DNA of 64,000 nucleotides from Polyangiaceae bacterium. Its GTDB lineage: Bacteria > Myxococcota_A > Polyangia > Polyangiales > Polyangiaceae. This document shows, piece after piece, positions 1 to 64,000 of this stretch. Under the pieces are notes generated by a model. The model was not told the DNA's origin and searched no databases. It worked only from the letters and a program-made list of their open reading frames with translations. The number at the start of each line of letters is the position of its first letter. Within the stretch, counting starts at the first letter, position 1. The position numbers were made by a program, and so were the translations under genes. The stretch covers positions 1 to 64,000 of the forward strand of contig JAICTZ010000023.1 in the NCBI GenBank assembly GCA_025936115.1, given 5' to 3'.

Positions 1-2
1 CC

Positions 3-458
3 GCAGTGAGCAGCGTGTTCGTCGCAGGCGCCGACGAGTGCGAGGATGCCTACGAGATCCCCGCAGCCGGCGGCCGCTTCGAAGGCAACACGGCCAATCA
101 GTACGCGCAATACGAGGCCAGCTGCGATTACGGCGGCCAGAGCCCCGGCGGCGGTCCCGAGCAAATGTTGAAGCTCACCCTCGAGGAACGGCGCCGCGTG
201 ATCATCGACGCGAACGGCAGCGACTACCAGACGCTCGTGGTCGTGCGCAAAGCCGACACGTGCCCCGGTGACGAGGTCGAAAGTACGTGTTCACTCACGT
301 TTACGCCATCGGCCGGCGCCGCTCCGACGTATAGCTTCATCGACACCGTGCTCGACCCCGGCTCGTATTACATCCAAATCGACGGCTACAACGGCGACAA
401 CGGCCGCTTCACGCTCGAGGTCTTCACGAGCCCGACCAGCGGAAACTCCTCGGGATGA
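3..458 (+). CDS. C-terminal part of a secreted/PPC-like protein (5' truncated by window edge)
   Basis: The reading frame is already open at the left edge, so only about the last 151 residues are seen. The visible part has beta-rich sequence with a pair of cysteines near residues 87-95 and a DPGSYYIQIDGY stretch followed by FTLEV. This pattern is typical of bacterial pre-peptidase C-terminal (PPC)-like beta-sandwich domains in secreted proteins. The stop overlaps the start of the following kinase by 4 nt (ATGA), so the two are translationally coupled. The fold assignment is inference from motif appearance; the catalytic or functional part lies outside the window. Confidence 0.6.
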   Translation, partial: AVSSVFVAGADECEDAYEIPAAGGRFEGNTANQYAQYEASCDYGGQSPGGGPEQMLKLTLEERRRVIIDANGSDYQTLVVVRKADTCPGDEVESTCSLTFTPSAGAAPTYSFIDTVLDPGSYYIQIDGYNGDNGRFTLEVFTSPTSGNSSG

Positions 459-2425
459 CGACCTCGTCCCTCTTGCCTCCCGTCTCGCTCCGCGGCCGTC
501 ACATCGATTCGGAGGTTCAGCGCGGGGTGCGCTACTACCTCGAGCGCCACGTCGGCGAAGGCGGCATGGGCCAGGCGTACCTTGCACGCCGCGAGGGACC
601 GGAAGGAGCGGGTCCCGTCGTCGTGAAGGTCGTGCGCCCCACGGTGGGCGAGGGGCGGATCTCGGCCGAGCTCCTGGCGCAAAAGGAAGCCATCGCGCTC
701 GGACGCTTGAACGAGCGCATCCCGCCCTGTCCCTTCGTGGTGCGCTTCATCGACACGGGCAGCACGCAGATTTTCGGCCCGCACCCGACGCCCTGGATCG
801 CCATCGAGTACGTGCACGGCGGCGTCGAGGGAACCACGCTCGAGGACCGCGTCACCTACTCGCTTCACAAGACGCAATTCGCGTTCGATCCGGTGCGCGC
901 CTCGCACGCGATCCGCTGTCTGACGGCGGGCTTGTCGGCGATTCACGCCGTAGGGGTAATTCATCGGGATCTCACGCCCGGTAACGTCCTCTGCTGCGGC
1001 TTCGGCGAAAGCGAGATCTTCAAGATCTCCGATTTCGGCTTGGCGCGCCCCGAGGGGCTCGCGCGCACCTTTGCGGGGCTCGGTGTCGGAACGATTGGGT
1101 ACGCGGCGCCCGAGCAGGCGGGCGACGCGGGCAAAGTCGTGCCGGCGACGGACGTGTTCGCGCTCGCGTGCGTCGTCTATTACTTGCTCACGGGCACGCA
1201 CTACTTCGACGGGCAGTCGCCGGTCTCGACGTATGCGGCGATGCAGCGCCAAGAGCGCGCGGCGTTGCTCGACGCCGAGCTCTTGAGTCCCGAGCTCCGT
1301 GCGCGTCCCGACGCCTGTCGCGCCATCGACGCCGCGCTCGCCCGTGCGACGTTGCGCGACCCCGAGCTGCGCCCGCGCACGGCCGAGGAGCTTGCGACCG
1401 CAATCCTGCCGTGGCTCGGCGAACAACCGTCGGGGCCGCGCTCGAGCCGGCGTTTGATGGGCACGCTGGTCGGGCTTTCGCCCTCGCAGGATTTGACCGG
1501 CTGGAGCTGGATCGTGCGCCAAAAGCCGCGCGAGGACGTGATCATCCAAAGCGCGGCTTGGGACACGGACGGCCACTGCTTTGCGTTCACGCCAAGCGGA
1601 CCGCTGTTTTGGAACGGCCAGGCGTGGGTCGGCGCGGGCGGCGCGCTGGTCGAGCTGCCGCGCGGTATGATCTTCGCGCGCCGGAGCGAAGCGGGTGGCT
1701 GGCTCGTCGGTGGCTCCGGGGGAACGCTGGCGATCTTCGATACGGACGGCGTGCGCAATCTCGCGCAGGCGCCGGACGCTCGCGTCGAATTCCTCGAAGG
1801 CAGCGGGCGGCTCGACGATCTGGTCACGGCCGTCGGACGCCGGCCGGGCGAGGCACCTTGCCTCTGGGCGATGTCGGGCGGACGCTGGCTCAAACCGCTG
1901 CCGCTGCCGCACGTCGCGAGCGTGGCGGGCCTCGCCCGTCTCGACGATCTGCGCTGGCTCGTCGTGGGGCGGCGCGTCCAAGGCGGCGGCTTCGCCGCGA
2001 TCTACGAGCCGATGCAGTGGCAGCTCCACGAGCTCGGCGTGCCGGCGACGCGCGCCTTCGTGAACGCAACGGGCAGCCTCGAGCGCGAGATCGGTTTGAT
2101 CGTCGGCAGTGAGGGCTTCGTACTGCGCGTCGACCCGGACGGCATGACCACGTCACGCGTGCACGGCCAGCCCGATCTATCGGCCTGTGCGCTCGACGTG
2201 CTCGATCGCGAATGGGTGACGAGCCTTGGCACGCTCTGGACGCGCGGCTACGCGCTCGGCGAGCCGTGGCGTCCGGCTTGGGCGGACCCGACCTGGCACG
2301 CGCCGTTCGTCAGTCTCATGGCCGATGCCGGGCTCGTCGTCGCGATGACCGCCGACGGCGGGATCATCGAGGGGCGCTCCGGCTCGCGCAGTCCCGGCCG
2401 ATCGACCAGGCCCCCGGGCCGCTAA
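455..2425 (+). CDS. Hanks-type Ser/Thr protein kinase with C-terminal propeller-like domain
   Basis: 656 aa. The N-terminal half is a eukaryotic-like protein kinase: glycine loop GEGGMGQAY (about residues 34-42), invariant Lys in VVVKVV, catalytic loop HRDLTPGNV (about 170), DFG (about 193) and GYAAPEQ activation-segment end (about 217). All key catalytic residues are present, so it should be active. Residues about 330-656 lack a transmembrane helix and show repeated W/G-rich strands (GGWLVGGSGGTLAIFDTDG, about 410) suggesting a beta-propeller sensor or scaffold; this is inference. The ATG is chosen because it overlaps the upstream stop (ATGA). Regulation of the neighbouring secreted protein or of the downstream genes is possible but unproven. 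Confidence 0.93.
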   Translation: MTTSSLLPPVSLRGRHIDSEVQRGVRYYLERHVGEGGMGQAYLARREGPEGAGPVVVKVVRPTVGEGRISAELLAQKEAIALGRLNERIPPCPFVVRFIDTGSTQIFGPHPTPWIAIEYVHGGVEGTTLEDRVTYSLHKTQFAFDPVRASHAIRCLTAGLSAIHAVGVIHRDLTPGNVLCCGFGESEIFKISDFGLARPEGLARTFAGLGVGTIGYAAPEQAGDAGKVVPATDVFALACVVYYLLTGTHYFDGQSPVSTYAAMQRQERAALLDAELLSPELRARPDACRAIDAALARATLRDPELRPRTAEELATAILPWLGEQPSGPRSSRRLMGTLVGLSPSQDLTGWSWIVRQKPREDVIIQSAAWDTDGHCFAFTPSGPLFWNGQAWVGAGGALVELPRGMIFARRSEAGGWLVGGSGGTLAIFDTDGVRNLAQAPDARVEFLEGSGRLDDLVTAVGRRPGEAPCLWAMSGGRWLKPLPLPHVASVAGLARLDDLRWLVVGRRVQGGGFAAIYEPMQWQLHELGVPATRAFVNATGSLEREIGLIVGSEGFVLRVDPDGMTTSRVHGQPDLSACALDVLDREWVTSLGTLWTRGYALGEPWRPAWADPTWHAPFVSLMADAGLVVAMTADGGIIEGRSGSRSPGRSTRPPGR

Positions 2426-2506
2426 GCCGTCGAAGATGGGCGCCGGGCCTAGACTTTCTGCGAAACGCTGGCGAAACGCGCCTATCGCCGGTACGCTGGG
2501 CGGTCG

Positions 2507-3151
2507 ATGGCGCGGCTCAGGATCGTTCCGCTCCTCGTCGGCAGCCTCCTCGCCATGGAGGGTCCCGCCCTGGCCGAGCGGCCGGATCACCGGGCGCCGC
2601 GCGTGCCCGCCTTTACACCGACGGAGCGGCAGGCGCTGGTCGCCGGCGCGACCGTCTCGCGCCCGATGCATTTCAAGCGCGGCGCTGACGGGTCGTACAT
2701 CGGCGGCGTCGCCTACCAAGTCGTGAACGCAAGCCCGGCGCGCGTGCTCGCCGCACTGGCCGACCCCGAAGCTTTGCCCCGCGCCTTGCCGCACACCGAG
2801 CGCGCGACGCTCGTGAGCAGCGACGGCCGGAGCGCTCGCATCGAGCTCGTGCAGGGCAACGCGCCGTTTCTCGCGACGTACACCGTGAACCTCGAGCAGA
2901 CGGCGAACGGCCGCGGCATCCGCTTTTGGCTCGATCCAACGCGGCCCCACGACGTAAAAGACGTCTGGGGATACTTCCGCGTGACCCCGTTCGGCAAAAA
3001 GCAGAGCCTCGTGACACTCGCCGTCGCGCTCGATCTCGGGCCCGGCATCGCGCGTCTCTTGCTCTCCGACCGCGTCGAACGGCTCATCCTGCACGCGCCC
3101 GGCAGGATCCGCGAGTACGTCGAGCCCGTCCGGCTCACGTCCGCGCGCTGA
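2507..3151 (+). CDS. exported SRPBCC/START-like protein
   Basis: 214 aa with an N-terminal signal peptide (hydrophobic LLVGSLLAM, then GPALA cleavage-like site at about residue 23). The mature part has the layout of the SRPBCC (START/Bet v 1/polyketide cyclase) superfamily: YQVVNASPARVLAALADPEALPRALP early, followed by alternating strands and a C-terminal amphipathic helix ending LILHAPGRIREYVE. Such domains bind hydrophobic ligands; the ligand here cannot be told. It lies 3 nt before the ABC-2 permease gene and is probably co-transcribed with it. Family assignment is by pattern, not by search. Confidence 0.72.
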   Translation: MARLRIVPLLVGSLLAMEGPALAERPDHRAPRVPAFTPTERQALVAGATVSRPMHFKRGADGSYIGGVAYQVVNASPARVLAALADPEALPRALPHTERATLVSSDGRSARIELVQGNAPFLATYTVNLEQTANGRGIRFWLDPTRPHDVKDVWGYFRVTPFGKKQSLVTLAVALDLGPGIARLLLSDRVERLILHAPGRIREYVEPVRLTSAR

Positions 3152-3154
3152 CGC

Positions 3155-4087
3155 ATGCTGACGCGCGCCTTCGTCATCGCGCTCAACGCGTACCGCGAAG
3201 CCGTTCGCGCTCGAATTTTGCACGGCCTGTTCGCGCTCGCGCTGGCGACCGCGGCCTACGCGCTCGTGGTCGGCGCGTACGCGAGCCGGGCGCGCCTGCG
3301 CGTCGTGAGCGATCTCGGTGCGGCCTCGACTTCGCTCTACGCCATCGTGGTCGCGGTCGTGCTCGGCGCGACGTCGCTCTACCGCGAGCTCGAGCTCAAG
3401 ACGATTTTCCCGATCCTCGCGCGACCGATTCGCCGCTCGGAGTACCTCGTCGGCAAGCTGCTCGGTACGGTGCTGACGCTTGCCGTCTTCGTCGCGGCCA
3501 ACTGCGGCGTGCTCCTCGTGGCGCTCGGCGTCTTGAGCGGCGCCGCCCTCGCGCCGCTCGCCATCGGCGCCGCATTGCTCGTGCCGGGCGTGGCCTTGGC
3601 GGCTTGGAAAGCGCCCCGGACGCGGAGTTACTTGCCGCTCCTCGTCGCGCTCGTGCTCTCCGTCGGCGGCTGCTTGCTCGCGAGCGGCGCGCCCGACGAC
3701 CGGCGTGTCGTCTTGGGCTCGGCGGCGCTCACGCTCTGCGAGGTGCTCGTGGTCGCTTCGATCGCGACGCTGTTTTCGTCGTTCTCGTCGCCCTTTTTGA
3801 CCGCCGTGTTCACGCTCGCGTTGTTCGTGGTGGGACGCTCGGCTGACGCGCTCGCCAAGTTGCCCGTGCGCCAGTTCGGAGCCGAGATCCACGCCGCGGG
3901 CGCGTTCGTCGCCAAGCTCGTGCCCAATCTCATGTGGTACGTGCCGCCGCGGCCGCTACTGACCGGCGAAGCAGCGGGGGAGAGTCTCGGCACACACGTG
4001 CTCTTGGCCGCGGGCTACGCCGCTTGTTGGGCCGTCGCGCTGCTCACGATTGCGAGCTTCGTGTTCAAGCGACGGGACTTTTTGTGA
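3155..4087 (+). CDS. ABC-2 type transporter permease
   Basis: 310 aa, about six hydrophobic segments. It starts with the typical ABC-2/NosY-like N-terminus (AFVIALNAYREAVRARILHGL), and has the loop ELELKTIFPILARPIRRSEYLVGKL after the second helix, which is a strongly conserved signature of this permease family. No ATPase gene is next to it in the visible sequence, so the partner ATPase must be encoded elsewhere, or the protein works in a different arrangement. The stop overlaps the next gene's GTG start by 4 nt (GTGA), indicating coupling. Confidence 0.87.
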   Translation: MLTRAFVIALNAYREAVRARILHGLFALALATAAYALVVGAYASRARLRVVSDLGAASTSLYAIVVAVVLGATSLYRELELKTIFPILARPIRRSEYLVGKLLGTVLTLAVFVAANCGVLLVALGVLSGAALAPLAIGAALLVPGVALAAWKAPRTRSYLPLLVALVLSVGGCLLASGAPDDRRVVLGSAALTLCEVLVVASIATLFSSFSSPFLTAVFTLALFVVGRSADALAKLPVRQFGAEIHAAGAFVAKLVPNLMWYVPPRPLLTGEAAGESLGTHVLLAAGYAACWAVALLTIASFVFKRRDFL

Positions 4088-4722
4088 TCGGCGCGCGTCG
4101 TGCCTCGCTCGCGCTCACGCTGGTCGTGCTCGCGTTCGCGGCCATGACGGTGCGCGTCGTGCACGACGGCGAGCAAGCGCTCGCCGCGAGTGACCGAGCC
4201 TTCAATCGCGGAGACCTCGCGAACGCGGTGCTTTACGCGCGCCGCGCCGCGATCGCCTATGCGCCGGGGGCGCCGCACACGCGCGCGGCGCTCGCCCGGC
4301 TGCGTGCGGTCGCCGTCGGCTCCGAAGGGGTCGGAGATCTGGCCTCGGCGCGCCTCGCCTGGGGGGCCATTCGCGCGGCCGCCCTCGAGACTCGCTTTTT
4401 CATCGAACCCTACGCAGCGGAACGCGAAGAAGCGGACCGGGCCCTCGCGCGGCTGGTCTCGGAGCCGGGCGCAACCGACGCCGAAGCCCGTGCGCGGGCG
4501 CTCGCTCGAGCTCGTGAAGCCCTCGCGCGGATTCCCGGGCCGTCGCCTCTAGGCTCGCTCCTGCTCGTGCTCGGGCTCGGCCTCACGGCGCTAGGAACCG
4601 GCTGGGTCGCGGTGAGCGGCATCACGCGCGAGGGGCGACTGATGCCCCGGGCGTTCACGCTGGGGGTCGCAGTCTTCGTGCTCGGCGTCGCTTGTTGGAC
4701 CTTTGCGGCGTATCGGGCGTAA
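4084..4722 (+). CDS. membrane protein with helical repeat-like periplasmic segment, unknown function
   Basis: 212 aa from a GTG that overlaps the permease stop. One N-terminal transmembrane helix (LALTLVVLAFAAMTV), a soluble Ala/Arg-rich helical segment of about 130 residues (two TPR-like stretches: DRAFNRGDLANAVLYARRAA and SARLAWGAIRAAALE), then two C-terminal transmembrane helices (LLLVLGLGLTALGTGWVAV and FTLGVAVFVLGVACWTF). I do not recognise a named family. Tight coupling to the ABC-2 permease suggests it is a partner of that membrane complex; this is inference. An open frame extends further upstream but overlaps the permease gene and is less likely. Confidence 0.75.
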   Translation: MIGARRASLALTLVVLAFAAMTVRVVHDGEQALAASDRAFNRGDLANAVLYARRAAIAYAPGAPHTRAALARLRAVAVGSEGVGDLASARLAWGAIRAAALETRFFIEPYAAEREEADRALARLVSEPGATDAEARARALARAREALARIPGPSPLGSLLLVLGLGLTALGTGWVAVSGITREGRLMPRAFTLGVAVFVLGVACWTFAAYRA

Positions 4723-4735
4723 AACTGCGAGGATC

Positions 4736-5731
4736 GTGCAAGCCGAGCCCCCTCCCGCGCCGGACGCTCTCGAGCGGCTGGTCCAGCGTTTTCGCGAGCA
4801 CCTCGTGAGCGAGCGGCGCGCCTCCCCGCACACGGTCGCGGCGTACGTCCACGACGTGAGCTCGCTCGCCGCCTACGTGCGCGAGCGGCGCGGCGGTGCG
4901 GCGAGCGTCGACGACATCGATAAGCTGCTCTTGCGCTCGTTCCTGGCCGAGCTTTCGCGCACGGTGTCGCCGTCGACCATTGGCCGCAAGCTCGCGAGTG
5001 TGCGCACGTTTTTCGGCTGGCTCGAGCGCGAGAGCGTCGTGCGCAAAAATCCCGCCGCCGCGCTCGCGAGCCCGAAGCTTCGACGCAAGCTGCCGACGTT
5101 CTTGAGCGCCGACGCCGCGGGTGAAGTCATGAGCGTCCCACTCGACGCGGCCGTGACTCAGGCGGAGCGCGTGCGCGACGCCGCGCTGCTCGAGGTACTC
5201 TACGGCTCCGGCCTGCGCGTGAGCGAGCTCGTGGGCCTGGATCTCGACCACGTGGCGCTCGAGCGCGACGAGCTACGCGTGCTCGGCAAAGGCAAAAAAG
5301 AGCGCCTCGTGCCGCTCGGCACGAAGGCGCGCGAAGCCATCCTCGCGTACCTCGGCTTGCGTCCCGAGCTCCGCAACGAGCGCACGGGCACCCAAGACGG
5401 GCGCGCTCTGTTTCTCGGCCGGCGCGGCACGCGGCTCGGCGTCCGGCGCGTGCAGACGCTCGTGCAGCGTTACGGCGCGCTCGGAGCCGGGCGCAGCGAT
5501 CTCCACCCGCACGCGCTCCGCCACTCGTGCGCCACGCACCTGCTCGAAGGCGGCGCCGATTTGCGCGCGATCCAGGAGCTGCTCGGCCACTCGAGCCTCG
5601 CGACGACGCAGCGCTATACCCACGTCTCCCTCGACCAACTCATGCGCGTGTACGATCGCGCTCATCCGCTCGCGCACCGCGCGAACGCTCGCCGCGAGCG
5701 GGGCTCGCCGCCGCGCTCCTCCTCACGATGA
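4736..5731 (+). CDS. xerC: XerC/XerD-type tyrosine recombinase
   Basis: About 331 aa. Chromosome-dimer resolution recombinase family, acting at dif sites with FtsK. The N-terminal SAM-like core-binding domain (FREHLVSERRASPHTVAAY) is followed by the catalytic domain with all five classic residues in order: Arg in GSGLRVSEL (about 161), Lys in GKGKKERLVP, HxxR in HALRHSCA (about 259-262), His in LLGHSS (about 284) and nucleophile Tyr in TTQRYTH (about 294). The Arg-rich tail after the Tyr is a little longer than usual. I use the GTG preceded by GAGG; a TTG at 4703 would add 11 residues and overlap the upstream gene. The stop overlaps the sulfatase ATG. Whether it is the housekeeping XerC or an accessory copy cannot be told. 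Confidence 0.92.
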   Translation: MQAEPPPAPDALERLVQRFREHLVSERRASPHTVAAYVHDVSSLAAYVRERRGGAASVDDIDKLLLRSFLAELSRTVSPSTIGRKLASVRTFFGWLERESVVRKNPAAALASPKLRRKLPTFLSADAAGEVMSVPLDAAVTQAERVRDAALLEVLYGSGLRVSELVGLDLDHVALERDELRVLGKGKKERLVPLGTKAREAILAYLGLRPELRNERTGTQDGRALFLGRRGTRLGVRRVQTLVQRYGALGAGRSDLHPHALRHSCATHLLEGGADLRAIQELLGHSSLATTQRYTHVSLDQLMRVYDRAHPLAHRANARRERGSPPRSSSR

Positions 5732-7947
5732 ACGCCCTCAAGCTGGCCGGCTTTTCACGGCGCCTGGCTGCCGCGCTCGGCGCCGCTGCGCTCGCGGGAC
5801 TCCTCGTCACGCTGATCGACGCGGCGTACGCCGCGGAGGGAGCGCCCCCCGCACATTTGTTCTTCGCGGAGCTCGGCCTCGTGGCGCCGCTCACGCTCGT
5901 GCTCGGGGTGACCGGCGCCTGCGTGGCCGAGCTCTTCTTGCCCCCAGGATTTCCACGCGTAGAGCCGATTTTAGCGCGTGTGCGTGCGGAGAGCCCCGCG
6001 CGGCGGCGTGAGCTCGCGGGGCGCTTGGTCGCCGGCGCGGTGTTCGCGTTCGTGGCGCTGATCGTGACGACACGCGTCGCGTTGCGCGTGCTCGCGGGTA
6101 CGGATCCCGCGCTCGCGTCCGGCGCCGCGATGGCGCTCGTTGCCGTTGGAGCGTGCGCGGTCGTGGTGTTCGGTGCGGTGGGAGCGGGAGTATTGGTCGA
6201 GGAGCGACTGCCGCACCTGTCGCCGGATCCGGTGCGCGTCGGGCTGTTGACGTTCGGATTGTTCGCGCTTTCGTGCGCGTTGCTCGTCGCCTTTGGCACG
6301 ACGAGCGGCGCGGGCGGCCTGCTCGCCGTGTTCGGCGTGTTTCGTCGGCAGGAGCTCGATCTGCGCGCGCCGGCGCTCCTGGTCGTACTCTTCGCGGCAG
6401 CAGCGTGCGCGCCGCCTGTCCGGCGCCGAACCTGGGCGCTCGTGCTCGTGCTCGGCGCGCTCGTGCCCTGCCTAGCGCTTTTTCCAGCCGCAACCTCGTC
6501 GTTCGATCGCCACACGGGGCTCGCGGTCGAGCGGCACGCGCCGCTCGGCAAGCTCTTGCTCACCGCCGCGCGTCGCGTGGCGGACCGCGATCACGACGGC
6601 GCTTCGGCCTGGTTCGGCGGGGGCGATTGCGCCGAGGGCAATCCCAAAATCAGCCCGAGCGCCGACGATATTGCCGGCAACGGCATCGACGAAGACTGCT
6701 CCGGCGCGGACGCGACGCTCGCCGTCGCGGCGCCGCCGCCCGCGCCGCTCGCGCAAGAGGACACGGCGTTCGTCCGCGATCACCTGCCGAAACAGCCGAA
6801 CGTCGTGCTCATCACCATCGACGCCACGCGCGCCGAGCTCGGCTTTTTGGGCTACCACGCGCACCCCGTCTCGCCGCACTTGGACGAGCTCGCCAAGAAG
6901 AGCACCGTGTTCGAGAACGCGTATTCACTCGCGTCCTACACGAGCAAGAGCCTCGCGCCCATGTTGATCGGTCGTTACGGCTCGGAGACGCACCGCGGCT
7001 GGCTCCACTTCAACCGCTTCACGCGCGACGACGTCTTCGTCTCCGAACGCCTCAAGCGCGCCGGCATTCACACCGTGAGCGTCCAGGGCCACTGGTACTT
7101 CTTCAAGAACTACGGGATGGAGCGCGGCTACGACGTCATCGACACGCAAGCGACACCCGCCGATCAACCCATCGAAGGCGATCGCACCTCGAACGGCGAC
7201 GCCCTCAGCGATCGCTTGATCGCAGAGCTTTCCCGCCCCGAGCTCGACACACAGCAGTTTTTCCTCTGGTCGCACTACATCGATCCGCACGCCGAGTACG
7301 TGCCGCACGCCGAGTTCGACTTCGGCCATCACGGTCGCGAGCTCTACGACGGTGAGCTCGCGTTCGTCGATCATCACTTGGGACGCGTGCTCGACGCGCT
7401 CGCCAAGCGACCCTTCGCCGAGCGCACCGTCGTCATCATCACGAGCGACCACGGCGAGGCGTTCGGCGAGCACGGCCTTTACCGCCACGGTTTCGAAGTG
7501 TGGGAAGAGCTCGTGCGCGTACCGCTCTTGATCTACGTGCCCGGCGTCACGCCACGCCGTGTCACCGTGCGGCGGAGCGCGATCGACATCGTGCCGACCA
7601 TCCTCGACATTTTCGGCGTGCCGAGCCCCGCGCACGACGAGAAGGGCGCGTTGCACGGCGTCTCACTCTTGCCCGACGTGCTCGCGCCGCCCGGCCACGT
7701 GCCCGCGCCGCGGGTCGTCTACATCGACATGCCCGCCGGCCCCTACAACGATTCGCGCGAGGCCTACATCGAGAACGATCTGAAGCTCATTACGAGCGGC
7801 AACCGCGCGCTCGGCCTGTTCGATCTAAAAACCGATCCGGGCGAGAAGCGCGATCTGTTGGACGACACGAGCAAGGCGCGCCCGCTCCTGTCCAAAGCCA
7901 AAGCGTTCCGCAAGACGCTCGACGAAGTCATCGAGCGACCGCACTGA
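5728..7947 (+). CDS. membrane-anchored sulfatase/phosphatase-fold hydrolase with MopE-like metal-binding insert
   Basis: 739 aa. Residues about 1-270 hold some six or seven hydrophobic helices. Residues about 285-330 carry a Ca-binding style repeat (DRDHDGASAW, GDCAEGNP, NGIDEDCSGAD) of the putative metal-binding/MopE type. Residues about 357-735 are a sulfatase (alkaline-phosphatase fold) domain: NVVLITIDATRAELGFLG with metal-binding Asp, and TSDHGEAFGEHG with DH metal ligands. At the place of the formylglycine Cys/Ser (CxPxR in true sulfatases) there is SKSLAPMLIGRYG, so Thr/Ser rather than Cys is available and it may be a phosphoryl transferase or an anaerobic-maturase type sulfatase. The start overlaps the xerC stop (ATGA). 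A longer frame upstream would sit inside xerC and is rejected. Confidence 0.88.
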   Translation: MNALKLAGFSRRLAAALGAAALAGLLVTLIDAAYAAEGAPPAHLFFAELGLVAPLTLVLGVTGACVAELFLPPGFPRVEPILARVRAESPARRRELAGRLVAGAVFAFVALIVTTRVALRVLAGTDPALASGAAMALVAVGACAVVVFGAVGAGVLVEERLPHLSPDPVRVGLLTFGLFALSCALLVAFGTTSGAGGLLAVFGVFRRQELDLRAPALLVVLFAAAACAPPVRRRTWALVLVLGALVPCLALFPAATSSFDRHTGLAVERHAPLGKLLLTAARRVADRDHDGASAWFGGGDCAEGNPKISPSADDIAGNGIDEDCSGADATLAVAAPPPAPLAQEDTAFVRDHLPKQPNVVLITIDATRAELGFLGYHAHPVSPHLDELAKKSTVFENAYSLASYTSKSLAPMLIGRYGSETHRGWLHFNRFTRDDVFVSERLKRAGIHTVSVQGHWYFFKNYGMERGYDVIDTQATPADQPIEGDRTSNGDALSDRLIAELSRPELDTQQFFLWSHYIDPHAEYVPHAEFDFGHHGRELYDGELAFVDHHLGRVLDALAKRPFAERTVVIITSDHGEAFGEHGLYRHGFEVWEELVRVPLLIYVPGVTPRRVTVRRSAIDIVPTILDIFGVPSPAHDEKGALHGVSLLPDVLAPPGHVPAPRVVYIDMPAGPYNDSREAYIENDLKLITSGNRALGLFDLKTDPGEKRDLLDDTSKARPLLSKAKAFRKTLDEVIERPH

Positions 7948-7988
7948 CTCGAGTTTTCGCCGTTCTGCACCCGAGACTGAGGCAACGC

Positions 7989-8975
7989 TCAGCCTAGGCT
8001 CGCCGCCGCGAACGCTTCCGCCTGCGCGAGCAATCCCGGGATGCCGCCCGTGTGCAAAAAGAGCGCGCGCTTCGGCTTGTCCTCGAGCCGGCTCAAGCCG
8101 AAGAGCGCTTTGCCCGTGTACACGGGATCGAGCAAGAGCCCGGTTTGGCGCGCGACCTCGACGATGAAGGCGATTTGTTCGGCGCTCGGCAGGCCGTAGG
8201 CGGGGCCCCTCCACGCGTCGTGGACGACGGGACGGGCGTGGGCGTCGAGTGAGCCGTCGAGTGCCGCCGTCTCGCCGATGATGCGCGCGATGACGGCGTC
8301 GAAATAGGCGCGATCGTCGCAGACGGCCATGGCGTGCGTCACGGGCGCAATGCCGTACTTGCGCGCGCCGAGCGTCGTGCCCGCGGCCGTGCCGCCGGAG
8401 CCGCAGGCGTGCACGACGGCGTCGAACGAGCGCGTTCCATCAGCGAGTCCGCTGTCGAGCTGAGCGCGCACTTCGGCCATCGCGTCCACGTAGCCGAGCG
8501 AGCCCAAGCCGTTCGAGCCGCCTTCGGGAATGACGTACACACGCTCGTCACGCGCGGAGAGCTCGCGTGCGACGCCGGCCATGAGCGCGTCGCGCTCGCG
8601 GTATTGGACGGGCGTGATGAAGCGTACTTCGGCGCCCACGAGGTAATCGAGGAGCAGATTGCCGACGACGGGCGGCGGTGTTTCGGGGTTGACCGTGCGC
8701 AGGAGCAGCACGGCGCGCAGGCCGAGCTCGGCGGCGACGATCGCCGTCGCGCGCGCGTGGTTCGATTGTTGGCCGCCGCAGGTGACGAGCGTCGTCGCGC
8801 CGCGCTCGAGCGCTTCGGCAGCGAGGTAATCGAGCTTGCGGATCTTGTTGCCGGCGGCGCCGCTCGCCGTGAGATCGTCGCGCTTGACCCAGACTTCGCA
8901 GCCGACGAGCGCGTCGAGACGATCGTGACGCCAGAGCGGCGTGGGCACGTGGGCAAGCGTCAGCTTCTTCGTCAT
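7989..8975 (-). CDS. PLP-dependent D-cysteine desulfhydrase/ACC deaminase-family enzyme
   Basis: 328 aa, fold type II PLP enzyme. N-terminal TPLWRHDRL and VWVKRDDLTASGAAGNKIRKLDYL contain the PLP lysine within GNKIRKL (about 42-48); CGGQQSNHARA is the SNH motif of the DcyD/ACC deaminase family; the glycine-rich phosphate-binding loop is ACGSGGTAAGT. The family splits D-cysteine to pyruvate, H2S and ammonia, or 1-aminocyclopropane-1-carboxylate to 2-oxobutanoate; sequence alone does not decide. The ATG overlaps the stop of the biotin-carrier gene by 4 nt, so it is the last gene of a minus-strand operon. It converges on the sulfatase gene with a 41-bp gap. Confidence 0.88.
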   Translation of the reverse strand: MTKKLTLAHVPTPLWRHDRLDALVGCEVWVKRDDLTASGAAGNKIRKLDYLAAEALERGATTLVTCGGQQSNHARATAIVAAELGLRAVLLLRTVNPETPPPVVGNLLLDYLVGAEVRFITPVQYRERDALMAGVARELSARDERVYVIPEGGSNGLGSLGYVDAMAEVRAQLDSGLADGTRSFDAVVHACGSGGTAAGTTLGARKYGIAPVTHAMAVCDDRAYFDAVIARIIGETAALDGSLDAHARPVVHDAWRGPAYGLPSAEQIAFIVEVARQTGLLLDPVYTGKALFGLSRLEDKPKRALFLHTGGIPGLLAQAEAFAAASLG

Positions 8976-9469
8976 TCGAGCTCCAAAAGCGCGCTGTCGC
9001 GCTCCACGGTGTCGCCAATCTGCACGCGGATGCGTTTCACGACGCCCGCGCGCGCAGCCAAAAGCTCATTTTCCATCTTCATGGCTTCGACGACGACGAG
9101 CGGCGCGCCCACGCTCACCGCTTCGCCCTCGGCGACCAGCATCTTGAGCACGCGACCCGGCATGGGCGCACGCACGATGCTGTCCGTGTTGGCGTGCCCG
9201 GTCGCGCCCTGCGACTCGCGGCGCGGCCGCGCCGTCACCTCGAGTTGCTCACGGCTCGGATGCGCTACGAATCCGCCCTTGGTCGGAACGAGCGTGAGCA
9301 CCCGCCCGTCCACCACGACAGCCGTCGCCCCGGCGCGCCCGAGCAGCGTCACTTCGAGCTCCGCCTCGCGGCCGTCGATGCGCACCCGAAAGCGCTCGGG
9401 CGTGACGCGCTCGACGTCGACCGTGGCCGTCTGCTCGTCATGAGTCACGAACCAGCGACGGCGAGTCAC
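8972..9469 (-). CDS. stand-alone biotin carboxyl carrier protein
   Basis: 165 aa. The C-terminal about 75 residues are a biotinyl/lipoyl domain with the biotinylation motif VVEAMKMEN and the preceding APMPGRV turn, ending LLELE. The N-terminal about 80 residues (FRVRIDGREAELEV, TLVPTKGGFVAHP) resemble the N-terminal beta region of carrier subunits from sodium-pump decarboxylases and acyl-CoA carboxylases. No biotin carboxylase or carboxyltransferase gene is next to it, so partners are elsewhere. The GTG start overlaps the upstream lipoprotein stop (GTGA), and the stop overlaps the start of the PLP enzyme (ATGA), giving a coupled three-gene unit of unclear logic. Confidence 0.88.
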   Translation of the reverse strand: MTRRRWFVTHDEQTATVDVERVTPERFRVRIDGREAELEVTLLGRAGATAVVVDGRVLTLVPTKGGFVAHPSREQLEVTARPRRESQGATGHANTDSIVRAPMPGRVLKMLVAEGEAVSVGAPLVVVEAMKMENELLAARAGVVKRIRVQIGDTVERDSALLELE

Positions 9470-9801
9470 GGCGCGAGCCCCTCGCTCCCGCGCGGCCGTG
9501 CGAGCTGCATCGGGCGGGCGCACACGATCGTGAGACGGCTCGGTGTGTAGAGAAACAACGTGACCACTCCGGCGAAGCTCGTGAAAAAGTCCGGGGCGAG
9601 CTCGATTTGCGACCAGCCGCTCGGGCACAGCCGTCCGAGATCGTAAGGCCTGCCGCCTGGCGTCGTGCCGAAGAAAAACGACGAGTGCCACCGATTCTCG
9701 TAGCCCCGAGGTGGATCGCCGGGCGGCAGCCCACTGTAGACACGGGTTTCCGCGCAGCCAAAAAGCCCCATCACGAGCAGGAGGGCGGGCAACCGACACA
9801 T
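9466..9801 (-). CDS. Bor-like lipoprotein
   Basis: 111 aa. Short signal with lipobox LFGC (Cys16) and a mature part that follows the layout of lambda Bor/Iss-type lipoproteins: WHSSFFFGT near the start, a Cys in DLGRLCPSGW, and the hallmark GVVTLFLYTPSRLTIVCA. Bor-family proteins are small outer-membrane lipoproteins linked to serum resistance in enteric bacteria; a role in this organism is unknown. It is the first member of the coupled set lipoprotein, biotin carrier, PLP enzyme. A second Bor-like gene lies immediately upstream, suggesting local duplication. The family call rests on motif memory. Confidence 0.7.
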   Translation of the reverse strand: MCRLPALLLVMGLFGCAETRVYSGLPPGDPPRGYENRWHSSFFFGTTPGGRPYDLGRLCPSGWSQIELAPDFFTSFAGVVTLFLYTPSRLTIVCARPMQLARPRGSEGLAP

Positions 9802-9805
9802 GGGC

Positions 9806-10099
9806 TTAGGGCCGCGGGGGGGCGGCCGCGCCGCCCTCGCAACGCAGCCAGAGCTCGCGTGGGGTGTACACGCCGAGCGTCACGACGCTGAGCGCGACGG
9901 TGGACGGCGTCGATGCGAACTCCATTTCGGTCACGTGGCCGCTGCACAGATCCCTCGTGTCGAAGTCACGCTGCTCGAGGGTGCCGAAGAGATAGCTCGG
10001 CAAAAGAATGCGGCGCGCGCCGCTCGAAGGCGTCGCGCACGCGGTCCCTGCCAAGCAAAACCCCGCAGCCGCAGCAAGCTGGAACAGGGGGTTTCGGAT
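9806..10099 (-). CDS. second Bor-like lipoprotein, non-standard start
   Basis: About 97 aa. The mature region matches the Bor layout of its neighbour: LLPSYLFGTLEQRDFD, Cys in RDLCSGH, then ALSVVTLGVYTPRELWLRCE. The N-terminus is hydrophobic (LFQLAAAAGFCLAGTACA) with a weak lipobox. No ATG, GTG or TTG sits where a start is wanted: a good Shine-Dalgarno (GGAGG at 10105-10109) is followed 5 nt later by an in-frame ATC at 10097-10099. The frame continues upstream into the tRNA-Val gene and cannot be used there. Options are ATC initiation, a CTG or TTG slightly downstream, or a base error in the sequence. It lies just 3' of the tRNA and may be co-transcribed with it. Confidence 0.6.
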   Translation of the reverse strand: MRNPLFQLAAAAGFCLAGTACATPSSGARRILLPSYLFGTLEQRDFDTRDLCSGHVTEMEFASTPSTVALSVVTLGVYTPRELWLRCEGGAAAPPRP

Positions 10100-10112
10100 G
10101 AGGACCTCCGGG

Positions 10113-10184
10113 TGGGCGCAGTAGGGATCGAACCTACGGCTTCGTCCGTGTGAAGGACGCACTCTACCGCTGAGTTATGCGCCC
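10113..10184 (-). tRNA. tRNA-Val(CAC)
   Basis: The minus strand folds as a 72-nt cloverleaf: acceptor GGGCGCA/TGCGCCC with discriminator A, D arm ACTC-AGCGGTA-GAGT, anticodon stem CGTCC/GGACG closing loop TTCACAC (anticodon CAC, Val, reading GUG), 5-nt variable loop, and T arm GTAGG-TTCGATC-CCTAC. All stems are fully paired. The CCA end is not fully encoded. Confidence 0.95.
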
Positions 10185-10253
10185 GAAAGACCGCCGCCTG
10201 TGTAGCGCGCTCGGCTTCTTCTCGCAATAGTAGTAGACGAAGCGGCCCTGCCG

Positions 10254-11081
10254 ATGAGCGATCCGGAAGTACCCCCTCCCCAACCAGCCCCGACAGTGCC
10301 CCACGCCGATGTTGCGCCGGATTTCGGTGCAGCAACACCGGGCCCGGGGCCGACGCCCGTCTCCGAACCGCCCTCCGTTTCACCGACCGATCCCGTCATG
10401 CGGGAGGTGATCGCACGCCAGCGTGACAAGTGGCTCGGCATGGCCATCGTGGGTGCGACCTTCTTGCTCGGGCTCGCCATTTCGCTCTGGGCGAAGCACG
10501 CGTCGAGACCCGAGACGAGCGCGCCGCCCGGTCCGCCCACGACCGAAGGCATCGTCGGCTGGCCTGCGCACGTCGACGTGACCGCGACGCTGGCGGGGGC
10601 TCGCAAAGTGACGCGGCGCAACATCTTGCGCGGGTTCACGGCCGAGGGCGTGAGCAGCGACGGCAAGGTCGATCTTTCCGAAGGTCCCGGGCGCGTGCGT
10701 TACGCGTTCCAGAGCGCACCCGGTCAAGGGCCGCAACCCGAGAGCGAGATTGGTCCCTTGCCGCAACGGCCGCTCTGCGGCCGGCAAGACGTGTTGCTCC
10801 GGCGCGAGGGGCTCGTGGCCGATCCCGATCAACCGAGCTTTCCGTGCCCGCCCAAGCAGCCCGATCCATTGCCCGATCCGCAGTGCTCGCTTGCCACGAT
10901 TTGGCAGCGCGCGCTCGAACGCGGCATTCACGGCGATCGACTCGCGCGCATCGAGTACTACCGCGCGCGCGGCGGTCCGGCTTGGCGCTTCGAGCAAGCG
11001 GAAACGGGCTCGAATTTCGTGCTCTACGGCGACTGCCGGCGCGAGCTCAAAGGCGCGGCGACGACGGGTCACGTGCCGTAA
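10254..11081 (+). CDS. single-pass membrane protein, unknown function
   Basis: 275 aa. A Pro-rich cytoplasmic N-terminus of about 60 residues (many PPP and PEP stretches) leads to one transmembrane helix (LGMAIVGATFLLGLAISLWA, about 64-82). The C-terminal domain of about 190 residues has five cysteines (in LCGR, PCPPKQ, QCSLAT and GDCRREL) and a YYRARGGPAWRF segment. The cysteines suggest an extracytoplasmic disulfide-bonded domain. No family is recognised. It is transcribed toward engB with a gap of only 10 bp. It stands divergent from tRNA-Val; the 69-bp gap between them must hold both promoters. Confidence 0.75.
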   Translation: MSDPEVPPPQPAPTVPHADVAPDFGAATPGPGPTPVSEPPSVSPTDPVMREVIARQRDKWLGMAIVGATFLLGLAISLWAKHASRPETSAPPGPPTTEGIVGWPAHVDVTATLAGARKVTRRNILRGFTAEGVSSDGKVDLSEGPGRVRYAFQSAPGQGPQPESEIGPLPQRPLCGRQDVLLRREGLVADPDQPSFPCPPKQPDPLPDPQCSLATIWQRALERGIHGDRLARIEYYRARGGPAWRFEQAETGSNFVLYGDCRRELKGAATTGHVP

Positions 11082-11091
11082 GGTGCGCGCG

Positions 11092-11733
11092 TCACGTCGC
11101 CGGCTGCTCGAGACCCACGCCCGAGAGCACACGGCGCCAGAGCGCGTCGATGCTCGCCGGATCCGACGCGCTCACGCCGATCACGCTGAAACCGCCGCGC
11201 GCGATCGCGGCGAGCGCCGGCTTACGCTGAGCGAGCGGCAGCTTGTCGAGCTTGGTCGCGACCATGAGCACGCGCGGCGCGGCGCGTCCTCCGGGGCGGG
11301 CATCTTTGAGCATCTTCAAGAGCTCGAGATCGTCGTGTTCGGGACCGCGGCGCGCATCGACCAGCACGATGACGAGCGCGAGCGGCACGCGTTCGAGCAA
11401 GTAGCGCTCCACGAACTCGCCCCAGGCGAGGCGCTCTTCCTTGGCGCGCTTTGCGTAGCCGTACCCGGGCAAATCCACGAAGGTGAGAGCGCTGCCGCCG
11501 CGCGTCTTCACGCCGAAGAAATTCAGGGTGCGCGTGCGGCCCGGTGTCGAGCTCGTGTGGGCGAGCTTTTGTCCGAGCAAGAGATTCAGGAGGGTGCTCT
11601 TGCCGACGTTCGAGCGCCCGGCGAAGGCCACTTCGACCGAGGGGGAGGGCGGCAACTCGTGAGCGTGGCTCGCGCTGCCGAGAAAGTCGGAGCCGACGGC
11701 CACGGGCGCGTAAATCTGATCTTTTTTGGTCAT
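11092..11733 (-). CDS. engB: ribosome biogenesis GTPase EngB/YsxC
   Basis: 213 aa, usual family length. TRAFAC-class GTPase required for 50S subunit assembly. All G motifs are visible: G1 GRSNVGKS (about 37-44), G2 TPGRT, G3 DLPGYG, G4 TKLD and G5 VSAS. The ATG is chosen because it overlaps the murJ stop (ATGA) and because a much longer frame upstream lies wholly inside murJ. It is the last gene of a minus-strand chain recO-murJ-engB. Confidence 0.96.
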   Translation of the reverse strand: MTKKDQIYAPVAVGSDFLGSASHAHELPPSPSVEVAFAGRSNVGKSTLLNLLLGQKLAHTSSTPGRTRTLNFFGVKTRGGSALTFVDLPGYGYAKRAKEERLAWGEFVERYLLERVPLALVIVLVDARRGPEHDDLELLKMLKDARPGGRAAPRVLMVATKLDKLPLAQRKPALAAIARGGFSVIGVSASDPASIDALWRRVLSGVGLEQPAT

Positions 11734-13421
11734 GAAGGTGCTCCACCGCCTCGTCGCCGCGCAAGCTTCCGCCGAATTTCCTCGCGCAGCGTCACGAGCT
11801 CCGGACTCTTCAAGCAGAAGGCCACGAGCAGGAAGGTAACGCCGAATGCCACCGCGCCCAGCAGGCCCGGCAGTGCGCGCGCGACGACTCCGGCGTGCGG
11901 CCCCCGATCGAGCGCGAAGGCGACGCAGCGTCCTGCAAGGACGGCGGCGGCCGACGCGCCCGCCACGCGCAGCACCGACCCGGCGATGCCCTGGCCGGCG
12001 ACGCTCGGCACTTTCTTCCGGAGCAAGAGCCAGAGCAAGCCCGCCTGCACGGCGCTCGAACCGCTCACGGCCCAGCCGACTCCCACGTGCCCGAGCGGCC
12101 CGCGCAAGACGAGCGCGAGCACGATGAATGCCACGAGATCCGTCGCGGCGACGTAAACGGGCGTGCGCGTGTCGCCCACGGCGAAATAGACCGCGAGCAG
12201 CTGCCGCACCGCCGCGACCAGCCACACCCCCGAAGCCTGCGCGACGAGCGCCGCCGCCGTCTGGCGCGCCGCCTCGTGATCGAACTCGCCGCGCTGAAAC
12301 AAGAGCACGACGAGCGGCTCCGCGAGCCCCACGAACAGCGCCGTCGCCGGGATCGCCACGAACAGCGCGAGCCGCATGCCGAAGGCGAACGTGCGCCCGA
12401 GCTCGTCGCGCTCGCCGCGTGCCGCGAGCCGGGCGAGGCTCGGCAGCGCCGCGGCCTGCAGCGCCATCACGAAGATGCCCTGCGGGAAATCGCAGAGCCG
12501 CATCGCCCACGAGAAGTAGCTCTGCGCGCCGAGGCCGAGCTCCGACAAGAAGCGCCGCGCGAGCACGACGTCCACGTAGTAAACGCCCATGCCCGCGAGC
12601 AGCGGCGTCATGCGGCGTCCGACTTCACGCACGCCGGGGTCGCGGAGCGTGAAGGAGAGCGCGCCGAGGTAGCCGATGGCGTTGAGACTCGGCCACTGCG
12701 CGACGACTTGCAGCACGCCGCCGAGCAGGGCGCCCGCGGCGAGCGCGAGCCCCGGGTCGTAGCCGTGGGCGCCGAGCACGGGCGGGAGCACGAGCGCGAG
12801 TCCGATGAAGGAGACGTTCAAGAGCCCGGGCGCGAACGAGGTCGCGACGAAGCGCCGGTGCGTGTTGAGCGCGGCCGCGCCGAGCGCCGCCGTGCCCATG
12901 CACAGGACGTAGGGAAAGACCCAGCGCGTGAGCAGCACGGTGCGCTCGAGCTCGCCCGGCACGCTCGCGTAGCCGCCGGCGAAGAGCGAAACGAGCGCCG
13001 GCGCGAAGCCGATGCCGAGCGCGGTCGTCGCGACGAGCGCCAGCAGCGAAACGCCGCGCACGGCGCTGAAAAATCGGCGCGCTTCCGCTTCCCCGCGCTG
13101 CTCGCGGACTTTGACGAGCACGGGCAGGACGGCGTTTTGCACGGCGCCCTCGCCGAGCAGTTGCCTGAGCACGTTCGGGATCGTGAAGGCGACGAAGAAC
13201 GCGTCCGTCACGCCACGCGGAAAGAGCGCGGCGATGGTTTGATCACGGCCGAGTCCGAGCAGGCGGCTCGCGAGCGTACCGGCCGCGACGATGCCGGCGC
13301 GCTTGGCGATGTTTCTGCGCTCGCCCGCTTCGGCGGCGCCGGGGCTCACGCGCTCGTTCACGGCCGCCCTTGTATCACTCGCGGACATGGGTGCCGTCCA
13401 TCGCGTCGCTCGACGCCGCAT
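11730..13421 (-). CDS. murJ: lipid II flippase MurJ (MviN)
   Basis: 563 aa. Polytopic inner-membrane protein of the MOP superfamily that moves lipid II across the membrane for peptidoglycan synthesis. Family signatures are clear: GTLASRLLGLGRDQTIAALFP, TDAFFVAFTIPNVLRQLLGEGAVQNAVLPVL, VFPYVLCMGTAALGAAALN and about 14 hydrophobic helices. The long extra N-terminus before the first conserved helix (about 40 residues) is unusual; an internal ATG at 13388 would trim 11 residues. The stop overlaps the engB start. Confidence 0.95.
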   Translation of the reverse strand: MRRRATRWTAPMSASDTRAAVNERVSPGAAEAGERRNIAKRAGIVAAGTLASRLLGLGRDQTIAALFPRGVTDAFFVAFTIPNVLRQLLGEGAVQNAVLPVLVKVREQRGEAEARRFFSAVRGVSLLALVATTALGIGFAPALVSLFAGGYASVPGELERTVLLTRWVFPYVLCMGTAALGAAALNTHRRFVATSFAPGLLNVSFIGLALVLPPVLGAHGYDPGLALAAGALLGGVLQVVAQWPSLNAIGYLGALSFTLRDPGVREVGRRMTPLLAGMGVYYVDVVLARRFLSELGLGAQSYFSWAMRLCDFPQGIFVMALQAAALPSLARLAARGERDELGRTFAFGMRLALFVAIPATALFVGLAEPLVVLLFQRGEFDHEAARQTAAALVAQASGVWLVAAVRQLLAVYFAVGDTRTPVYVAATDLVAFIVLALVLRGPLGHVGVGWAVSGSSAVQAGLLWLLLRKKVPSVAGQGIAGSVLRVAGASAAAVLAGRCVAFALDRGPHAGVVARALPGLLGAVAFGVTFLLVAFCLKSPELVTLREEIRRKLARRRGGGAPS

Positions 13422-13430
13422 TCTCGGGTT

Positions 13431-14165
13431 TCACTCGAGCCCTGCGTGAGCTTTGAGCACGGCGTCGACCAAGTCCGAGGCGAGCTCGGCGTCGTCGCTC
13501 GTGAGATCCTCGGCAGCGCCCGTCACGGCGGCGCGCGATAGGCGGTCGCGCGTCGCGGCGTCGAGCCGCACGCGCGCGCCGCCGCACGCACGGCACACGA
13601 GCCCGCCATGCTGCGGATCCACGAGCGCCGCCTGATCGCGCGGACACTCCTTGCCGCAGCGTACGCAACGTTCGAAGTCGAGCCCCCAGCCGAGCGTCGC
13701 GAGGATGCGCAAGCCGGCGGCCGCGAGCAGCCGTTTCGGCTCGATCGGCTGCTCGCGGCGCGTGAGCTCGTCGAGCAGCGCCACGACCGCGTCCCAGAGC
13801 TCGGGCTCCGGCGTGCGCGGCGGCGCGGCGCGGCGCGCCCACGAGAGCGCTTTGCCCGCGGCCTCGAGACGCGCAAGGTTCTCGATCAGGCCGAGGCGCG
13901 GCACGGCGATGCGCGCTTCGCGCAGCATGAAGAGCTCGGTCTTCGGTCGTTCTTCGAGCCCGACTTCGAGCGTGTGCATCGGCTCGAGCGCACCGCCGAA
14001 GCGGCGCGTGCTCTTGCGCGCGGCGCGTGCCAGCGCCGAGACGCGCCCGTAGCGTTCGGTGAACAAGCTCAAGACGAGATCGGCTTCGCCGTACTCGATG
14101 CGCTTGAGCAGCAGTGCGCGCGTCGTGCGCACACTTTCGTGAGGTCGCGCGCGCGCGACGGCCAC
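13431..14165 (-). CDS. recO: DNA repair protein RecO
   Basis: 244 aa. RecFOR-pathway mediator that helps load RecA on gapped DNA. The N-terminal OB-fold shows ALLLKRIEYGEADLVLSLFTERYGRVSALARAARKS, the standard RecO opening. The C-terminal helical domain carries the zinc finger CVRCGK...GLVCRACGG (four Cys). It is in a row with a RodZ-like gene upstream (3-nt gap) and murJ downstream. Confidence 0.94.
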   Translation of the reverse strand: MAVARARPHESVRTTRALLLKRIEYGEADLVLSLFTERYGRVSALARAARKSTRRFGGALEPMHTLEVGLEERPKTELFMLREARIAVPRLGLIENLARLEAAGKALSWARRAAPPRTPEPELWDAVVALLDELTRREQPIEPKRLLAAAGLRILATLGWGLDFERCVRCGKECPRDQAALVDPQHGGLVCRACGGARVRLDAATRDRLSRAAVTGAAEDLTSDDAELASDLVDAVLKAHAGLE

Positions 14166-14168
14166 GTT

Positions 14169-14594
14169 TCAGCCGACGCCGTGCGTCGTGTGATCGCGCG
14201 CGGAGAGCTCTTGCGGCATGTCGTCGCTGCGTGGCCGGAGCACGATGCTGAGCGCGAGCGTGAACAGAATGAGCAGGAGCACGAACGCAATCGCGACACC
14301 GAAACGACGACTACGCGCCGGCCGCACCGGGCTCGTGATGGGCAGCGGGGTCACCCACGCCACGCGACGGCTCGCCGTGTAGCGCGCGAGGACCTCGTCC
14401 GCGGGCACGTCGAGCGCTTTGGCGTACGCGCGCAAAAAGCCACGCACGAACACTTCGCCCGGCAGCTCGTCGAAGCGATCTGCCTCGATCCGCTCGACGC
14501 TCGCGATCGGCACGCGCGTCTCGCGCGACACCTCGGCTAGGCTCATGCGCTTGGCTTCGCGAAGCTGTCGCAGGTGCTCGCCGACCGAGGTCAT
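14169..14594 (-). CDS. RodZ-like helix-turn-helix membrane protein
   Basis: 141 aa. N-terminal HTH_25-type domain (GEHLRQLREAKRMSLAEVSRE, VPIASVERIEADRFDELPGEVFVRGFLRAYAKALD) followed by a basic linker and one transmembrane helix (GVAIAFVLLLILFTLALSIVL, about 101-121). This is the RodZ arrangement (MreB-binding cell-shape factor), but the periplasmic beta domain is missing; only about 20 residues follow the helix. It could be a reduced RodZ or another HTH-membrane regulator. Confidence 0.82.
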   Translation of the reverse strand: MTSVGEHLRQLREAKRMSLAEVSRETRVPIASVERIEADRFDELPGEVFVRGFLRAYAKALDVPADEVLARYTASRRVAWVTPLPITSPVRPARSRRFGVAIAFVLLLILFTLALSIVLRPRSDDMPQELSARDHTTHGVG

Positions 14595-14606
14595 GGGAGC
14601 GAGAGA

Positions 14607-15419
14607 CTACTTTAGTTTCGCGAGGATGGAGCTACATTCTTTGCCCGCCGGCGTCGTCTTCGACAGGGCGAGGCAGTGCTCCAAATCCGTCTGGGCGTCG
14701 GACCGGTTGGCGCCGCGTAGGCGTACCCGAGCACGCCCGAGCCAGGCATCTTGTAGGCCAGCGCAGCCGGGCGCTTCGGTCTCGACGGCATGCGTGTAAG
14801 CGGCCTCTGCTAGCGGCAGCTCGCCGAGCTGCTCGTAAGCTACGCCGAGGCGGTAGTTTCCCACGCAGAACTGCGGCTGCGCTGCGATGCTGCGCCGGAG
14901 GGCGTCGACGGCGGGCTCGAGCTTTCCGAGCTCGAGGTAGGCCCAACCGAGATTTCCCCAAGCATCTTCGGGGGTCTGGTAGAGGATGTCTTGCGTGAGC
15001 GGTACGAGGATTTGCGCGGCCTCGGCGGCGCGATGCTGGTGAATGAGGATGACGGCGAGCGTGTTTTTAGCCTCGCGAAAATCGCTCTTCACTTCGAGCG
15101 CGTGCCGTGCGAAGCGTTCAGCCTCCCGGAGCCGGCATTCGGCCGCGTTCCGGCTGCAAAAGTCGAGGTAGAGCAGCGCCACGAGGTGCGCCGCCTCGGG
15201 ATTGCCGTCGTCGAGCTCGGCAGCTTTGAGCGCGTGCTCGAGCGCGCTCCTCGGATCGCCTCGGCGGAGCCACAGATCGCGCGCCACGTCGTACTCGGTC
15301 TCGGCTTGCCGAGACGCGTCCTGAGCGTGCGGTCCCGCGCCTGAGCTCGACGAGCACGCGACGAAGACGGGCAAAAACGACAGCCAAGCGCAGCGCGCCA
15401 ACGAGCGTTGTTTGCTCAC
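14607..15419 (-). CDS. TPR lipoprotein, Tgl/PilF-like
   Basis: 270 aa. Signal peptide with lipobox VFVAC (Cys22) followed by Ser-rich linker and about five to six tetratricopeptide repeats (for example DAWGNLGWAYLELGKLEPAVDALRRSI and GNYRLGVAYEQLGELPLAEAAY). The pattern fits the PilF/PilW/Tgl family of pilotins that assemble the PilQ secretin for type IV pili; in Myxococcus Tgl is the equivalent. Orthology is inferred. The start ATG overlaps the stop of the Crp-family gene by 4 nt, so the two are coupled. Confidence 0.8.
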   Translation of the reverse strand: MSKQRSLARCAWLSFLPVFVACSSSSGAGPHAQDASRQAETEYDVARDLWLRRGDPRSALEHALKAAELDDGNPEAAHLVALLYLDFCSRNAAECRLREAERFARHALEVKSDFREAKNTLAVILIHQHRAAEAAQILVPLTQDILYQTPEDAWGNLGWAYLELGKLEPAVDALRRSIAAQPQFCVGNYRLGVAYEQLGELPLAEAAYTHAVETEAPGCAGLQDAWLGRARVRLRGANRSDAQTDLEHCLALSKTTPAGKECSSILAKLK

Positions 15420-16123
15420 GCGAGCCGACCCCGTTCGCGCTCGGGACTGCCGCGCAGCTGATCTTTCAGGCTCAAGAGCGAGTAGAGCTCCTTCATCGTC
15501 TCGATATCGGTGACCTCGACGCGCTCGTCGTGGATGCGAACGTAGCCGCCTTCACGGAGCTGGGACACGACACGCTTGACGATCTCCACGTCGAGCCCGA
15601 CCTTTGCCGCGAGCTCGAGCGGCGAAACCTGGAGGCTGACCTCGGCGCCGTTGCCGCCGCTCTGCGCCATCTCGCGCTGAACGAGCTTGGTGAGCGCCAC
15701 CACGACCTTCGATTGGTGATCGCGCATCATGAGGATCTCGATTTGATCTTCGGCGTCGCGGAGCCGGCTCAAGAGCTGCTGGAGGACGCTCGAGCCGACG
15801 CCCGGGTGCATCGCGAGCACGTTTTCGAAAGTGGCGTGGTCGACGGCGATGGCGGTCGAATCGTCGAGCGCGACGGCGGTCGACCGGCGGGTCGCTCCCG
15901 GGATCAGCGCTGACTCGCCGAACAAATCGCCCGGGCGAGCGACGCTCAGGCTGCGCTCCATCGCGCCGACTTGCTTGAACAGGCGCACGCGGCCGACCTG
16001 CAGCAAGTACGCGAAATCAGCCGGTTCGCCGTCGCGGAACAGCACCGTGCCCGCGCGGATCGAGCGTCCGAAGCGGGACAGCAGGTGCTCGCGGTCGCTC
16101 GGACCGTCGGAAGGCGTCGCCAT
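15416..16123 (-). CDS. Crp/Fnr-family transcriptional regulator
   Basis: 235 aa. N-terminal cyclic-nucleotide-binding-like domain (IRAGTVLFRDGEPADFAYLLQVGRVRLFKQ, phosphate-cassette-like PGDLFGESALIPGATRRSTAVA), dimerisation helix (HPGVGSSVLQQLLSRLRDAEDQ) and a winged-helix C-terminus (VSPLELAAKVGLDVEIVKRVVSQLREGGYVRI). The GES and RRST elements are close to those binding cAMP or c-di-GMP, so ligand binding is plausible. Its coupling to the Tgl-like lipoprotein gene suggests a link with motility or envelope control, which is inference. Confidence 0.88.
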   Translation of the reverse strand: MATPSDGPSDREHLLSRFGRSIRAGTVLFRDGEPADFAYLLQVGRVRLFKQVGAMERSLSVARPGDLFGESALIPGATRRSTAVALDDSTAIAVDHATFENVLAMHPGVGSSVLQQLLSRLRDAEDQIEILMMRDHQSKVVVALTKLVQREMAQSGGNGAEVSLQVSPLELAAKVGLDVEIVKRVVSQLREGGYVRIHDERVEVTDIETMKELYSLLSLKDQLRGSPERERGRLA

Positions 16124-16224
16124 CAGCCGGGAGATGCTAGCCGATCTTGGAAACTCCGGGGTGGGTCAGTCACGGGCAGGGACGTCTGGATCTCGCGTCA
16201 GTGCGCCGTGCTCGAACCAAAAAA

Positions 16225-16893
16225 TCAAAGCGGGGAGGGAGGCAGGTTCGGTAGCGTGGCGCCCGCGCCGCGCACGTAAACCGGCTCCGGCCGAGCGCTG
16301 GCCGGTTCGAGCACGGCGCCGAGCAATGCGACCGAGCCGGCGTGCGGCAAGTCGAGCTCGCTGCCGGCGAGGTGCGAAAACCCGTCCCCGAGCAGGCTCG
16401 CGCTTTCGCCGACCGTGACGGCGCCGCGCGCGCCGAGGGTGCCGAGCAGGAGCTCACGCGCGGCCTCGGGCGCGAGCGCAGTCGGCGCGACGAGCTCCTC
16501 GCCGGCCGGCGCGTACGCTGCGATGAACAGCTCACCGCGGCGCGCGTCGAGCACGGCGATGCGCACCCGCTCGTCGGTCGACGTGACGGCCTGCGCCATG
16601 GCGCGCAGCGATCCCACGCCGACGAGCGGCCGTTCGAGCCCGAGCGCGATGCCTTCGGCGAGCGCGATCCCGACGCGCAGCCCGGTGAACGACCCCGGCC
16701 CGACGCCGACCGCCAGACGATCGAGCGCCCGGCGCGTGAGGCTAGCGTCTGCGAGCGCTCGCTCGACGAGGCCGAGCACGCGTTCGGCGTGAGCGTTCGG
16801 CTCTTCGTGTGTTTGCACGCTGACGACCTTGCCGTCCACAGCGAGCGCGACCGAGCCGCGCCGCGTGGATGTTTCGATGCCGAGAACTCGCAC
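16225..16893 (-). CDS. tsaB: tRNA threonylcarbamoyladenosine protein TsaB
   Basis: 222 aa from the GTG at 16893. TsaB is the inactive ASKHA partner of TsaD in t6A37 tRNA modification. Signatures are VLGIETSTRRGSVAL at the start and GVGPGSFTGLRVGIALAEGIALGLERPLVGVGSL. Upstream in-frame ATGs at 16932 and 16980 would give a basic extension not found in the family and would run into the promoter and start of the divergent PP2C gene, so they are rejected. Confidence 0.93.
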   Translation of the reverse strand: MRVLGIETSTRRGSVALAVDGKVVSVQTHEEPNAHAERVLGLVERALADASLTRRALDRLAVGVGPGSFTGLRVGIALAEGIALGLERPLVGVGSLRAMAQAVTSTDERVRIAVLDARRGELFIAAYAPAGEELVAPTALAPEAARELLLGTLGARGAVTVGESASLLGDGFSHLAGSELDLPHAGSVALLGAVLEPASARPEPVYVRGAGATLPNLPPSPL

Positions 16894-16921
16894 GGGCCGA
16901 TGGTGATATCGTGAAGGGGCG

Positions 16922-18106
16922 ATGTCCACCATCCTCCCGCGCTTCGACTTTCGAGCCGACTCCGGGATGGCGAGCGACAAGGGTGCACGTCGCGCGCACT
17001 ACGAGGACGCGGCGCTCCTCGCGCCCGAAATTGCGCTCTTTGCCGTGGCCGATGGGATGGGCGGCCACCAGGCGGGCGACGTGGCGGCGCGCCTCGCCGT
17101 GGACACCGTGCGGCGCGTCCTTTCGGGCCGCGATTCCCAGCGCGTGATCGACGCCTACGTCGCGAAGGCCGATCTCGAAAGTCGCCGCGCCGTCTACGCC
17201 TGCCTCCGAAGCGCCTTCGAGGAAGCGAACCGCGCCGTCCTTGCCGACGCCGCGGCCGACGAGAAGCACCGCGGCATGGGCGCGACGCTCGACGTCGTTT
17301 GGCTCGCGCGCGGCAACGCCTTCATCGCCCACGCCGGTGACGGTCGCATCTACCTCGCGCGCCTGCGCGCCATGCTCCAGCTCACCCAAGATCATTGCGC
17401 CCCGAGCGGCGGGCGACGGAGCTCCGGCATCACCAACGCGATCGGTCTCGCCGAGCAAGTCCAAGTCGATACGCTGTTCGTCGACCTGAGCCGCGGCGAC
17501 CGGCTGCTCCTCTGCACGGACGGCGTCCACGGCCAAGTCGAAGCCGAAGCCGAACTCTCCGAGCTCGTGCGCGGCGGCTCGGCCGCCCAAGCAGCCGGCT
17601 CGCTCGTTGCCCGCGCGGCCGAACACGGCCGCGACAACGCGACCGCCGTCGTCGTCGAAATCGGCGAACGCTTCGTCAAACGCACCGACCACGACCGCGG
17701 ACTTGCGGCCGCCGACCTCGAGCGCGCGCGCCAGAGTCCGCTGCTCGTCGACCTCCCACAGTCCTTCGCGCTGAGCGCGCTTTCGGCCGCCGTGGAAGTC
17801 GAAGTGCGGGCGGGGGAGCGCATCCCGCGCCAGGTCACGAACAATCTCGTCGCCTACATCGTGCTCGACGGCGTCGTCCGCTACTCGAACGCCGAGCGCA
17901 CCGTGGGCGCTGGAGCCCTCGTCTTCCCCGAATCCCTCGTCGGTCTGGCCGGCCAAGGCGACCTCCCCATCGCCGACCAACCCTGCCGCCTCCTCCGCGT
18001 CCGCTCCGACGATTTCGCCGAAGTGTGCGCCGACCCGCGCCTTGCCGCGGAACTTTACCGTCGGCTCGCCACGCACATCGCGCGCGTCACGCTGCGGAAT
18101 CGCTGA
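16922..18106 (+). CDS. PP2C-type Ser/Thr phosphatase with C-terminal cNMP-binding-like domain
   Basis: 394 aa. Residues about 15-250 are a PPM/PP2C phosphatase: RRAHYEDAALL (first metal acid), FAVADGMGGHQAGDVA, MGATLDVVWL, AHAGDGRIYLAR, LLLCTDGVHG and GRDNATAVVV. All metal-binding Asp residues appear present. Residues about 270-390 have the strand pattern of a cyclic-nucleotide-binding-like jelly roll (VEVRAGERIPRQVTNN, YIVLDGVVRYSN, RLLRVRSDDFAEVC) with a closing helix, but no clear phosphate-binding cassette. It likely reverses Hanks-kinase signalling in the cytoplasm under control of the tail domain (inference). It is divergent from tsaB with 28 bp between starts. Confidence 0.9.
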   Translation: MSTILPRFDFRADSGMASDKGARRAHYEDAALLAPEIALFAVADGMGGHQAGDVAARLAVDTVRRVLSGRDSQRVIDAYVAKADLESRRAVYACLRSAFEEANRAVLADAAADEKHRGMGATLDVVWLARGNAFIAHAGDGRIYLARLRAMLQLTQDHCAPSGGRRSSGITNAIGLAEQVQVDTLFVDLSRGDRLLLCTDGVHGQVEAEAELSELVRGGSAAQAAGSLVARAAEHGRDNATAVVVEIGERFVKRTDHDRGLAAADLERARQSPLLVDLPQSFALSALSAAVEVEVRAGERIPRQVTNNLVAYIVLDGVVRYSNAERTVGAGALVFPESLVGLAGQGDLPIADQPCRLLRVRSDDFAEVCADPRLAAELYRRLATHIARVTLRNR

Positions 18107-18284
18107 GCGTTCGCGTCGCTCGAGCGTGTTTGCGCGCGTTGGTCACGATCGCGTGGGTTCGCTGCGGTGCGGAGGGTTCGCGGCGGGTCAAAAAGAACCG
18201 GCGGCGAAGGCTCTTGCAATCGCCGTGAAAGCGACTAGGTTCCGCCGGGTCGATGTCCGGGCGCGAGCTCGGACGTGGTCGGAT
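18107..18284. other. spacer between PP2C gene and tRNA-Pro; nothing recognised
   Basis: About 180 bp without a credible gene. It should contain the tRNA-Pro promoter, but I see no convincing -35/-10 pair and no clear terminator hairpin for the phosphatase gene. Confidence 0.3.
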
Positions 18285-18362
18285 CGGGGCGTAGCGCAGC
18301 CTGGTTAGCGCACTTGACTGGGGGTCAAGGGGTCGGCGGTTCGAATCCGCCCGCCCCGACCA
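18285..18362 (+). tRNA. tRNA-Pro(GGG)
   Basis: Cloverleaf with acceptor CGGGGCG/CGCCCCG, discriminator A and encoded CCA (18360-18362). The anticodon stem CTTGA/TCAAG closes loop CTGGGGG, giving anticodon GGG (Pro). The T arm GGCGG-TTCGAAT-CCGCC is fully paired. Unlike the tRNA-Val in this window, the CCA is genomically encoded. Confidence 0.95.
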
Positions 18363-18926
18363 TTACTGGCCCCAGCGGTGGCCCACCTGAGGGGGGGATA
18401 AGCTCGCGGTCTCGCCGTCCATGCCATCGGCCGTGGACGCGAGCAGCGCGCCTCCACGCCCGCGGCGCCCACCGCGCCGACAACCACGGGGCCATCGGTA
18501 AGCGCCCGCTCCCGACGTTACGTTGGTGTTGCAGGACGGCTTTGCGCTCTCACTCCGCGGGTTGAAGGGCAAGGTCGTCGTGCTTTTCTTCGCTCGCGCC
18601 TTCAGCGTGCCGGCTCACCCCGAACGCCCACTCACCTCGGTCGCGGGCCGGACGCGTTTGGTCGGATAGCTCGCGGCGGCACGCGTCCCCCTCCCAGGTG
18701 AGCTCGCAGCCGCAGAATAACGGTGAGGCGCCTCCGCTCCGCTCCGCTCCGCTCACGGCGAGCTCTTGCCGAAGGCCGCCGAGCACCGTCTCCGCGACCG
18801 CGATCACCAACTCGATAACGAGCTCGACGTCGTCGCTCGTGAGGTGAGAACTAGAAGCGGCTGATGACCAATGCAGAATCATAGCACTCGTGCGCCGGCG
18901 CCGGCTTGCGCTACGCTGCGTAGCCC
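18363..18926. other. gene-poor 560-bp stretch with a gene remnant and a short CTCCG repeat
   Basis: No convincing intact gene. It contains a peroxiredoxin-like fragment (separate entry, 18502-18669) and a four-fold CTCCG repeat (18732-18751). A 110-residue open frame on the minus strand (18550-18882) overlaps the remnant antisense and has no recognisable features, so I do not call it. Confidence 0.5.
18502..18669 (+). pseudogene. peroxiredoxin (AhpC/TSA)-like remnant
   Basis: The frame between a TAA at 18499 and a TAG at 18667 reads APDVTLVLQDGFALSLRGL followed by KGKVVVLFFARAFSVPAHPE. This is the N-terminal signature of AhpC/TSA or redoxin proteins (aPdf-L-DG--v-L-dlKGK-VVLfF). It starts directly after a stop codon with no proper start, and the stretch with the peroxidatic Cys (T--CT) is missing because the frame diverges after FFARAF. 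I therefore read it as a decayed fragment of about 55 codons. Confidence 0.45.
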
Positions 18927-19397
18927 GTGCGTTTCTTCGTCGAGGCTTTCCCGCTCATCGTGACGGTTTCTGCGGCCGTATGGGACGCCGCGGAAGTGCG
19001 GGCGCTGATGGATGGCTTCGAACCTTACTTCCGGGGTGCCGAGCGCTATGCAGTGCTGTCGGTGCCGACTCCCGGAGCTCCCGCACCGGGCCATGCCGAA
19101 CGCAAGCTGCTCGGCGCGTGGACGAGTCACCCTCGCGTCCGTGAGGCGATCAAACGACTGTGCGTCGGCGCCGCCACCGTGGTCCCGAGCGCCATCGAGC
19201 GCGCGGCGCTTTCGATCATCTGGGCACTCGGCAAGCCACCTTGCCCCAGCGAAGCGGTCCCCACCATCGAACGCGGGCTCGATTTCTGCCTCGAGCGTAT
19301 GCGGCAAGAAAAACTCCACTTGGCCAAACCGCCGGATCTCCTTCGCTACGAGACGCTGCGCGCCGTGAGCAACTATTTTGCGACCAACTCGCAATGA
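18927..19397 (+). CDS. hypothetical protein of 156 aa
   Basis: GTG start. Sequence begins MRFFVEAFPLIVTVSAAVWDAAEVRALMDGFEPYF, then AERYAVLSVP, RVREAIKRLCVGAATVVPSAIERAALSIIWALGK and ends with YETLRAVSNYFA. The alternating strand/helix order and the phrase about a moving strand, helix, strand resembles SpoIIAA-like/STAS-like domains found in myxobacteria, but this is a weak impression. No signal peptide or membrane segment. Its stop overlaps the start of the GyrI-like gene (ATGA), so they are a coupled pair. Confidence 0.7.
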   Translation: MRFFVEAFPLIVTVSAAVWDAAEVRALMDGFEPYFRGAERYAVLSVPTPGAPAPGHAERKLLGAWTSHPRVREAIKRLCVGAATVVPSAIERAALSIIWALGKPPCPSEAVPTIERGLDFCLERMRQEKLHLAKPPDLLRYETLRAVSNYFATNSQ

Positions 19398-19861
19398 AGG
19401 TCGACGTCGAGAACCAGCTGCAGAAGCGGGTGGCGGTGATGCACCACCGCGGCCCCTACATGGAGATCTCGCAAGCGTTCGGTCGCCTCGGCACGCTCGC
19501 CGGCAAGGCAGGGCTCTTCGAGAGTCCCGTCGCCGCGATGGTGGGGATCTATTACGACAATCCCACGACCACGCTCGTCGCCGAGCTGCGCTCGGACGCG
19601 GGCTTGGTTGTACCGAGCGGCATCGTGCTGCCCGAGGGACTCTCGGAAGTCGAGTTAGCTGCGGGCAAATACGCGCGCACGAGACACGTCGGTCCCTATC
19701 ATCTCCTCAGTGACGTTTGGGCGCGTCTCCTGAACGAGTGGCTACCGCGGAGCTCCTATCGTGCGGGCAGCGGTCCGCGCTACGAGCGCTATTGGAATAC
19801 GCCCATGAACGCGAAGCCGGAGCAGTTGAAGACTGACCTTTACGTGCCGCTCGCCAGCTGA
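19394..19861 (+). CDS. GyrI-like/AraC effector-binding domain protein
   Basis: 155 aa. Single-domain protein of the GyrI-like small-molecule-binding superfamily (SBP_bac/AraC_E_bind): KRVAVMHHRGPYMEISQAFGRLGTLA, VGIYYDNPTTT, LRSDAGLVVP and the hallmark AAGKYARTRHVGPYHLLSDVWARLLNEWLP followed by RYERYWNTP and TDLYVPL. Such proteins bind hydrophobic cations or act as gyrase inhibitors or hydrolases. No DNA-binding domain is fused. The ATG is fixed by overlap with the upstream stop. Confidence 0.9.
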   Translation: MKVDVENQLQKRVAVMHHRGPYMEISQAFGRLGTLAGKAGLFESPVAAMVGIYYDNPTTTLVAELRSDAGLVVPSGIVLPEGLSEVELAAGKYARTRHVGPYHLLSDVWARLLNEWLPRSSYRAGSGPRYERYWNTPMNAKPEQLKTDLYVPLAS

Positions 19862-19944
19862 CGCAGAGGCGCAGCCAGTTCCGACGCTGCTCACCGGTCT
19901 CGCGGCGTTGACCGAGCCCCGCGCTGCGGCTACCCTGCTCGCGC

Positions 19945-20781
19945 TTGACCAATCTGCTCACTCGCGGCATCGGCCGACTCACCCGCACGGCCCGCGGGCT
20001 CGTGAGCGAGCTCAGCGGCGCTTGGCGCGTCACCGACGATCTCGGCTCCTTCGGCCGCATCGCCAGCGACTTCTTGCTGTTTCGCGTGCTCTCCGTCGTC
20101 TCGCTGCCGACCATCAACCAAGAGCGAACCGTGCGCTTGCGCGGGGACATTGCGCTCACGTACCGCTTGAATCGCGGCGACATCCAGTCGTTTCGCGAGG
20201 TCTGGCTCGACGACTCCTACCTTTTGCCTTTCTCACTCGAGCCGCGCACACTCGTGGATCTCGGTGCCAATATCGGGCTCACGAGCCTATGGCTCGCGAA
20301 GCGCTATCGCGCGGAGCGCGTGATCGCCGTCGAAGCGTCGCCGGACAACGCGCGCCTCGTGCGCAAGAACCTCGAGCAGAACGGCATCGCGGCGGAGGTC
20401 ATCGCGGCAGCGGTGGGGCCGCGTGACGGCACCGTTCGCTTCAATCTGCACAGGAACTCGAACCAAGGCAGGATCCATCCCGACGGCACCGAGGTGCCGA
20501 TGGTCAGCATGGCAACGGTCCTCGCGCGCGTGCCGAATCGCCCGGTGGACCTCTTGAAGATGGATATCGAGGGCGGCGAGCAAGCGCTGCTCGAGGGGGA
20601 TCTGGCCTGGCTCGACAGCATTGCCGCCATCATCGCGGAGTTTCACCCGCTGCTCGTGGACTACCCGAGGTTAACGTCGAAGCTCGAGAGTGAAGGCTTC
20701 CGTTACATTCCCGCCAACTCTGCGCATCCGAACTCGATGGACGCATTCTTGCGGCCGTCCAGGGCGCAAGACGGCGCCTAG
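19945..20781 (+). CDS. FkbM-family SAM-dependent methyltransferase
   Basis: 278 aa from a TTG start. Rossmann-fold methyltransferase: motif I LVDLGANIGLTSLWLA, acidic post-I IAVEASPDNARLVRKNL, and the FkbM signature VPMVSMATVLARV, LLKMDIEGGEQALLEG, IIAEFHPLL. The family O-methylates sugars, polyketides or lipids; the substrate here is unknown and no biosynthetic cluster flanks it. A GTG about 18 codons downstream is an alternative start. It appears to be a single-gene unit. Confidence 0.88.
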   Translation: MTNLLTRGIGRLTRTARGLVSELSGAWRVTDDLGSFGRIASDFLLFRVLSVVSLPTINQERTVRLRGDIALTYRLNRGDIQSFREVWLDDSYLLPFSLEPRTLVDLGANIGLTSLWLAKRYRAERVIAVEASPDNARLVRKNLEQNGIAAEVIAAAVGPRDGTVRFNLHRNSNQGRIHPDGTEVPMVSMATVLARVPNRPVDLLKMDIEGGEQALLEGDLAWLDSIAAIIAEFHPLLVDYPRLTSKLESEGFRYIPANSAHPNSMDAFLRPSRAQDGA

Positions 20782-20844
20782 ACTTCAGCGGCGCTTCGAC
20801 CGTCGAAGCTGGACGGCTCGAACGCGATCGCGTATCCCGAACGG

Positions 20845-21318
20845 ATGACGGCCCCCCCGCGACCCCCGTCCGCGGAGCCGGAAAGGCCCAAGTCGCGCGG
20901 GTTGGCCGTACTCGGGATGGCGGGCGCCGTGCCCTACGCGTGGTCGCTCGCGTTCGGCGTGGTCCTCCTCGTCGCCTACTTCGCGTTTCATTCGCTATTG
21001 CTCGTCAGGCGTTTCGGTGTCGTCATCGACGCCGTGTTGCTCGCCCAAGTCGTGCGCGGCGAGTTGCGGGGTGAGCCGTGGACGCTTCAGTTCGCCAAAC
21101 GTATGGCGCCGCCCGAACGCTGGAGCTCGCGCGCCTTCGTCGAAGGCAATCGGTTCCTTTCGCGCATCTGGGCGCTGATTTTCGTGCTCTCGCTGCTGAT
21201 GGCGGCGTTCGGGCATAGTGCCCTCGTGCTCTTCGTGTTGCCCAACGTCTTGCTCGTGGTGGCACTCGCGTCCGGGCCCTCGCTCGCCCGTTGGTACGGT
21301 AGGCGGCTCACACGGTGA
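20845..21318 (+). CDS. membrane protein with four helices, unknown function
   Basis: 157 aa. Pro/Glu-rich N-terminus, then hydrophobic helices (VPYAWSLAFGVVLLVAYFAF; a short FGVVIDAVLLAQVV; IWALIFVLSLLMAAF; ALVLFVLPNVLLVVALA). The central soluble loop contains EPWTLQFAKRMAPPERW. No family recognised. Confidence 0.7.
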   Translation: MTAPPRPPSAEPERPKSRGLAVLGMAGAVPYAWSLAFGVVLLVAYFAFHSLLLVRRFGVVIDAVLLAQVVRGELRGEPWTLQFAKRMAPPERWSSRAFVEGNRFLSRIWALIFVLSLLMAAFGHSALVLFVLPNVLLVVALASGPSLARWYGRRLTR

Positions 21319-21354
21319 CGGGATCTGGCGCCCCTCGCAGCGGGCGGTGAAGCG

Positions 21355-21705
21355 TCACTTGGCGGGGCGGAAGCGCATGGCGCTCCACACGGAGTCGAGC
21401 GCGATCTGCCGAACGCCCTGCACGTCGCTCTTCAGCAGTCGTTTCCAGAGCACGTCGCGGTTCAGATCGGTATCGAGCTGACCGGCTTTGGGGTAGGCGA
21501 CCCACGCGAGGCTGTCCACTTTGGCGGCAGCGATGACGGCAGCGCACTTCTCGTCCACGTCCGCGAGCTTCCGCACGAAGGCGAGCACGCCGTCCGCCTT
21601 CGCCGAGGTCGTGAGCTTCACGTCACCCAGATCGACGTCTTTCGGTTTGCCGAGCGCGCGCAGTGTCATTCCGTCTTTGAGGTTCAGCTTCTTGGCGAGG
21701 CTCAC
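21355..21705 (-). CDS. DUF3052-like small protein
   Basis: 116 aa. Sequence runs MSLAKKLNLKDGMTLRALGKP, DVDLGDVKLTTSAKADGVL, AAKVDSLAWVAYPKAGQLD, TDLNRDVLWKRLL and ends VWSAMRFRPAK. This matches my memory of a widespread family of about 110-130 aa proteins (DUF3052) with LAWVAYPK and a terminal VWSALRFRP. Function is unknown; no membrane or signal segment. It is transcribed opposite to its neighbours and appears monocistronic. Confidence 0.78.
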   Translation of the reverse strand: MSLAKKLNLKDGMTLRALGKPKDVDLGDVKLTTSAKADGVLAFVRKLADVDEKCAAVIAAAKVDSLAWVAYPKAGQLDTDLNRDVLWKRLLKSDVQGVRQIALDSVWSAMRFRPAK

Positions 21706-21906
21706 GGCGCGGGAGCATCCGTGGACGGTGCCGTGGCGTCAACGAAGCAGAAACGTTGGCAGAGCGGCGCGAGCCCGTGGAGCACCAGATCGGCCGCGAA
21801 GCGCGAGAACCGCTCAGTTGCGCAGCACTGAGGCAAAAAATGACGACTTGGTGCTCAGTGTGGCGGCTCCTCGGCGCGAGAAGGGAAAATTGAGGCGGCA
21901 TGGCGC
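21706..21906. other. intergenic region between divergent DUF3052 and DUF6766 genes
   Basis: About 200 bp, less GC-rich toward the right (AAAAAATGACG, GGGAAAATTGAGG). It must hold promoters for both flanking genes. No clear paired hexamers or operators are visible to me. Confidence 0.3.
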
Positions 21907-22644
21907 GTGCTTCGCGACCGATCACCACGCATGCATGCACCTCAGCTCCCCAAGGCGCGTAGATCCAAGTCGCAGGGTCGTGTCGTCCAGTTGCTGCGCC
22001 ACAACGGGCTCTCGCTTGCGCTGTTCGCGCTCTTTGCCGCCTCGATGATCGGTCAGATCGCGAGTGGGCTGTCCAGCTACAATGAGGATCGGCGCGACCA
22101 CGGTCGCCCGGCTGTTACTCTCACACGATATCTTCGAACTGGGCACTTCCTCGAAGCGACCTTCGAAAACTGGGAGAGCGAGTTTCTGCAGATGGGACTG
22201 TTCGTCGTGCTGACGATTCACCTGCGCCAACGCGGCTCGTCGGAGTCGAAAAAAATAGAGGGACGTTCCGAGTGCGATCAGGACCCTCGCCGGCACCGCC
22301 AGGACACGCACGCGCCCTGGCCCGTACGTCGCGGGGGCCTCGCTCTCGCGCTGTACGAGCGCTCCCTGTCCATCGCGCTCCTCGCACTATTCGTGCTCTC
22401 CTTCTCGCTCCACGCGCTCGGAGGGCTCGCGCACTCGAACGAGATCGCGCTCGAGCACGGACACGCCGCGAAAACCCTGTTCGGCTACGTCTCGTCCTCG
22501 GAGTTTTGGTTCCAATCATTCCAAAACTGGCAGAGCGAGTTTTTGTCGGTGTTCGCGCTCGTGATCTTGTCGATCTTTCTGCGCCAGCGTGGCTCGCCGC
22601 AGTCGAAGCCGGTCGCGGCGCCACATTGGGAGACTGAAGGGTAG
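21907..22644 (+). CDS. DUF6766-type membrane protein with internal duplication
   Basis: 245 aa from a GTG (an ATG eight codons later is an alternative). Two related halves: LALFALFAASMIGQIASGL, YLRTGHFLEATFENWESEFLQ, then a helix and LRQRGSSESK; and again IALLALFVLSFSLHALGGL, YVSSSEFWFQSFQNWQSEFLS, a helix and LRQRGSPQSK. Four transmembrane helices in total. The NWxSEFL and LRQRGSxxSK motifs are typical of the DUF6766 family, whose function is unknown. A basic hydrophilic linker of about 30 residues joins the halves. Confidence 0.8.
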   Translation: MLRDRSPRMHAPQLPKARRSKSQGRVVQLLRHNGLSLALFALFAASMIGQIASGLSSYNEDRRDHGRPAVTLTRYLRTGHFLEATFENWESEFLQMGLFVVLTIHLRQRGSSESKKIEGRSECDQDPRRHRQDTHAPWPVRRGGLALALYERSLSIALLALFVLSFSLHALGGLAHSNEIALEHGHAAKTLFGYVSSSEFWFQSFQNWQSEFLSVFALVILSIFLRQRGSPQSKPVAAPHWETEG

Positions 22645-22826
22645 GGCGCTCGCAGCCGCGGGCGCGTATTCGAGCCAGAACTGGCGCTGCCGACGAAAGC
22701 TGGTCGTCGAAAGCGAGCTGTCGTCCGAGCCGCCGGCCGAGTTCGCTCGACCACCGCTACGAGCGACTTCGAAGGCAACGCGGTCATCTCTCGAAGCCGA
22801 CGTTCCATCCGAGTCAACCGGTTTGC

Positions 22827-23105
22827 GTGCGTGTAGGTGGAGCGCGCACTGCCGAACTCACCGATTCACGTGGCAACTGCGCCAATATGGCCGGCTGCGA
22901 GCCCGATCCGTCGGGCACCTGTGCGGGCACGCCGACCTATTCGTCCCACCGATTGCGAGCGACTCCCGAACGACACGTGCTCGCAAACCCCCCGGCTGCC
23001 AGCTGGTGCAGACGACGGGCTTCTGGTCGCCGCGCACGACCGCGGCGCAGCCCTACAGGTCACTCACCTGTCGGGCTCGTGCTTGCGAACCGTCGGCGGG
23101 GAGCA
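22827..23105 (+). pseudogene. frameshifted remnant of a Cys-rich secreted protein
   Basis: Three frames read in succession restore a Cys-rich pattern common in myxobacterial secreted proteins: GNCANMAGCEPDPSGTCAGT (about 22871-22930), then in a second frame TDCERLPNDTCSQTP (about 22948-22995), then in a third PGCQLVQTTGFW (about 22992-23027) and SLTCRARACEP (about 23061-23093). No single frame carries the whole series, and there is no signal peptide, so I take it as a decayed fragment with at least two frameshifts. The rest of the gap from 22645 to 23116 holds nothing else recognisable. Confidence 0.4.
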
Positions 23106-23116
23106 GGCGCCGGGTC

Positions 23117-23842
23117 TCAGCCGTCCAGGAGTAGTAGTTCGGGCTTGCCGGGCGCGTCGAAGGGGGTCGCGCCGGTACCGGCGAGCCATGCCATGAGCTC
23201 GATGCGTCCGGACAAGTGCAGCTTGCGGAATACGGCCCCGAGTTGGTTCGCTATGGTGCGTCGCGAGGTCCCCCGTAGCCCGGCCATCTGCGCGTAGCTG
23301 CGCCCCTCCATGCAGAGCGCCGCGACCAGACCCTCGCTCGGCGACAGCACCTCGGAAAGGCGCAAGTCGGGCCGTGAGAAGCTGACGACGGTCATGTCGT
23401 CGTCCCCGAAGCGGAGTGCCGAGCAGCGGCCGACCTGTAGGCTCTTCGCGTCGCGGCGCGCATGCACGAGCACGACGAGCGGCAACGGAACCCTCGAGCA
23501 GGTGCCTTCGACGTCGAGGTACCGCATCACGGCCTTGCACCGAATGGCGACGGTCGAAGCCGCGAGCTCCGCGTCGGCGGCCACGCACTTCTGAGCGCGC
23601 CCCAAGAGCACGGTTTCGAACGTCTCGAGTAGCTCGGGGGCGAGGGCCCTTCTTGTAGGTTTCTGATCGTACTTGAGCACGCATAGGCAGCGCTCCGAGG
23701 TGAGGAACCAATCGAGTATGCGGCGGCGGCCCGTCGTGAGTTGAATCCAGAGCTCGGGAAGTAGGATCCCCGTCGTGCTCGCATTGTCCGCGCGGATCGC
23801 CTGTTCACGCAATGATTCCGGATGTTTAACGAGCCCCTGCAT
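23117..23842 (-). CDS. LuxR-type transcriptional regulator
   Basis: 241 aa. C-terminal LuxR/GerE helix-turn-helix: LSPSEGLVAALCMEGRSYAQM, GTSRRTIANQLGAVFRKLHLSGRIELMAWLAG, with the canonical recognition helix and the RxxL end. The N-terminal about 160 residues are an uncharacterised sensor-like region with no receiver-domain Asp signature, so it is not a two-component regulator. It is divergent from the large kinase fusion gene across a 273-bp intergenic region and is the obvious candidate regulator of that locus. Confidence 0.85.
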   Translation of the reverse strand: MQGLVKHPESLREQAIRADNASTTGILLPELWIQLTTGRRRILDWFLTSERCLCVLKYDQKPTRRALAPELLETFETVLLGRAQKCVAADAELAASTVAIRCKAVMRYLDVEGTCSRVPLPLVVLVHARRDAKSLQVGRCSALRFGDDDMTVVSFSRPDLRLSEVLSPSEGLVAALCMEGRSYAQMAGLRGTSRRTIANQLGAVFRKLHLSGRIELMAWLAGTGATPFDAPGKPELLLLDG

Positions 23843-24115
23843 GCCGTGATCCTTTCGTGACGGGTCGACGCTCGGCCCGTGCTGCGGGCGAGTGAGACAT
23901 TCGCCGTCGGTTCCGGGGATACGACGACCGTTCCGGACACGTCCATTTCAACCGGCTTTCAGTCGGGATGGCCGCGCGCGCGTTGCAGGATCTGCGGGTC
24001 TTTGGAAAGCTGGAGTTCGAGATAACCCGGCTTCTGGGAGTGGCGAGTGGGCGCCTCACGGGGGTCTAGGCGAGAAGCGGCGTGCGAGTTACCATCCTGG
24101 GCTGAGGAACCGTCC
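23843..24115. promoter_or_regulatory. divergent intergenic region between LuxR regulator and kinase fusion
   Basis: 273 bp that must contain promoters for both flanking genes and likely LuxR-type binding sites. The segment at about 23928-23965 holds repeated CCGTTCCGG/CAACCGGCTTTC half-site-like elements. The kinase gene has a good ribosome binding site GAGGAA (24104-24109), 6 nt before its ATG. No confident -35/-10 pair is called. Confidence 0.4.
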
Positions 24116-27100
24116 ATGATCGTCGAACCGCGCGTCGGTGCCTCCAGCTTGGCGCGGGCTCTGGATGGCAAGTACCGCGTGCTCGAACCCCTCGGCGCGG
24201 GCGCCAGCGGACAAGTTCATCGAGCACTGCAGGTCAGCACAGGGCAGACGGTGGCCATCAAGGTGTTGAGTGTCGGGGAGTTCGAGCCGGCAGTCGCCGA
24301 GCGACGTATGGAGCGCTTCCGGCGGGAGATAGCCATCTGCTCGACCCTCTATCACCCCGACATCGTACGTTTGCTCGACTCGGGAGAGCTCGACGAAGCG
24401 ACACATTATGCCGTCTTCGAGTACATCCCGGGGACCACTTTGGCGGAGCTCTTGCGCGCTGAGGGGATGCTCAGCGTCAAACGCGCCAAGCGTCTGATGA
24501 CACAGCTGCTGGCGCCGCTCGCGTATGCCCACGCGAACGGCATTACCCACCGTGATCTCAAGCCGAGCAACGTCATGGTGACGAGCGACAGTCCGGGCGA
24601 ACGTGTGAAGATCCTGGACTTCGGGATCAGCGTCGCTATGGCGGCACAAGGCCTGACGCGTCTCACGCAGAGCCACGAGTGGGTCGGCACTCCCGCATAC
24701 GCAGCCCCCGAGCAGTTGCGCGGTGAACCCGCCAATGCCAAGTCGGACCTCTACGCTTGGGGGCTGATTTTTCTCGAGTGTCTGACCGGCGTCGCCGCGG
24801 TGCAGGGCAAATGGCTTGCCGACATCATCGAACAGCAATTGCAACCGGTGCCGCACCCGTTGCCGCCCGTACTGGCCGGGCATCGCTTGGGTGCGCTGCT
24901 CTCCAGAGTGCTCGAGAAGGATCCGCTCCGTCGGCCACGCGACGCTGCGCAGCTACTCACGATGCTCGACCGTATCGCGAGCGATGCTCTGGAGGACGCG
25001 AGCGGGTACCTGCGGGACGCACACCCCGCGCGCCCTCCGCAGCCGCGGCTCACGGACACGCTGACTGACGGGCACCTCGACGTGCGCATCGAGCGCCGGC
25101 GAGCGACGGTGCTCTGCGCCAAGGTCTCGCTCGCGAGCTCCAACGAAGGCATCGATTTGGAGCAGCTCGATCAAGTGCTCGAGGACGCGAGCGCAGTGGT
25201 CGGCGAAGTACTCGAGCAATACGGCGCTCGCTCGGCTCAGTCGCTCGGCGGCTACTCGCTCGGCTACTTCGGGATGCGGCAGTCGGGAGATCCCGACGGG
25301 CGCATCGCCATGCGCGCAGCGCTCGAGCTCGCCAACCGCGTCGAAAAAGGACCGCGTTGGGCGAGCGATCACGGACTTTCGTTGCGGGTTCAAATCGGCA
25401 TCCATCACGGGCCCGTGGTCGTGCGCGTCTCACGTGAAGTCCGCGAGCAGGTCAATGGTCTCACGGCACGCATCGCCATCGAACTCGCGGAGATCGATCG
25501 CGATCGGGAAGACGCGAACGCATGCATTCTCGTCAGCGACGATTTCCGGCAACTCGTGACGCGCCATGCCGAATTCGCCCGGGGCCGACGAGACTACGTC
25601 GCGAACCTGCCGTGGTCGTCGGCCCCTCTACGCGGCCATCCGCTTGCGGGGGAGTCGCGATCCGGATCGCTCGACCCGGCGGGGTCGCGTTTCGTGGGAC
25701 GCGCCGCCGAGCTCGACGAGCTCGTGCAGTCCTGGCGCACGCGCCAAGAGGGCGGCACCGCCACGGTTCTGTGCGGCGAGCCCGGAATCGGCAAGTCGCG
25801 GCTGTCCGCCGAATTCCGTCAGCGCCTCGAAGAAGAGGGCGCGGACTGGCTGGAGGCCCGCTGCCTGCCCGAGTGGAAGAACGCGTTCTTGCGGCCTCTC
25901 GCCGTGCTGTTCATGCAGCAGTTCGGGTTGAACGCCGTGAGCGCGGGCCAGGCGGGAGCTCACCTGGAGCAGCAGCTCCGCGCGCTCGGAATCAATACGC
26001 GCGACGCCGTGCCACTGATCTGCGTCTGGTTGTCGTTGCCGCTGCCTGCCGGCTACACGCCGTTGACGTGGTCGCCGCAGAAGCAGCGAGTCCTCCTGCA
26101 CCGGCGCGTCGCCGAAACGCTGATCGCGCGCATGCAGCGCCGCGCCGTGCTCTTCGTGGAGGACGTGCACTGGGCCGATCCGTCGACCATCGAGTGCCTC
26201 GACTTGCTGCTGCGGCTCTTGGAGAAGAGCGGTTGTTTCGTGTTGCTGACCACGCGAGAGGACGGCGCACCAGTCTGGTCGGTCGCTCCGCGCCGGATCG
26301 TGCTCACTCGTTTGGACAATGCTTCGACGCGGACGCTGGCCGCGACCTTGCTCGCGCGCGACGGCACGGACGACGCGTCGACGCTGGAGATCGCGGAGCG
26401 TTCCGACGGCATCCCACTCTATCTCGAAGAGCTTGCCCTCGCGCTGCGAGGCTTCGTCGCAGAGACGTACGCGAGCACGGAATCCGGTTCGCGTCGGGCG
26501 CTACCGACGGTTCCGGCGAGCCTGCGCGCCTTACTGACGAGCCGATTGGACGGCTTGGGCGCCGCGCGCAAGGTGGCGGAATTCGCGGCCGCGATCGGGC
26601 GGGATTTTTCCTTCGAGCTGTTGGTGGCGCTTTCCGGATCCGATGAATTCGGTTTGCTGGGGGACATCGAGCAGCTCGTGAGCGCGGGAGTCCTCGTCAA
26701 GCAACTGCGCGTCGACGGCGCCGTGTACAGCTTCCGTCACGCGCTGATTCGCGACGCTGCCTACGACGAGATGGAGCCGCCGATCCGTGCAGCGGTGCAC
26801 CGGCAGATCGCGGCGAGACTCGAGTCGGATTTCGCCGATCGCGTCGAGTCCGAGCCGGACATCCTCGCGCATCACTGGGAGCACGGCAAGAACCCCGACG
26901 CGGCCGTGCGTTATTGGCATACCGCCGCGAAGAGAGCACGGTTTGCCTCGGCACACCAAGAAGCGCTCGAGCAACTCGATCGCGGCCTCGCTCTGCTGCG
27001 CGGCTTGCCGGATTCTCCCGAGCGCAGCGCGGCCGAAGCGGACCTGCTCCTGACCCGCGGCACGATCGTGTTGGCCAAGCACGGCTACACCGCACCCGAA

Positions 27101-28219
27101 GTGGCGAGTCACTTCAGCCGCGTGTTGAGCCTCTTGCCTGCGGGTGGCGCCGTGACGGAACAGGCTTTCGACGCCCGCTGGGGCCTCTGGTACTACCACA
27201 ACACTCGCGCGAATCTCGAGCGCGCTGGCGAGCTCGCGGCTGAGCTCCGCGCGAACGCCGCCACGACCAAGAGCATCCGAATGAGCGTGAGCGCGTGGGA
27301 AGCAGTCTGCGAAACGCGCTTCTACGGGGGAGACTTGGCCGGGGCGGTCGAAGCCAGCAGAAGCTGCGAAGCGGAGTACGACTTCGAGCAACACCGGCAG
27401 CTCGCGACGTTGCGGGGTGACGATCCGCATCTGGCGTGCCTTTCGTTCGAGGCCATCGCCGAAATGGCTCGCGGTCGCGTCGCCGCGGCCATCGCCCGCG
27501 CCGAGCAGGGGCTCGCCCACGCCGAACGGCTCGGGTATCCGACGATGAAAGCCGCCATGCATTGTCAGGCGGCGCGTGTGTTCCTGCTGTGGGGTACGGC
27601 CGGTGCGTCGCGACCGAACGTCGTGCGAGCGCGGGAGCACAGCGCCGAGGCGCTCCGCATCGCGCGCGAACAGGGCTACGCATTCTGGGACGCGTACTCG
27701 CGCCTGATCGACGCCGCAGCGGCGATCAGCGCGGGTGAGGCTTCGGCCATGCACCGCCTCCGCGAGGCCTCCGATCGTTGGAACGGGATTGGCGCACGTC
27801 TCGGACGCTGCTGGCACTTGAGTTTCGTGAGCGAAGGTTTGCGACAGCAGCGGCAATTCGACGCCGCCCGTATCTCGCTGCGGGAGGCACTGGAATTCTG
27901 CGAGCTGAGCCGTTCCCGCTTCTTCGAGCCCGAAGTCCGCCGACGCAGGGCCGAGCTGTTCGTCGATCCGGAGGATGTCGGCCGCGACGAGCAGGCTGCG
28001 CGTGACGAGTTCGAGCGCGCTGCCGCCGTGGCCGACGCTTGTGGCTCATCCCTGTTCGGCCTCGCGGTCGCCGTGAGCCGGGCGCGCGTCTCGGCGACGC
28101 TCGGAGCCCCCAATCTGGCGGAGCTGAGCCGTCGCATCGAGCGTTGCGAGCTCGCTGACGCTCTGCCTCCTCCGATCGTCGTCGAAGCGCGCGAGCTCCT
28201 CGGCGCCCTCACGCGTTGA
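24116..28219 (+). CDS. kinase/degenerate cyclase/AAA ATPase/TPR fusion (TOMM kinase-cyclase type)
   Basis: 1367 aa. Domain order: Hanks kinase (about 20-290; GAGASGQVH loop, VAIKVL Lys, HRDLKPSNV at about 145, DFG at about 168, YAAPEQ); class III nucleotide cyclase homology domain (about 325-485); AAA/NACHT-like ATPase (FVGRAAEL about 523, Walker A GEPGIGKS about 555, Walker B VLFVEDVHWAD about 680); and a C-terminal TPR-rich half (about 940-1360). Length and order fit the TOMM system kinase/cyclase fusion family known in Burkholderia and Sorangium. The kinase looks active; the cyclase lacks both metal Asp residues (CAKV in place of FADI, LGGYSLGYF in place of GDG). ATG is fixed by GAGGAA 6 nt upstream. 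No TOMM cyclodehydratase is visible nearby. Its 3' end overlaps the convergent gene by 174 bp. Confidence 0.9.
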   Translation: MIVEPRVGASSLARALDGKYRVLEPLGAGASGQVHRALQVSTGQTVAIKVLSVGEFEPAVAERRMERFRREIAICSTLYHPDIVRLLDSGELDEATHYAVFEYIPGTTLAELLRAEGMLSVKRAKRLMTQLLAPLAYAHANGITHRDLKPSNVMVTSDSPGERVKILDFGISVAMAAQGLTRLTQSHEWVGTPAYAAPEQLRGEPANAKSDLYAWGLIFLECLTGVAAVQGKWLADIIEQQLQPVPHPLPPVLAGHRLGALLSRVLEKDPLRRPRDAAQLLTMLDRIASDALEDASGYLRDAHPARPPQPRLTDTLTDGHLDVRIERRRATVLCAKVSLASSNEGIDLEQLDQVLEDASAVVGEVLEQYGARSAQSLGGYSLGYFGMRQSGDPDGRIAMRAALELANRVEKGPRWASDHGLSLRVQIGIHHGPVVVRVSREVREQVNGLTARIAIELAEIDRDREDANACILVSDDFRQLVTRHAEFARGRRDYVANLPWSSAPLRGHPLAGESRSGSLDPAGSRFVGRAAELDELVQSWRTRQEGGTATVLCGEPGIGKSRLSAEFRQRLEEEGADWLEARCLPEWKNAFLRPLAVLFMQQFGLNAVSAGQAGAHLEQQLRALGINTRDAVPLICVWLSLPLPAGYTPLTWSPQKQRVLLHRRVAETLIARMQRRAVLFVEDVHWADPSTIECLDLLLRLLEKSGCFVLLTTREDGAPVWSVAPRRIVLTRLDNASTRTLAATLLARDGTDDASTLEIAERSDGIPLYLEELALALRGFVAETYASTESGSRRALPTVPASLRALLTSRLDGLGAARKVAEFAAAIGRDFSFELLVALSGSDEFGLLGDIEQLVSAGVLVKQLRVDGAVYSFRHALIRDAAYDEMEPPIRAAVHRQIAARLESDFADRVESEPDILAHHWEHGKNPDAAVRYWHTAAKRARFASAHQEALEQLDRGLALLRGLPDSPERSAAEADLLLTRGTIVLAKHGYTAPEVASHFSRVLSLLPAGGAVTEQAFDARWGLWYYHNTRANLERAGELAAELRANAATTKSIRMSVSAWEAVCETRFYGGDLAGAVEASRSCEAEYDFEQHRQLATLRGDDPHLACLSFEAIAEMARGRVAAAIARAEQGLAHAERLGYPTMKAAMHCQAARVFLLWGTAGASRPNVVRAREHSAEALRIAREQGYAFWDAYSRLIDAAAAISAGEASAMHRLREASDRWNGIGARLGRCWHLSFVSEGLRQQRQFDAARISLREALEFCELSRSRFFEPEVRRRRAELFVDPEDVGRDEQAARDEFERAAAVADACGSSLFGLAVAVSRARVSATLGAPNLAELSRRIERCELADALPPPIVVEARELLGALTR

Positions 28220-29254
28220 GCTCCACGGAAATTCGGCCGCTTGCCGGTGAAATCCAAGGTAGGCCTTGGCGCTCGTACCGAGCGCAGCGTGCCACACGAG
28301 CTTGAGATCCAGGAAGCGACCGCCGCGGAGCGCGCGCTCACCGCCGGGTTCACGCAGGACGTCGTGCAAACGCGTGACCTTCTCGGAGCTGGCGAGTCCG
28401 GCCGCACACCACCGCTCCAGGATCGCCCTGCGCAACGGATCGCTGTCCGGTCCGCGCACGACGTGTTGCTGCGCGACTGCGAGACCGAGCGTGCAGGTCG
28501 CTCGGTCTCGTAGGTTGCTGAGATTCACGTCGACGAAGGCGAGCTCGCCGAGCAGATCGGCCGGATAGAGCTGGTCGAGGAGCTCGGCGGCCACCGCCCG
28601 ATCGCCGGCCCATCCGATGAGATCGAGATACGGGAGAACGCCCGCGCGTGGAAGTACGCCGTAGAGCTTGAGGGCTGCCGGGGTGCGTCCCAGCATCCGG
28701 GAGACGTGAATCCAGCGCGAGCCTTGCGGAAGCGATGGGTAACATTCCGCGAGGAGCTCCTGCTCGGCGGGGCTCGCCGGTGCGTCGAGCAATTCCAGGA
28801 TGCTAGCGATGAGCGGCAGCTCGCGCGCAGGGTCGTTGGGGAAGGGCGCCTGACGTCGGTCGTAGCTCGGCGTCAGGCACACGCTCACGGAGGGGAAGCG
28901 AGTCCGAGCGTCGACCGCTTCGATATCGTCGAACTCGAGCCAGACGGTGGGTGCGTACAGGGAAATCGGCGAGAGGCCGTCCGCCCAGGCTGCGGTGAGG
29001 GCCACGAGCGGCTTCCAGCGCTCGCGTTCCAGCGCAGGGGTAGCGGCGAGCGCGCGCTCTAGCGTCGCCGGCAGCGACTTGGCCGCCGCCCGGGGCAGCG
29101 CGAGCAAGTAATCGAGCTCGCCCCGACGCGCGTCGAGGCGGCACTCGAGATACCGTGCATCACACGGCAGTTCCAGTTCACGCCAACCCTCTGGATCGAG
29201 AAAGGTCGGCGTTCCAAGCGTTTCGCGCAAGCGGGGGGGATGTTCCAAGCCCAT
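28046..29254 (-). CDS. unknown protein of about 402 aa, convergent with the kinase fusion
   Basis: No signal peptide or membrane helix; mixed alpha/beta composition. Notable stretches: TVWLEFDDIEAVDARTRFPSVSVCLTP (about 104), IHVSRMLGRTPAALKLYGVLPR (about 180), PYLDLIGWAGD, and near the end LKLVWHAALGTSAKAYLGFHRQ. This reminds me of a family of uncharacterised cyanobacterial/myxobacterial proteins ending in a K-A-Y-L-G-F segment, but I cannot name it. The start is coupled to the upstream gene by TGATG (an in-frame GTG at 29260 is possible). The last about 58 codons lie antisense inside the kinase gene; this tail is Arg/Glu-rich and may be poorly conserved. Confidence 0.72.
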   Translation of the reverse strand: MGLEHPPRLRETLGTPTFLDPEGWRELELPCDARYLECRLDARRGELDYLLALPRAAAKSLPATLERALAATPALERERWKPLVALTAAWADGLSPISLYAPTVWLEFDDIEAVDARTRFPSVSVCLTPSYDRRQAPFPNDPARELPLIASILELLDAPASPAEQELLAECYPSLPQGSRWIHVSRMLGRTPAALKLYGVLPRAGVLPYLDLIGWAGDRAVAAELLDQLYPADLLGELAFVDVNLSNLRDRATCTLGLAVAQQHVVRGPDSDPLRRAILERWCAAGLASSEKVTRLHDVLREPGGERALRGGRFLDLKLVWHAALGTSAKAYLGFHRQAAEFPWSSTREGAEELARFDDDRRRQSVSELATLDATAQLRQIGGSERRRDARPAHGDREAEQG

Positions 29255-29862
29255 CACCACCAGGGCGGGAAGCCGATGAACTCCTCCACCAGGACATCGC
29301 CGAGCGCCTCGGCCTCGGGATCCGACATTTGCGCAGGCTCGTGCGCGAGCTTCTGATCGTAGAACTGCTGCAGCGTCGCCTTCACGCCCGGATCGAGCGG
29401 CAGCCCATCGATCATCGCGGGCACGTTGCCCAAGCCTGGATCGGTCAGTTGATTGAGAAACAAGACGCCGAGAATCCGAAGCACCGGGCGATCGCTACCG
29501 AGCTGCGCGATACTGCGCGGGTCGGTGTTCGGTCGCGGCGCGGGCGCCGTGCTGCGGATTTCCTCGAAGATGCGCGCGATACCCACGCGGGCTTGGTTCG
29601 GAGTCGGGTAGTACAGCCCCCGGGAATCCGGACCGTTGCTGGGGACGTCGAGCGCGATCGTCTTGATGGTGTCTTCGGGAAACGCGGAGTCTCGGTTGTA
29701 ATTGTCGAGATACCCGCGGTAGTCGCGCGGAGGGGTCTCGGCGCGCGCAGCCGCCCAGCGGCCGTGCTCGCGCTCGCTGAAGGGATGATCGGTGAAGAGG
29801 GCATAGAGGAAGGCGAGGACCGGATATCCGTTTTGGTAGTAGTCAGGAGGTTCTAGCGGCAT
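29254..29862 (-). CDS. unknown 202-aa protein ending in FPPWW
   Basis: Soluble, no cysteines visible, no signal peptide. Starts MPLEPPDYYQNGYPVLAFLYALF and ends DVLVEEFIGFPPWW, with a Pro/Asn/Asp-rich centre (SNGPDSRGLYYPTPNQARVG). Preceded by a Shine-Dalgarno-like AAGGG. I recognise no family. It sits between the FHA regulator and the 402-aa unknown in one operon (stop overlaps the next start, TGATG). Its odd aromatic C-terminus and position beside a TOMM-type kinase make it worth testing as a substrate or precursor, but it has no Cys-rich core, so this is speculative. Confidence 0.72.
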   Translation of the reverse strand: MPLEPPDYYQNGYPVLAFLYALFTDHPFSEREHGRWAAARAETPPRDYRGYLDNYNRDSAFPEDTIKTIALDVPSNGPDSRGLYYPTPNQARVGIARIFEEIRSTAPAPRPNTDPRSIAQLGSDRPVLRILGVLFLNQLTDPGLGNVPAMIDGLPLDPGVKATLQQFYDQKLAHEPAQMSDPEAEALGDVLVEEFIGFPPWW

Positions 29863-29918
29863 GGAATCACCCTTGATGGAGGATTGAGACGTCGTGAGCA
29901 GATTGAAGCCCGGTGCGG

Positions 29919-30809
29919 CTATTCGGCTACTTCGCGCAGGCGCATGACGCCGATGCGGAGGCGCTTGGCGTCGTCGCGCTCGATCAGGCTCGCCGTGTTG
30001 TGCACGCCGGCCTCTTCGAGCAGCTTTCGGACACGATGGATGTCGACGTTGACCTTCTCGGGCATGCAGCCTCGCGCTTCGGCAAGCTCCGCCGACGAGA
30101 TCCAGCCGGCGTCCGGCTGTACCGGTCCGGCCCCGATGCGCAGACGCGCGAGCGCGAGCAGCGTGTACAGGCAGGCGCGCGAGGGTAGCTGCACGTGGTT
30201 CGGGCCTTGATCGATGCGCAGCGCCACGCGCTCGGCACTCACGCGAAACGTGAGCTCGGCGTGCGCCAAGTCGAATTCGTAGCGAGCCGTGAGATCGTTG
30301 CGAGTCGCCGAGATCTCCGGCAAGAGCAGGCGCCAATATCCGCTGCTCAGGCGCACGATGTCGCCGCATTCCGGTCGGGTCAAGCCGTTGCCGTCGTCGA
30401 GCAGCCACTGATCCCCGTCCGGCAGCACGCTCGCCTCGGGCTCGTCTGCGGACGGCAGGACGAGCAGCGTCTGCGTTCCCCACGTGTATGTCTGCGGGCC
30501 CAAGAGCAGCGCGCAGGGCTCCGGACGCGACGTATCGGCGACGGTCCAGACCTCGTCGCCCCCGAACGTGATCTCGCTGCCGCAGACGAGCGTCACTCGG
30601 TCGCGCGCGGCCACGGGGCGGCTGTCTACCGTCGTGCCGTTGCTACTGCCAAGATCGCGCAGCACCCAACGATCGGCGTACCAGCCGATCGACGCGTGCT
30701 CGCTCGATGCGCGCCGGCTCTGCAGGCGGAAGTCCGCGAGGGTGGAGCGGCCGACCAAGCTGCGGCAGGCCAGTTTCAACTCGCGGTTTCCGCTCGTGAC
30801 GATCGCCAT
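29919..30809 (-). CDS. FHA-domain protein with C-terminal winged-helix-like DNA-binding domain
   Basis: 296 aa from the ATG at 30809. Residues about 10-95 are an FHA phosphothreonine-binding domain: SLVGRSTLADFRL, RRASSEHASIGWY, VLRDLGSSNGTTVDSRP. The C-terminal about 90 residues (SRACLYTLLALARLR, DAGWISSAELAEARGCMPEKVNVDIHRVRKLLEEAGV, LIERDDAKRLRIG) have the helix-turn-helix plus wing layout of OmpR-like effector domains seen in myxobacterial FHA regulators. It probably reads phosphorylation by the nearby kinase and alters transcription. First gene of the minus-strand trio; divergent from the peroxidase gene. Confidence 0.87.
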   Translation of the reverse strand: MAIVTSGNRELKLACRSLVGRSTLADFRLQSRRASSEHASIGWYADRWVLRDLGSSNGTTVDSRPVAARDRVTLVCGSEITFGGDEVWTVADTSRPEPCALLLGPQTYTWGTQTLLVLPSADEPEASVLPDGDQWLLDDGNGLTRPECGDIVRLSSGYWRLLLPEISATRNDLTARYEFDLAHAELTFRVSAERVALRIDQGPNHVQLPSRACLYTLLALARLRIGAGPVQPDAGWISSAELAEARGCMPEKVNVDIHRVRKLLEEAGVHNTASLIERDDAKRLRIGVMRLREVAE

Positions 30810-30818
30810 TGCAGTCAA

Positions 30819-31072
30819 AGGATAGTGGTTCGAACTCCGCGGCAGAAGGACGATGAGCGGAGTGGGACCTGCTCGATAGCGAATCGACGCCTCGGCTAGC
30901 CATTTCGATCGTATTTCAGCGTGCCAGAGCCGGCCGCCACTGACCTTGGTATGACGCGGTCCCGTCGTGTCCGCGGCACGGGTCGTCGACGTTAGGAATT
31001 ACCATTTCAGGAGCGCACGCTGCCGTGCTGTTAATCCGTGACGCTGACGGGCGTGCTGACAGGAGGAGTTTG
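30819..31072. promoter_or_regulatory. divergent intergenic region between FHA regulator and haem peroxidase
   Basis: About 250 bp, locally AT-richer (GGAATTACCATTTCAGG, CTGTTAATCCG). It must drive both directions and is a natural target for the FHA-winged-helix protein. The peroxidase has a near-perfect Shine-Dalgarno AGGAGG at 31061-31066, 6 nt before its ATG. A CCCGT...ACGGG inverted repeat lies at 30961-30982. Confidence 0.4.
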
Positions 31073-32560
31073 ATGGCGAACGAAAATTCGTATCCTTGGC
31101 AACACACGCAGTCACCGCGGGGCTTCGGCCATGTGGCCGCGTCCCGCTCCTACGAGGGTCGCTTCGGCCGAATGTTCCGCGAGCTGCCCCCAGCGTTATT
31201 TTCCGAGGTCAAGCTCGGAGCGCTCGCCCGATCGATGGTTTCGCCGGCCAACAACGTCCCGCTACAGGACGCGCAGGGCAGCAGATTCGCCGACCAGGAC
31301 GAGAACCTGAAAATCCCCGCCGGGTACACCTATCTCGGCCAGTTCATCACGCACGACCTCACCTTCGACCCGAGCCCGCTCGGTGATCGGCAGAACGATC
31401 CGGAAGGCGTGCTGGACTTTCGAACGCCGCGCTTCGATTTGGACTCTCTCTACGGCCGCGGTCCCGTTGATCAGCCGTACATGTATCAGACGGACGGCAA
31501 GCTCCTCGTGGGCGAGTCGCGCTCGACGAGGAATCAATTCGCGGGACCGGACCTACCGAGGGCGACGAACGGTCGCGCGATCATCGGCGACCCGCGAAAC
31601 GACGAGAACAAGATCATCTCGCAGTTCCACGCGCTTTTCACGCGTTTCCACAACGTCACGCTGGATCGGTTGCGCGGCGACTTCGACGCTGCGCAACTGC
31701 AAGTGCGCTGGGCTTATCAGTGGCTGGTCGTGAACGATTTCCTGCCGCGCTTGGTGCCACGAGCGATCATCGACTCGATTCTGGTCCCCGACGAGGACGC
31801 GATCCACGACGATGACTACGTGAAGGTACCCGGCGGACCGTCGTCGGTGCGGCGCTTCGAGCCGAAGCTTCGCCATTTCATACCGCGCAAGCACGCGTTC
31901 ATGCCGGTCGAATTCACCGCCGCCGCATTTCGTTTCGGTCACTCTATGGTTCGCCCCGCCTATCTCCTCAACGATTTGGTTCGGCCGAATGCCTCGTTCA
32001 GAATCCCGCTCTTTGCGCCTGGGGGGAGCTGGACCGACGATCTCCGCGCTTTTGGCCCGCTGCCGGAGAACTGGGGCATTCAGTGGGGCTACTTCTTCGA
32101 CCTGCGTAAGGTCTCGTACCTGCCGCAAGGGAGCTATCTCATCGATGAAACCCTGGCGTTGCCCCTCGCGAGTCTACCGAACCCCATCGTCACCGAGGGC
32201 GCGTCTGCTCTCGCTCAGCGAACTCTAAATCGAGGAGTCCAGCTCGGCTTGCCGTCGGGACAGGACGTCGCGAGCTTGCTCGGGATGAGCCCGCTCGACG
32301 ACGAAGAACTCTTCCCGGATCCGGGCTTGCGGGCGATCTTTTCCGGCAGCGCGCCCCTTTGGTATTACGTCTTACGCGAGGCCACCGTCCATGCGAGCGG
32401 TGTGCGGCTCGGCCCCGTCGGCGCCACCATCGTGGCCGAGGTCATCATCGGCCTGCTATGGCACGACCCGCAGAGCTACCTGCGCCGAGCTCCGCGTTGG
32501 AGGCCGAAGTTCGGCGACGACATGGCGGCCTTGATTCGCGAAGTCGGGGCGCCCATCTGA
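31073..32560 (+). CDS. animal-type haem peroxidase
   Basis: 495 aa. Member of the animal haem peroxidase (peroxinectin/cyclooxygenase) superfamily: IPAGYTYLGQFITHDLTFD carries the distal His and following Asp; LDSLYGRG and RSTRNQFAG follow; IISQFHALFTRFHNVTLDRL and WAYQWLVVNDFLPRLV form the core helices; FRFGHSMVRPAYLLND contains the proximal His. No signal peptide, so it may be cytoplasmic or exported another way. Bacterial members oxidise phenols, halides or lipids with H2O2. It is followed directly by a covalent-FAD oxidase that could supply H2O2; the stop overlaps the frame of that gene. Confidence 0.92.
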   Translation: MANENSYPWQHTQSPRGFGHVAASRSYEGRFGRMFRELPPALFSEVKLGALARSMVSPANNVPLQDAQGSRFADQDENLKIPAGYTYLGQFITHDLTFDPSPLGDRQNDPEGVLDFRTPRFDLDSLYGRGPVDQPYMYQTDGKLLVGESRSTRNQFAGPDLPRATNGRAIIGDPRNDENKIISQFHALFTRFHNVTLDRLRGDFDAAQLQVRWAYQWLVVNDFLPRLVPRAIIDSILVPDEDAIHDDDYVKVPGGPSSVRRFEPKLRHFIPRKHAFMPVEFTAAAFRFGHSMVRPAYLLNDLVRPNASFRIPLFAPGGSWTDDLRAFGPLPENWGIQWGYFFDLRKVSYLPQGSYLIDETLALPLASLPNPIVTEGASALAQRTLNRGVQLGLPSGQDVASLLGMSPLDDEELFPDPGLRAIFSGSAPLWYYVLREATVHASGVRLGPVGATIVAEVIIGLLWHDPQSYLRRAPRWRPKFGDDMAALIREVGAPI

Positions 32561-32580
32561 CCCAGCCCCCGGCCTCCAGC

Positions 32581-33933
32581 GTGGAAGCAGCGGCGCGTTG
32601 TGCCGACCAACTGCGCCGCTACTGCAAGGGCGAAGTGTTCGCCGGCGGTGCCGTGCCGGCGGCGCTCGCGCGCGACTTCGGTGGCATGGTGGAGCGGCGG
32701 CCCGCGCTCGTACTCCGGCCGGCTCAGGTGTCCGACCTTGCGCTGGCGCTCCGTTGCGCGGCCGAGCACGAGCTCGACGTTACGGTGCGCGGTGCCGGGC
32801 ATAGTCAATCCGGCCAATGCCTTGGCGTGGGGCTTCTTCTCGACTTGACGGGCTTCAATCGAGTCTCCGTGTCCACTTCCGCGGCGCTCGTAGAAGCGGA
32901 AGCAGGTGCAACGTGGCACAGCATCGTGACGGCCGCAGCCGCCCGACACTGCATGCCGCTCGCTCCGACCCATGCGCTCGACATGACGATCGCCGGTACA
33001 TTGAGTGTCGGCGGACTCGGCGCGGAATCGTTCCGCCACGGTGCGCAAGTCGACCAGGTCGCGTACTTCGATGTTCTCGTTCCGGATGGGCGCGTCATCC
33101 GCTGCGATCGAGTGACGGAGCGTAGCTTGTTCGACGCGGTTCGGGCCGGGCTCGGCCAATGCGGGGTCGTCGTCCGCGTCGGCTATCCGCTGCGGCGGTG
33201 CAAGAGACAGCTGCTGACACGTTGCTTCGCATTCACGGAACCGGAACGCTTTCTCCTCGCTGCGCGAGAGCTCGCCGGGGAAGACTCGAGTGCGGGCTGG
33301 CTCGCCGGCGCGATCCGCTCGCAGCCAGGCCGTGCACGCCCGATTCTGTATCTACTGCTCGGACAAGAGTGCGACTCGGCTGCGGACGCGCCAAAGCTCG
33401 GTGATCTCGGAGAGGACTTCGAGCTGCCAGCGCGTGTCTTCCCCACGTGGACCCCCGCACGGGCGGCGGGGCATCCTTTTTTTCGTGTGTTCGGGAGCGA
33501 CGGCGGGCAAGCGAGGCTAAATCCTTGGGTCGATCACCTCTTCGGCGAGAGCGACGCATCGAGCGCCCTCGCGGCGTTTCTCACCGAACCGCACGAGGTT
33601 GCGCGACGCGGCACCACGAACCTTGGTTTCGTGCGGCGTGGGGACGCGGCCGCGCCGCTGCTACGCGCGCCCGCCGGCGAACTACTCCTTTGCATTTCCG
33701 CGCTGCCCGTCTTCGATGTCGTCGAGCGCCTGGAGGCGGAGGAGATCATGCTCGCGTATGCCGAGCGCGCGCGCGCACGCGGCGGCTTTCGCTATCTCTC
33801 CGGCTTTCTCGGGCCTATGGTGCACGCTGCATGGTTACGCCAGTTCGGCGAAGCGTGGCCAGCGTTCAAAGCCGCCAAAGAGCGCCACGATCCAGCGCAG
33901 CTCTTGAACCCGGGCCTCATCGACTGGGGCTGA
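32581..33933 (+). CDS. FAD-linked oxidase, cytokinin dehydrogenase-like
   Basis: About 450 aa. VAO/PCMH-type flavoprotein: VTVRGAGHSQSGQC holds the GHS motif whose His is the 8-alpha-histidyl FAD link in cytokinin dehydrogenases; MTIAGTLSVGGLGAESFRHG and QVDQVAYFDVLVPDGRV are the second FAD segment. The C-terminal half has RLNPWVDHLF, like the HPW region of cytokinin dehydrogenase substrate domains, and ends ERHDPAQLLNPGLIDWG. Such oxidases reduce O2 to H2O2. Start uncertain: GTG at 32581, or a CTG at 32557 that overlaps the peroxidase stop (CTGA). It converges on the GT2 gene with 14 bp between. Confidence 0.85.
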   Translation: MEAAARCADQLRRYCKGEVFAGGAVPAALARDFGGMVERRPALVLRPAQVSDLALALRCAAEHELDVTVRGAGHSQSGQCLGVGLLLDLTGFNRVSVSTSAALVEAEAGATWHSIVTAAAARHCMPLAPTHALDMTIAGTLSVGGLGAESFRHGAQVDQVAYFDVLVPDGRVIRCDRVTERSLFDAVRAGLGQCGVVVRVGYPLRRCKRQLLTRCFAFTEPERFLLAARELAGEDSSAGWLAGAIRSQPGRARPILYLLLGQECDSAADAPKLGDLGEDFELPARVFPTWTPARAAGHPFFRVFGSDGGQARLNPWVDHLFGESDASSALAAFLTEPHEVARRGTTNLGFVRRGDAAAPLLRAPAGELLLCISALPVFDVVERLEAEEIMLAYAERARARGGFRYLSGFLGPMVHAAWLRQFGEAWPAFKAAKERHDPAQLLNPGLIDWG

Positions 33934-33947
33934 GCGCTTCGACTCGC

Positions 33948-34709
33948 TCAGCGCTTGGCCTCGAACAGTGCGGAGGAGCCGAGGCCCCACTTGTGCGCGC
34001 GGTATTCGAGCGCGGTAAGGCAGCAGAGGACGCCGTAGCGCAGGCTGCGCGGGAAGTTGATGGACGACGCTTCCGCGAAGTACTTCGTGGGACAAGTGAG
34101 CTCGGCGATGCCGAAGCCGAAGTAGTGGGCTTGAACCAAGAGCTGATTGTCGAATACGAAATCGTCGGAGTTTTGCTCGAAGGGGATGGTTTCGAGCACT
34201 CGCCGCGTGTAGGCGCGAAATCCGGTGTGATACTCGGAGAGCTTCTGATTGATGACCAGATTCTCGAATAGCGTGAGCGCGCGATTCGCGATGTATTTGT
34301 AGAGCGGCATGCCGCCCCGGAGTGCGCCGTTGCCGAGGATGCGTGAGCCGAGGACGATGTCGTACACGCCTTCGGCGAGCACACTGCACATCGCGCGAAC
34401 GAGCTTGGGCGTGTACTGGTAGTCGGGGTGCAGCATGACGACGATGTCGGCCCCGAGGTTCAGCGCGGCCTTGTAGCAAGTCTTCTGGTTGCCGCCGTAG
34501 CCGACGTTCACGTCGTGCTCGATGACGTGGTGGATGCCGAGCCGCGTTGCGACCGCGAGCGTGCCGTCCGCGCTGCCGTCGTCCACCAGCACGACGTCAT
34601 CCACGATGTCATGCGGGATCTCGGCGTAGGTCGCGGCGAGCGTCTTTTCCGCGTTGTAGGCCGGTAGGACGACGAGCACCCTCTGGCCCAGGATCACGCC
34701 GAAGCTCAT
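33948..34709 (-). CDS. GT2 glycosyltransferase, dolichyl-phosphate mannose synthase-like (no TM)
   Basis: 253 aa. GT-A fold family 2: RVLVVLPAYNAEKTLAATYAEIP, VVLVDDGSADGTLAVA, EHDVNVGYGGNQKTCYKAAL, DIVVMLHPDYQYTP (DxD-like metal site) and LGSRILGNGALRGGMPLYKY. The family uses nucleotide sugars to glycosylate polyprenyl phosphates. It ends without C-terminal membrane helices. Divergent from the GT-C-like membrane protein gene across about 60 bp, suggesting shared control. Confidence 0.9.
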   Translation of the reverse strand: MSFGVILGQRVLVVLPAYNAEKTLAATYAEIPHDIVDDVVLVDDGSADGTLAVATRLGIHHVIEHDVNVGYGGNQKTCYKAALNLGADIVVMLHPDYQYTPKLVRAMCSVLAEGVYDIVLGSRILGNGALRGGMPLYKYIANRALTLFENLVINQKLSEYHTGFRAYTRRVLETIPFEQNSDDFVFDNQLLVQAHYFGFGIAELTCPTKYFAEASSINFPRSLRYGVLCCLTALEYRAHKWGLGSSALFEAKR

Positions 34710-34771
34710 ACCAGAGGCTCGCGCTCGGGTCGAACACACCGGCTCGGCTCGTGCTAGCGTGCGGCGCGAGC

Positions 34772-36484
34772 GTGACTCTGCCCCGCTTTACACCAGGGAA
34801 GATCGCGCTGGTCCTGCTGCCGACAGCGCTCCTGTGCTTGCTCGTCGTGAGCGTCCGCGACGCCGGATTGGCGCAGACGCTGTTCGTCAACGCGACGTAC
34901 TACCTGCTGTTCGCGAGCGTGCTGTGCTGGATCGGCACCTACGTTCATGCGGCTCGCCCTTGGCGCAAGGAGACGGCCCGCGCTTGGGTGAAAGACAACT
35001 GGCCCGGCTTGCTCGTCGCGTTCGCGGTCGCCCTCGTCGTGGCCTTCGCCGTCGAGCCCGCGCTGCGCATTCTTTCCGACGAAGCGAACCTGGTGGGCAC
35101 CTCGAAGAACTTCTTCGCCGCCAAGACAGCCACGTTCACGGTGTCCGGCAAGAACTACTACGACAGTTATTGGGATATCGACGTAGCCATCGACCGCCGA
35201 CCGACGCTGTTCCCGTTCCTGGTGAGCCTCGTCCACAGCGTCTGCGGCTATACGTACAGGAACGCGTTCGCCTTCAACTTGTTGCTGCTGCCGGCGTTCT
35301 TGCTCCTGACGTACCGGCTGGCCAAGTCCCTTGCTGGCGAGACCTTTGGCGTCGTGGCGTCGCTCTGCGTGGCGGCGCATCCGATCACGCTGATGTCGGT
35401 CCGGTCGGGTGGCTTCGATTTCCTGGCGACCTGCTTCGGCCTGCTCGTGCTCAAGAGTCTCCTCGACTACCTGCACGAGGTCTCTGCGCCACGGCTCGCC
35501 CTGCTTTGGCTGAATCTGTGCCTATTTGCCGAGATCCGCTACGAGACGGCGCTGTTCATCGTGCCGGTGGTGGTGCTGCTCCTGGCCTTCAGGCTGCTCT
35601 CCGTTGCCACGCTGCGCCCGTACGCCTTCATCTATGCCCTCACGCCTGTTTATCTGCTTCCGCGGATTTGGCAGGCGCTCTTGCTCGGCAACGTTCCCGA
35701 GCAGGAGCCCGGCACCGTCACGTTCAGTGTCGAGAATTTCCTGCGCAATGCTCGCGAGTACTTCGAACCGATCCTGTCGCCCCTCGATTCGCATCCCGCT
35801 CACTCCGCGATCGTCATCGCCCTCGGCGTGCTCGGGGCACTCAAGTGGCTGAGCTGGCTCGTCGCGCGCGTGCGCGCGAAAGAGTGGCACGTGACCGAGG
35901 TACGCTTCGCCGTCTTCGCGACCGCCTGGATGCTCCTCCAGATCCTGATCGCCTTTACCTACGTCTGGGGGCGCGCCCAATACCCCTCGGCCGCGCGCCT
36001 CGTCATGCCGATCGATACGTTTTTCTCGTTTGCCGGGGCCTGGGTCCTGACGTCGGCGCTCCGGCGCTGGCAGCCGCTCGTGCCCGTGCTGCTGGCGGGC
36101 GCGCTCCTTCTCACCGAGCTGCCCGTGGCCGCTCAGCACCGCATGCTGAACCGGCTCACCCAGACCAGAGAGAGTGCCACGGAGTGGAGGTTTTTCGAGG
36201 GTCTTCGCGAAAAGCGCATCCTCATCGTCAGCGACCGCCCGAACCATTTCACGATCATGGACTACGGCGCCATGAGCTTCGAGAGCGCCCGCGGCGATCG
36301 GTATCTGCTCACCGCGTTTGCGCGACACCTCTTCTACGATATTTACGTGATCCAACAGATCCAGCTGTCGACGAACGAGCCGCTGCCCGGCTATGACCTA
36401 TGGCCGACGCGCAAGCTCGAACCCGTGCTCGAATTCCAGAACGACGCCAACGTGCTCGTGCGCATCTCACGGCTCGCTCATTGA
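34772..36484 (+). CDS. polytopic GT-C-like glycosyltransferase (PMT/ArnT type)
   Basis: 570 aa, about 11-13 transmembrane helices. After two helices comes a lumenal stretch with LRILSDEANLVGTSKNF and YWDIDVAIDRRPTLFPFLVSLVH, resembling the acidic first periplasmic loop (DE pair) of PMT/ArnT/GT83-type enzymes, followed by NAFAFNLLLLPAFLLLTYRLA and YVWGRAQYPSAARLVMP. Such enzymes move sugars from polyprenyl-phosphate donors to lipids, proteins or glycans at the outer face of the inner membrane. GTG start chosen near the first helix; a GTG at 34751 is an alternative. A much longer upstream frame is antisense to the GT2 gene and is rejected. Confidence 0.82.
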   Translation: MTLPRFTPGKIALVLLPTALLCLLVVSVRDAGLAQTLFVNATYYLLFASVLCWIGTYVHAARPWRKETARAWVKDNWPGLLVAFAVALVVAFAVEPALRILSDEANLVGTSKNFFAAKTATFTVSGKNYYDSYWDIDVAIDRRPTLFPFLVSLVHSVCGYTYRNAFAFNLLLLPAFLLLTYRLAKSLAGETFGVVASLCVAAHPITLMSVRSGGFDFLATCFGLLVLKSLLDYLHEVSAPRLALLWLNLCLFAEIRYETALFIVPVVVLLLAFRLLSVATLRPYAFIYALTPVYLLPRIWQALLLGNVPEQEPGTVTFSVENFLRNAREYFEPILSPLDSHPAHSAIVIALGVLGALKWLSWLVARVRAKEWHVTEVRFAVFATAWMLLQILIAFTYVWGRAQYPSAARLVMPIDTFFSFAGAWVLTSALRRWQPLVPVLLAGALLLTELPVAAQHRMLNRLTQTRESATEWRFFEGLREKRILIVSDRPNHFTIMDYGAMSFESARGDRYLLTAFARHLFYDIYVIQQIQLSTNEPLPGYDLWPTRKLEPVLEFQNDANVLVRISRLAH

Positions 36485-36511
36485 GCGCGGCCCGTTCGGC
36501 TCGTCCCGCAC

Positions 36512-38542
36512 TCAGAACTCGTAGAGCCTGAAGGGTCCGCTCTCGAATACCGGATGGTCGGCGATTTGCGGGGGCCAGTCGACGCGGTCGCCTCGCTCGA
36601 GGACGAACCAACGGAAGCCGAACGCGCGCGCCGTAGCGACGATGAGCTTCGGCTGCCGGAGTCCCATGAAGTGGTCGATGGCGGCCGTTCGCGTGTCCAC
36701 CATCTCGCCCCGGAAGGGATTGCGCGTCATCGTGTGCGTGACGAAGGTCCTGCGCTCCGACAGAGCCGCGAGCGTGTACGTCTGGTCGAACTGAGAATCC
36801 TGGAACACGTCGTCGCTCCCGCCGTGGCTGCGGATGTAGTCCGCCACGGCGATCAGCGAGACCGGCAGTCGAACGGGCGAGATGCGGGGCATGGCCCACA
36901 TCAGCTGGACGCCGGGCCCGAAGACGGCAGGTACGACCATGAGCACAGCGGCCAAGCCGAGCAGCGCGGCATGAGCGCGACCGGCCGGAAATCGCGACGC
37001 CGCGAGGAGCCGGCCCATGGCACCGCCGAGCCAAGTCACCACGAAGAAGTACACGATCATGATCGGCCGGTGAGAGAGTTCGTCCGGTGTGCTGCTGTCG
37101 AAGTCGAGGGCCAGCCCGAAGAACATGGCCAGGAAATTGACGAGCAGCAGCAGGGGAAACAAGAGCTCCAGCCGCGGCGTGCGCTTGCGCAGCAGCACCA
37201 CGAAAACCAAGAGCAGCGGCAGGAACAGCCCGAGCGCGGCGAGCGAAACGTAGGGAATGCCGATCAGCAGATTCGAAGTCCAGGGCGACGCGGGCCCGGT
37301 GTGCGCCTCGAGGAAGTCGCGCAGGCCTCCCGGCTTGGCAAAGGACCGAACCAGGCGGAGGATCTCCCCGGCGCTCGAGCCGTCGAAGCGAATGAGGGGT
37401 ACGCCAGGTACCTTCTGCCCGAAGATCAGCGAGACCGCGTAGAACGCGACGGCCGACGCCGCCCACGCAGCGCGCTTTCGCGCGCCGAGCTGCCGCTCGA
37501 AGAACAGCGCCGGAACGAGGAGCAAGAGCAGCGCGCTCGCGACGACGTAGTGCAGCTTGTAGCCGACGAGCAGACAGGCGACGGCCCAGCCGGTCGCGAG
37601 TTGCACCAAACTACCTTGCCGGCAACCCCGCACGACGAACAGCCATGCAACGGCCAAGAGAGCCAAGCCGTAGGTGGCGCTGGGCGAGATCTGCGTGAGG
37701 AAGTGGTAGGACATGAACGGATTGGCCATGCCCTGTTGCGCGCCGTCCGGCAGCAGTAAGAGCGCCATGCAAGCCGCCACTCCGGGCCAAGCGCCCCAGA
37801 GCGATCCGAAGAAGGCGTACGCCGCAAGGCCCGTGAAGAGCACGCCGACGGGCGCCAGGATGCCGGCGAACGCCGCGTAGGAGGGGACCCCCGCAGCTTG
37901 CTTCACGAGAGCAGGCAACAGGTACATGCCGTAGTGGTAGGGGCGCGCCGGAACACCGGCCAGACGAAAGTCTTCGATCGACGCGCCGCCGTGGCTCAGA
38001 GCGAACAGGCGAATGTGCACGGCGTGATAGAAGCCGTCGACCCACGGCTTGACGAGCACCCACGTGCCACGATCGGACATGGGATGGATCGAATCTTGGC
38101 ACCACAGCGTGGTGGCGACGACGCAGATGCCCACGACCCAGCGCCCCGCGGGTTCCCCTGGGCTCTCTCGACGCGCTCCCGTCGCGAAGTACAGCGAGGC
38201 CGCGAGCGCGCCGACCGCACAGAAGTTCAGAACGACGCCGAGCGGTGAAACCCAAGCGAGAACGAGCAGCGCCGTGTTCACGACGGCGTACCCGGCCAGC
38301 AGGCGCAGCGGCAGATCGAACAGAATGCCCGTCGCCAACGGCTTCCACGCTGCGAAAAGCGAGCCGACGAGATAGAACGCCAAGAACGCCGCCTCGGACG
38401 CCAAGAGCACGCGGAAGGAGAACGCACCTGCCGCCACCGCTGCCCAGACGGCAACCACGGCCGCAAGTAGCGAGACGACCGCCAGGTCCTGCTTGCTGTA
38501 CGTGAGCGTCACGGCGCGGAGCGCGCGCGGCGAGAACGTCAT
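36512..38542 (-). CDS. large polytopic membrane protein, probable GT-C glycosyltransferase
   Basis: 676 aa, about 14 hydrophobic helices and a C-terminal soluble domain of about 110 residues (VADYIRSHGGSDDVFQDSQ, ERRTFVTHTMTRNPFRGEMVD, GFRWFVLERGDRVDWPP). The first large loop has VLVKPWVDGFYHAVHIRLF and PARPYHYGMYLLPALV. A C-terminal extracytoplasmic domain after many helices fits GT-C sugar transferases, though no diagnostic acidic pair is obvious to me. Its ATG overlaps the stop of the SDR gene, making it the last gene of the transketolase-GT2-SDR operon. Confidence 0.78.
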   Translation of the reverse strand: MTFSPRALRAVTLTYSKQDLAVVSLLAAVVAVWAAVAAGAFSFRVLLASEAAFLAFYLVGSLFAAWKPLATGILFDLPLRLLAGYAVVNTALLVLAWVSPLGVVLNFCAVGALAASLYFATGARRESPGEPAGRWVVGICVVATTLWCQDSIHPMSDRGTWVLVKPWVDGFYHAVHIRLFALSHGGASIEDFRLAGVPARPYHYGMYLLPALVKQAAGVPSYAAFAGILAPVGVLFTGLAAYAFFGSLWGAWPGVAACMALLLLPDGAQQGMANPFMSYHFLTQISPSATYGLALLAVAWLFVVRGCRQGSLVQLATGWAVACLLVGYKLHYVVASALLLLLVPALFFERQLGARKRAAWAASAVAFYAVSLIFGQKVPGVPLIRFDGSSAGEILRLVRSFAKPGGLRDFLEAHTGPASPWTSNLLIGIPYVSLAALGLFLPLLLVFVVLLRKRTPRLELLFPLLLLVNFLAMFFGLALDFDSSTPDELSHRPIMIVYFFVVTWLGGAMGRLLAASRFPAGRAHAALLGLAAVLMVVPAVFGPGVQLMWAMPRISPVRLPVSLIAVADYIRSHGGSDDVFQDSQFDQTYTLAALSERRTFVTHTMTRNPFRGEMVDTRTAAIDHFMGLRQPKLIVATARAFGFRWFVLERGDRVDWPPQIADHPVFESGPFRLYEF

Positions 38543-39318
38543 GGGGCCCTCCGTCGTCGTCTGCCGTCTCGCGTCTTGCGTCCCTGGAAGAACCCCGGCA
38601 CGAGCCGTTGGCACAGCCACATTCCGAGATACAGGGGAACGGCTTGCCAAGGATAGAAGAGCCGCTGCTTACGAGTCGTCGCGAAGGCAGCAATCGCCTG
38701 CACGGTGCCGTCGAGCGACGCAGAAAAAGCGTCCTTGAGCCAGACCATCCAGGCGGGAAACTTGTCGGCCATCGTGTACATCGTCGTGCGCACCGGACCG
38801 AGCATGACGCTTTGAAAAACCAGATCCGTGCCCGCGTACATTCTGGACCAGACTCCGAAACAAGCCGTCAGGGCCTGCTTGCTCGTGTGATAACCGAGGC
38901 CGTATGGATTGCCGACGTAGCTGCTGAGGGAGCTGATGGCGACGAGGTGACGTGGAACGGGGCCGGCGGGAAGCCGGGTGAGTGGCTGAATGAAGTTGAG
39001 GACGCCGTAGAGATTCGTGTCGAGGACCGTCTTGTAGGCGTCGAGGTCGAATGCTTCGTCGTTGTCGACGAGGTTGATCCCGGCGTTCAAGATGAAGACG
39101 TCCGGCGGCTCCAGCAGGCCGCCGACCAAGCGCGCGACGTCCTCGGCCGAGCGTACGTCGACGCACTCGAAGCGCACGGCAGGGTACCGCGCTTCGAGCT
39201 CGGCATCGCGCCGGCGGTTCACGGCAATGACCTTCGCGCCGCTTGCGGCGTAGTGCTCGAGCAGCGCTCGTCCGATGCCCGAGGTCGTGCCGGTGATGAG
39301 AACGCCTTCAGCCCGCAT
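38539..39318 (-). CDS. short-chain dehydrogenase/reductase
   Basis: 259 aa. Classical SDR: LITGTTSGIGRAL (TGxxxGIG cofactor site), NAG in FILNAGINLVD, catalytic Ser in AISSLSSYVG, and YHTSK (Tyr-x-x-x-Lys). Cofactor-site spacing fits NAD(P). An Arg/Lys-rich tail (QGRKTRDGRRRRRAP) and hydrophobic LYLGMWLCQRLVPGFF near the C-terminus suggest membrane association. It could reduce a keto-sugar or a polyprenyl-linked intermediate made by the transketolase and glycosyltransferase encoded just upstream. Overlaps both neighbours. Confidence 0.9.
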   Translation of the reverse strand: MRAEGVLITGTTSGIGRALLEHYAASGAKVIAVNRRRDAELEARYPAVRFECVDVRSAEDVARLVGGLLEPPDVFILNAGINLVDNDEAFDLDAYKTVLDTNLYGVLNFIQPLTRLPAGPVPRHLVAISSLSSYVGNPYGLGYHTSKQALTACFGVWSRMYAGTDLVFQSVMLGPVRTTMYTMADKFPAWMVWLKDAFSASLDGTVQAIAAFATTRKQRLFYPWQAVPLYLGMWLCQRLVPGFFQGRKTRDGRRRRRAP

Positions 39319-40348
39319 CGTCGTGCAGCGCGTCCGTGCCCAGTCGCCGCCGGGCCGCCGGGTCCCGCGAGCGCTCGCGCAGAAAGCGCGAGAGTTCACG
39401 CTCGCTCGCGAAGTGCTTGCCGGCGTGCCGAATCGCCTTGCGGATGAACTTGGGGCGCCGCTTCGTCTCTTCGACGATCTTGATCACGTACTCACCGAGC
39501 ACGGCCAAGGCGAGCAACTGGAGACTGCCGAAGAACGCGACCAGCGCGAGGACGAGGGCCGTGCCGTGGGGTGCGTCGGGGCGGCGCACCACGTCGACGG
39601 CCAGATAGCCGAGGGCGAGCAACGAGAGCGCCGTCATGAGCGCTCCCGCGTACCCGAGCACTTCGATCGGCAGGAAACTGAACGAGAAGATGCCCTTCTT
39701 CGCCCACCAGACGTTCTTGAGCTGCCCGTGCGTCGAACGCCCAAACGCGCGCTCGGGCCGGACGTAATCGACGCCCACTTGGGTAAAGCCAATCCACGCC
39801 CGCAGCCCGCGCAGGAATTGGTCCGTCTCCGGTAAGGCGAGCAGCGCGTTCACGACTTTACGATCCATCAAAGCGAAGTCGCCCGCGTCGACCGGCATCC
39901 GTACGTCGGACACGCCGCGGAAAATCCGATAGAAGACCTTGCAGCAGAGCGCCAAGAGTGCCGACCCTTCGCGCTTGGTCCGGCGTCCGTACACGACGTC
40001 GTTGCCTTGGCGCCACTTCGCGTAGAACTCGCCAATCAGTTCGGGCGGATCCTGCAGGTCGCCGTCGAGGAGGATGACGGCGTCACCGGTCGCGAGCTGC
40101 ATCCCGCTCACGAACGCGTTCTGCGAGCCGAAGTTGCGCGAATGCTCGATCGCGAGCACGTGGTCGTCCTTGGCCGTCAATTCCTTCAGCACGGCATCGG
40201 CGTCGTCGGGACTCGCGTCGTTGACGAAGATGATCTCGTAGCCGGCGCCCAAAGCCCGGAACACCTCCGTGAGCCGCGCGTGCATCGGGACGAGCGCCTG
40301 CGCGTCCCTGTAACAGATGATGACTGCAGACAGCGTCGGTTCAGGCAC
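39308..40348 (-). CDS. GT2 glycosyltransferase with two C-terminal TM helices (DPM1/GtrB-like)
   Basis: 346 aa from GTG at 40348. GT-A domain: LSAVIICYRDAQALVPMHARL, IIFVNDASPDDADAVL, AIEHSRNFGSQNAFVSGM, AVILLDGDLQDPPELI (DxD/QDPPE signature), then two transmembrane helices (GYAGALMTALSLLALGYLAVD and ALVLALVAFFGSLQLLALAVLG) and the EYVIKIVEETKRRPKFI end typical of GtrB/ArnC-type polyprenyl-phosphate glycosyltransferases. It probably makes a polyprenyl-phosphate sugar for the GT-C enzymes. The start overlaps the transketolase C-subunit stop by 8 nt. Confidence 0.93.
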   Translation of the reverse strand: MPEPTLSAVIICYRDAQALVPMHARLTEVFRALGAGYEIIFVNDASPDDADAVLKELTAKDDHVLAIEHSRNFGSQNAFVSGMQLATGDAVILLDGDLQDPPELIGEFYAKWRQGNDVVYGRRTKREGSALLALCCKVFYRIFRGVSDVRMPVDAGDFALMDRKVVNALLALPETDQFLRGLRAWIGFTQVGVDYVRPERAFGRSTHGQLKNVWWAKKGIFSFSFLPIEVLGYAGALMTALSLLALGYLAVDVVRRPDAPHGTALVLALVAFFGSLQLLALAVLGEYVIKIVEETKRRPKFIRKAIRHAGKHFASERELSRFLRERSRDPAARRRLGTDALHDDAG

Positions 40349-41249
40349 GGAGCAGTGTCTCCAGGCGGGAGACCAGCGGCCAACCGGCAAGCCCGCTTTC
40401 TTCCTGGTGCCAGCGCTGGCTCCCGTAACGTGCCGAGGGATAGCCCGCGGCGTAGAGACAGCTCAGGCTTTGCGGAATGACGCGCGACGTGAGGAAGGCG
40501 TGGCTCAGGGCTTCGCCGAGCCCGCAGGAACGATAGTGCTCCTCCATGGTGATGACGCGGCGCTTTTCTCGGATACTCGTCGCTAGCTCGGACGGAATCG
40601 CTTCGAGTGGCAGCGTGCCGACACTCCAGATCTCGAGCTCGTCGAAGAGCTCTGGCGTGCTCAGCTGATACAGTCCCTGGAGGACCGGGCCCATGCCGAT
40701 CACCACCGCGCTGCGTCCGGATTTGAGCTTGCGCCAGGCAGCGAACGGCGGGACGCCTCCGGGGATTTCGGCGGCCACGTTCAAGCGCAGGTAGTTAGGT
40801 GACGGGTCCGCTGCCATCGCGTTCACGACGAGAGGCACGTCGTCGGCGACGAGCGGAAGGTAGAGCTTCATGTTCGGCAGCGCGCGGAGGGCGCCCACGT
40901 CCTCGAGCGCGTGATGCGTCGGTCCCATGATGCCGTAGCCGTAGCCGCCGCCGTTGCCGACGAGCTTGACTGGAAGCTCGTGCAAGCAAACGTCGTCGCG
41001 AATTTGCTCGAAGGGCCGCAACACCGCAAAAGCCGCGATGCTGTACACCCAGGGCAGGAGCCCGGCGCGCGCCAGTCCGGCAGCCACGGACACCGCGTTC
41101 TGCTCCGCGACGCCCGCATTGACGAAGCGTTCTCCGTACGCCTGCGCGAGGCCCTCGAACGCCAGGTAGCCGAGGTCACCGGTGACGAACACGAGGTCCT
41201 TCCGCCGCCCGAGGAGCTGCAGCATGGCCTCCGCGAATTCAGCGCGCAT
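40341..41249 (-). CDS. transketolase-like, C-terminal subunit
   Basis: 302 aa. Pyrimidine-binding and C-terminal domains of a split transketolase: DLVFVTGDLGYLAFEGL, RFVNAGVAEQNAVSVAAGLA (TPP-activating Glu in AEQN), LRPFEQIRDDVC, GYGYGIMGPTHHALEDVGALRALPN, and VITMEEHYRSCGLG. Overlaps the N-subunit stop by 11 nt. Split transketolases occur in sugar and secondary metabolite clusters and transfer two-carbon ketol units; the product here is not known. Confidence 0.92.
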   Translation of the reverse strand: MRAEFAEAMLQLLGRRKDLVFVTGDLGYLAFEGLAQAYGERFVNAGVAEQNAVSVAAGLARAGLLPWVYSIAAFAVLRPFEQIRDDVCLHELPVKLVGNGGGYGYGIMGPTHHALEDVGALRALPNMKLYLPLVADDVPLVVNAMAADPSPNYLRLNVAAEIPGGVPPFAAWRKLKSGRSAVVIGMGPVLQGLYQLSTPELFDELEIWSVGTLPLEAIPSELATSIREKRRVITMEEHYRSCGLGEALSHAFLTSRVIPQSLSCLYAAGYPSARYGSQRWHQEESGLAGWPLVSRLETLLRA

Positions 41250-42090
41250 TCCGATACTCGTCGAGCCGGGCCCGATGTGCGCGCGTCAGCTCGTCCAAAC
41301 CCCGCTCGTATTGCTCGTCCCCGAGGGGCAGGTAATGGGAGTCCACCGTGTTCTCGAGCTGGCTGATGCCATTGCCTTTCACCGTGTTCGCGATGATGGC
41401 GACCGGCCGCCCATGAGTGTCGAGCTGGCGCGTGGACTCGTCGCGTGCGGCGAGCAGGGAAGGGAAGTCATGGCCGCCCGTGACCACGACGTGAAAGCCG
41501 AAGGCGCGAAGCTTGGCGTCGAGCGGCTCGAGCGCCATGATCTCCTCGGTGCGACCGATGCCCTGAATGCCATTACGATCGATGAGCCAGACGAGATTGT
41601 CGAGCTTGTGGTGGGCGATGAAGAGCGCCGCTTCCCAGACGCTCCCCGCGTCGAGCTCGCCGTCGGAAGTGACGCAGAAGAAGCGCCGCGACAGGCCCTT
41701 GAGCCGCGCGCCCAGCGCCATACCGGCACTGAGCGAGAGTCCGTGGCCGAGGCTTCCGGTAGCGAACGAGATCTCCTCGAACGTGTTGAACGGGGGATGC
41801 GCCGGCAACTCCGTCCCGTCGGCACGGTAGGAATCGATCTGGCTCGGCGTGAGGACGTCGACCTCCGCCAGCAGCGAATAGAGCACGGCCACGGCGTGCC
41901 CCTTGGACAGCAGGAGCGCGTCGTCGTCGCTCATCCAGGCAAACTTGAGCAGTACCAGGAGCTCAGCGCAAGACAGCGCGCCGCCGATGTGGCCCGCGTG
42001 AGCCCTCTTGGACATGGCGAGCAGGCGCTGCTTGATCGAGAAGACGTGCTCCTCGAGCCTGACGCATGCGGCCGCTATGTCCTTCGGCAG
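41239..42090 (-). CDS. transketolase-like, N-terminal (TPP-binding) subunit; start uncertain
   Basis: About 258-283 aa. TPP pyrophosphate domain: HAGHIGGALSCAELLVLL, LLLSKGHAVAVLYSLLAEV, ISFATGSLGHGLSLSAGMALGARL, and the GDG-like metal site CVTSDGELDAGSVWEAALF with LIDRNGIQGIG. The first ATG (42015) lies only six residues before HAGHIGG, yet the codons before it read CVRLEEHVFSIKQRLLA, exactly the kind of helix that precedes this motif in transketolases. The true start should thus be farther up; between the previous stop (42104) and 42015 only CTG (42088-42090) or ATA is available. I give the CTG as outer limit. Confidence 0.82.
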   Translation of the reverse strand: MPKDIAAACVRLEEHVFSIKQRLLAMSKRAHAGHIGGALSCAELLVLLKFAWMSDDDALLLSKGHAVAVLYSLLAEVDVLTPSQIDSYRADGTELPAHPPFNTFEEISFATGSLGHGLSLSAGMALGARLKGLSRRFFCVTSDGELDAGSVWEAALFIAHHKLDNLVWLIDRNGIQGIGRTEEIMALEPLDAKLRAFGFHVVVTGGHDFPSLLAARDESTRQLDTHGRPVAIIANTVKGNGISQLENTVDSHYLPLGDEQYERGLDELTRAHRARLDEYRNAR

Positions 42091-42103
42091 CGGTGGTTTT
42101 GAG

Positions 42104-44107
42104 CTACTTCCCGTAGTTCGTGCTCACGATGTTCGCGTGGATGGCGTTGTCCGTCGTGTCCGAGGGGTACCCGGATACGATGGCCCCTTCGTAGAAGGTC
42201 CCCTGGCTCGCATTGTTGTTGCTGTAGCAGCAGTCGCCGCCGCTGCCGAGCACGATGGAGCCTTGCTTCTTCATGGGGTTCTTCCCGGGGGGGAGCGCTC
42301 CCTTGTAGTACGTGTTCAACGTCGGGGCCGTCGCGTCGGCGGCCTTGAGGGCAAACTCGGTCGTCCCGTTGTTCTTCTCCATGGCCGTCACGTACGTCGA
42401 CGTCTGGCTCATGAGGTTGTTGTTTTTGCCGCTGCCGCCTTGGGCGACCATGCCGTCTTCCATGTCGGCCATCACCCACGGGCCCGTACCGTTCCCCGTG
42501 CCCCACGTCGTCGAGCTACCGAAGTAGAGCGAATCCATCGAGGGGCCGGCCACGTAGGTTCGGCTGGTCTCGCCGTTGCCGTAGTCGTAGCAACACCCCG
42601 AGTTGAAGTGCTTTCCGCTCGTGACGATGTAGATGCCCTGAGGCGCGGCAGCGAGGGGCATGCCCGACTTCGAGCCGTCTCTCCAGTATGCCTGACTGGT
42701 CTTCGTGTAGAGCGAGTAGACCTTGTGACCGTCGACCATCAGCGACTCGGCGGTTGCGCTCGCCGCCGTTTGGCCTGAGTGACCGCCGACAGTGCTGTCC
42801 GGGGTCTCTGCCTCGAGGACGTTGTCGTGGCCGGATTGGTCATAGAGCTTGGTGATGGTGCATTGTGTGCCCGAGCAGAAGGTGTCTTGCTGGGCCGAGT
42901 CCGCAAAGCCGCCGGGGCTCGCGACGGGGATGTCCTTGGTCGTGCCGTCCGAGCGCTTTACCTGGTAGAGATTGCCGGTGTACGCGCCAAAGAGCGCGCG
43001 AATCGTGCTGTGGGCTGCAACGCACGGAGTGTTGGCCGCCGCATAGATGTCGCATGGTCCCATGCCCGTTGGACTCGAGCCCGCGCTGCCACTCCAGCCG
43101 CCAGCGCCGGAGGCGCCGCCACCACTGCCACCCGTCCCCGCTCCGCCACGGCCGGCGGCGCCGCCCATGGAGCGGCCCCCGCTGCCGCCGCTGCCGCCAC
43201 TGCCAGATGTCCCGCCCGTGGACGGCATGCCACCGGCTCCTCCGGTCGCGGGAGCACCGCCCGTCGGGGACGCTCCACCGGTGCCGGCTCCGCCACCGGC
43301 TCCGCCCGACGCAGCGGCGTTCTGGAGCGCGATGGTTCCTCCGAGCGCTGCCATGTGGGGGGTGACGGTCAGGGTGTTACCCGCAGCGCAGTACGCGTAG
43401 GTCAAGCCGTCATCGTTCGTGAACGTGTTGCCCGAGCTCGTGTCGGCCCCGTGCGTCGACGCAACGGACGAGACGAACCCGAGCCCGCCGGGCTGATTGG
43501 CGGTGAGCGTGCAGGTGCACTTGCCGTTGGTATCGGCGCAGGCAGACGTGGCCCAGCCGAGGGCTGGGAAAATCGTGCCCGCCTTCTCGCATGAGACGGG
43601 AACGGAGGAGACCGTGAGACAGGCCTGCGACAGAGGAAAAGTCACCGAGCCGGTCGTAGTCGTATTGTCGACGTAGGAGCCGTCAGCGTTGACCGTGTAG
43701 CTCCCGGTGGTGTTTAAGGAACCGGTTGCAGGTACCGTAGAACAGCCGAGGCTGGCGAGCGTCACATCCATGTTGCCCGCGATCCGCAGGCACGAAGACG
43801 TGACGTTCCAGGTTCCGACCAAGCTGCCGCCACAGGCCGACACGTTCGGACACTCTGCGCTGCCGGAGCCCCCGCTGCCGCCGGAGCTGCTGGTGCCCCC
43901 CTTCCCGCCGGTGACTACCCCGCCGCCTGCGCCACCCACGCCGCTGCCGCCTGTCCCCGTAAGAGTGCCGGCGCTGCCACCGCTCGCGGTGTTGTCGGGG
44001 CTGTTGCTGCAGCTCGCGGCTGTGACGGCGGCTGCGAACGGCACCGCCCCGACGAGGGCGTTTCGTAGCAGTGCGCGGCCAAGAGTCCTACGGGAGTACA
44101 GCTTCAT
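42104..44107 (-). CDS. GH54 alpha-L-arabinofuranosidase lipoprotein with lipocalin-like N-terminal domain
   Basis: 667 aa. Signal with twin-Arg-like SRRTLGR and possible lipobox AASC, Gly/Ser linker, a Cys-rich beta domain (about 60-270; LVGTWNVTSSCLRIAG), a second Gly-rich linker, then a catalytic domain (about 350-667) closely like fungal AbfB: CDIYAAANTPCVAAHSTIRAL, FCSGTQCTITKLYDQSG, CCYDYGNGETS (nucleophile Glu), GPWVMADMEDG, GSGGDCCYSNNN (acid/base Asp) and GTFYEGAIVSGYPSD. GH54 removes arabinofuranosyl side chains from arabinan or arabinoxylan. The fungal arabinose-binding CBM42 is absent. ATG placed by the signal peptide; the frame upstream is unsupported. Confidence 0.9.
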   Translation of the reverse strand: MKLYSRRTLGRALLRNALVGAVPFAAAVTAASCSNSPDNTASGGSAGTLTGTGGSGVGGAGGGVVTGGKGGTSSSGGSGGSGSAECPNVSACGGSLVGTWNVTSSCLRIAGNMDVTLASLGCSTVPATGSLNTTGSYTVNADGSYVDNTTTTGSVTFPLSQACLTVSSVPVSCEKAGTIFPALGWATSACADTNGKCTCTLTANQPGGLGFVSSVASTHGADTSSGNTFTNDDGLTYAYCAAGNTLTVTPHMAALGGTIALQNAAASGGAGGGAGTGGASPTGGAPATGGAGGMPSTGGTSGSGGSGGSGGRSMGGAAGRGGAGTGGSGGGASGAGGWSGSAGSSPTGMGPCDIYAAANTPCVAAHSTIRALFGAYTGNLYQVKRSDGTTKDIPVASPGGFADSAQQDTFCSGTQCTITKLYDQSGHDNVLEAETPDSTVGGHSGQTAASATAESLMVDGHKVYSLYTKTSQAYWRDGSKSGMPLAAAPQGIYIVTSGKHFNSGCCYDYGNGETSRTYVAGPSMDSLYFGSSTTWGTGNGTGPWVMADMEDGMVAQGGSGKNNNLMSQTSTYVTAMEKNNGTTEFALKAADATAPTLNTYYKGALPPGKNPMKKQGSIVLGSGGDCCYSNNNASQGTFYEGAIVSGYPSDTTDNAIHANIVSTNYGK

Positions 44108-44283
44108 GTGCTCGCTGATCTGAGGAGCCGACGGACTATTTCCGCCGGGCCTGTCCGGGCAGTGCGCCGGATGTCTCCCGTCCGTCAGAAATTGTTCCAT
44201 GCGCCCCGGCCGACGGAGAAAGTGGAGCCCTGCCGCCGCACCGTCGCGGTGAGCGCGCCGTCGTGGCACACTAGCTTCGCTCG
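44108..44283. promoter_or_regulatory. divergent intergenic region between GH54 and GH114 lipoprotein genes
   Basis: 176 bp that must serve both hydrolase genes. I see no confident operator or paired hexamers. Confidence 0.3.
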
Positions 44284-45411
44284 ATGCGACTCAACGCCTT
44301 GGTCCTGCTGGCGACCGCTGGCGTTGGTTGCGCATCGCGTAACGACCCGATGCATGTCGGAACGGGCGGGAGCGCAGCGAGCTCTCAGGGCACGAGTGGG
44401 GAAAACGCTGGCCGGAATGCGGGCGGAGTGACGGCCGTCGGCGGCGCCGGTGCGACCGGCGTGAGTGGTCTCGGCGGCAGGCCCCCCGTGGCCGGCGCGG
44501 GAGGTCAAGGTACCGGAGGCGTCGCCGGTGCGACGACCGGAGGATCGGCAGGAGCCAGCAGCGGCGCAGCGGGGGAGGACACGAGTGGCGCGTCAGGCGA
44601 GGGCAGCGGCGGGAGCGCGGGCACGACGCTCGGCGGTTCCGGCGGCGCTGGCACCACGAGTTGGTGGAAGCCCGCGCCGAACACGACCTTCTACTGGGAT
44701 CTGCAAAATACCCCGCCCGACAACACGAAAGACGTGGGCGCCTACGACATCGATGGTTGGGGCAACGCGGCGAGCGAGGTGACGGCGCTGCACGCGCGTG
44801 GGATCAAAGTCGTTTGCTACATGGACGCGGGCACGTACGAACCTGGGCGACCCGACTCGGCTGATTTCCCGACATCGCTCAAGGGTAACGCGGTCGAGGG
44901 GTGGCCCGGTGAGCTCTGGCTCGATGTCCGCCCGAGCGGGCCGAATTACGCCGAGCTCCAAGCCATCATGCTCGCGCGCTTCGAAGTCTGTCGGCAAAAG
45001 GGCTTCGACGCCGTGGAGCCCGATAACCTCGATTCCTACCAGAATCATCCCGGATTTTCGACGAGCGCTGCGGATCAGCTCGCGTACGACGAATGGCTGG
45101 CGAGCGCCGCGCACGGGCTCGGCCTCGCGGTTTTTCAAAAGAACGACCTCGACCAAATTGAAGAGCTCGAGCCGTTCTTCGACGGCATCTTGGACGAAGA
45201 GTGCAACGAGTACTCGGAGTGCGACGCGCTCCTGCCGTATGTCGCCGCCGGCAAACCCGCGTGGAACGCGGAGTACACCGAAGACGGAGCGACGACGGCC
45301 TCCTTCTGCGCCGCTGACGTGAAAGCCAAGATCGCGGGTGCCCTGTTCGCGTTGGCGCTCGACGGGAGCGTGTTCGAGCCGTGCTCGAACGACCAGGGCA
45401 TTCACAACTGA
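44284..45411 (+). CDS. GH114-like endo-alpha-1,4-polygalactosaminidase lipoprotein
   Basis: 375 aa. Lipobox VGC (Cys16) and a Gly/Ala/Ser linker of about 105 residues, then a TIM-barrel domain of the GH114/TM1410 type: TFYWDLQNTPPDN, YDIDGWGNAASEVTALHARGI, KVVCYMDAGTYEPGRPD, GELWLDVRP, IMLARFEVCRQKGFDAVEPDNLD, and DGILDEECNEYSEC. The family cleaves galactosaminogalactan or related amino-sugar polymers (fungal biofilm). Catalytic acids are probably in DAVEPDNLD and the CYMDAG strand. Likely outer-membrane-anchored and surface-facing. Confidence 0.88.
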   Translation: MRLNALVLLATAGVGCASRNDPMHVGTGGSAASSQGTSGENAGRNAGGVTAVGGAGATGVSGLGGRPPVAGAGGQGTGGVAGATTGGSAGASSGAAGEDTSGASGEGSGGSAGTTLGGSGGAGTTSWWKPAPNTTFYWDLQNTPPDNTKDVGAYDIDGWGNAASEVTALHARGIKVVCYMDAGTYEPGRPDSADFPTSLKGNAVEGWPGELWLDVRPSGPNYAELQAIMLARFEVCRQKGFDAVEPDNLDSYQNHPGFSTSAADQLAYDEWLASAAHGLGLAVFQKNDLDQIEELEPFFDGILDEECNEYSECDALLPYVAAGKPAWNAEYTEDGATTASFCAADVKAKIAGALFALALDGSVFEPCSNDQGIHN

Positions 45412-45442
45412 CCGCGATTTGCGCCGCGCGCGCGGCCGGGTT

Positions 45443-47320
45443 TCAGCTTGCTTGCGGCTTGTATTTGACGGTCGCCCAGCCCTCGGCCGGGATCGCGAAC
45501 GTTAGTCTTTTGCCGCCGATCGCGACGGTATAATCGCTCTTCGCGGCGCTGCTGAACACCACGGCCACGAGCGAGCCGTCGGGGTTCTTGAACGCCACCG
45601 CGTCTCCGCCGCTCGTTGCCAAGACCTTCGCACCGGGGTCCACGAATTGCGAGAAGTGACGGGCGACGTAGTAAGCCTGCGTCGCGATGAGCTTCCCGCC
45701 GTCGACGACGAGCAGCGAGTTTTGCTCCCACTCGCGCGACGTGTCGTTGCCGAGGCCGAGGCTGTCGAGCACCATGTGCGGGAAGGTGTAGGCGGTGACC
45801 TTGGCCTTGGTGATCGAGTCGCGAATGTACCACCAAGTCTCGACCCCATACGCTTGATCGTTCGGAGGTGGCTCGGCGTACGCCGGAATCGGCGGCGTCG
45901 TCGCCGTTCCCTTGATGGGCGCGGCGACGAACGGGTAATTGCCGCACTTGTGCTCGGTCACCCAGACGGGCACACCATACGCCAACGGACTCGCTTCCAC
46001 CCTGTTGAGGACGTCCCACTCGACGCCGATCGAGGCGACGAAATTCCGCGCCGCCGGATCAGCCATCACCGCCGTCAGCAGATCCAAGTCCGGCTGCTGA
46101 TTCGCCAGAAATCCGACCATGATCTTGGTGCCGAGATTCGCGCTTGCGAGCGCTGGCCCGAGATACTGGCCGACGTATGCCGTGTACGTGGCCTGGTCCC
46201 AGAGACACGAGGGGTAGTTTTGTTCGAACGTCGGCTCGTCCTGCGGCGCGATGGCAGCGATGGTGATGCCCTCCGCCTGATAAGCCTGAACGAACTTGAC
46301 CATGTACTCTGCGTAAGCCCTCAGCGTCGAGACGTCGCGCTTGATCGTGCCGCCGTCGAAGTACGACGGCTTGTGCGCCGGCGTGTCCGAGATGGTGCCG
46401 CCGCTCTTGTATCCGCTCTTCATCCACACGGGCGGCGTCCAAGCCGCGGCCCAAAAACGGACGTTGGGGTTCTTGGCGAGCGCAGCTTTGATGTATGGAA
46501 TGAGTGTTTGCTCGTCACGTTCGATGGAGAAGTTCGTGAGCGCGAGATCGGGCGGCGGCCGATTCGACTCGCTGCTGTCGGCGGTGACATCGCTGCCCGT
46601 GTCATCGAGCGTGTAGCGCTCCAACGAGTAGTCGCTCGCGCCGATGGGAATGCGCGCAAGAGAAAATCTTGCCCCCTCGGCGCCGAAGAGGAGGCTCATT
46701 GCCTCGTCGACCAGTGCGCTCGTGGTAAGTAGATTGAAGCCCATCTCGTGGAAGGCTCCGCCGAAGCCTTCCCAGGTTTGAGCCTCGACCGTGTCGTTGA
46801 CGGTGACGTCGGCGGTGTCCCCGGTCGTCTCGGTCCAACTCGCGCTGGTCCAAATCCCGTTGGCCGACGTAACGAGCGCATTGGCCGGCGGCGAGCTGCC
46901 GCCCGCTCCGGCGTAGCTCGCTATTCCAGCCACCCCTTGGATAGCGCCCGCCTGACCCTTACCCGCATTCCCGATCGTCCCTCCGGAGCTCGGCTTCCCC
47001 GCTGCGGAGGTCAGCCCTCCAGAACCCGTCCGTCCTCCGGCACCTGCCGCAACACCGGACGCCCCGTTGCCGCCGGAACCCGTTGGCGCTCCACCCGGGC
47101 CATTGACGCTGCCGGCGCTCGTGCCGCTGCCGCCGCTCGCCGGCGTGCCCGCTCCACCGGGGCCCTCGCCGCCGGCACCGCCGCTTTGACCCGCTGCCGA
47201 GGAACCGCCCGTGGCGGGATTGCCCTCCCTGCTGCTGCCACAGGCGACCGCCGTGAGCAGCGTCCAGGCGAGCGCGCGTCGAACAGGGTGTCCGAGTTGA
47301 CGAGGGTTCCGATGCGACAC
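45443..47320 (-). CDS. GH30-family glycoside hydrolase lipoprotein
   Basis: 625 aa from the GTG at 47320. Signal peptide WTLLTAVACG with lipobox, a Gly-rich linker of about 130 residues, then a GH30 (beta/alpha)8 domain with beta-sandwich end: EAQTWEGFGGAFHEMGFNLL, LARIPIGASDYS, RFWAAAWTPPVWMKS, acid/base Glu in IAPQDEPTFEQNYPSC, nucleophile Glu in VWVTEHKCGNYP, and a final strand-rich LLVVDGGKL...EGWATVKY. Family members include beta-1,6-glucanase, glucosylceramidase, beta-xylosidase and fucosidase; specificity cannot be assigned. It is convergent with GH114 and divergent from the hydrolase gene to the right. Confidence 0.9.
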   Translation of the reverse strand: MSHRNPRQLGHPVRRALAWTLLTAVACGSSREGNPATGGSSAAGQSGGAGGEGPGGAGTPASGGSGTSAGSVNGPGGAPTGSGGNGASGVAAGAGGRTGSGGLTSAAGKPSSGGTIGNAGKGQAGAIQGVAGIASYAGAGGSSPPANALVTSANGIWTSASWTETTGDTADVTVNDTVEAQTWEGFGGAFHEMGFNLLTTSALVDEAMSLLFGAEGARFSLARIPIGASDYSLERYTLDDTGSDVTADSSESNRPPPDLALTNFSIERDEQTLIPYIKAALAKNPNVRFWAAAWTPPVWMKSGYKSGGTISDTPAHKPSYFDGGTIKRDVSTLRAYAEYMVKFVQAYQAEGITIAAIAPQDEPTFEQNYPSCLWDQATYTAYVGQYLGPALASANLGTKIMVGFLANQQPDLDLLTAVMADPAARNFVASIGVEWDVLNRVEASPLAYGVPVWVTEHKCGNYPFVAAPIKGTATTPPIPAYAEPPPNDQAYGVETWWYIRDSITKAKVTAYTFPHMVLDSLGLGNDTSREWEQNSLLVVDGGKLIATQAYYVARHFSQFVDPGAKVLATSGGDAVAFKNPDGSLVAVVFSSAAKSDYTVAIGGKRLTFAIPAEGWATVKYKPQAS

Positions 47321-47497
47321 GCCCCTGAGTGGGAGGACATGGACCGCGCGATCACGAGACGTAGTCCCCCGGCGCTCGCCCCCATCCGCTTTGTTTGGAC
47401 CGATTTCACGAACGCCCGCAACTGCCGCAGTGCGAGACCGCCTGAGCCGGTCCGGTTCGAGCTGGGACGCGTGAGCATCGAGGAGCAACGCCCCGTC
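47321..47497. promoter_or_regulatory. divergent intergenic region between GH30 and alpha/beta hydrolase genes
   Basis: 177 bp for two outward-reading lipoprotein hydrolase genes. A Shine-Dalgarno-like GAGGAG (47480-47485) precedes the hydrolase ATG by about 12 nt. No operator called. Confidence 0.3.
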
Positions 47498-48841
47498 ATG
47501 ACTGAGCACCCGCTACGTTGGATCTTGTGTGCGGGGGTGCTCGGCGTCGGAGGCGGTGGTTGCAGCGGTCCGAACGCTGGCGCGAGCGGCGCGAGCAGTG
47601 GCGGCGCAGTTGCCGGCGCGCCCGGATCACCTGTCGACGGTGTGGGGCAACCGGCAGCCGGAGGACGGACGAACGCAGCGGGGAGTGCAGGCTCAGTCAC
47701 GTCCGCCGGCACGACGGCAGCAGGCGTGGGCAATCGCGGCGGCGCCTCGCCCGGCGGCGCGCCCGGTGCCGCAAACGTCGGCGGAGTTTCGGGAAGGGCT
47801 GCCGAGCAAGCGGGCGTGAGCGGCCGTTTCGAAGCGGGGGCCGGCGGGCAGAGCGGCGGCAGCTTCGGAACCGGCGGCAGTGGTCAGGGCAGCGGAGCAG
47901 GCGGAGCCGAGCATCGCGCCGGAGCGGGCGGGCAAGCCGGCATAGCGAGCGGCGGGGCAGGACAGGCGGGCCAGGGCACGGGCTCCGGCGGAGAAGGCGG
48001 CGCAGGGGGGCGCAGCATCTCGTTTGGTACGCTGCTCGACGCTCGGTCAGTGATGAGCTCTGCGCAGGCGCTCGCCAAATCGCTGGCAAGCCCGAACTCC
48101 TCCGCGTGGCGAGCCAAGGGTGATCAGCACAGGAAATATCACTTTGCAGATGCCAATACGGACGAGCCCTATCGCATCTACGTTCCCAGCAACTGGGACG
48201 GGAGCTCGAGCTTACCCATGGCGGTTTTTCTGCACGGTTCGGGCAGCGACGAGAACAGCTACCTCGACCAGAACAATCAACAAATGCTGACGCTCGCCCA
48301 GGAGCACGGCTACCTGCTGGTGTCGCCGCTCGGCGACCAGGGGGCGTACGGGAATTTCCTGAGACTCACGGCACCCTTCGGCGATGAGGCCGGCGCCGCA
48401 GAACTGATGGCGGCGGTCACGCCGGACAGCGAGCGGATCAACGAGCTCAGTGAAAAAGACGTGATCAACGTGCTCGAGCTCGTGTTGAGTGAGTATCCCG
48501 TCGATCGCACTTCGCTGTTCCTCTTCGGGCATTCGATGGGGAGCGGGGGCACCTGGTACATCGGCGGTAAGTACGCCGGTTACTGGAGAGGCCTTGCTCC
48601 GATGTCGGGGCCGTTCGTCGAAAAGACGGGCTACCCGTGGGACAGCGTCCGTCCCCTCGCGCTGTTCGTGACCGAAGGCACGCAGACCCCATCGGTCGAT
48701 GCCAGCCGGCTACTCCGAGACTGGCTGAAGGACAACGGCTTCCAGGCTACGTACGAGGAGGTGAATGCCGACCACGGCGGTATGATCCCGCTCGTCCTGC
48801 CCGATGTCTTCGACTTCTTCGACGCCGCGCGCTCGAAGTGA
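47498..48841 (+). CDS. secreted alpha/beta hydrolase (esterase) lipoprotein
   Basis: 447 aa. Lipobox region GVGGGGC (Cys22) and about 150 residues of Gly/Ala/Ser linker, then an alpha/beta-hydrolase: YRIYVPSNWDGSSSLPMAVFLHGSGSDENSYLD (oxyanion HGSG), LFLFGHSMGSGGTWYI (nucleophile Ser in GHSMG), PMSGPF, LFVTEGTQTPSVDAS (likely acid) and ADHGGMIPLVL (catalytic His). Organisation is like secreted feruloyl/PHB-type esterases. It could deacylate arabinoxylan or other plant or microbial polymers attacked by the neighbouring glycosidases (inference). Confidence 0.87.
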   Translation: MTEHPLRWILCAGVLGVGGGGCSGPNAGASGASSGGAVAGAPGSPVDGVGQPAAGGRTNAAGSAGSVTSAGTTAAGVGNRGGASPGGAPGAANVGGVSGRAAEQAGVSGRFEAGAGGQSGGSFGTGGSGQGSGAGGAEHRAGAGGQAGIASGGAGQAGQGTGSGGEGGAGGRSISFGTLLDARSVMSSAQALAKSLASPNSSAWRAKGDQHRKYHFADANTDEPYRIYVPSNWDGSSSLPMAVFLHGSGSDENSYLDQNNQQMLTLAQEHGYLLVSPLGDQGAYGNFLRLTAPFGDEAGAAELMAAVTPDSERINELSEKDVINVLELVLSEYPVDRTSLFLFGHSMGSGGTWYIGGKYAGYWRGLAPMSGPFVEKTGYPWDSVRPLALFVTEGTQTPSVDASRLLRDWLKDNGFQATYEEVNADHGGMIPLVLPDVFDFFDAARSK

Positions 48842-48954
48842 CAAAGCGCTGAGCGAAGACCACTTGCTCTGTTTCGCGCTTCACCGCCGCACATGGACAA
48901 GCGATCGAACGTCCACGGTTGACGGTGTTGCCGCCCTCGCCGAGCACGTGACCC

Positions 48955-49387
48955 ATGACCGGCGCTCCCGAGCCGGGCCATGAAATCGAAGGCTTTGTCG
49001 TCGGTGAGCTGCTGCACACCGGCGGCATGGCAACCGTGCATCGCGTCAGCCGGGCGGGGACGGCCGAAGCGCTCGTCTTGAAGGTGCCGCGACTCGGGGG
49101 CGACGGCTCGAGCGAGAACGTACGCGGGTTCGAGACGGAGGCGACGGCTGCTTGGCAGGCGTGACGACCGCCGGAGCGACCTCTTCGCGCTCGGTGTCGT
49201 GCTCTACGAGGGGCTCACCGGCAAGCTGCCGTTCGGCGAGCCGGACACCGATGTGCGCAATCGCTTTTCCCTCGGAGGGCGCCCGCGCCTGGTCGCAATC
49301 GGTCGCGGCGAGCGTCACCGCGCGAGCGCGCTGCAGCGTGCACGTGGTGCGGGTGCGCAGACACTGAGCGCCGTGAGGATGGAATAG
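48955..49387 (+). pseudogene. Hanks-type kinase remnant with internal deletion
   Basis: The first frame (48955-49164) reads a kinase N-lobe: IEGFVVGELLHTGGMATVHRV and ALVLKVPRLG. After a TGA at 49162, a second frame from about 49166 continues with the C-lobe helix F region: DRRSDLFALGVVLYEGLTG and KLPFGEPDTDV. The catalytic loop HRD, DFG and APE segments that should lie between are gone, so roughly 110 codons were deleted together with a frameshift. The remainder to 49387 has no kinase similarity. No active kinase can be made. Confidence 0.7.
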
Positions 49388-49478
49388 TGCAGTCGGAGCG
49401 TGGCGGAAGCTGCGATGGCGGCAACATCCGCGGCGATGGCTGCTCCCGTGCTTGCTCGAATCGTCATACGATGAAGAG
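49388..49478. other. short spacer upstream of the S1 protease gene
   Basis: Presumably holds the protease promoter; nothing specific recognised. Confidence 0.25.
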
Positions 49479-50948
49479 ATGTCACTGCGCGCTCTGACGT
49501 TCGGTCTGACCCTCGGCCTTACGCTGGTGCTCGCTGGTTGCACGGACGCGGCGGACGCCACGCTGCCCACGGGGCTCGTGCAAGACCCCATCGTCGGCGG
49601 ACAGCCGGATTCGATGAGTCATAGCGTCGTGGGCATTCTCACGCGTGAGGGCGAGCTGTGCTCCGGTTCGCTCATTCTGCCGAACCTCGTGCTGACGGCG
49701 CGGCACTGCGTGGCCACGCTCTCGAGCGGCGAGTCCGTGCAGTGCGGCGTGTCGACGTTCGGCTCGGTGCATCCGGCGAATGACTTCGCCGTTTCCTGGG
49801 ACGACAATCTCACGGGCAACGTCGATAGTGCGTCGGTCTACCACGCGAGTGCGGTGCGCGTGCCGAGCGAGGCCGGAGTGTGCGGCAACGATATCGCGCT
49901 GATCGAGCTCTCCACGAACGTGCCCGCCGAGCAGGCGACGCCGCTCGTGCCTCGCATCGATTCGGCACCGATGAACAACGAAGTCTTCGACGCCGTCGGC
50001 TACGGGCTCACCGATCCGAACGACCAGCTCGGGACCACGGCCGGCAGGCGTATGCGTTTCAACGGCGCACACGTGACCTGCGTCGGCACGGCGTGTGGCT
50101 CCCTCGGCGGGGTCGCGTCGGAGTGGGGCGCCAATGCGCCGGTGTGCAGCGGCGATTCAGGAGGACCGGCGCTCGATTCCGCCGGCCGGGTCATTGGCAC
50201 CACGTCGCGCGGCCCGCAGGCGTGTAACTTCGTGGTCTACACCGGCGTGAGCACCTGGAAGTCCTTCATCGTCGACGGGGCGACGACCGCCGCGACCGAC
50301 GGCGGTTACACGCCTCCCAGCTGGGTGACGGGGACGAGCACGGGGGCCGGCGGCATGTCGAGCGGCGGCAGAAGCGGTATGTCGCAAGGCGGCTCGTCGA
50401 GCGGCGGCGCGTCGAGCGGTGGGCGAAGCGGCGCAGCTCAAGGCGGCACTTCGAGCGCTGGACGAAGCGCCACGTCGCAAGCCGGCATGTCGAACGGCGG
50501 ACGAAGCGGCATGTCTCAGGGTGGAGCGTCGAGCGGCGGAAGAACCGGCGTACCTCAGGGCGGCGCGTTCGGCCGTGGCGGCACCGGGGGCGTGAGCGGC
50601 ACGTCCGGCGGCGGGCGAAGCGGCATGTCTCAAGGCGGCGCGCCGAGCACGGCGGGCTCGGGCGCCCCCGGTGGCGGCCCCAACATCGCCGGGACCGGCG
50701 GAGCGTCGGGTACCGCAGGCGCGAGCGTGGCGGGCGCCGGCACCAAAGCGATGAACGGTAGCGCGGGTACGCGCTCGGGCGCGTCGGGGAGCGGAGCCGT
50801 GCCGACGACACCGCCGCTCGATACGGGCTGCGGCTGCCGGATGGCGCAGAGCTCGACGCCCGCGGGCTTCGAGCGCTGGTCGCTGCTACTGGCGGCGTGC
50901 GCCGCAGCCGCACGCCGTCGAAAACGCGTGCTCCGACCCGGTGTGTGA
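49479..50948 (+). CDS. trypsin-like S1 serine protease with repeat linker and MYXO-CTERM-like tail
   Basis: 489 aa. Lipoprotein-like signal (LTLVLAGC, Cys18), then activation-site-like IVGGQPDSMSHSVVGIL and an S1 protease domain: His in VLTARHCVATL, Asp in CGNDIALIEL, Ser in CSGDSGGPALDSAG. Residues about 290-450 are Gly/Ser/Gln repeats (SSGGRSGMSQGG type). The C-terminus GCGCRMAQSS, hydrophobic WSLLLAACAAAA and RRRKR is the three-part MYXO-CTERM-like signal for sorting to the myxobacterial surface. Having both a lipobox and a sorting tail is notable. ATG at 49479 chosen from the signal peptide. Confidence 0.92.
   Translation: MSLRALTFGLTLGLTLVLAGCTDAADATLPTGLVQDPIVGGQPDSMSHSVVGILTREGELCSGSLILPNLVLTARHCVATLSSGESVQCGVSTFGSVHPANDFAVSWDDNLTGNVDSASVYHASAVRVPSEAGVCGNDIALIELSTNVPAEQATPLVPRIDSAPMNNEVFDAVGYGLTDPNDQLGTTAGRRMRFNGAHVTCVGTACGSLGGVASEWGANAPVCSGDSGGPALDSAGRVIGTTSRGPQACNFVVYTGVSTWKSFIVDGATTAATDGGYTPPSWVTGTSTGAGGMSSGGRSGMSQGGSSSGGASSGGRSGAAQGGTSSAGRSATSQAGMSNGGRSGMSQGGASSGGRTGVPQGGAFGRGGTGGVSGTSGGGRSGMSQGGAPSTAGSGAPGGGPNIAGTGGASGTAGASVAGAGTKAMNGSAGTRSGASGSGAVPTTPPLDTGCGCRMAQSSTPAGFERWSLLLAACAAAARRRKRVLRPGV
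50350..50640 (+). repeat. tandem repeat coding SSGGRSGMSQGG-like units
   Basis: About 36-bp units within the protease gene, roughly six imperfect copies, encoding 12-residue units of the type SSGG-R-S-G-MSQGG with variants (AAQGG, TSQAG, VPQGG). Likely a flexible, slippage-prone spacer between the enzyme and its surface anchor. Confidence 0.75.
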
Positions 50949-51108
50949 CCTTTTGCATCAGCGCGGCGGGCAACGGCTGCAACTCGAGCGCCGTACACGG
51001 ATCGGGGTGTGAGCCCAGTGAGCACAAGCTGCGCATTTGCCCTAATGCGGGCGCCTCGGAGTGCCGTTGAGGGGGCTGTAACGGGAGAGAGCCCGGGAAC
51101 AGACCCCC

Positions 51109-51444
51109 ATGAGCCAAAAGAAGTACAAACTTTTCGGCGACGCCTCGAAGCTCGCCAGCGTGGCGCTCGATTTCGGCGTCGAGCAGGTGCCGCTCACGCA
51201 ACGCAGCCACCCGGCCGCCCGCGCCGTGTACGGCTATACCGCGCTGCGCCTGGCGGCCGAGCTGCTCGCCACCTTCGCCCGCAAGCAGATGACGCCCAAG
51301 GAGCACGCCCGCATGCTGCGCAAGGTCGAACGCGAGGTGCTTGCGCCGATGCGTGAGAGCATCGAGCGAGTGACCCCCGAACGCGCGACGGGCGCCGCGA
51401 TCGTCGCTGCCGCGCTCCGGGCGGAGCTCAACGAGCGCGGCTAG
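51109..51444 (+). CDS. hypothetical protein of 111 aa
   Basis: Soluble helical protein starting MSQKKYKLFGDASKLASVALDFGVEQVPL, with a central ALRLAAELLATFARKQ helix and a basic KEHARMLRKVEREVL stretch. No signal peptide or membrane segment and no recognised family. A single gene between the protease and the convergent methyltransferase gene; codon usage looks like its neighbours, which supports it being real. The spacer before it (50949-51108) holds nothing recognised. Confidence 0.6.
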   Translation: MSQKKYKLFGDASKLASVALDFGVEQVPLTQRSHPAARAVYGYTALRLAAELLATFARKQMTPKEHARMLRKVEREVLAPMRESIERVTPERATGAAIVAAALRAELNERG

Positions 51445-51519
51445 CTCGGCCGAGCGCTGCTCGTCGGGGCGATCACTCGGGCGTTCGCGCGCACGCAAAC
51501 TCGTCGGGGCAGCCCGTGA

Positions 51520-52365
51520 TCACGCCTTCTGCGCGATCACGATACGCAGGTGCCGTATCCCGCGCGCGTCTCTACCAAGCTTCGCGGACAGCGTTTTCGC
51601 GATCGTCGCGACATCCCGATCCTCGAGCACCCGGAAGCCGTGCTGCTCGAGCAAGCCGCGCATCGCGTGTGGCGTGAAAACGGAGCGGAACGGCTCGCCC
51701 ACACGCCTGACGGCGAGCCCTACGACCCAGAGCAGCAGCGCCGGGCTGATGTACGCGATCATCAGGCGGCTGCCCGGCGCCGAGCGGCGCATGACTATCT
51801 CGAGCGTCGCTTCGACCTCGGCGCGCGTGAGGTACATGACGACGCCTTCCCAGATCCAGTTCGTGGGCTCGGTTTGAACGTGCCGAGCGGCGGCGAGCGC
51901 AGACTCGAGGTCGTCGCGCGTGAAATCGACGGGAACGAAGCGGAGCTCGCGGGCGAGTGCCGTCAGCGTTTCGCTGCGCGCGCGCTTGTCCCGCTGAGTA
52001 TCAGGATGATCGACTTCGAAGACGACGGTGTCCCGGAGCTCGGGCATGCGGAAGGCGCGCCCGTCGAGCCCGCTGCCGAGGATGACGAGTTGAGGCGCCG
52101 GCGCCGCACGCACGGCTTCGTCGATCGCGACGGTGCGCGCCACCATCATGCTCGCGCGCTTCTCGAGAAACGTCCGTTCGACCCGTTCGCGCCGTGTCTT
52201 CGGCTGCGCGCCCGCGCGAGCGAGCTCGACGCGCGCGCGGGCCTCGGCGGGTAACAGCACGAGCGCGGTCGGATCGGAGAACTGCTCGACGTCGGTAGTG
52301 CCGTGAGCCATGGCGCGTGCCATGCACACGAGTTCGGCGGTTTTGCTTCCGGTTCCGGGTTTCAC
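51520..52365 (-). CDS. class I SAM-dependent methyltransferase, leucine carboxyl methyltransferase-like
   Basis: 281 aa. LCM/PPM1-like layout used by many bacterial O-methyltransferases: TFLEKRASMMVARTVAIDEAV, motif I LVILGSGLDGRAFRMPEL, post-I VVFEVDHPDTQRDKRAR, RFVPVDFTRDDLESAL and NWIWEGVVMYLTRAEVEATL (the GV-MYL motif of the family). Substrates in bacteria are mostly unknown natural products or lipids. A hydrophobic LMIAYISPALLLWVVGLAVRRVG stretch near the centre may contact membrane. Stands before the ABC exporter genes on the same strand. Confidence 0.88.
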   Translation of the reverse strand: MKPGTGSKTAELVCMARAMAHGTTDVEQFSDPTALVLLPAEARARVELARAGAQPKTRRERVERTFLEKRASMMVARTVAIDEAVRAAPAPQLVILGSGLDGRAFRMPELRDTVVFEVDHPDTQRDKRARSETLTALARELRFVPVDFTRDDLESALAAARHVQTEPTNWIWEGVVMYLTRAEVEATLEIVMRRSAPGSRLMIAYISPALLLWVVGLAVRRVGEPFRSVFTPHAMRGLLEQHGFRVLEDRDVATIAKTLSAKLGRDARGIRHLRIVIAQKA

Positions 52366-52392
52366 GGGTCGAAGGGTAGCCGAACCGTCGGC

Positions 52393-53154
52393 TCACGGCT
52401 TCAGGCGGTACCCCGTCTTGAAGATCCAGCGCACGGCGAGCAAGCAAAGGACGAGGAACACGAACGTCATTGCGAGACTGAGCTCGACGCCGACATCGGA
52501 CTGGCCGTAAAAGCTCCAGCGAAAGCCGCTCACCAAGTAGACGACGGGATTGAACAGCGTGATCTTCTGCCAGACGGGCGGAAGCATATGAATCGAGTAG
52601 AAGCTGCCGCCGAGGAAGGTGAGGGGCGTGACGACCAAAAGTGGAATGAGTTGGAGCTTTTCGAAGCTGTCGGCCCAGACGCCGATCACGAAGCCGAACA
52701 AACTGAAGGTGACCGACGTGAGCACCAAAAAAGCCACCATCCACGCTGGGTGTTGCACGCCGAAGGGCACGAACAGCCGCGCGGTCACGAGAATGATGAC
52801 GCCCAGCATGACGGACTTCGTGGCTGCGGCGCCCACGTAGCCTGCGACGATCTCGAATGCCGAGATCGGAGCCGAGAGCACCTCGTAAATCGTGCCGGAG
52901 AAGCGCGGCATGTAGATGCCGAACGACGCGTTCGAGATGCTTTGACCGAGGATTGCGAGCATCGTGAGACCGGGGACGATGAACGCGCCGTAGCTCACGC
53001 CGTCGATCGCGTGCATGTGGGTGCCGATCGCCGAGCCGAACACCACGAAGTACAGCGAGGTGGAGAGCACGGGCGAGAGGATGCTCTGCATCAGCGTGCG
53101 AAAAGTCCGCGCCATTTCGAATTCGTAGATGGCGCGGACGGCCCGGAGGTTCAT
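52393..53154 (-). CDS. ABC-2 type exporter permease
   Basis: 253 aa, six hydrophobic helices. ABC-2 (DrrB/NodJ-like) family: [98 protein letters not shown] and [17 protein letters not shown], the last being the usual C-terminal signature. Overlaps the ATPase stop by 4 nt (ATGA), so both subunits are coupled. Confidence 0.94.
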
Positions 53155-54086
53155 GGCGTGCTCACGAGCCGAACGAAGATGTCCTCGAGCGAGCTTTCGC
53201 GCGTCGCGAGATCCTTGAACTCGAGTCCGAGCTCGCCCAGCCGCCGCAACAGGCCGGACACGTTGCCGTCGTGGCCGCGCCGGTCGAACGTGTAGACGAG
53301 CTCCGTTCCGTTCCCCGAGAGCTCGAGCGGCTCGCCCGCGAGCGCTTCGGGTAGCTCTGCGAGCGGTCGCGTGAGGGACAACGTGAGTTGCCGCTTGCCG
53401 AGCTTCTTCATCAACGTCGTCTTTTCCTCCACGAGCACGAGCTCACCCTTGTTGATGACGCCCACGCGGTCGGCCATCTCTTCGGCTTCGTCGATGTAAT
53501 GCGTGGTCAATATGATGGTCGTTCCGTCGGCGCGGAGCGCACGCACGAGGTCCCACATCTGCCGGCGGAGCTCGACATCGACTCCCGCCGTCGGCTCGTC
53601 CAAAAACAAGATCTTCGGCTCGTGCGCGAGTGCTTTCGCGATCATCACTCGCCGCTTCATGCCCCCCGACAGCGTCATGATCTTGGAATTTCGCTTGTCC
53701 GTGAGCGAAAGCTCGCGCAATAGCTTGTCGAGGTAGGCGGAGTTCGGCGCCTTTCCGAAGAGCCCTCGGCTGAAGCTCACCGTACTCCACACGGTCTCGA
53801 ACAGATCCGTCGTGATCTCCTGCGGTACGAGCCCGATCTCCGCTCGCACTCGGCGGAACTCCTTCACTACGTCTCTGCCATCGGCGAGCACGGTGCCTTC
53901 GCTCGCCGTCACGATCCCGCAAACGACGTTGATGAGCGTCGTCTTGCCGGCGCCGTTCGGCCCGAGCAGGGCGAAGATCTCGCCCCGTTCGATTTCGAGC
54001 TCGACGTTCTTGAGCGCTTGGTAGCCTGAGGCGTAACGCTTGCCGACGTTTCGAATGGAGATGGCGGCGGGCACGAGTGGCGGCAT
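53151..54086 (-). CDS. ABC exporter ATP-binding protein
   Basis: 311 aa. DrrA/CcmA-type ATPase: Walker [11 protein letters not shown]-loop LVPQEIT, ABC signature LSGGMKRR, Walker [13 protein letters not shown] and switch His in [13 protein letters not shown], with a C-terminal regulatory extension ([22 protein letters not shown]) typical of drug and lipid exporters. The ATG at 54086 fits the family N-terminus; a longer upstream frame is antisense to the sensor kinase gene. Cargo unknown. Confidence 0.95.
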
Positions 54087-54182
54087 GCTAGCTGCTCGCC
54101 GCGCGCTGGGCCACGACCCAAGCCGGTTGTCTTCGGCACCCACGCCGAGCATAGTCGAGCGCGTCGCTGGCGGCCGCTTCGG

Positions 54183-56453
54183 ATGGGGTGGCTCGCACGC
54201 GGCCAGGCGCTGCGGCTGATCATGGATTTCGCGTTCGTCGAAGAAGTCCCGGTTTTCTGTTACGTCGTCCGACGCGAAGGCGACGACTTCATCCTGGTTC
54301 AGCTGAACGCAGCCGCACGCAAGCGGAGTCCCGCCCTGCTGGCGTTCATCGGCCGTCCCTTGACGGAGCTCTACAGCGACCAGCCGGCCGTTCGCGCTGC
54401 CGCCCTGCAGAGCGTGGAGACGAGCACGACGGTCGAGCACGACGTCCCCTTTCGCAGGCACAACCGCACGGAAGCGACCGAATGGCTGCGGCTCCGCTAC
54501 GTGCCGATGCCAGAGGACTTCGTGCTCATCTACGTGCTCGAGCTGCATCGCCCCGAGATGTCGGAAACGGCGCTGAGCGAGAGTGAGTCCCGGTACCAGA
54601 GTCTCGTCGCCTCACTCCCGGACGCGGTGATGCTGTGCGGTGCCGACGGCCGCGTGCTCTTTTGCAACGACGTGGCGCTCGAACTTTTCGGAGCGGCGAG
54701 CCACGCCGATCTGCTCGGCAAGAGCGATGTCCTGGGGCCCGAGGTGATGGTGCGTGACGAAGCGGGCGCGCCGGTCGACGTCACCAATGTGCCGAGTCTG
54801 CGGGTGATCCGGACCGGCACGCCGGAGCGCGGCCAGATCTACTCCTTTGAGCGCGTCGCTCAGGTGCGCTGGATGCGTGTTGCCGCTCAACCGATCCGCA
54901 CGGCGGACGGCCGAGTCACGGGCTCGGTCACGACCTTCACGGACGTAACCGAGCGGGTGACGGCGCAGACGGCGCTCCGTGAGAGCGCGGCGCGGCTCGA
55001 GCTCGCGCTCGCCTCCGCGCGCATGGGCGTTTGGGAGTACGAGCCTCTGACCGACCGTGGCTGGTGGTCGTCGAACCTCTCCGACATCTTCCACGTCGGT
55101 CGCGAGAGCCGCGGCCTCGCCAGCTTCCTCGAGTGCGTGCATCCGGACGACCGCGCCGGCTTCGAGGAACGGGTGGGCGCCATCAGCGGGGGACAGCACG
55201 GCCAGACCTACGAACACGAATTTCGTATCGTCGGTGACGACGGCGTCGTGCGCTGGGCGCGGACGCACGGCCAGCTCACCGTCGATGGTTCACGACGCAT
55301 GCTCGTCGGCACGTCGATGGACATCACCGAACAACGCCGGCTCGAGGAGCGACTCCACCTCGCGAGTCGGCTCGAAAGCATCGGGCGGCTCGCGGGCGGC
55401 GTGGCGCACGACTTCAACAACCTGCTCGCGGCGATGCTCGGCTCGCTCGATCTCATCGACGCTGAGGTCGGCGAGGAGGTGCAGAAGGATCTTGCCACGA
55501 TTCGTCACAGCGCTCTCCGCGCTCGCGACCTCACCCGGCAGCTGCTCGCCTTCGCGCGCAAACAACCCGTGACGTGGCAGATCGTGGATCTCGGCGTTCT
55601 CGTGCGTGACGTGCAGCTCTTGTTCCGGCGACTTGCGGGTCCGCGCATCGAAATCACGATCGTCACGCTCGACGAGCCGCTCGTCAGCGCCGATCCGACG
55701 CTGCTCGAGCAGGTGCTCGTGAATTTGGTGGTCAATGCGCGCGACGCCATGCCCGACGGCGGACGTCTCGAAATCCGTGTCGAAAACGGCCCGCCCGATC
55801 CCGTGAGCGCACCGCACGGCACCGCCTGCCTCAGCGTCACCGACTCCGGTGTCGGCATGGACGAGGCCACGCGCGCGCGCGTTTTCGAGCCGTTTTTCAC
55901 GACCAAGGCTCAAGGCACCGGACTCGGCCTCGCGAGCAGCTACGGCATCATCCAGCAGCACGGCGGCGACGTCCGCGTCGAGAGCGCGCCGTCGCGTGGG
56001 ACGCGCTTCATCGTGACGTTGCCTCGTGTCGCGCCAGGGACCGACGCCCAGCAGAAAACGACACGCCCGTCGTCGTCCGTTCCCGCGCAAGGCACGGTCC
56101 TGGTGGTCGACGACGAGGACGCCGTGCGCCAGACGAGCACTCGCCTCGTCCAGAGCCTCGGCTACGTCGCGCTCGAGGCGAGCGACGGAGTCGAAGCCAG
56201 GGCGCACGTCAGCGCGCACGTCGGGCACATCGACATCCTACTTTGCGACATCGCCATGCCAGGCGAAGACGGGCGCGAGCTCGCCGCCGAGCTCGTCGCG
56301 CTGAGGCCCGAGCTCCGGGTGGTGTTCATGTCCGGCTACTCGAGCGACATGCCGGACATCCGTGTCGAAGGAGCGCTCTTCTTACAGAAGCCCTTCGACC
56401 GTGAAGAGCTCGCCGAACGACTCGCCACGGCGAATCTGAAGCCCGCGCACTAA
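54183..56453 (+). CDS. hybrid histidine kinase with PAS domains and receiver
   Basis: 756 aa, soluble. An N-terminal sensor region (about 1-125), PAS domains (about 135-270 and 280-395, the latter with [14 protein letters not shown] and [12 protein letters not shown]), HisKA with phospho-His in [11 protein letters not shown] (about 409), HATPase ([11 protein letters not shown] box, [20 protein letters not shown]) and a C-terminal receiver with VVDDEDAVR, phospho-Asp in LCDIAMPG (about 689) and Lys in FLQKPFD. No output domain, so it likely passes phosphate to another partner. The next gene is convergent 12 bp away. An ATG at residue 14 is an alternative start. Confidence 0.93.
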
Positions 56454-56465
56454 CCGGCGAAAGCG

Positions 56466-58022
56466 TCAGCTGCTCGGGACTTTCCTGCGTCGCCAGCGCG
56501 CCGCCGCGAGAGCCGCAAAGGCGAGCGCAGCAGCGGCGTGAGACATACCGCCCGCGCTGCCTCCTGCGACGCACCCGCATCCGCCCCCGTCTGCGCCGTT
56601 GGCTGGTTTGACGCCACCGGACGTTCCGCTGGTAGGGGCGGAGCCGCCAGGAGACATAGCGCCGCCGACTCCGGGCTGCCCGCCCGTGGCCCCGTCGACC
56701 GTGCCGACGACGCCGGCTTGACTCGGCGCGCCCGCGCTTGGTTTTCCTCCGCCACTCGCTGGCGGCATCCCGCCGGAGCCAGCCATTTCGGCCGTACCGC
56801 CGCCCCCGGCGTGGCCAGCGCCGCTGCCGGCAGCGCCCGATACGGCGCCGCCCGCGTTGTTCGTGCCGCTGGCGCCCGGCAGACCACCCGCGCCCGTACC
56901 CGCACCCGCACGGCCTCCACTCGGCCCAACACCACCGCCGTCACCGGCGCTCCGGCCTGCCATCCCGCCGAGCCCATTGCCACCGGCACCCGTGCCGCCC
57001 ATGCCGCCCATTCCGCCCATTCCGCACGCCACCGTTTCGGGATCCGCCGCGCTCGCGGTGTCGAGGCCGAAGTACGCGGCGACGGCGTTCCCGTCGAACG
57101 CCACCGCGTGCGCCACACCAGAAAGAGCAAACGTTTCGTAGACGGTGTAGCCGCAGGCGTTCTTCCAGAACTGGTGGGTCGTGCCGCTCTTCGGCATGTC
57201 GCTGCCGGTCGGCGTTTCGCTCAGTCCGAGCAGATTCGTCCACTCCTTCACGTCCTCGGCGAGGTTCTTGAAGTTGAGGGTCGTGTCGGCCGTACCGTGC
57301 CAATGCTGGAGGCGCGGTCGGTGGCCCGTGTAGCCCGGATAATACGAGCGAACGAGATCGCCCCAGGCCTGCCCCGTCTTGGTTACGCTGCCATCGGCGC
57401 AAGAGCCGCTCCACTGCGCCGTGGAACCATTGCCCGTCACGTCGTTGTAGCCTGCGGCCCAGCAACCGCAGGGCACTCCCATCAGCGATACGCCCGCCAT
57501 GAACACGTCCGGATAAACACCGAGCAGTGCCTCCGTCATGATGCCGCCCGACGAGCCACCGACGGAGTAGACCCGGCTAGCATCGGCTCCGTACTTGGAG
57601 ATCGTGTACTTCACCATTTGCACGACGGCCCCCGTGTCGCCGCCGCCGCCGTGGGTGAGGGAACGCGTTGACCCGGCGTCCCAACAATTTTCACCCGTCG
57701 CCTCGGGAAAGATCAGAATGAAGCCGGTCTTGTCGGCAATCGAAACTAGGGTGCTCATCTCGCTGTAGGTGCTCTGCGCGGTTCCCTGACAGTGATGAGG
57801 CGCAACGACGATGGGCGGCTTCGTCGCCAACTGCGCCGGCACGTACGTGTACATATTCACGTAGCTCGGCAGCCCGCTCGCGCCGGCCCACCAGTCGGTT
57901 TGGTTGACCTTCTGCATGGAGGCAGCGCCGGCGTTCGTCGCGATGAAAAGCCCGAGCGCGACCACGGCCCCGCCGACAGTCGAGGCCCGCGACCACGGCA
58001 ACGTTGACCCACTACGGCTCAT
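56466..58022 (-). CDS. secreted PHB-depolymerase/CE1-type esterase with MYXO-CTERM-like tail
   Basis: 518 aa. Signal peptide ([19 protein letters not shown]), then an esterase domain (about 35-330): [46 protein letters not shown], nucleophile Ser in [36 protein letters not shown] (acid) and [11 protein letters not shown] (His). This matches polyhydroxybutyrate depolymerase/feruloyl and acetylxylan esterase families. About 150 residues of Gly/Ala/Ser/Met linker follow, ending in [10 protein letters not shown], a hydrophobic [13 protein letters not shown] and RWRRRK, a MYXO-CTERM-like surface signal. Confidence 0.92.
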
Positions 58023-58081
58023 TCCGCGCAGTGGCCCGAGCGGGCGCGGTCCGTCACCTCGGCGCTCGTGCCGTGACGCCG

Positions 58082-59752
58082 TTACGGCGCCGTCTTGAAC
58101 CCGAATCGGCTTGAATGGGTGAAGCTGCCGTCGCCGTTCGCCGGACCCTCGGGTCGCTCGCCGCCGAGGGCGAAGGCATCCAGGTAGCCCTTGGGACCGG
58201 CCATGTCGTCGGTGCTCGCGAACTTGCCGTGCGTCTGAACGTTCCAGGTATGCACTTCCGCGGGCATGAGCTTGAACTGGCCTTGCACGACGGGCAGGTC
58301 GCCGAGCGTGAATTGGCGACGGCTCGTGACGATGTACATGCCCTGGTAGTAGTTATAGTCCTCGATGTGGATGAGGTAGCCGGAGTTGTCGGCATTGCCG
58401 GCTCCGAAGCTGAAGGTCGTGGTGTCGCTCACGTTCATGTTGCCGGAGGTGGGCGTGACCGGTGTCGCGGGAGCGGGGATTTCGAGGTCGACTCCCGTGT
58501 CGCCAGGGCCGTGACCATCGCGGTGCGCCACGGCGTACGTGTCTGCGTCGAAGTCTTCTTCCGCCGCCGCCACCGTGATGCTGCCGTTCGCGAGCTGCGG
58601 CACCACGTACGTGTAAGGTGCGACGCTCGTGTCAACAGCATCGACGATCGGCAGCGCGCCGCCGCTCGTGAAGCGCACGAAGACGGAGTTGGTGCGTCCG
58701 ACGCCCGTGTTTTGGATCACGTTGCCCGTGATATTGCCGCTCGAGATCGATTGGGCGGTCAGATCCATCTCTAGATCGTGTTCCGCGTCGCCGTCCGTCG
58801 CAGGTACGGCCGCGCTTTGATACGCGGTGTAGGCCGTCGGCAGGTCGCCCGTGAGCTTGAAAAATAGGCTGTGTACCGTCCACTCGTTGGTACTCGGTCC
58901 CTGCCAGTCGGGCCTTACGTCGACGCCGCCGGACTCGGGGCTCGACGTCAAGGTCCCGCTATCGCTGCCGAAAGCGAGCCGCCAGGTCGCGCCGCTGCCC
59001 GTGAAATCCCCATGCGTTTGCGTAACGACGAAGTGCGTCTCCCTGTCGCTGAACGCCCGCGTCACCTGCAGCGTGGGATCGCGCCGCGACAAATCTTGGA
59101 ACACCCAGCCGTAGGTCGCGTCGGGGTTCTGCCAGTGGATGACGAAGCTTGCGTCGTACCGCTCGGCGACCCCGGCAATCGTGAACTTGCCGTTCGCGTC
59201 GGACATCGTGAGCGCGTCACCGATCGCGACCGGAACGTTGGGTACGGGGTGATGCCAAAAATCGATGATCGTGCCGTGCACGGTGGAGTCGACCGGGTTG
59301 CCCCCGCCGCCCTCGCCCGCGGCGCCGGCGCCGTCACCGCCCGACCCGCCGGAACTGACGGAGCCGCCTTTGCCGCCCGTGGCTCCGGTTGCGCCAGCGT
59401 CGCCGCTGCCGCCGCTGCCGCCGCTGCCGCCGCTGCCGCCGCTTCCAGCCGCGCCACCGGTGTTGCTGCCGCCCGTCGTGCCGCCGCCGGTGCTGCCGCC
59501 CGCGCCGCCGTTCGCCCCATTGGCGCCGCCGGTGCCATTGCGACCGCCGGGCACGCCGGCGCTTCCGCCTCGGTTCGTGCCGCCCGTCCCGTTACCCGCC
59601 TGCGCGCTGTCGCTGCCGGCGGAACCGTCTCGCGGGTTCGTGCTCAGATCGTCGATCCCGAGGAGCGACGAACAGCCTGCGAGCACTGTTCCGAGCGCCA
59701 CGAGCCCGGCTCGCGACGGCTTCGTCCGATGGGTGACCGTAGACGCCGCCAT
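58082..59752 (-). CDS. lipoprotein with carboxypeptidase-regulatory-like domain, unknown function
   Basis: 556 aa. Signal with lipobox LAGC (Cys27), then about 110 residues of Gly/Ser/Asn/Thr linker including a pure (GGS)n stretch, a CarboxypepD_reg-like beta-sandwich ([33 protein letters not shown]) and a long beta-rich C-terminal part with [18 protein letters not shown] and ends RFGFKTAP. The regulatory-like domain suggests a surface adhesin or carrier rather than an enzyme. The start overlaps the stop of the TPR gene by 1 nt (TGATG). Confidence 0.82.
59401..59444 (+). repeat. CCGCTGCCG microsatellite coding (Gly-Gly-Ser)n
   Basis: About 4.8 perfect copies of a 9-bp unit within the lipoprotein linker. 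Perfect identity suggests recent slippage and possible length variation between strains. Confidence 0.8.
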
Positions 59753-60717
59753 CAGAAGCTCCTCCGCGCGACGATGGACCCAGGTCCGATACCGATCGCG
59801 GTTTGCTCTTTCCCCGCTCCCGCCGTCACGAACAGCACGATGCCCGTCGCGAGTGCAACGCCTCCGGCGATGAACGCGACCGTCGAGATGGTCGCTTTCG
59901 ATTGTGCGGAGTCTTGCTTGTCGAGGCCCTCCTGCGTGCACTCGTAGGGGTAGTCGCGACAGGCCGCTTTTGCGTCCTTCCAGGTGGAAGAGGCGCTCAG
60001 TCCGAAGAACGTGCCGAGCCCGAGACCGACCACACCGACCGCGCCGACTGCGATGGCGATGGGGCGCTGAGGCGACGATTTGTGCCCGCTCGCTTGATCG
60101 GGAGGGGCCATCAGCGCGGCGGCGTCGGAGCCCGTGGCGGGCTCGAGCTTCGGAATTTCGACGACCACCTTGTCGGCGTTGGCCCCGACTTCGACCTTCG
60201 AGGACCACGGCTTCTGTCCGGTGCTGGAAGCGGTGACTTCGTGAGGGCCCGGATCGACGGGAATGGGCATGCCGAGCTGTGCCCGGTCGACCGAGACGCC
60301 GTCGCGCCGTACGTCGAGCGCGGCATCGCCGCTGTTGCCGCCCATCGCGCGGATGGTGAGCGTCGAGAGCCGTGACTCGAGCGTTTTCGAGCAATCAATC
60401 GCGAGCTTTTCCCGCTCGCTCGAGCCGGCGGCGCGCGCGAGCGGGATTGCTTCACGGTATTCCGCCCACGCGCTCGCCGTCTTGCCGATTTTTTCGTAGC
60501 AGTCAGCGAGATTCAAGAGTGTGCCGAGCCCTGGATCGAGCTTCTGGCTGGCCTCGAACTTGGGACAGGCCTCGACGAACTTACCTTCATTCGCCAGGCG
60601 CCGCCCTTCGACGAAGAGCGCCTCCGCCGCCGCCGCATTGGAAGAGCCCGACTGCGCCCGTGCAGGCACGGCCAACGCGAGCACCAAAGGTCCCGAAAAT
60701 AAGGTTATCCACCGCAC
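59752..60717 (-). CDS. TPR/PEGA-like periplasmic protein with C-terminal membrane helices
   Basis: 321 aa from GTG at 60717, which puts a clean signal peptide (WITLFSGPLVLALAVPARAQS) at the N-terminus; a TTG at 60753 would add 12 residues before it. Two TPR-like repeats (ALFVEGRRLANEGKFVEACPKFEASQKLDPGLGTLLNLADCYEKIGK) are followed by a PEGA-like beta segment (LDVRRDGVSVDR, GPHEVTASSTGQKPW) and two hydrophobic helices (IAVGAVGVVGLGLGTFFGL, STVAFIAGGVALATGIVLFV) flanking a Cys-containing loop. This layout is very common in Polyangiales; exact role unknown. Confidence 0.85.
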   Translation of the reverse strand: MRWITLFSGPLVLALAVPARAQSGSSNAAAAEALFVEGRRLANEGKFVEACPKFEASQKLDPGLGTLLNLADCYEKIGKTASAWAEYREAIPLARAAGSSEREKLAIDCSKTLESRLSTLTIRAMGGNSGDAALDVRRDGVSVDRAQLGMPIPVDPGPHEVTASSTGQKPWSSKVEVGANADKVVVEIPKLEPATGSDAAALMAPPDQASGHKSSPQRPIAIAVGAVGVVGLGLGTFFGLSASSTWKDAKAACRDYPYECTQEGLDKQDSAQSKATISTVAFIAGGVALATGIVLFVTAGAGKEQTAIGIGPGSIVARRSF

Positions 60718-60853
60718 CAGGACTTCGGTATCGCAGCCGGCGCGCGCTGACAAGCCTCGCTACCGAGCAGGTTCGAGTCATGCTCGGCAACGACGGTGAT
60801 TTCAACGGCTGCCGGAGCCGGTCGAGCCCGAGCCACTATCGTAAGCCGGGGAG

Positions 60854-61579
60854 CTAAGGCTCGCCGCGGCGGTGCGAGAGCTCGTCGAGCAAATGGCCGG
60901 CGCGCTCGAGCGTCTGCTGGTTTCGCCGTTCTGGATGCCGGAGTGTCACCACGAAGCGGACGGCGAGGAAGATCCCAGAAAACACGAGCAGCCCGCCCAT
61001 CGCGCGGAGGAGCTTGGTGTTGAGCTCGGGCGTGACCTGCAGTTTTCGCGCCTTCGTCACGGCGAGCACCGTGCCGAACCAGGCGACGGAGCCGAGTGCG
61101 ACGCCCAAAGCGAACCCTGCCGCCGAGCTGAGCTCTTTCGACAACCAGCCGTTCGCGTAAAGCGTGCTGACCGCGACCGTCCACGTGGCGATGAGCGTCG
61201 GGTTGAACAGGCTCGATAGCGCGCCGCGCACGAAGCCACGCTTCGCGCTCGTCTGCGCGGCGCGCTGCACGATGTGCGGACGGGTGAGCAGCACGGTGCC
61301 GAGCGTCGTGACGACCACGGAGCCGAGCGCGAGCGACGCGAGCACGACGGCTTGCGTTCTGCCGACCAGGTGCGGCAGGGCAAACGCGACGCCGAGCGCA
61401 TACGCCGCTTCGACGAGCGACCCGCCGAGCGCCACGAGCATGGCCGGCCCCCTTTCGGCGTTGAGCATGCGGGCCATGAACAGCACCGCGACTGGACCGC
61501 TCATCGGAACCGAGCCGAAGAAAGCGAGGCCGAACCCGAGTGGAAAGGCGAGCGTCAAAGGAGACTCCGAGCATGGCAC
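60854..61579 (-). CDS. LysE/RhtB-family exporter
   Basis: 241 aa from a GTG start, six helices. LysE-superfamily layout: LAFPLGFGLAFFGSVPMSGPVAVLFMARML near the start, ALGGSLVEAAYALGVAF, ALSSLFNPTLIATWTVAVSTLY (the NP motif) and GALGSVAWFG-like fourth helix. Exports amino acids or related metabolites. Single gene. Confidence 0.85.
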   Translation of the reverse strand: MPCSESPLTLAFPLGFGLAFFGSVPMSGPVAVLFMARMLNAERGPAMLVALGGSLVEAAYALGVAFALPHLVGRTQAVVLASLALGSVVVTTLGTVLLTRPHIVQRAAQTSAKRGFVRGALSSLFNPTLIATWTVAVSTLYANGWLSKELSSAAGFALGVALGSVAWFGTVLAVTKARKLQVTPELNTKLLRAMGGLLVFSGIFLAVRFVVTLRHPERRNQQTLERAGHLLDELSHRRGEP

Positions 61580-61728
61580 GGCAATGCCCGTTCCAGCGCC
61601 AGCGGCTCGCTGCAGCCGCTCTCAGCAGTCTTTGCGGCTCGCCAGCGCCGCGCTGAGGCCGAAATGCATGCCCGGCGGTCGGGCTCGGTCAGCGGGTCGG
61701 CCGCGCTTCACCGCGGCGAGTCGTAGGT

Positions 61729-62118
61729 TCAACGCAGCGTGCCCGTCGTATTGGCAACGAGCGCGCAGCGCTCCGCCCGGCCCTCGCAATCACAAGCGAG
61801 CGAGCTCGTGAGCGCCGTACGCGCGTCGCGCAGCTTGGCAATGCGTGCGTCGAGCTCGGTCACTTTGGCGCGCGCGATTTCACGCCACTCTTCGCGCGTG
61901 CGGGTCCGTGCGTCGAGCGGCATGAGCCGGCTGATCTCCGATAAGCGGAAGCCCGAGCGCTTGAGCGCGAGCACGAGGCGCAGCCCGTTGAGCGCCTCGG
62001 CACCGTAACGGCGGCGTCCCGAAACGCGCGCTGGCGGCTCGAGCAATCCGAGACTTTCGTAGTAGCGCAAGGTTGGCACACTGATCCCGAGGCGCCGCGA
62101 CAATTCGCCGATCTTCAT
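61729..62118 (-). CDS. MerR-family transcriptional regulator
   Basis: 129 aa. N-terminal winged helix: MKIGELSRRLGISVPTLRYYESLGLL, RRRYGAEALNGLRLVLALKRSGFRLSEI; coiled-coil dimer helix (WREIARAKVTELDARIAKLRDARTAL) and a C-terminal Cys-rich loop CDCEGRAERC, like the metal or thiol sensor loop of CueR/ZntR-type proteins. Divergent from the CCPF-motif protein gene, with a MerR-style promoter between them. Confidence 0.92.
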   Translation of the reverse strand: MKIGELSRRLGISVPTLRYYESLGLLEPPARVSGRRRYGAEALNGLRLVLALKRSGFRLSEISRLMPLDARTRTREEWREIARAKVTELDARIAKLRDARTALTSSLACDCEGRAERCALVANTTGTLR

Positions 62119-62167
62119 GCTGCCGTCAGTTTGCCACTTCGTGTACGAACCGCACGCCTCGAGCGAC

Positions 62168-62198
62168 TTGACCTCGAGCGTACTTGAGCTCGTAGCGT
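62168..62198 (+). promoter_or_regulatory. MerR-type promoter with 19-bp spacer and inverted repeat
   Basis: A TTGACC -35 (62168-62173) and TAGCGT -10 (62193-62198) are separated by 19 bp, the over-long spacing typical of MerR-activated promoters. Inside the spacer lies the inverted repeat CGAGC-N8-GCTCG (62175-62192). It points toward the CCPF protein gene at 62242 and is the likely operator of the adjacent MerR protein. Confidence 0.55.
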
Positions 62199-62241
62199 CC
62201 TCTCGCGAGCGCCCCTTGCGTATCGCGATCAGGAACCACCC

Positions 62242-62625
62242 ATGTCTCTCGAAAGCACCGAACGACCCATTGCCTGCGATCTCACCCAAATCCCCGCTGA
62301 GCTACGCGCGCGACTCGGCGCCGACCTGCAGCGCATCTTCGGGCGCGCCACGGCTCTCCGCCCGTTGCCGGACGGCTTTGCGCTCGAATTTTCGAACGAG
62401 CACGGCACCGTCGCGACGCTCGGCGAAATCATCGAATACGATCGCCGCTGTTGCCCTTTCATCCGGCACACTCTGGTCCATGAGCCGTGGGACGGCCCAA
62501 TCCGACTCGAGCTCACCGGCGCGCCGGACGTGCGCGAGCTCATCGCCGCCGAGCTGTTGCCGTTCTTGCCGCCGGAGCTCGTGCGAGCGGCCGGCATGCA
62601 CTCGAGCCCTCGAGCTGGGACTTGA
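62242..62625 (+). CDS. small CCPF-motif protein, probable MerR target
   Basis: 127 aa. ERPIACDLTQIPAELRARLGADLQR, LPDGFALEFSNEHGTVATLGEIIEYDRRCCPFIRHTLVHEP, IRLELTGAPDVRELIAAEL. It matches a common small family with a CCPF motif often found near MerR regulators. Cysteines in ACD and CCPF suggest metal or thiol handling, in keeping with the Cys-rich tail of the divergent regulator; function is unproven. Start ATG has an AGGAA 6 nt upstream. Confidence 0.82.
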   Translation: MSLESTERPIACDLTQIPAELRARLGADLQRIFGRATALRPLPDGFALEFSNEHGTVATLGEIIEYDRRCCPFIRHTLVHEPWDGPIRLELTGAPDVRELIAAELLPFLPPELVRAAGMHSSPRAGT

Positions 62626-62692
62626 CGCGAGGCAGGAGCCTGAGCCCGCGTCCAAGCTCGTGCTCGAGGCCGGGTCCAAGGCACGGCCCTGC

Positions 62693-64000
62693 TTGGCACA
62701 CGAACGCACCGCGAGCAGCCGCGTCGATCGGCGGCGTTTCGGCCTCGGCCGCGTCCACGCCTTCCGAACCTTCCAGTGTCTCGTGCTTTTCGCGGGCAGC
62801 TGCGCGATCGCTGGCTGTGGTTCGGGGGCCCCGCGGCGTGCGGCGGGCCATTGCTGGCCCGTCGAGGCGGGCAGCGCGCTTTTAACCACATCGCCCGTCG
62901 CTTCGGCCGCCGCGAGCGTCTCGGCTGCGATACCCTGCGCGTTCGCAGAGCCTCCGGCGACTGAGCCGCTCCGTTTCGATTGGGAAGTCGAGGTGGTGCA
63001 CGGAGGGTTCGGATGGATCACGACCCTCGCCGCGAATCCGGGCGGCGTGCTCGTCGCTGGCGCCGAGTCGGACGTGAGGGCTCGAGCTGAAGCGATTGTT
63101 GCCAGTTTCGACCGCGACGGCCGCCAGCGTTACCGCGTGAAGCTCGGGCAGCCGCAGTCGTCCCTCTCTCCAGCGCGCTCCGTTGCCACTGCCATCGCAG
63201 CCGCTCGTGCGGGTGAAGCCTACGTCCTGTCGACCGCTGCTCGAGCAAGCGGGAGCGCGGCTGTCGCGCTGTCGCTCCTCGACCCTCAGGGCCGCGTGCT
63301 GTTCACCGATCCGCTCGAGCTCTCGGCGCAGAGCTCGCCGTCACTCGTCGTGGACGCCGACGGTGCTGTCATCGTCGCAGGGACGCCGCCTGGAGGTGGC
63401 GGGTTCGTGCTGCTGAAGCTGGCGCACGACGGCGCGCGCCTCTGGACGCAAGCGTACCCGTACGTGAGCCTCTTCGAGCCGCGTCTGGTGAAGCTCGGCG
63501 AGGGATTTGCGGTCGTGGCCTCCCTGCACGGGGCCGCGCAGTTCGGTGCCCAGGAGCTCACGCGTCGCGAAACAATCTCATACCGCTGCAGCGGTCAGGC
63601 AACGACGTGTCAGGAGGGTGCAAGCTCGCTACTCGTCGCCGAGCTCGACGCTAGAGGTGCTCCGTTGAGGCAGCGTCTGCTCGGGCCGTCGGGCAGTCGC
63701 CTCCTCGTGTCCGATGTCGCCGTGACGGCTGACCGACGCATCCTCGTCACGGGCGAGTACGCAGGTCCGGCTATCGCTCTCGACAACGTATCGCTCTGTG
63801 AGCTCGAGCCGGGCATGCCTGAACGGGAAGAAAATCGGTTTCGTGAAAGCGGTTACGATCGTCATGTCTGCGACTGTCGCGGCGATCGGCGCGATCTGTT
63901 TCTGCTCGAGCTCGGTGCCGACGCCGAGCCGCGCTGGGCAAGGACGCTTGCGGTCGGCGGTCGCGCCCCGCGCGTTTCGGTCAACGCGAGCGGGGAGGTG
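62693..64000 (+). CDS. lipoprotein with propeller-like repeats (3' truncated by window edge)
   Basis: Open frame with no stop to the right edge, at least 436 residues. The N-terminal signal LVLFAGSCAIAGC has a canonical lipobox (IAGC). The mature part has an Ala-rich region then beta-strand repeats such as TLAANPGGVLVAGAESD, SLVVDADGAVIVAGTPPGG, VAVTADRRILVTGEYAG, the pattern of surface beta-propeller (SBBP-like) proteins, plus a loop with CSGQATTC and VCDCRG cysteines. Start uncertain: TTG at 62693 gives a basic n-region (RRR) before the hydrophobic core; GTG at 62783 or 62660 are alternatives. Confidence 0.75.
   Translation, partial: MAHERTASSRVDRRRFGLGRVHAFRTFQCLVLFAGSCAIAGCGSGAPRRAAGHCWPVEAGSALLTTSPVASAAASVSAAIPCAFAEPPATEPLRFDWEVEVVHGGFGWITTLAANPGGVLVAGAESDVRARAEAIVASFDRDGRQRYRVKLGQPQSSLSPARSVATAIAAARAGEAYVLSTAARASGSAAVALSLLDPQGRVLFTDPLELSAQSSPSLVVDADGAVIVAGTPPGGGGFVLLKLAHDGARLWTQAYPYVSLFEPRLVKLGEGFAVVASLHGAAQFGAQELTRRETISYRCSGQATTCQEGASSLLVAELDARGAPLRQRLLGPSGSRLLVSDVAVTADRRILVTGEYAGPAIALDNVSLCELEPGMPEREENRFRESGYDRHVCDCRGDRRDLFLLELGADAEPRWARTLAVGGRAPRVSVNASGEV

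Follow-up and report, generated by a model that had tools for sequence, protein, structure and literature searches.

A probable RiPP-like locus of a Polyangiaceae bacterium pairs a predicted ABBA-fold prenyltransferase with a small protein ending in Trp

Contig C56 of an 83-contig assembly totalling 8.06 Mb carries the 64,000-nucleotide stretch of Polyangiaceae DNA analysed here (the window). The genes named in a preliminary description of this DNA, encoding GerE, kinase-AAA_16, FHA, 402-aa, 202-aa, An_peroxidase and FAD_binding_4 proteins, were all found where it had placed them (Table 1). The FHA, p202 and p402 genes are codirectional, in that order, and two divergent pairs are formed, one by POX/FADox and the FHA gene, the other by the LuxR and kinase genes. 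The peroxidase contains GQFITHD (at 89) and RFGHS (at 287), which resemble the distal and proximal His motifs, and GAGHS at 71 of the FAD oxidase presumably has a role in covalent FAD attachment. Neither an exporter nor a protease was recognised with Pfam among the 10 window genes scanned. About 60 residues of the 402-aa ORF lie beyond the family domain, whose match ends at position 28229, and nearly the whole of this C-terminal tail overlaps the 3' end of the convergently oriented kinase gene, which runs to 28219. This run of the p402 ORF into the kinase gene (28046-28219) could be either a natural overlap or an assembly frameshift.

Table 1. Genes and features of the locus (positions in the window).
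Feature	Position	Strand	Evidence
LuxR/GerE regulator	23117..23842	-	GerE over cut-off (Pfam)
Ser/Thr kinase - degenerate cyclase-like - AAA_16 ATPase - TPR-like fusion (TIGR03903 TOMM_kin_cyc)	24047..28219	+	763.3 bits (curated cut-off 705.75)
p402, 402-aa predicted ABBA-fold prenyltransferase, uncharacterised family	28046..29254	-	AF2 model, Foldseek and VIA matches, kept residues
p202, 202-aa putative precursor/acceptor, end ...GFPPWW	29254..29862	-	TGATG overlap with p402 start; C-terminal Trp like the L028, L029 and L031 partners
TGATG stop/start overlap, p202 stop and p402 start	29252..29256	-	Read from sequence; one base common to both; both frames open
FHA-domain protein, leading the FHA-p202-p402 genes	29919..30809	-	FHA over cut-off (Pfam)
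Animal-type haem peroxidase (POX), ATG start assumed	31073..32560	+	PF03098 over cut-off
FAD_binding_4 oxidase (FADox), GTG start assumed	32581..33933	+	PF01565 over cut-off

Among the matches listed, the kinase fusion is the only protein of its own genome above the TIGR03903 cut-off, 23 of the 181 first-look candidates having been scored. We take its HRDLKPSN, DFG and GEPGIGKS stretches to be intact kinase and P-loop motifs, and both positions at which we would expect a metal-binding Asp in the cyclase-like part to be replaced (LCAKV, LGGYSLGYFG). This part gives no Pfam cyclase match at E 0.01, so that the earlier label of TOMM kinase-cyclase fusion stands as to the family, but its cyclase looks degenerate. 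Among the 20 fusions aligned, the cyclase-like region is present only in those of the window and of two further loci (L028, L029). TOMM clusters with a large Ser/Thr kinase (Haft 2010, PMC2887384) have a kinase fusion of the TIGR03903 family in common with the window, and in Burkholderia a large Ser/Thr kinase is reported to have NHLP-type precursors next to it. Unlike such clusters, the window contains no YcaO, since the genome has a single YcaO match, which sits on contig C5 next to a TfuA-like protein. The lack of a cyclodehydratase at the locus, already remarked upon in the preliminary description, is thus borne out, and membership of the cluster among the TOMM systems was ruled out.

Of the two proteins previously left as unrecognised, neither has a Pfam match, but p402 can be recognised by the predicted structure. 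No match was obtained with Pfam for six members of its family at E up to 1, nor in a PDB sequence search with p402 at E up to 5. The AF2 model, built from 8 sequences, is of moderate confidence (pLDDT 71.3, pTM 0.72). ABBA-type prenyltransferases make up 50 of 50 Foldseek and 50 of 50 VIA entries among the matches listed, at Foldseek TM-scores of 0.3-0.5 and rmsd of 6-9 A, and the order of secondary structures in the model, together with these matches, fits a ten-strand antiparallel barrel of alpha-beta-beta-alpha repeats. Low mutual sequence similarity is reported between ABBA groups (PMC13290415). Residues E37, D48, E107, D109, R190, K318, K330 and Y332 of p402 are invariant in 20 of 20 aligned rows, R39 is kept in 18 of 20, and position 196 is K or R in all 20. 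Among them, R39, R190, position 196, K318, K330 and Y332 would be candidates for the basic and Tyr residues that ABBA enzymes have inside the barrel for the diphosphate. p402 is thus most likely, judging from its model, an ABBA-fold prenyltransferase of an uncharacterised family. Titles and abstract beginnings in the literature, a search in which subscription journals are thinly covered, gave no description of this family in myxobacteria, and an earlier one is possible; the words Sorangium and Myxo- are absent from the main text of PMC12715784 and PMC13290415.

In the loci fetched, genes were called by a codon-position GC rule. The Myxococcota set consists of 29 loci with 31 p402-type genes, window included, among them near-copies from related genomes that are not independent; two weak matches (G303:C73:35247 and a G409 fragment) are excluded from every count. 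Of the 205 genes lying no more than 5 kb from a p402-type gene, 18 encode kinases of at least 900 aa, vs 2 of 146 farther away (Fisher p 0.0019); such kinases occur in 18 of the 29 loci, an ATPase part being tagged in 16. FG-GAP proteins, tagged by a pattern with a Pfam check in L072 and L034 only, show a similar distribution (19/205 vs 1/146, p 0.0002; 18 loci), and sigma-54 regulators give no significant difference (7/205 vs 2/146). The tag SMALL, into which FG-GAP proteins had strayed, was left out of these comparisons. These results agree with the earlier proposal that the genes form a real module. The conserved co-occurrence that had been suggested as a check is found for p402 with large kinases, but not for p202, which is found only in its own genome (1/108 genomes), nor for the peroxidase, conserved by sequence in 3 of the 108 genomes of the genome family, own included.

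The FHA domain is the only Pfam domain above cut-off on the FHA protein, and a homologue of this protein lies near a p402-family gene in 3 of the 29 loci, window included, with matches over most of its length in L072 and L085. In addition, LuxR and FHA homologues are both present in 7 of 7 further loci, which were fetched because LuxR and FHA matches lay close together. One of them, L102, comes from the same genome and has a 1155-aa kinase fusion after the pair, with YcaO and TfuA farther on; in another, from the same genus (L103, G075:C215), the FHA homologue is 57% identical and a lantibiotic dehydratase is encoded about 3 kb away from it. RiPP-type enzymes were found in these two of the seven loci. 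L105 has an FGE-sulfatase-type protein, the short contig of L107 has the same neighbours as L105, and no RiPP-type enzyme was met among the genes scanned in L104, L106 and L108.

Two observations argue against a mere juxtaposition of independent units (FHA-p202-p402, POX-FADox, LuxR and the kinase): the LuxR-FHA pair recurs, in the same genome alongside a kinase fusion that YcaO and TfuA follow, and large kinases are enriched near p402-type genes. Juxtaposition is given some weight by the abundance of kinase-like and FHA proteins (181-521 first-look TIGR03903 candidates per genome in 14 genomes; all 108 genomes matching the FHA protein, mostly via the FHA domain) and by the poor conservation of the peroxidase and p202, and we regard it as improbable. 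These genomes also encode proteins over the TIGR03903 cut-off elsewhere than near p402 genes. As side observations, L102 (5256-15471 on G000:C5), with its YcaO and TfuA-like proteins and two 400-415-aa proteins matched by neither Pfam nor NCBIfam, is a possible thioamidation-type RiPP locus, and L103 (9125-19792) encodes, besides Lant_dehydr N and C, a 555-aa and a 603-aa protein that have no Pfam match.

In Myxococcota, p402-type genes mostly adjoin the gene of a small protein bearing a Trp, for which three layouts were named after viewing the sequences. In the first, helices resembling LigA/NHLP are followed by a linker and mostly by an Ig/TIG-like part; the linker contains a Trp in 20 of 21 units (the exception being L087), and this Trp column ties with a Leu as the most conserved one. 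In the second, the protein is short and its residue 2 or 3 is Trp (L072, L086, L088, L089); in L086 and L089, start codons were chosen by us inside longer ORFs, and the Trp position therefore depends on the chosen start. In the third, the protein ends in Trp: PPWW in the window, PPIW in L028, RDFW in L029 and AFCW in L031. A partner Trp is thus found in 25 of the 29 loci, or 26 if a distant protein of L090 is counted, which is 75 aa long, ends in Trp and lies about 5 kb from the p402-type gene; L091 and L093 have no recognised partner.

An NHLP-type leader was considered for the linker-Trp partners and not retained. Matches in those scanned are sub-threshold only (for L039, LigA 24.3 vs 25.3, IniB_NTERM 32.7 vs 40 and NH_RiPP_Os17 16.8 vs 40; for L085, LigA and NH_RiPP_Os17 near E 0.08-0.09), and we therefore use 'LigA/NHLP-like' as a label only. 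The TIG match of L034 is likewise sub-threshold (16.7 vs 20.9). In L040 and L043, LigA-like helices, the linker Trp and a TIG-like part are fused to an FG-GAP protein, and the acceptor may therefore be a domain of a larger protein.

p202 itself has no family match in Pfam or NCBIfam, its leader is not recognised, and its single-sequence model is uninformative (pLDDT 46.5). Its likeness to the other Trp-ended partners is weak, the number of shuffles scoring as well, of 5000, being 232 for L031, 735 for L029 and 1892 for L028. An HMM built from the linker-type partners misses p202, L029 and L031 and finds L028 marginally (6.4 bits vs 4.3 for the best shuffle); homology of p202 to the LigA/NHLP-like partners was not borne out by the HMM and shuffle tests and was dropped. 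Proteins ending in Trp are few, 10 of 496 called proteins, and these 10 include three p402 partners and the L090 protein. We infer that p202 is the acceptor, because of its position, the gene overlap and its Trp tail, and likewise that Trp is the site, as well as the length of the donor.

Outside myxobacteria, relatives of p402 are encoded on three plasmid records (Pseudanabaena galeata pPg_03, Nostoc UHCC 0926 and Azospirillum B510), within about 5 kb of NHLP/Nif11 precursors over the NCBIfam cut-offs. pPg_03 has an annotated LanM and a Nif11-like precursor ending in PPIKW. Azospirillum has NHLP-type precursors ending in KKPW, PRKW and LIKW, two of which were scanned and are over the TIGR03793 cut-off. 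In Nostoc, NHLP and Nif11 precursors lie near the relative (one of each scanned, over its cut-off), and none of the 4 inspected ends in Trp. The fourth relative, L100 of Iningainema tapete, matches a profile built without it at E 1.4e-60; its p402 domain is fused to a squalene-hopene-cyclase-like SQHop_cyclase_C (PF13243, 30.2 vs 26.1 bits), and a nearby 76-aa VNGG peptide has no Trp. Precursors ending in Trp are thus present at 2 of 4 non-myxobacterial loci. In Azospirillum and Pseudanabaena, a leader-bearing precursor with Trp lies near the predicted prenyltransferase; p202 has the Trp and the position, and no recognised leader. A protein of about 597-598 aa, with an N-terminus alike by eye, also adjoins the p402-type gene in Pseudanabaena (L110 7637-9433) and Azospirillum (L112 3920-5713).

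The p402 family is thus tied to RiPP precursors and Trp-bearing partners, and the p402 gene overlaps that of p202. This association bears upon another reading, according to which p402 would be an ABBA prenyltransferase whose acceptor is an aromatic small molecule (free Trp, indole or phenol), with p202 a helper or an unrelated small protein. The best VIA matches by Z, among those listed, are CymD, MpnD and 6-DMATS, enzymes of free Trp or indole compounds, and they point in that direction, as does the unrecognised leader of p202. The peptide-acting LimF, PatF and PagF are nevertheless among the Foldseek matches and, together with the RiPP precursors outside myxobacteria and the Trp-bearing partners in most Myxococcota loci, make the small-metabolite reading unlikely, even if it is the most serious of the alternatives.

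The enzyme tree follows the partner layout. In a first tree, which includes L085 and L091 and excludes L073 (a split match, though among the 29 loci), the enzymes with a C-terminal-Trp partner form one group (support 95/88; 96% of 200 bootstrap trees), and four of the five N-terminal-type rows group together (95/99). The layout labels take 7 changes vs a shuffled mean of 12.5, with 0 of 200 shuffles as low; L093, L072 and L091 are on long branches. In a second tree of 24 thinned rows, with the L110 and L112 plasmid relatives added and without L072, L091 and L093, the C-terminal-Trp label takes 3 changes (7 of 500 shuffles as low), because Azospirillum and Pseudanabaena group with cyanobacteria (99/98). 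The myxobacterial C-terminal-Trp group is recovered (89/86), and L090, on a long branch, joins the group of the window (81/93). The distant relative of L093 (G303:C73, 4091-12518) adjoins a YcaO/leader-binding fusion (TOMM SagD) over the TIGR03604 and TIGR03882 cut-offs, with an FA_desaturase/GlnE-like protein and an MMPL protein at the same locus.

The peroxidase was considered as anchor of the module and rejected: relatives exist on plasmids (34 records), but it is restricted to the few genomes given above, a scan of genome contigs found no relative, and blastp with p402 on the two other loci fetched (L045, L046) gave no match. Peroxidases occur in 2 of the 29 p402 loci, among the selected neighbours scanned with Pfam. 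The other one is L031, of the same genus; its 402-type protein has a 191-aa partner with a C-terminal Trp, and the gene of a DyP-type haem peroxidase (PF20628, 22.1 vs 20 bits) overlaps that of the partner by 4 bases. L031 also has a LuxR homologue (29%, E 7e-21) and an ATPase/GAF/histidine-kinase fusion, the kinase-like N-terminus of which is a sub-threshold Pkinase match. In L039, an FAD_binding_4 protein adjoins the p402 gene, and L028 and L029 each encode a 483-492-aa protein with one CxxCH, without a Pfam match at the thresholds used. Because of these L031, L039 and L028/L029 proteins, oxidative tailoring is plausible in the C-terminal-Trp group, over few loci.

The preliminary description had proposed that kinase signalling controls the oxidative modification of a small protein. 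The small protein is retained here as the likely substrate, but oxidation is not supported as the core of the pathway, as the conserved enzyme is the predicted prenyltransferase. A purely oxidative scheme, with the peroxidase and the FAD oxidase acting on the small protein under kinase control and no prenylation, could draw on the overlap of the DyP gene (another peroxidase family) with its partner gene and on the CxxCH proteins; the rarity of peroxidases at p402 loci weighs against it, and we consider it the least probable of the schemes examined.

Prenylation of a peptide Trp has precedents. NctPC, a prenyltransferase-cyclase fusion, is reported as a Trp geranylgeranyltransferase with an alpha-beta-beta-alpha barrel and low similarity to the cyanobactin prenyltransferases (PMC13290415). 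It would have the barrel in common with the p402 family, where it is modelled, as well as the Trp target that we propose, and its two-domain layout is that of L100. In contrast, p402 is single-domain, encoded in a myxobacterial-type genome and accompanied by kinase and FHA genes. MppC, reported as an enzyme of ABBA-type fold like that predicted for p402, geranylates a Trp of a lanthipeptide and needs its Nif11 leader (PMC12715784). Its core is made a lanthipeptide by MppM, whereas no lanthionine enzyme was found among the window genes scanned, and its precursor has a Nif11-like leader whereas that of p202 is not recognised. Because of architecture and context, p402 would belong with NctPC-P and MppC. 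In the PalQ/PalX system, a C-terminal Trp is prenylated on an NHLP-type precursor and a histidine kinase gene is in the cluster (PMC10853753), but PalQ is of the isoprene-synthase superfamily, in contrast to the ABBA fold predicted for p402, and the kinase type differs.

Taken together, we consider it fairly probable that the locus is a RiPP-like cluster in which p402 prenylates the C-terminal Trp of p202. With an isoprenyl diphosphate as the donor, p402 would prenylate the indole of W201/W202, and the haem peroxidase and FAD oxidase would probably tailor the product further. The LuxR and FHA proteins, like the kinase-ATPase fusion, are probably regulators of expression or timing, and the kinase may perhaps phosphorylate a partner read by the FHA domain. 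As p402 is likely a terpene-to-Trp enzyme, the pathway would be one that tags a peptide with a lipid and has a kinase and regulators of its own, and not one of oxidation alone.

A broader and more speculative possibility, which we put forward tentatively, is that a widespread, unnamed ABBA family of myxobacteria lipidates whole small proteins on one exposed Trp, at either terminus or in the linker that precedes a TIG/Ig-like part, as a bacterial counterpart of protein prenylation. Its modules would comprise dedicated Ser/Thr kinase-ATPase fusions and often FG-GAP proteins, the window being a C-terminal-Trp variant with haem peroxidase tailoring. If the prenylation reading of the locus is right, (i) a function would be given to a family matched by no Pfam or NCBIfam model, (ii) ABBA-type Trp prenylation of ribosomal peptides would extend from cyanobacteria to kinase-linked myxobacterial modules, and (iii) the 'TOMM kinase' label may mark a broader class of RiPP-associated regulator. 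The idea would be directly testable, since the modified residue is predicted in each partner. In the genus, the LuxR-FHA pair may likewise serve as a marker of modification loci, at some of the loci where it occurs: a predicted ABBA prenyltransferase here, YcaO-TfuA in the same genome and lantibiotic dehydratase in a relative.

Finally, outside the module, the window contains genes for plant-polysaccharide degradation, encoding alpha-L-arabinofuranosidase B and GH30 proteins (42104-47509), and a split transketolase (40341-42015), of which the N part and the pyrimidine-binding part are separate genes and which a glycosyltransferase gene adjoins.
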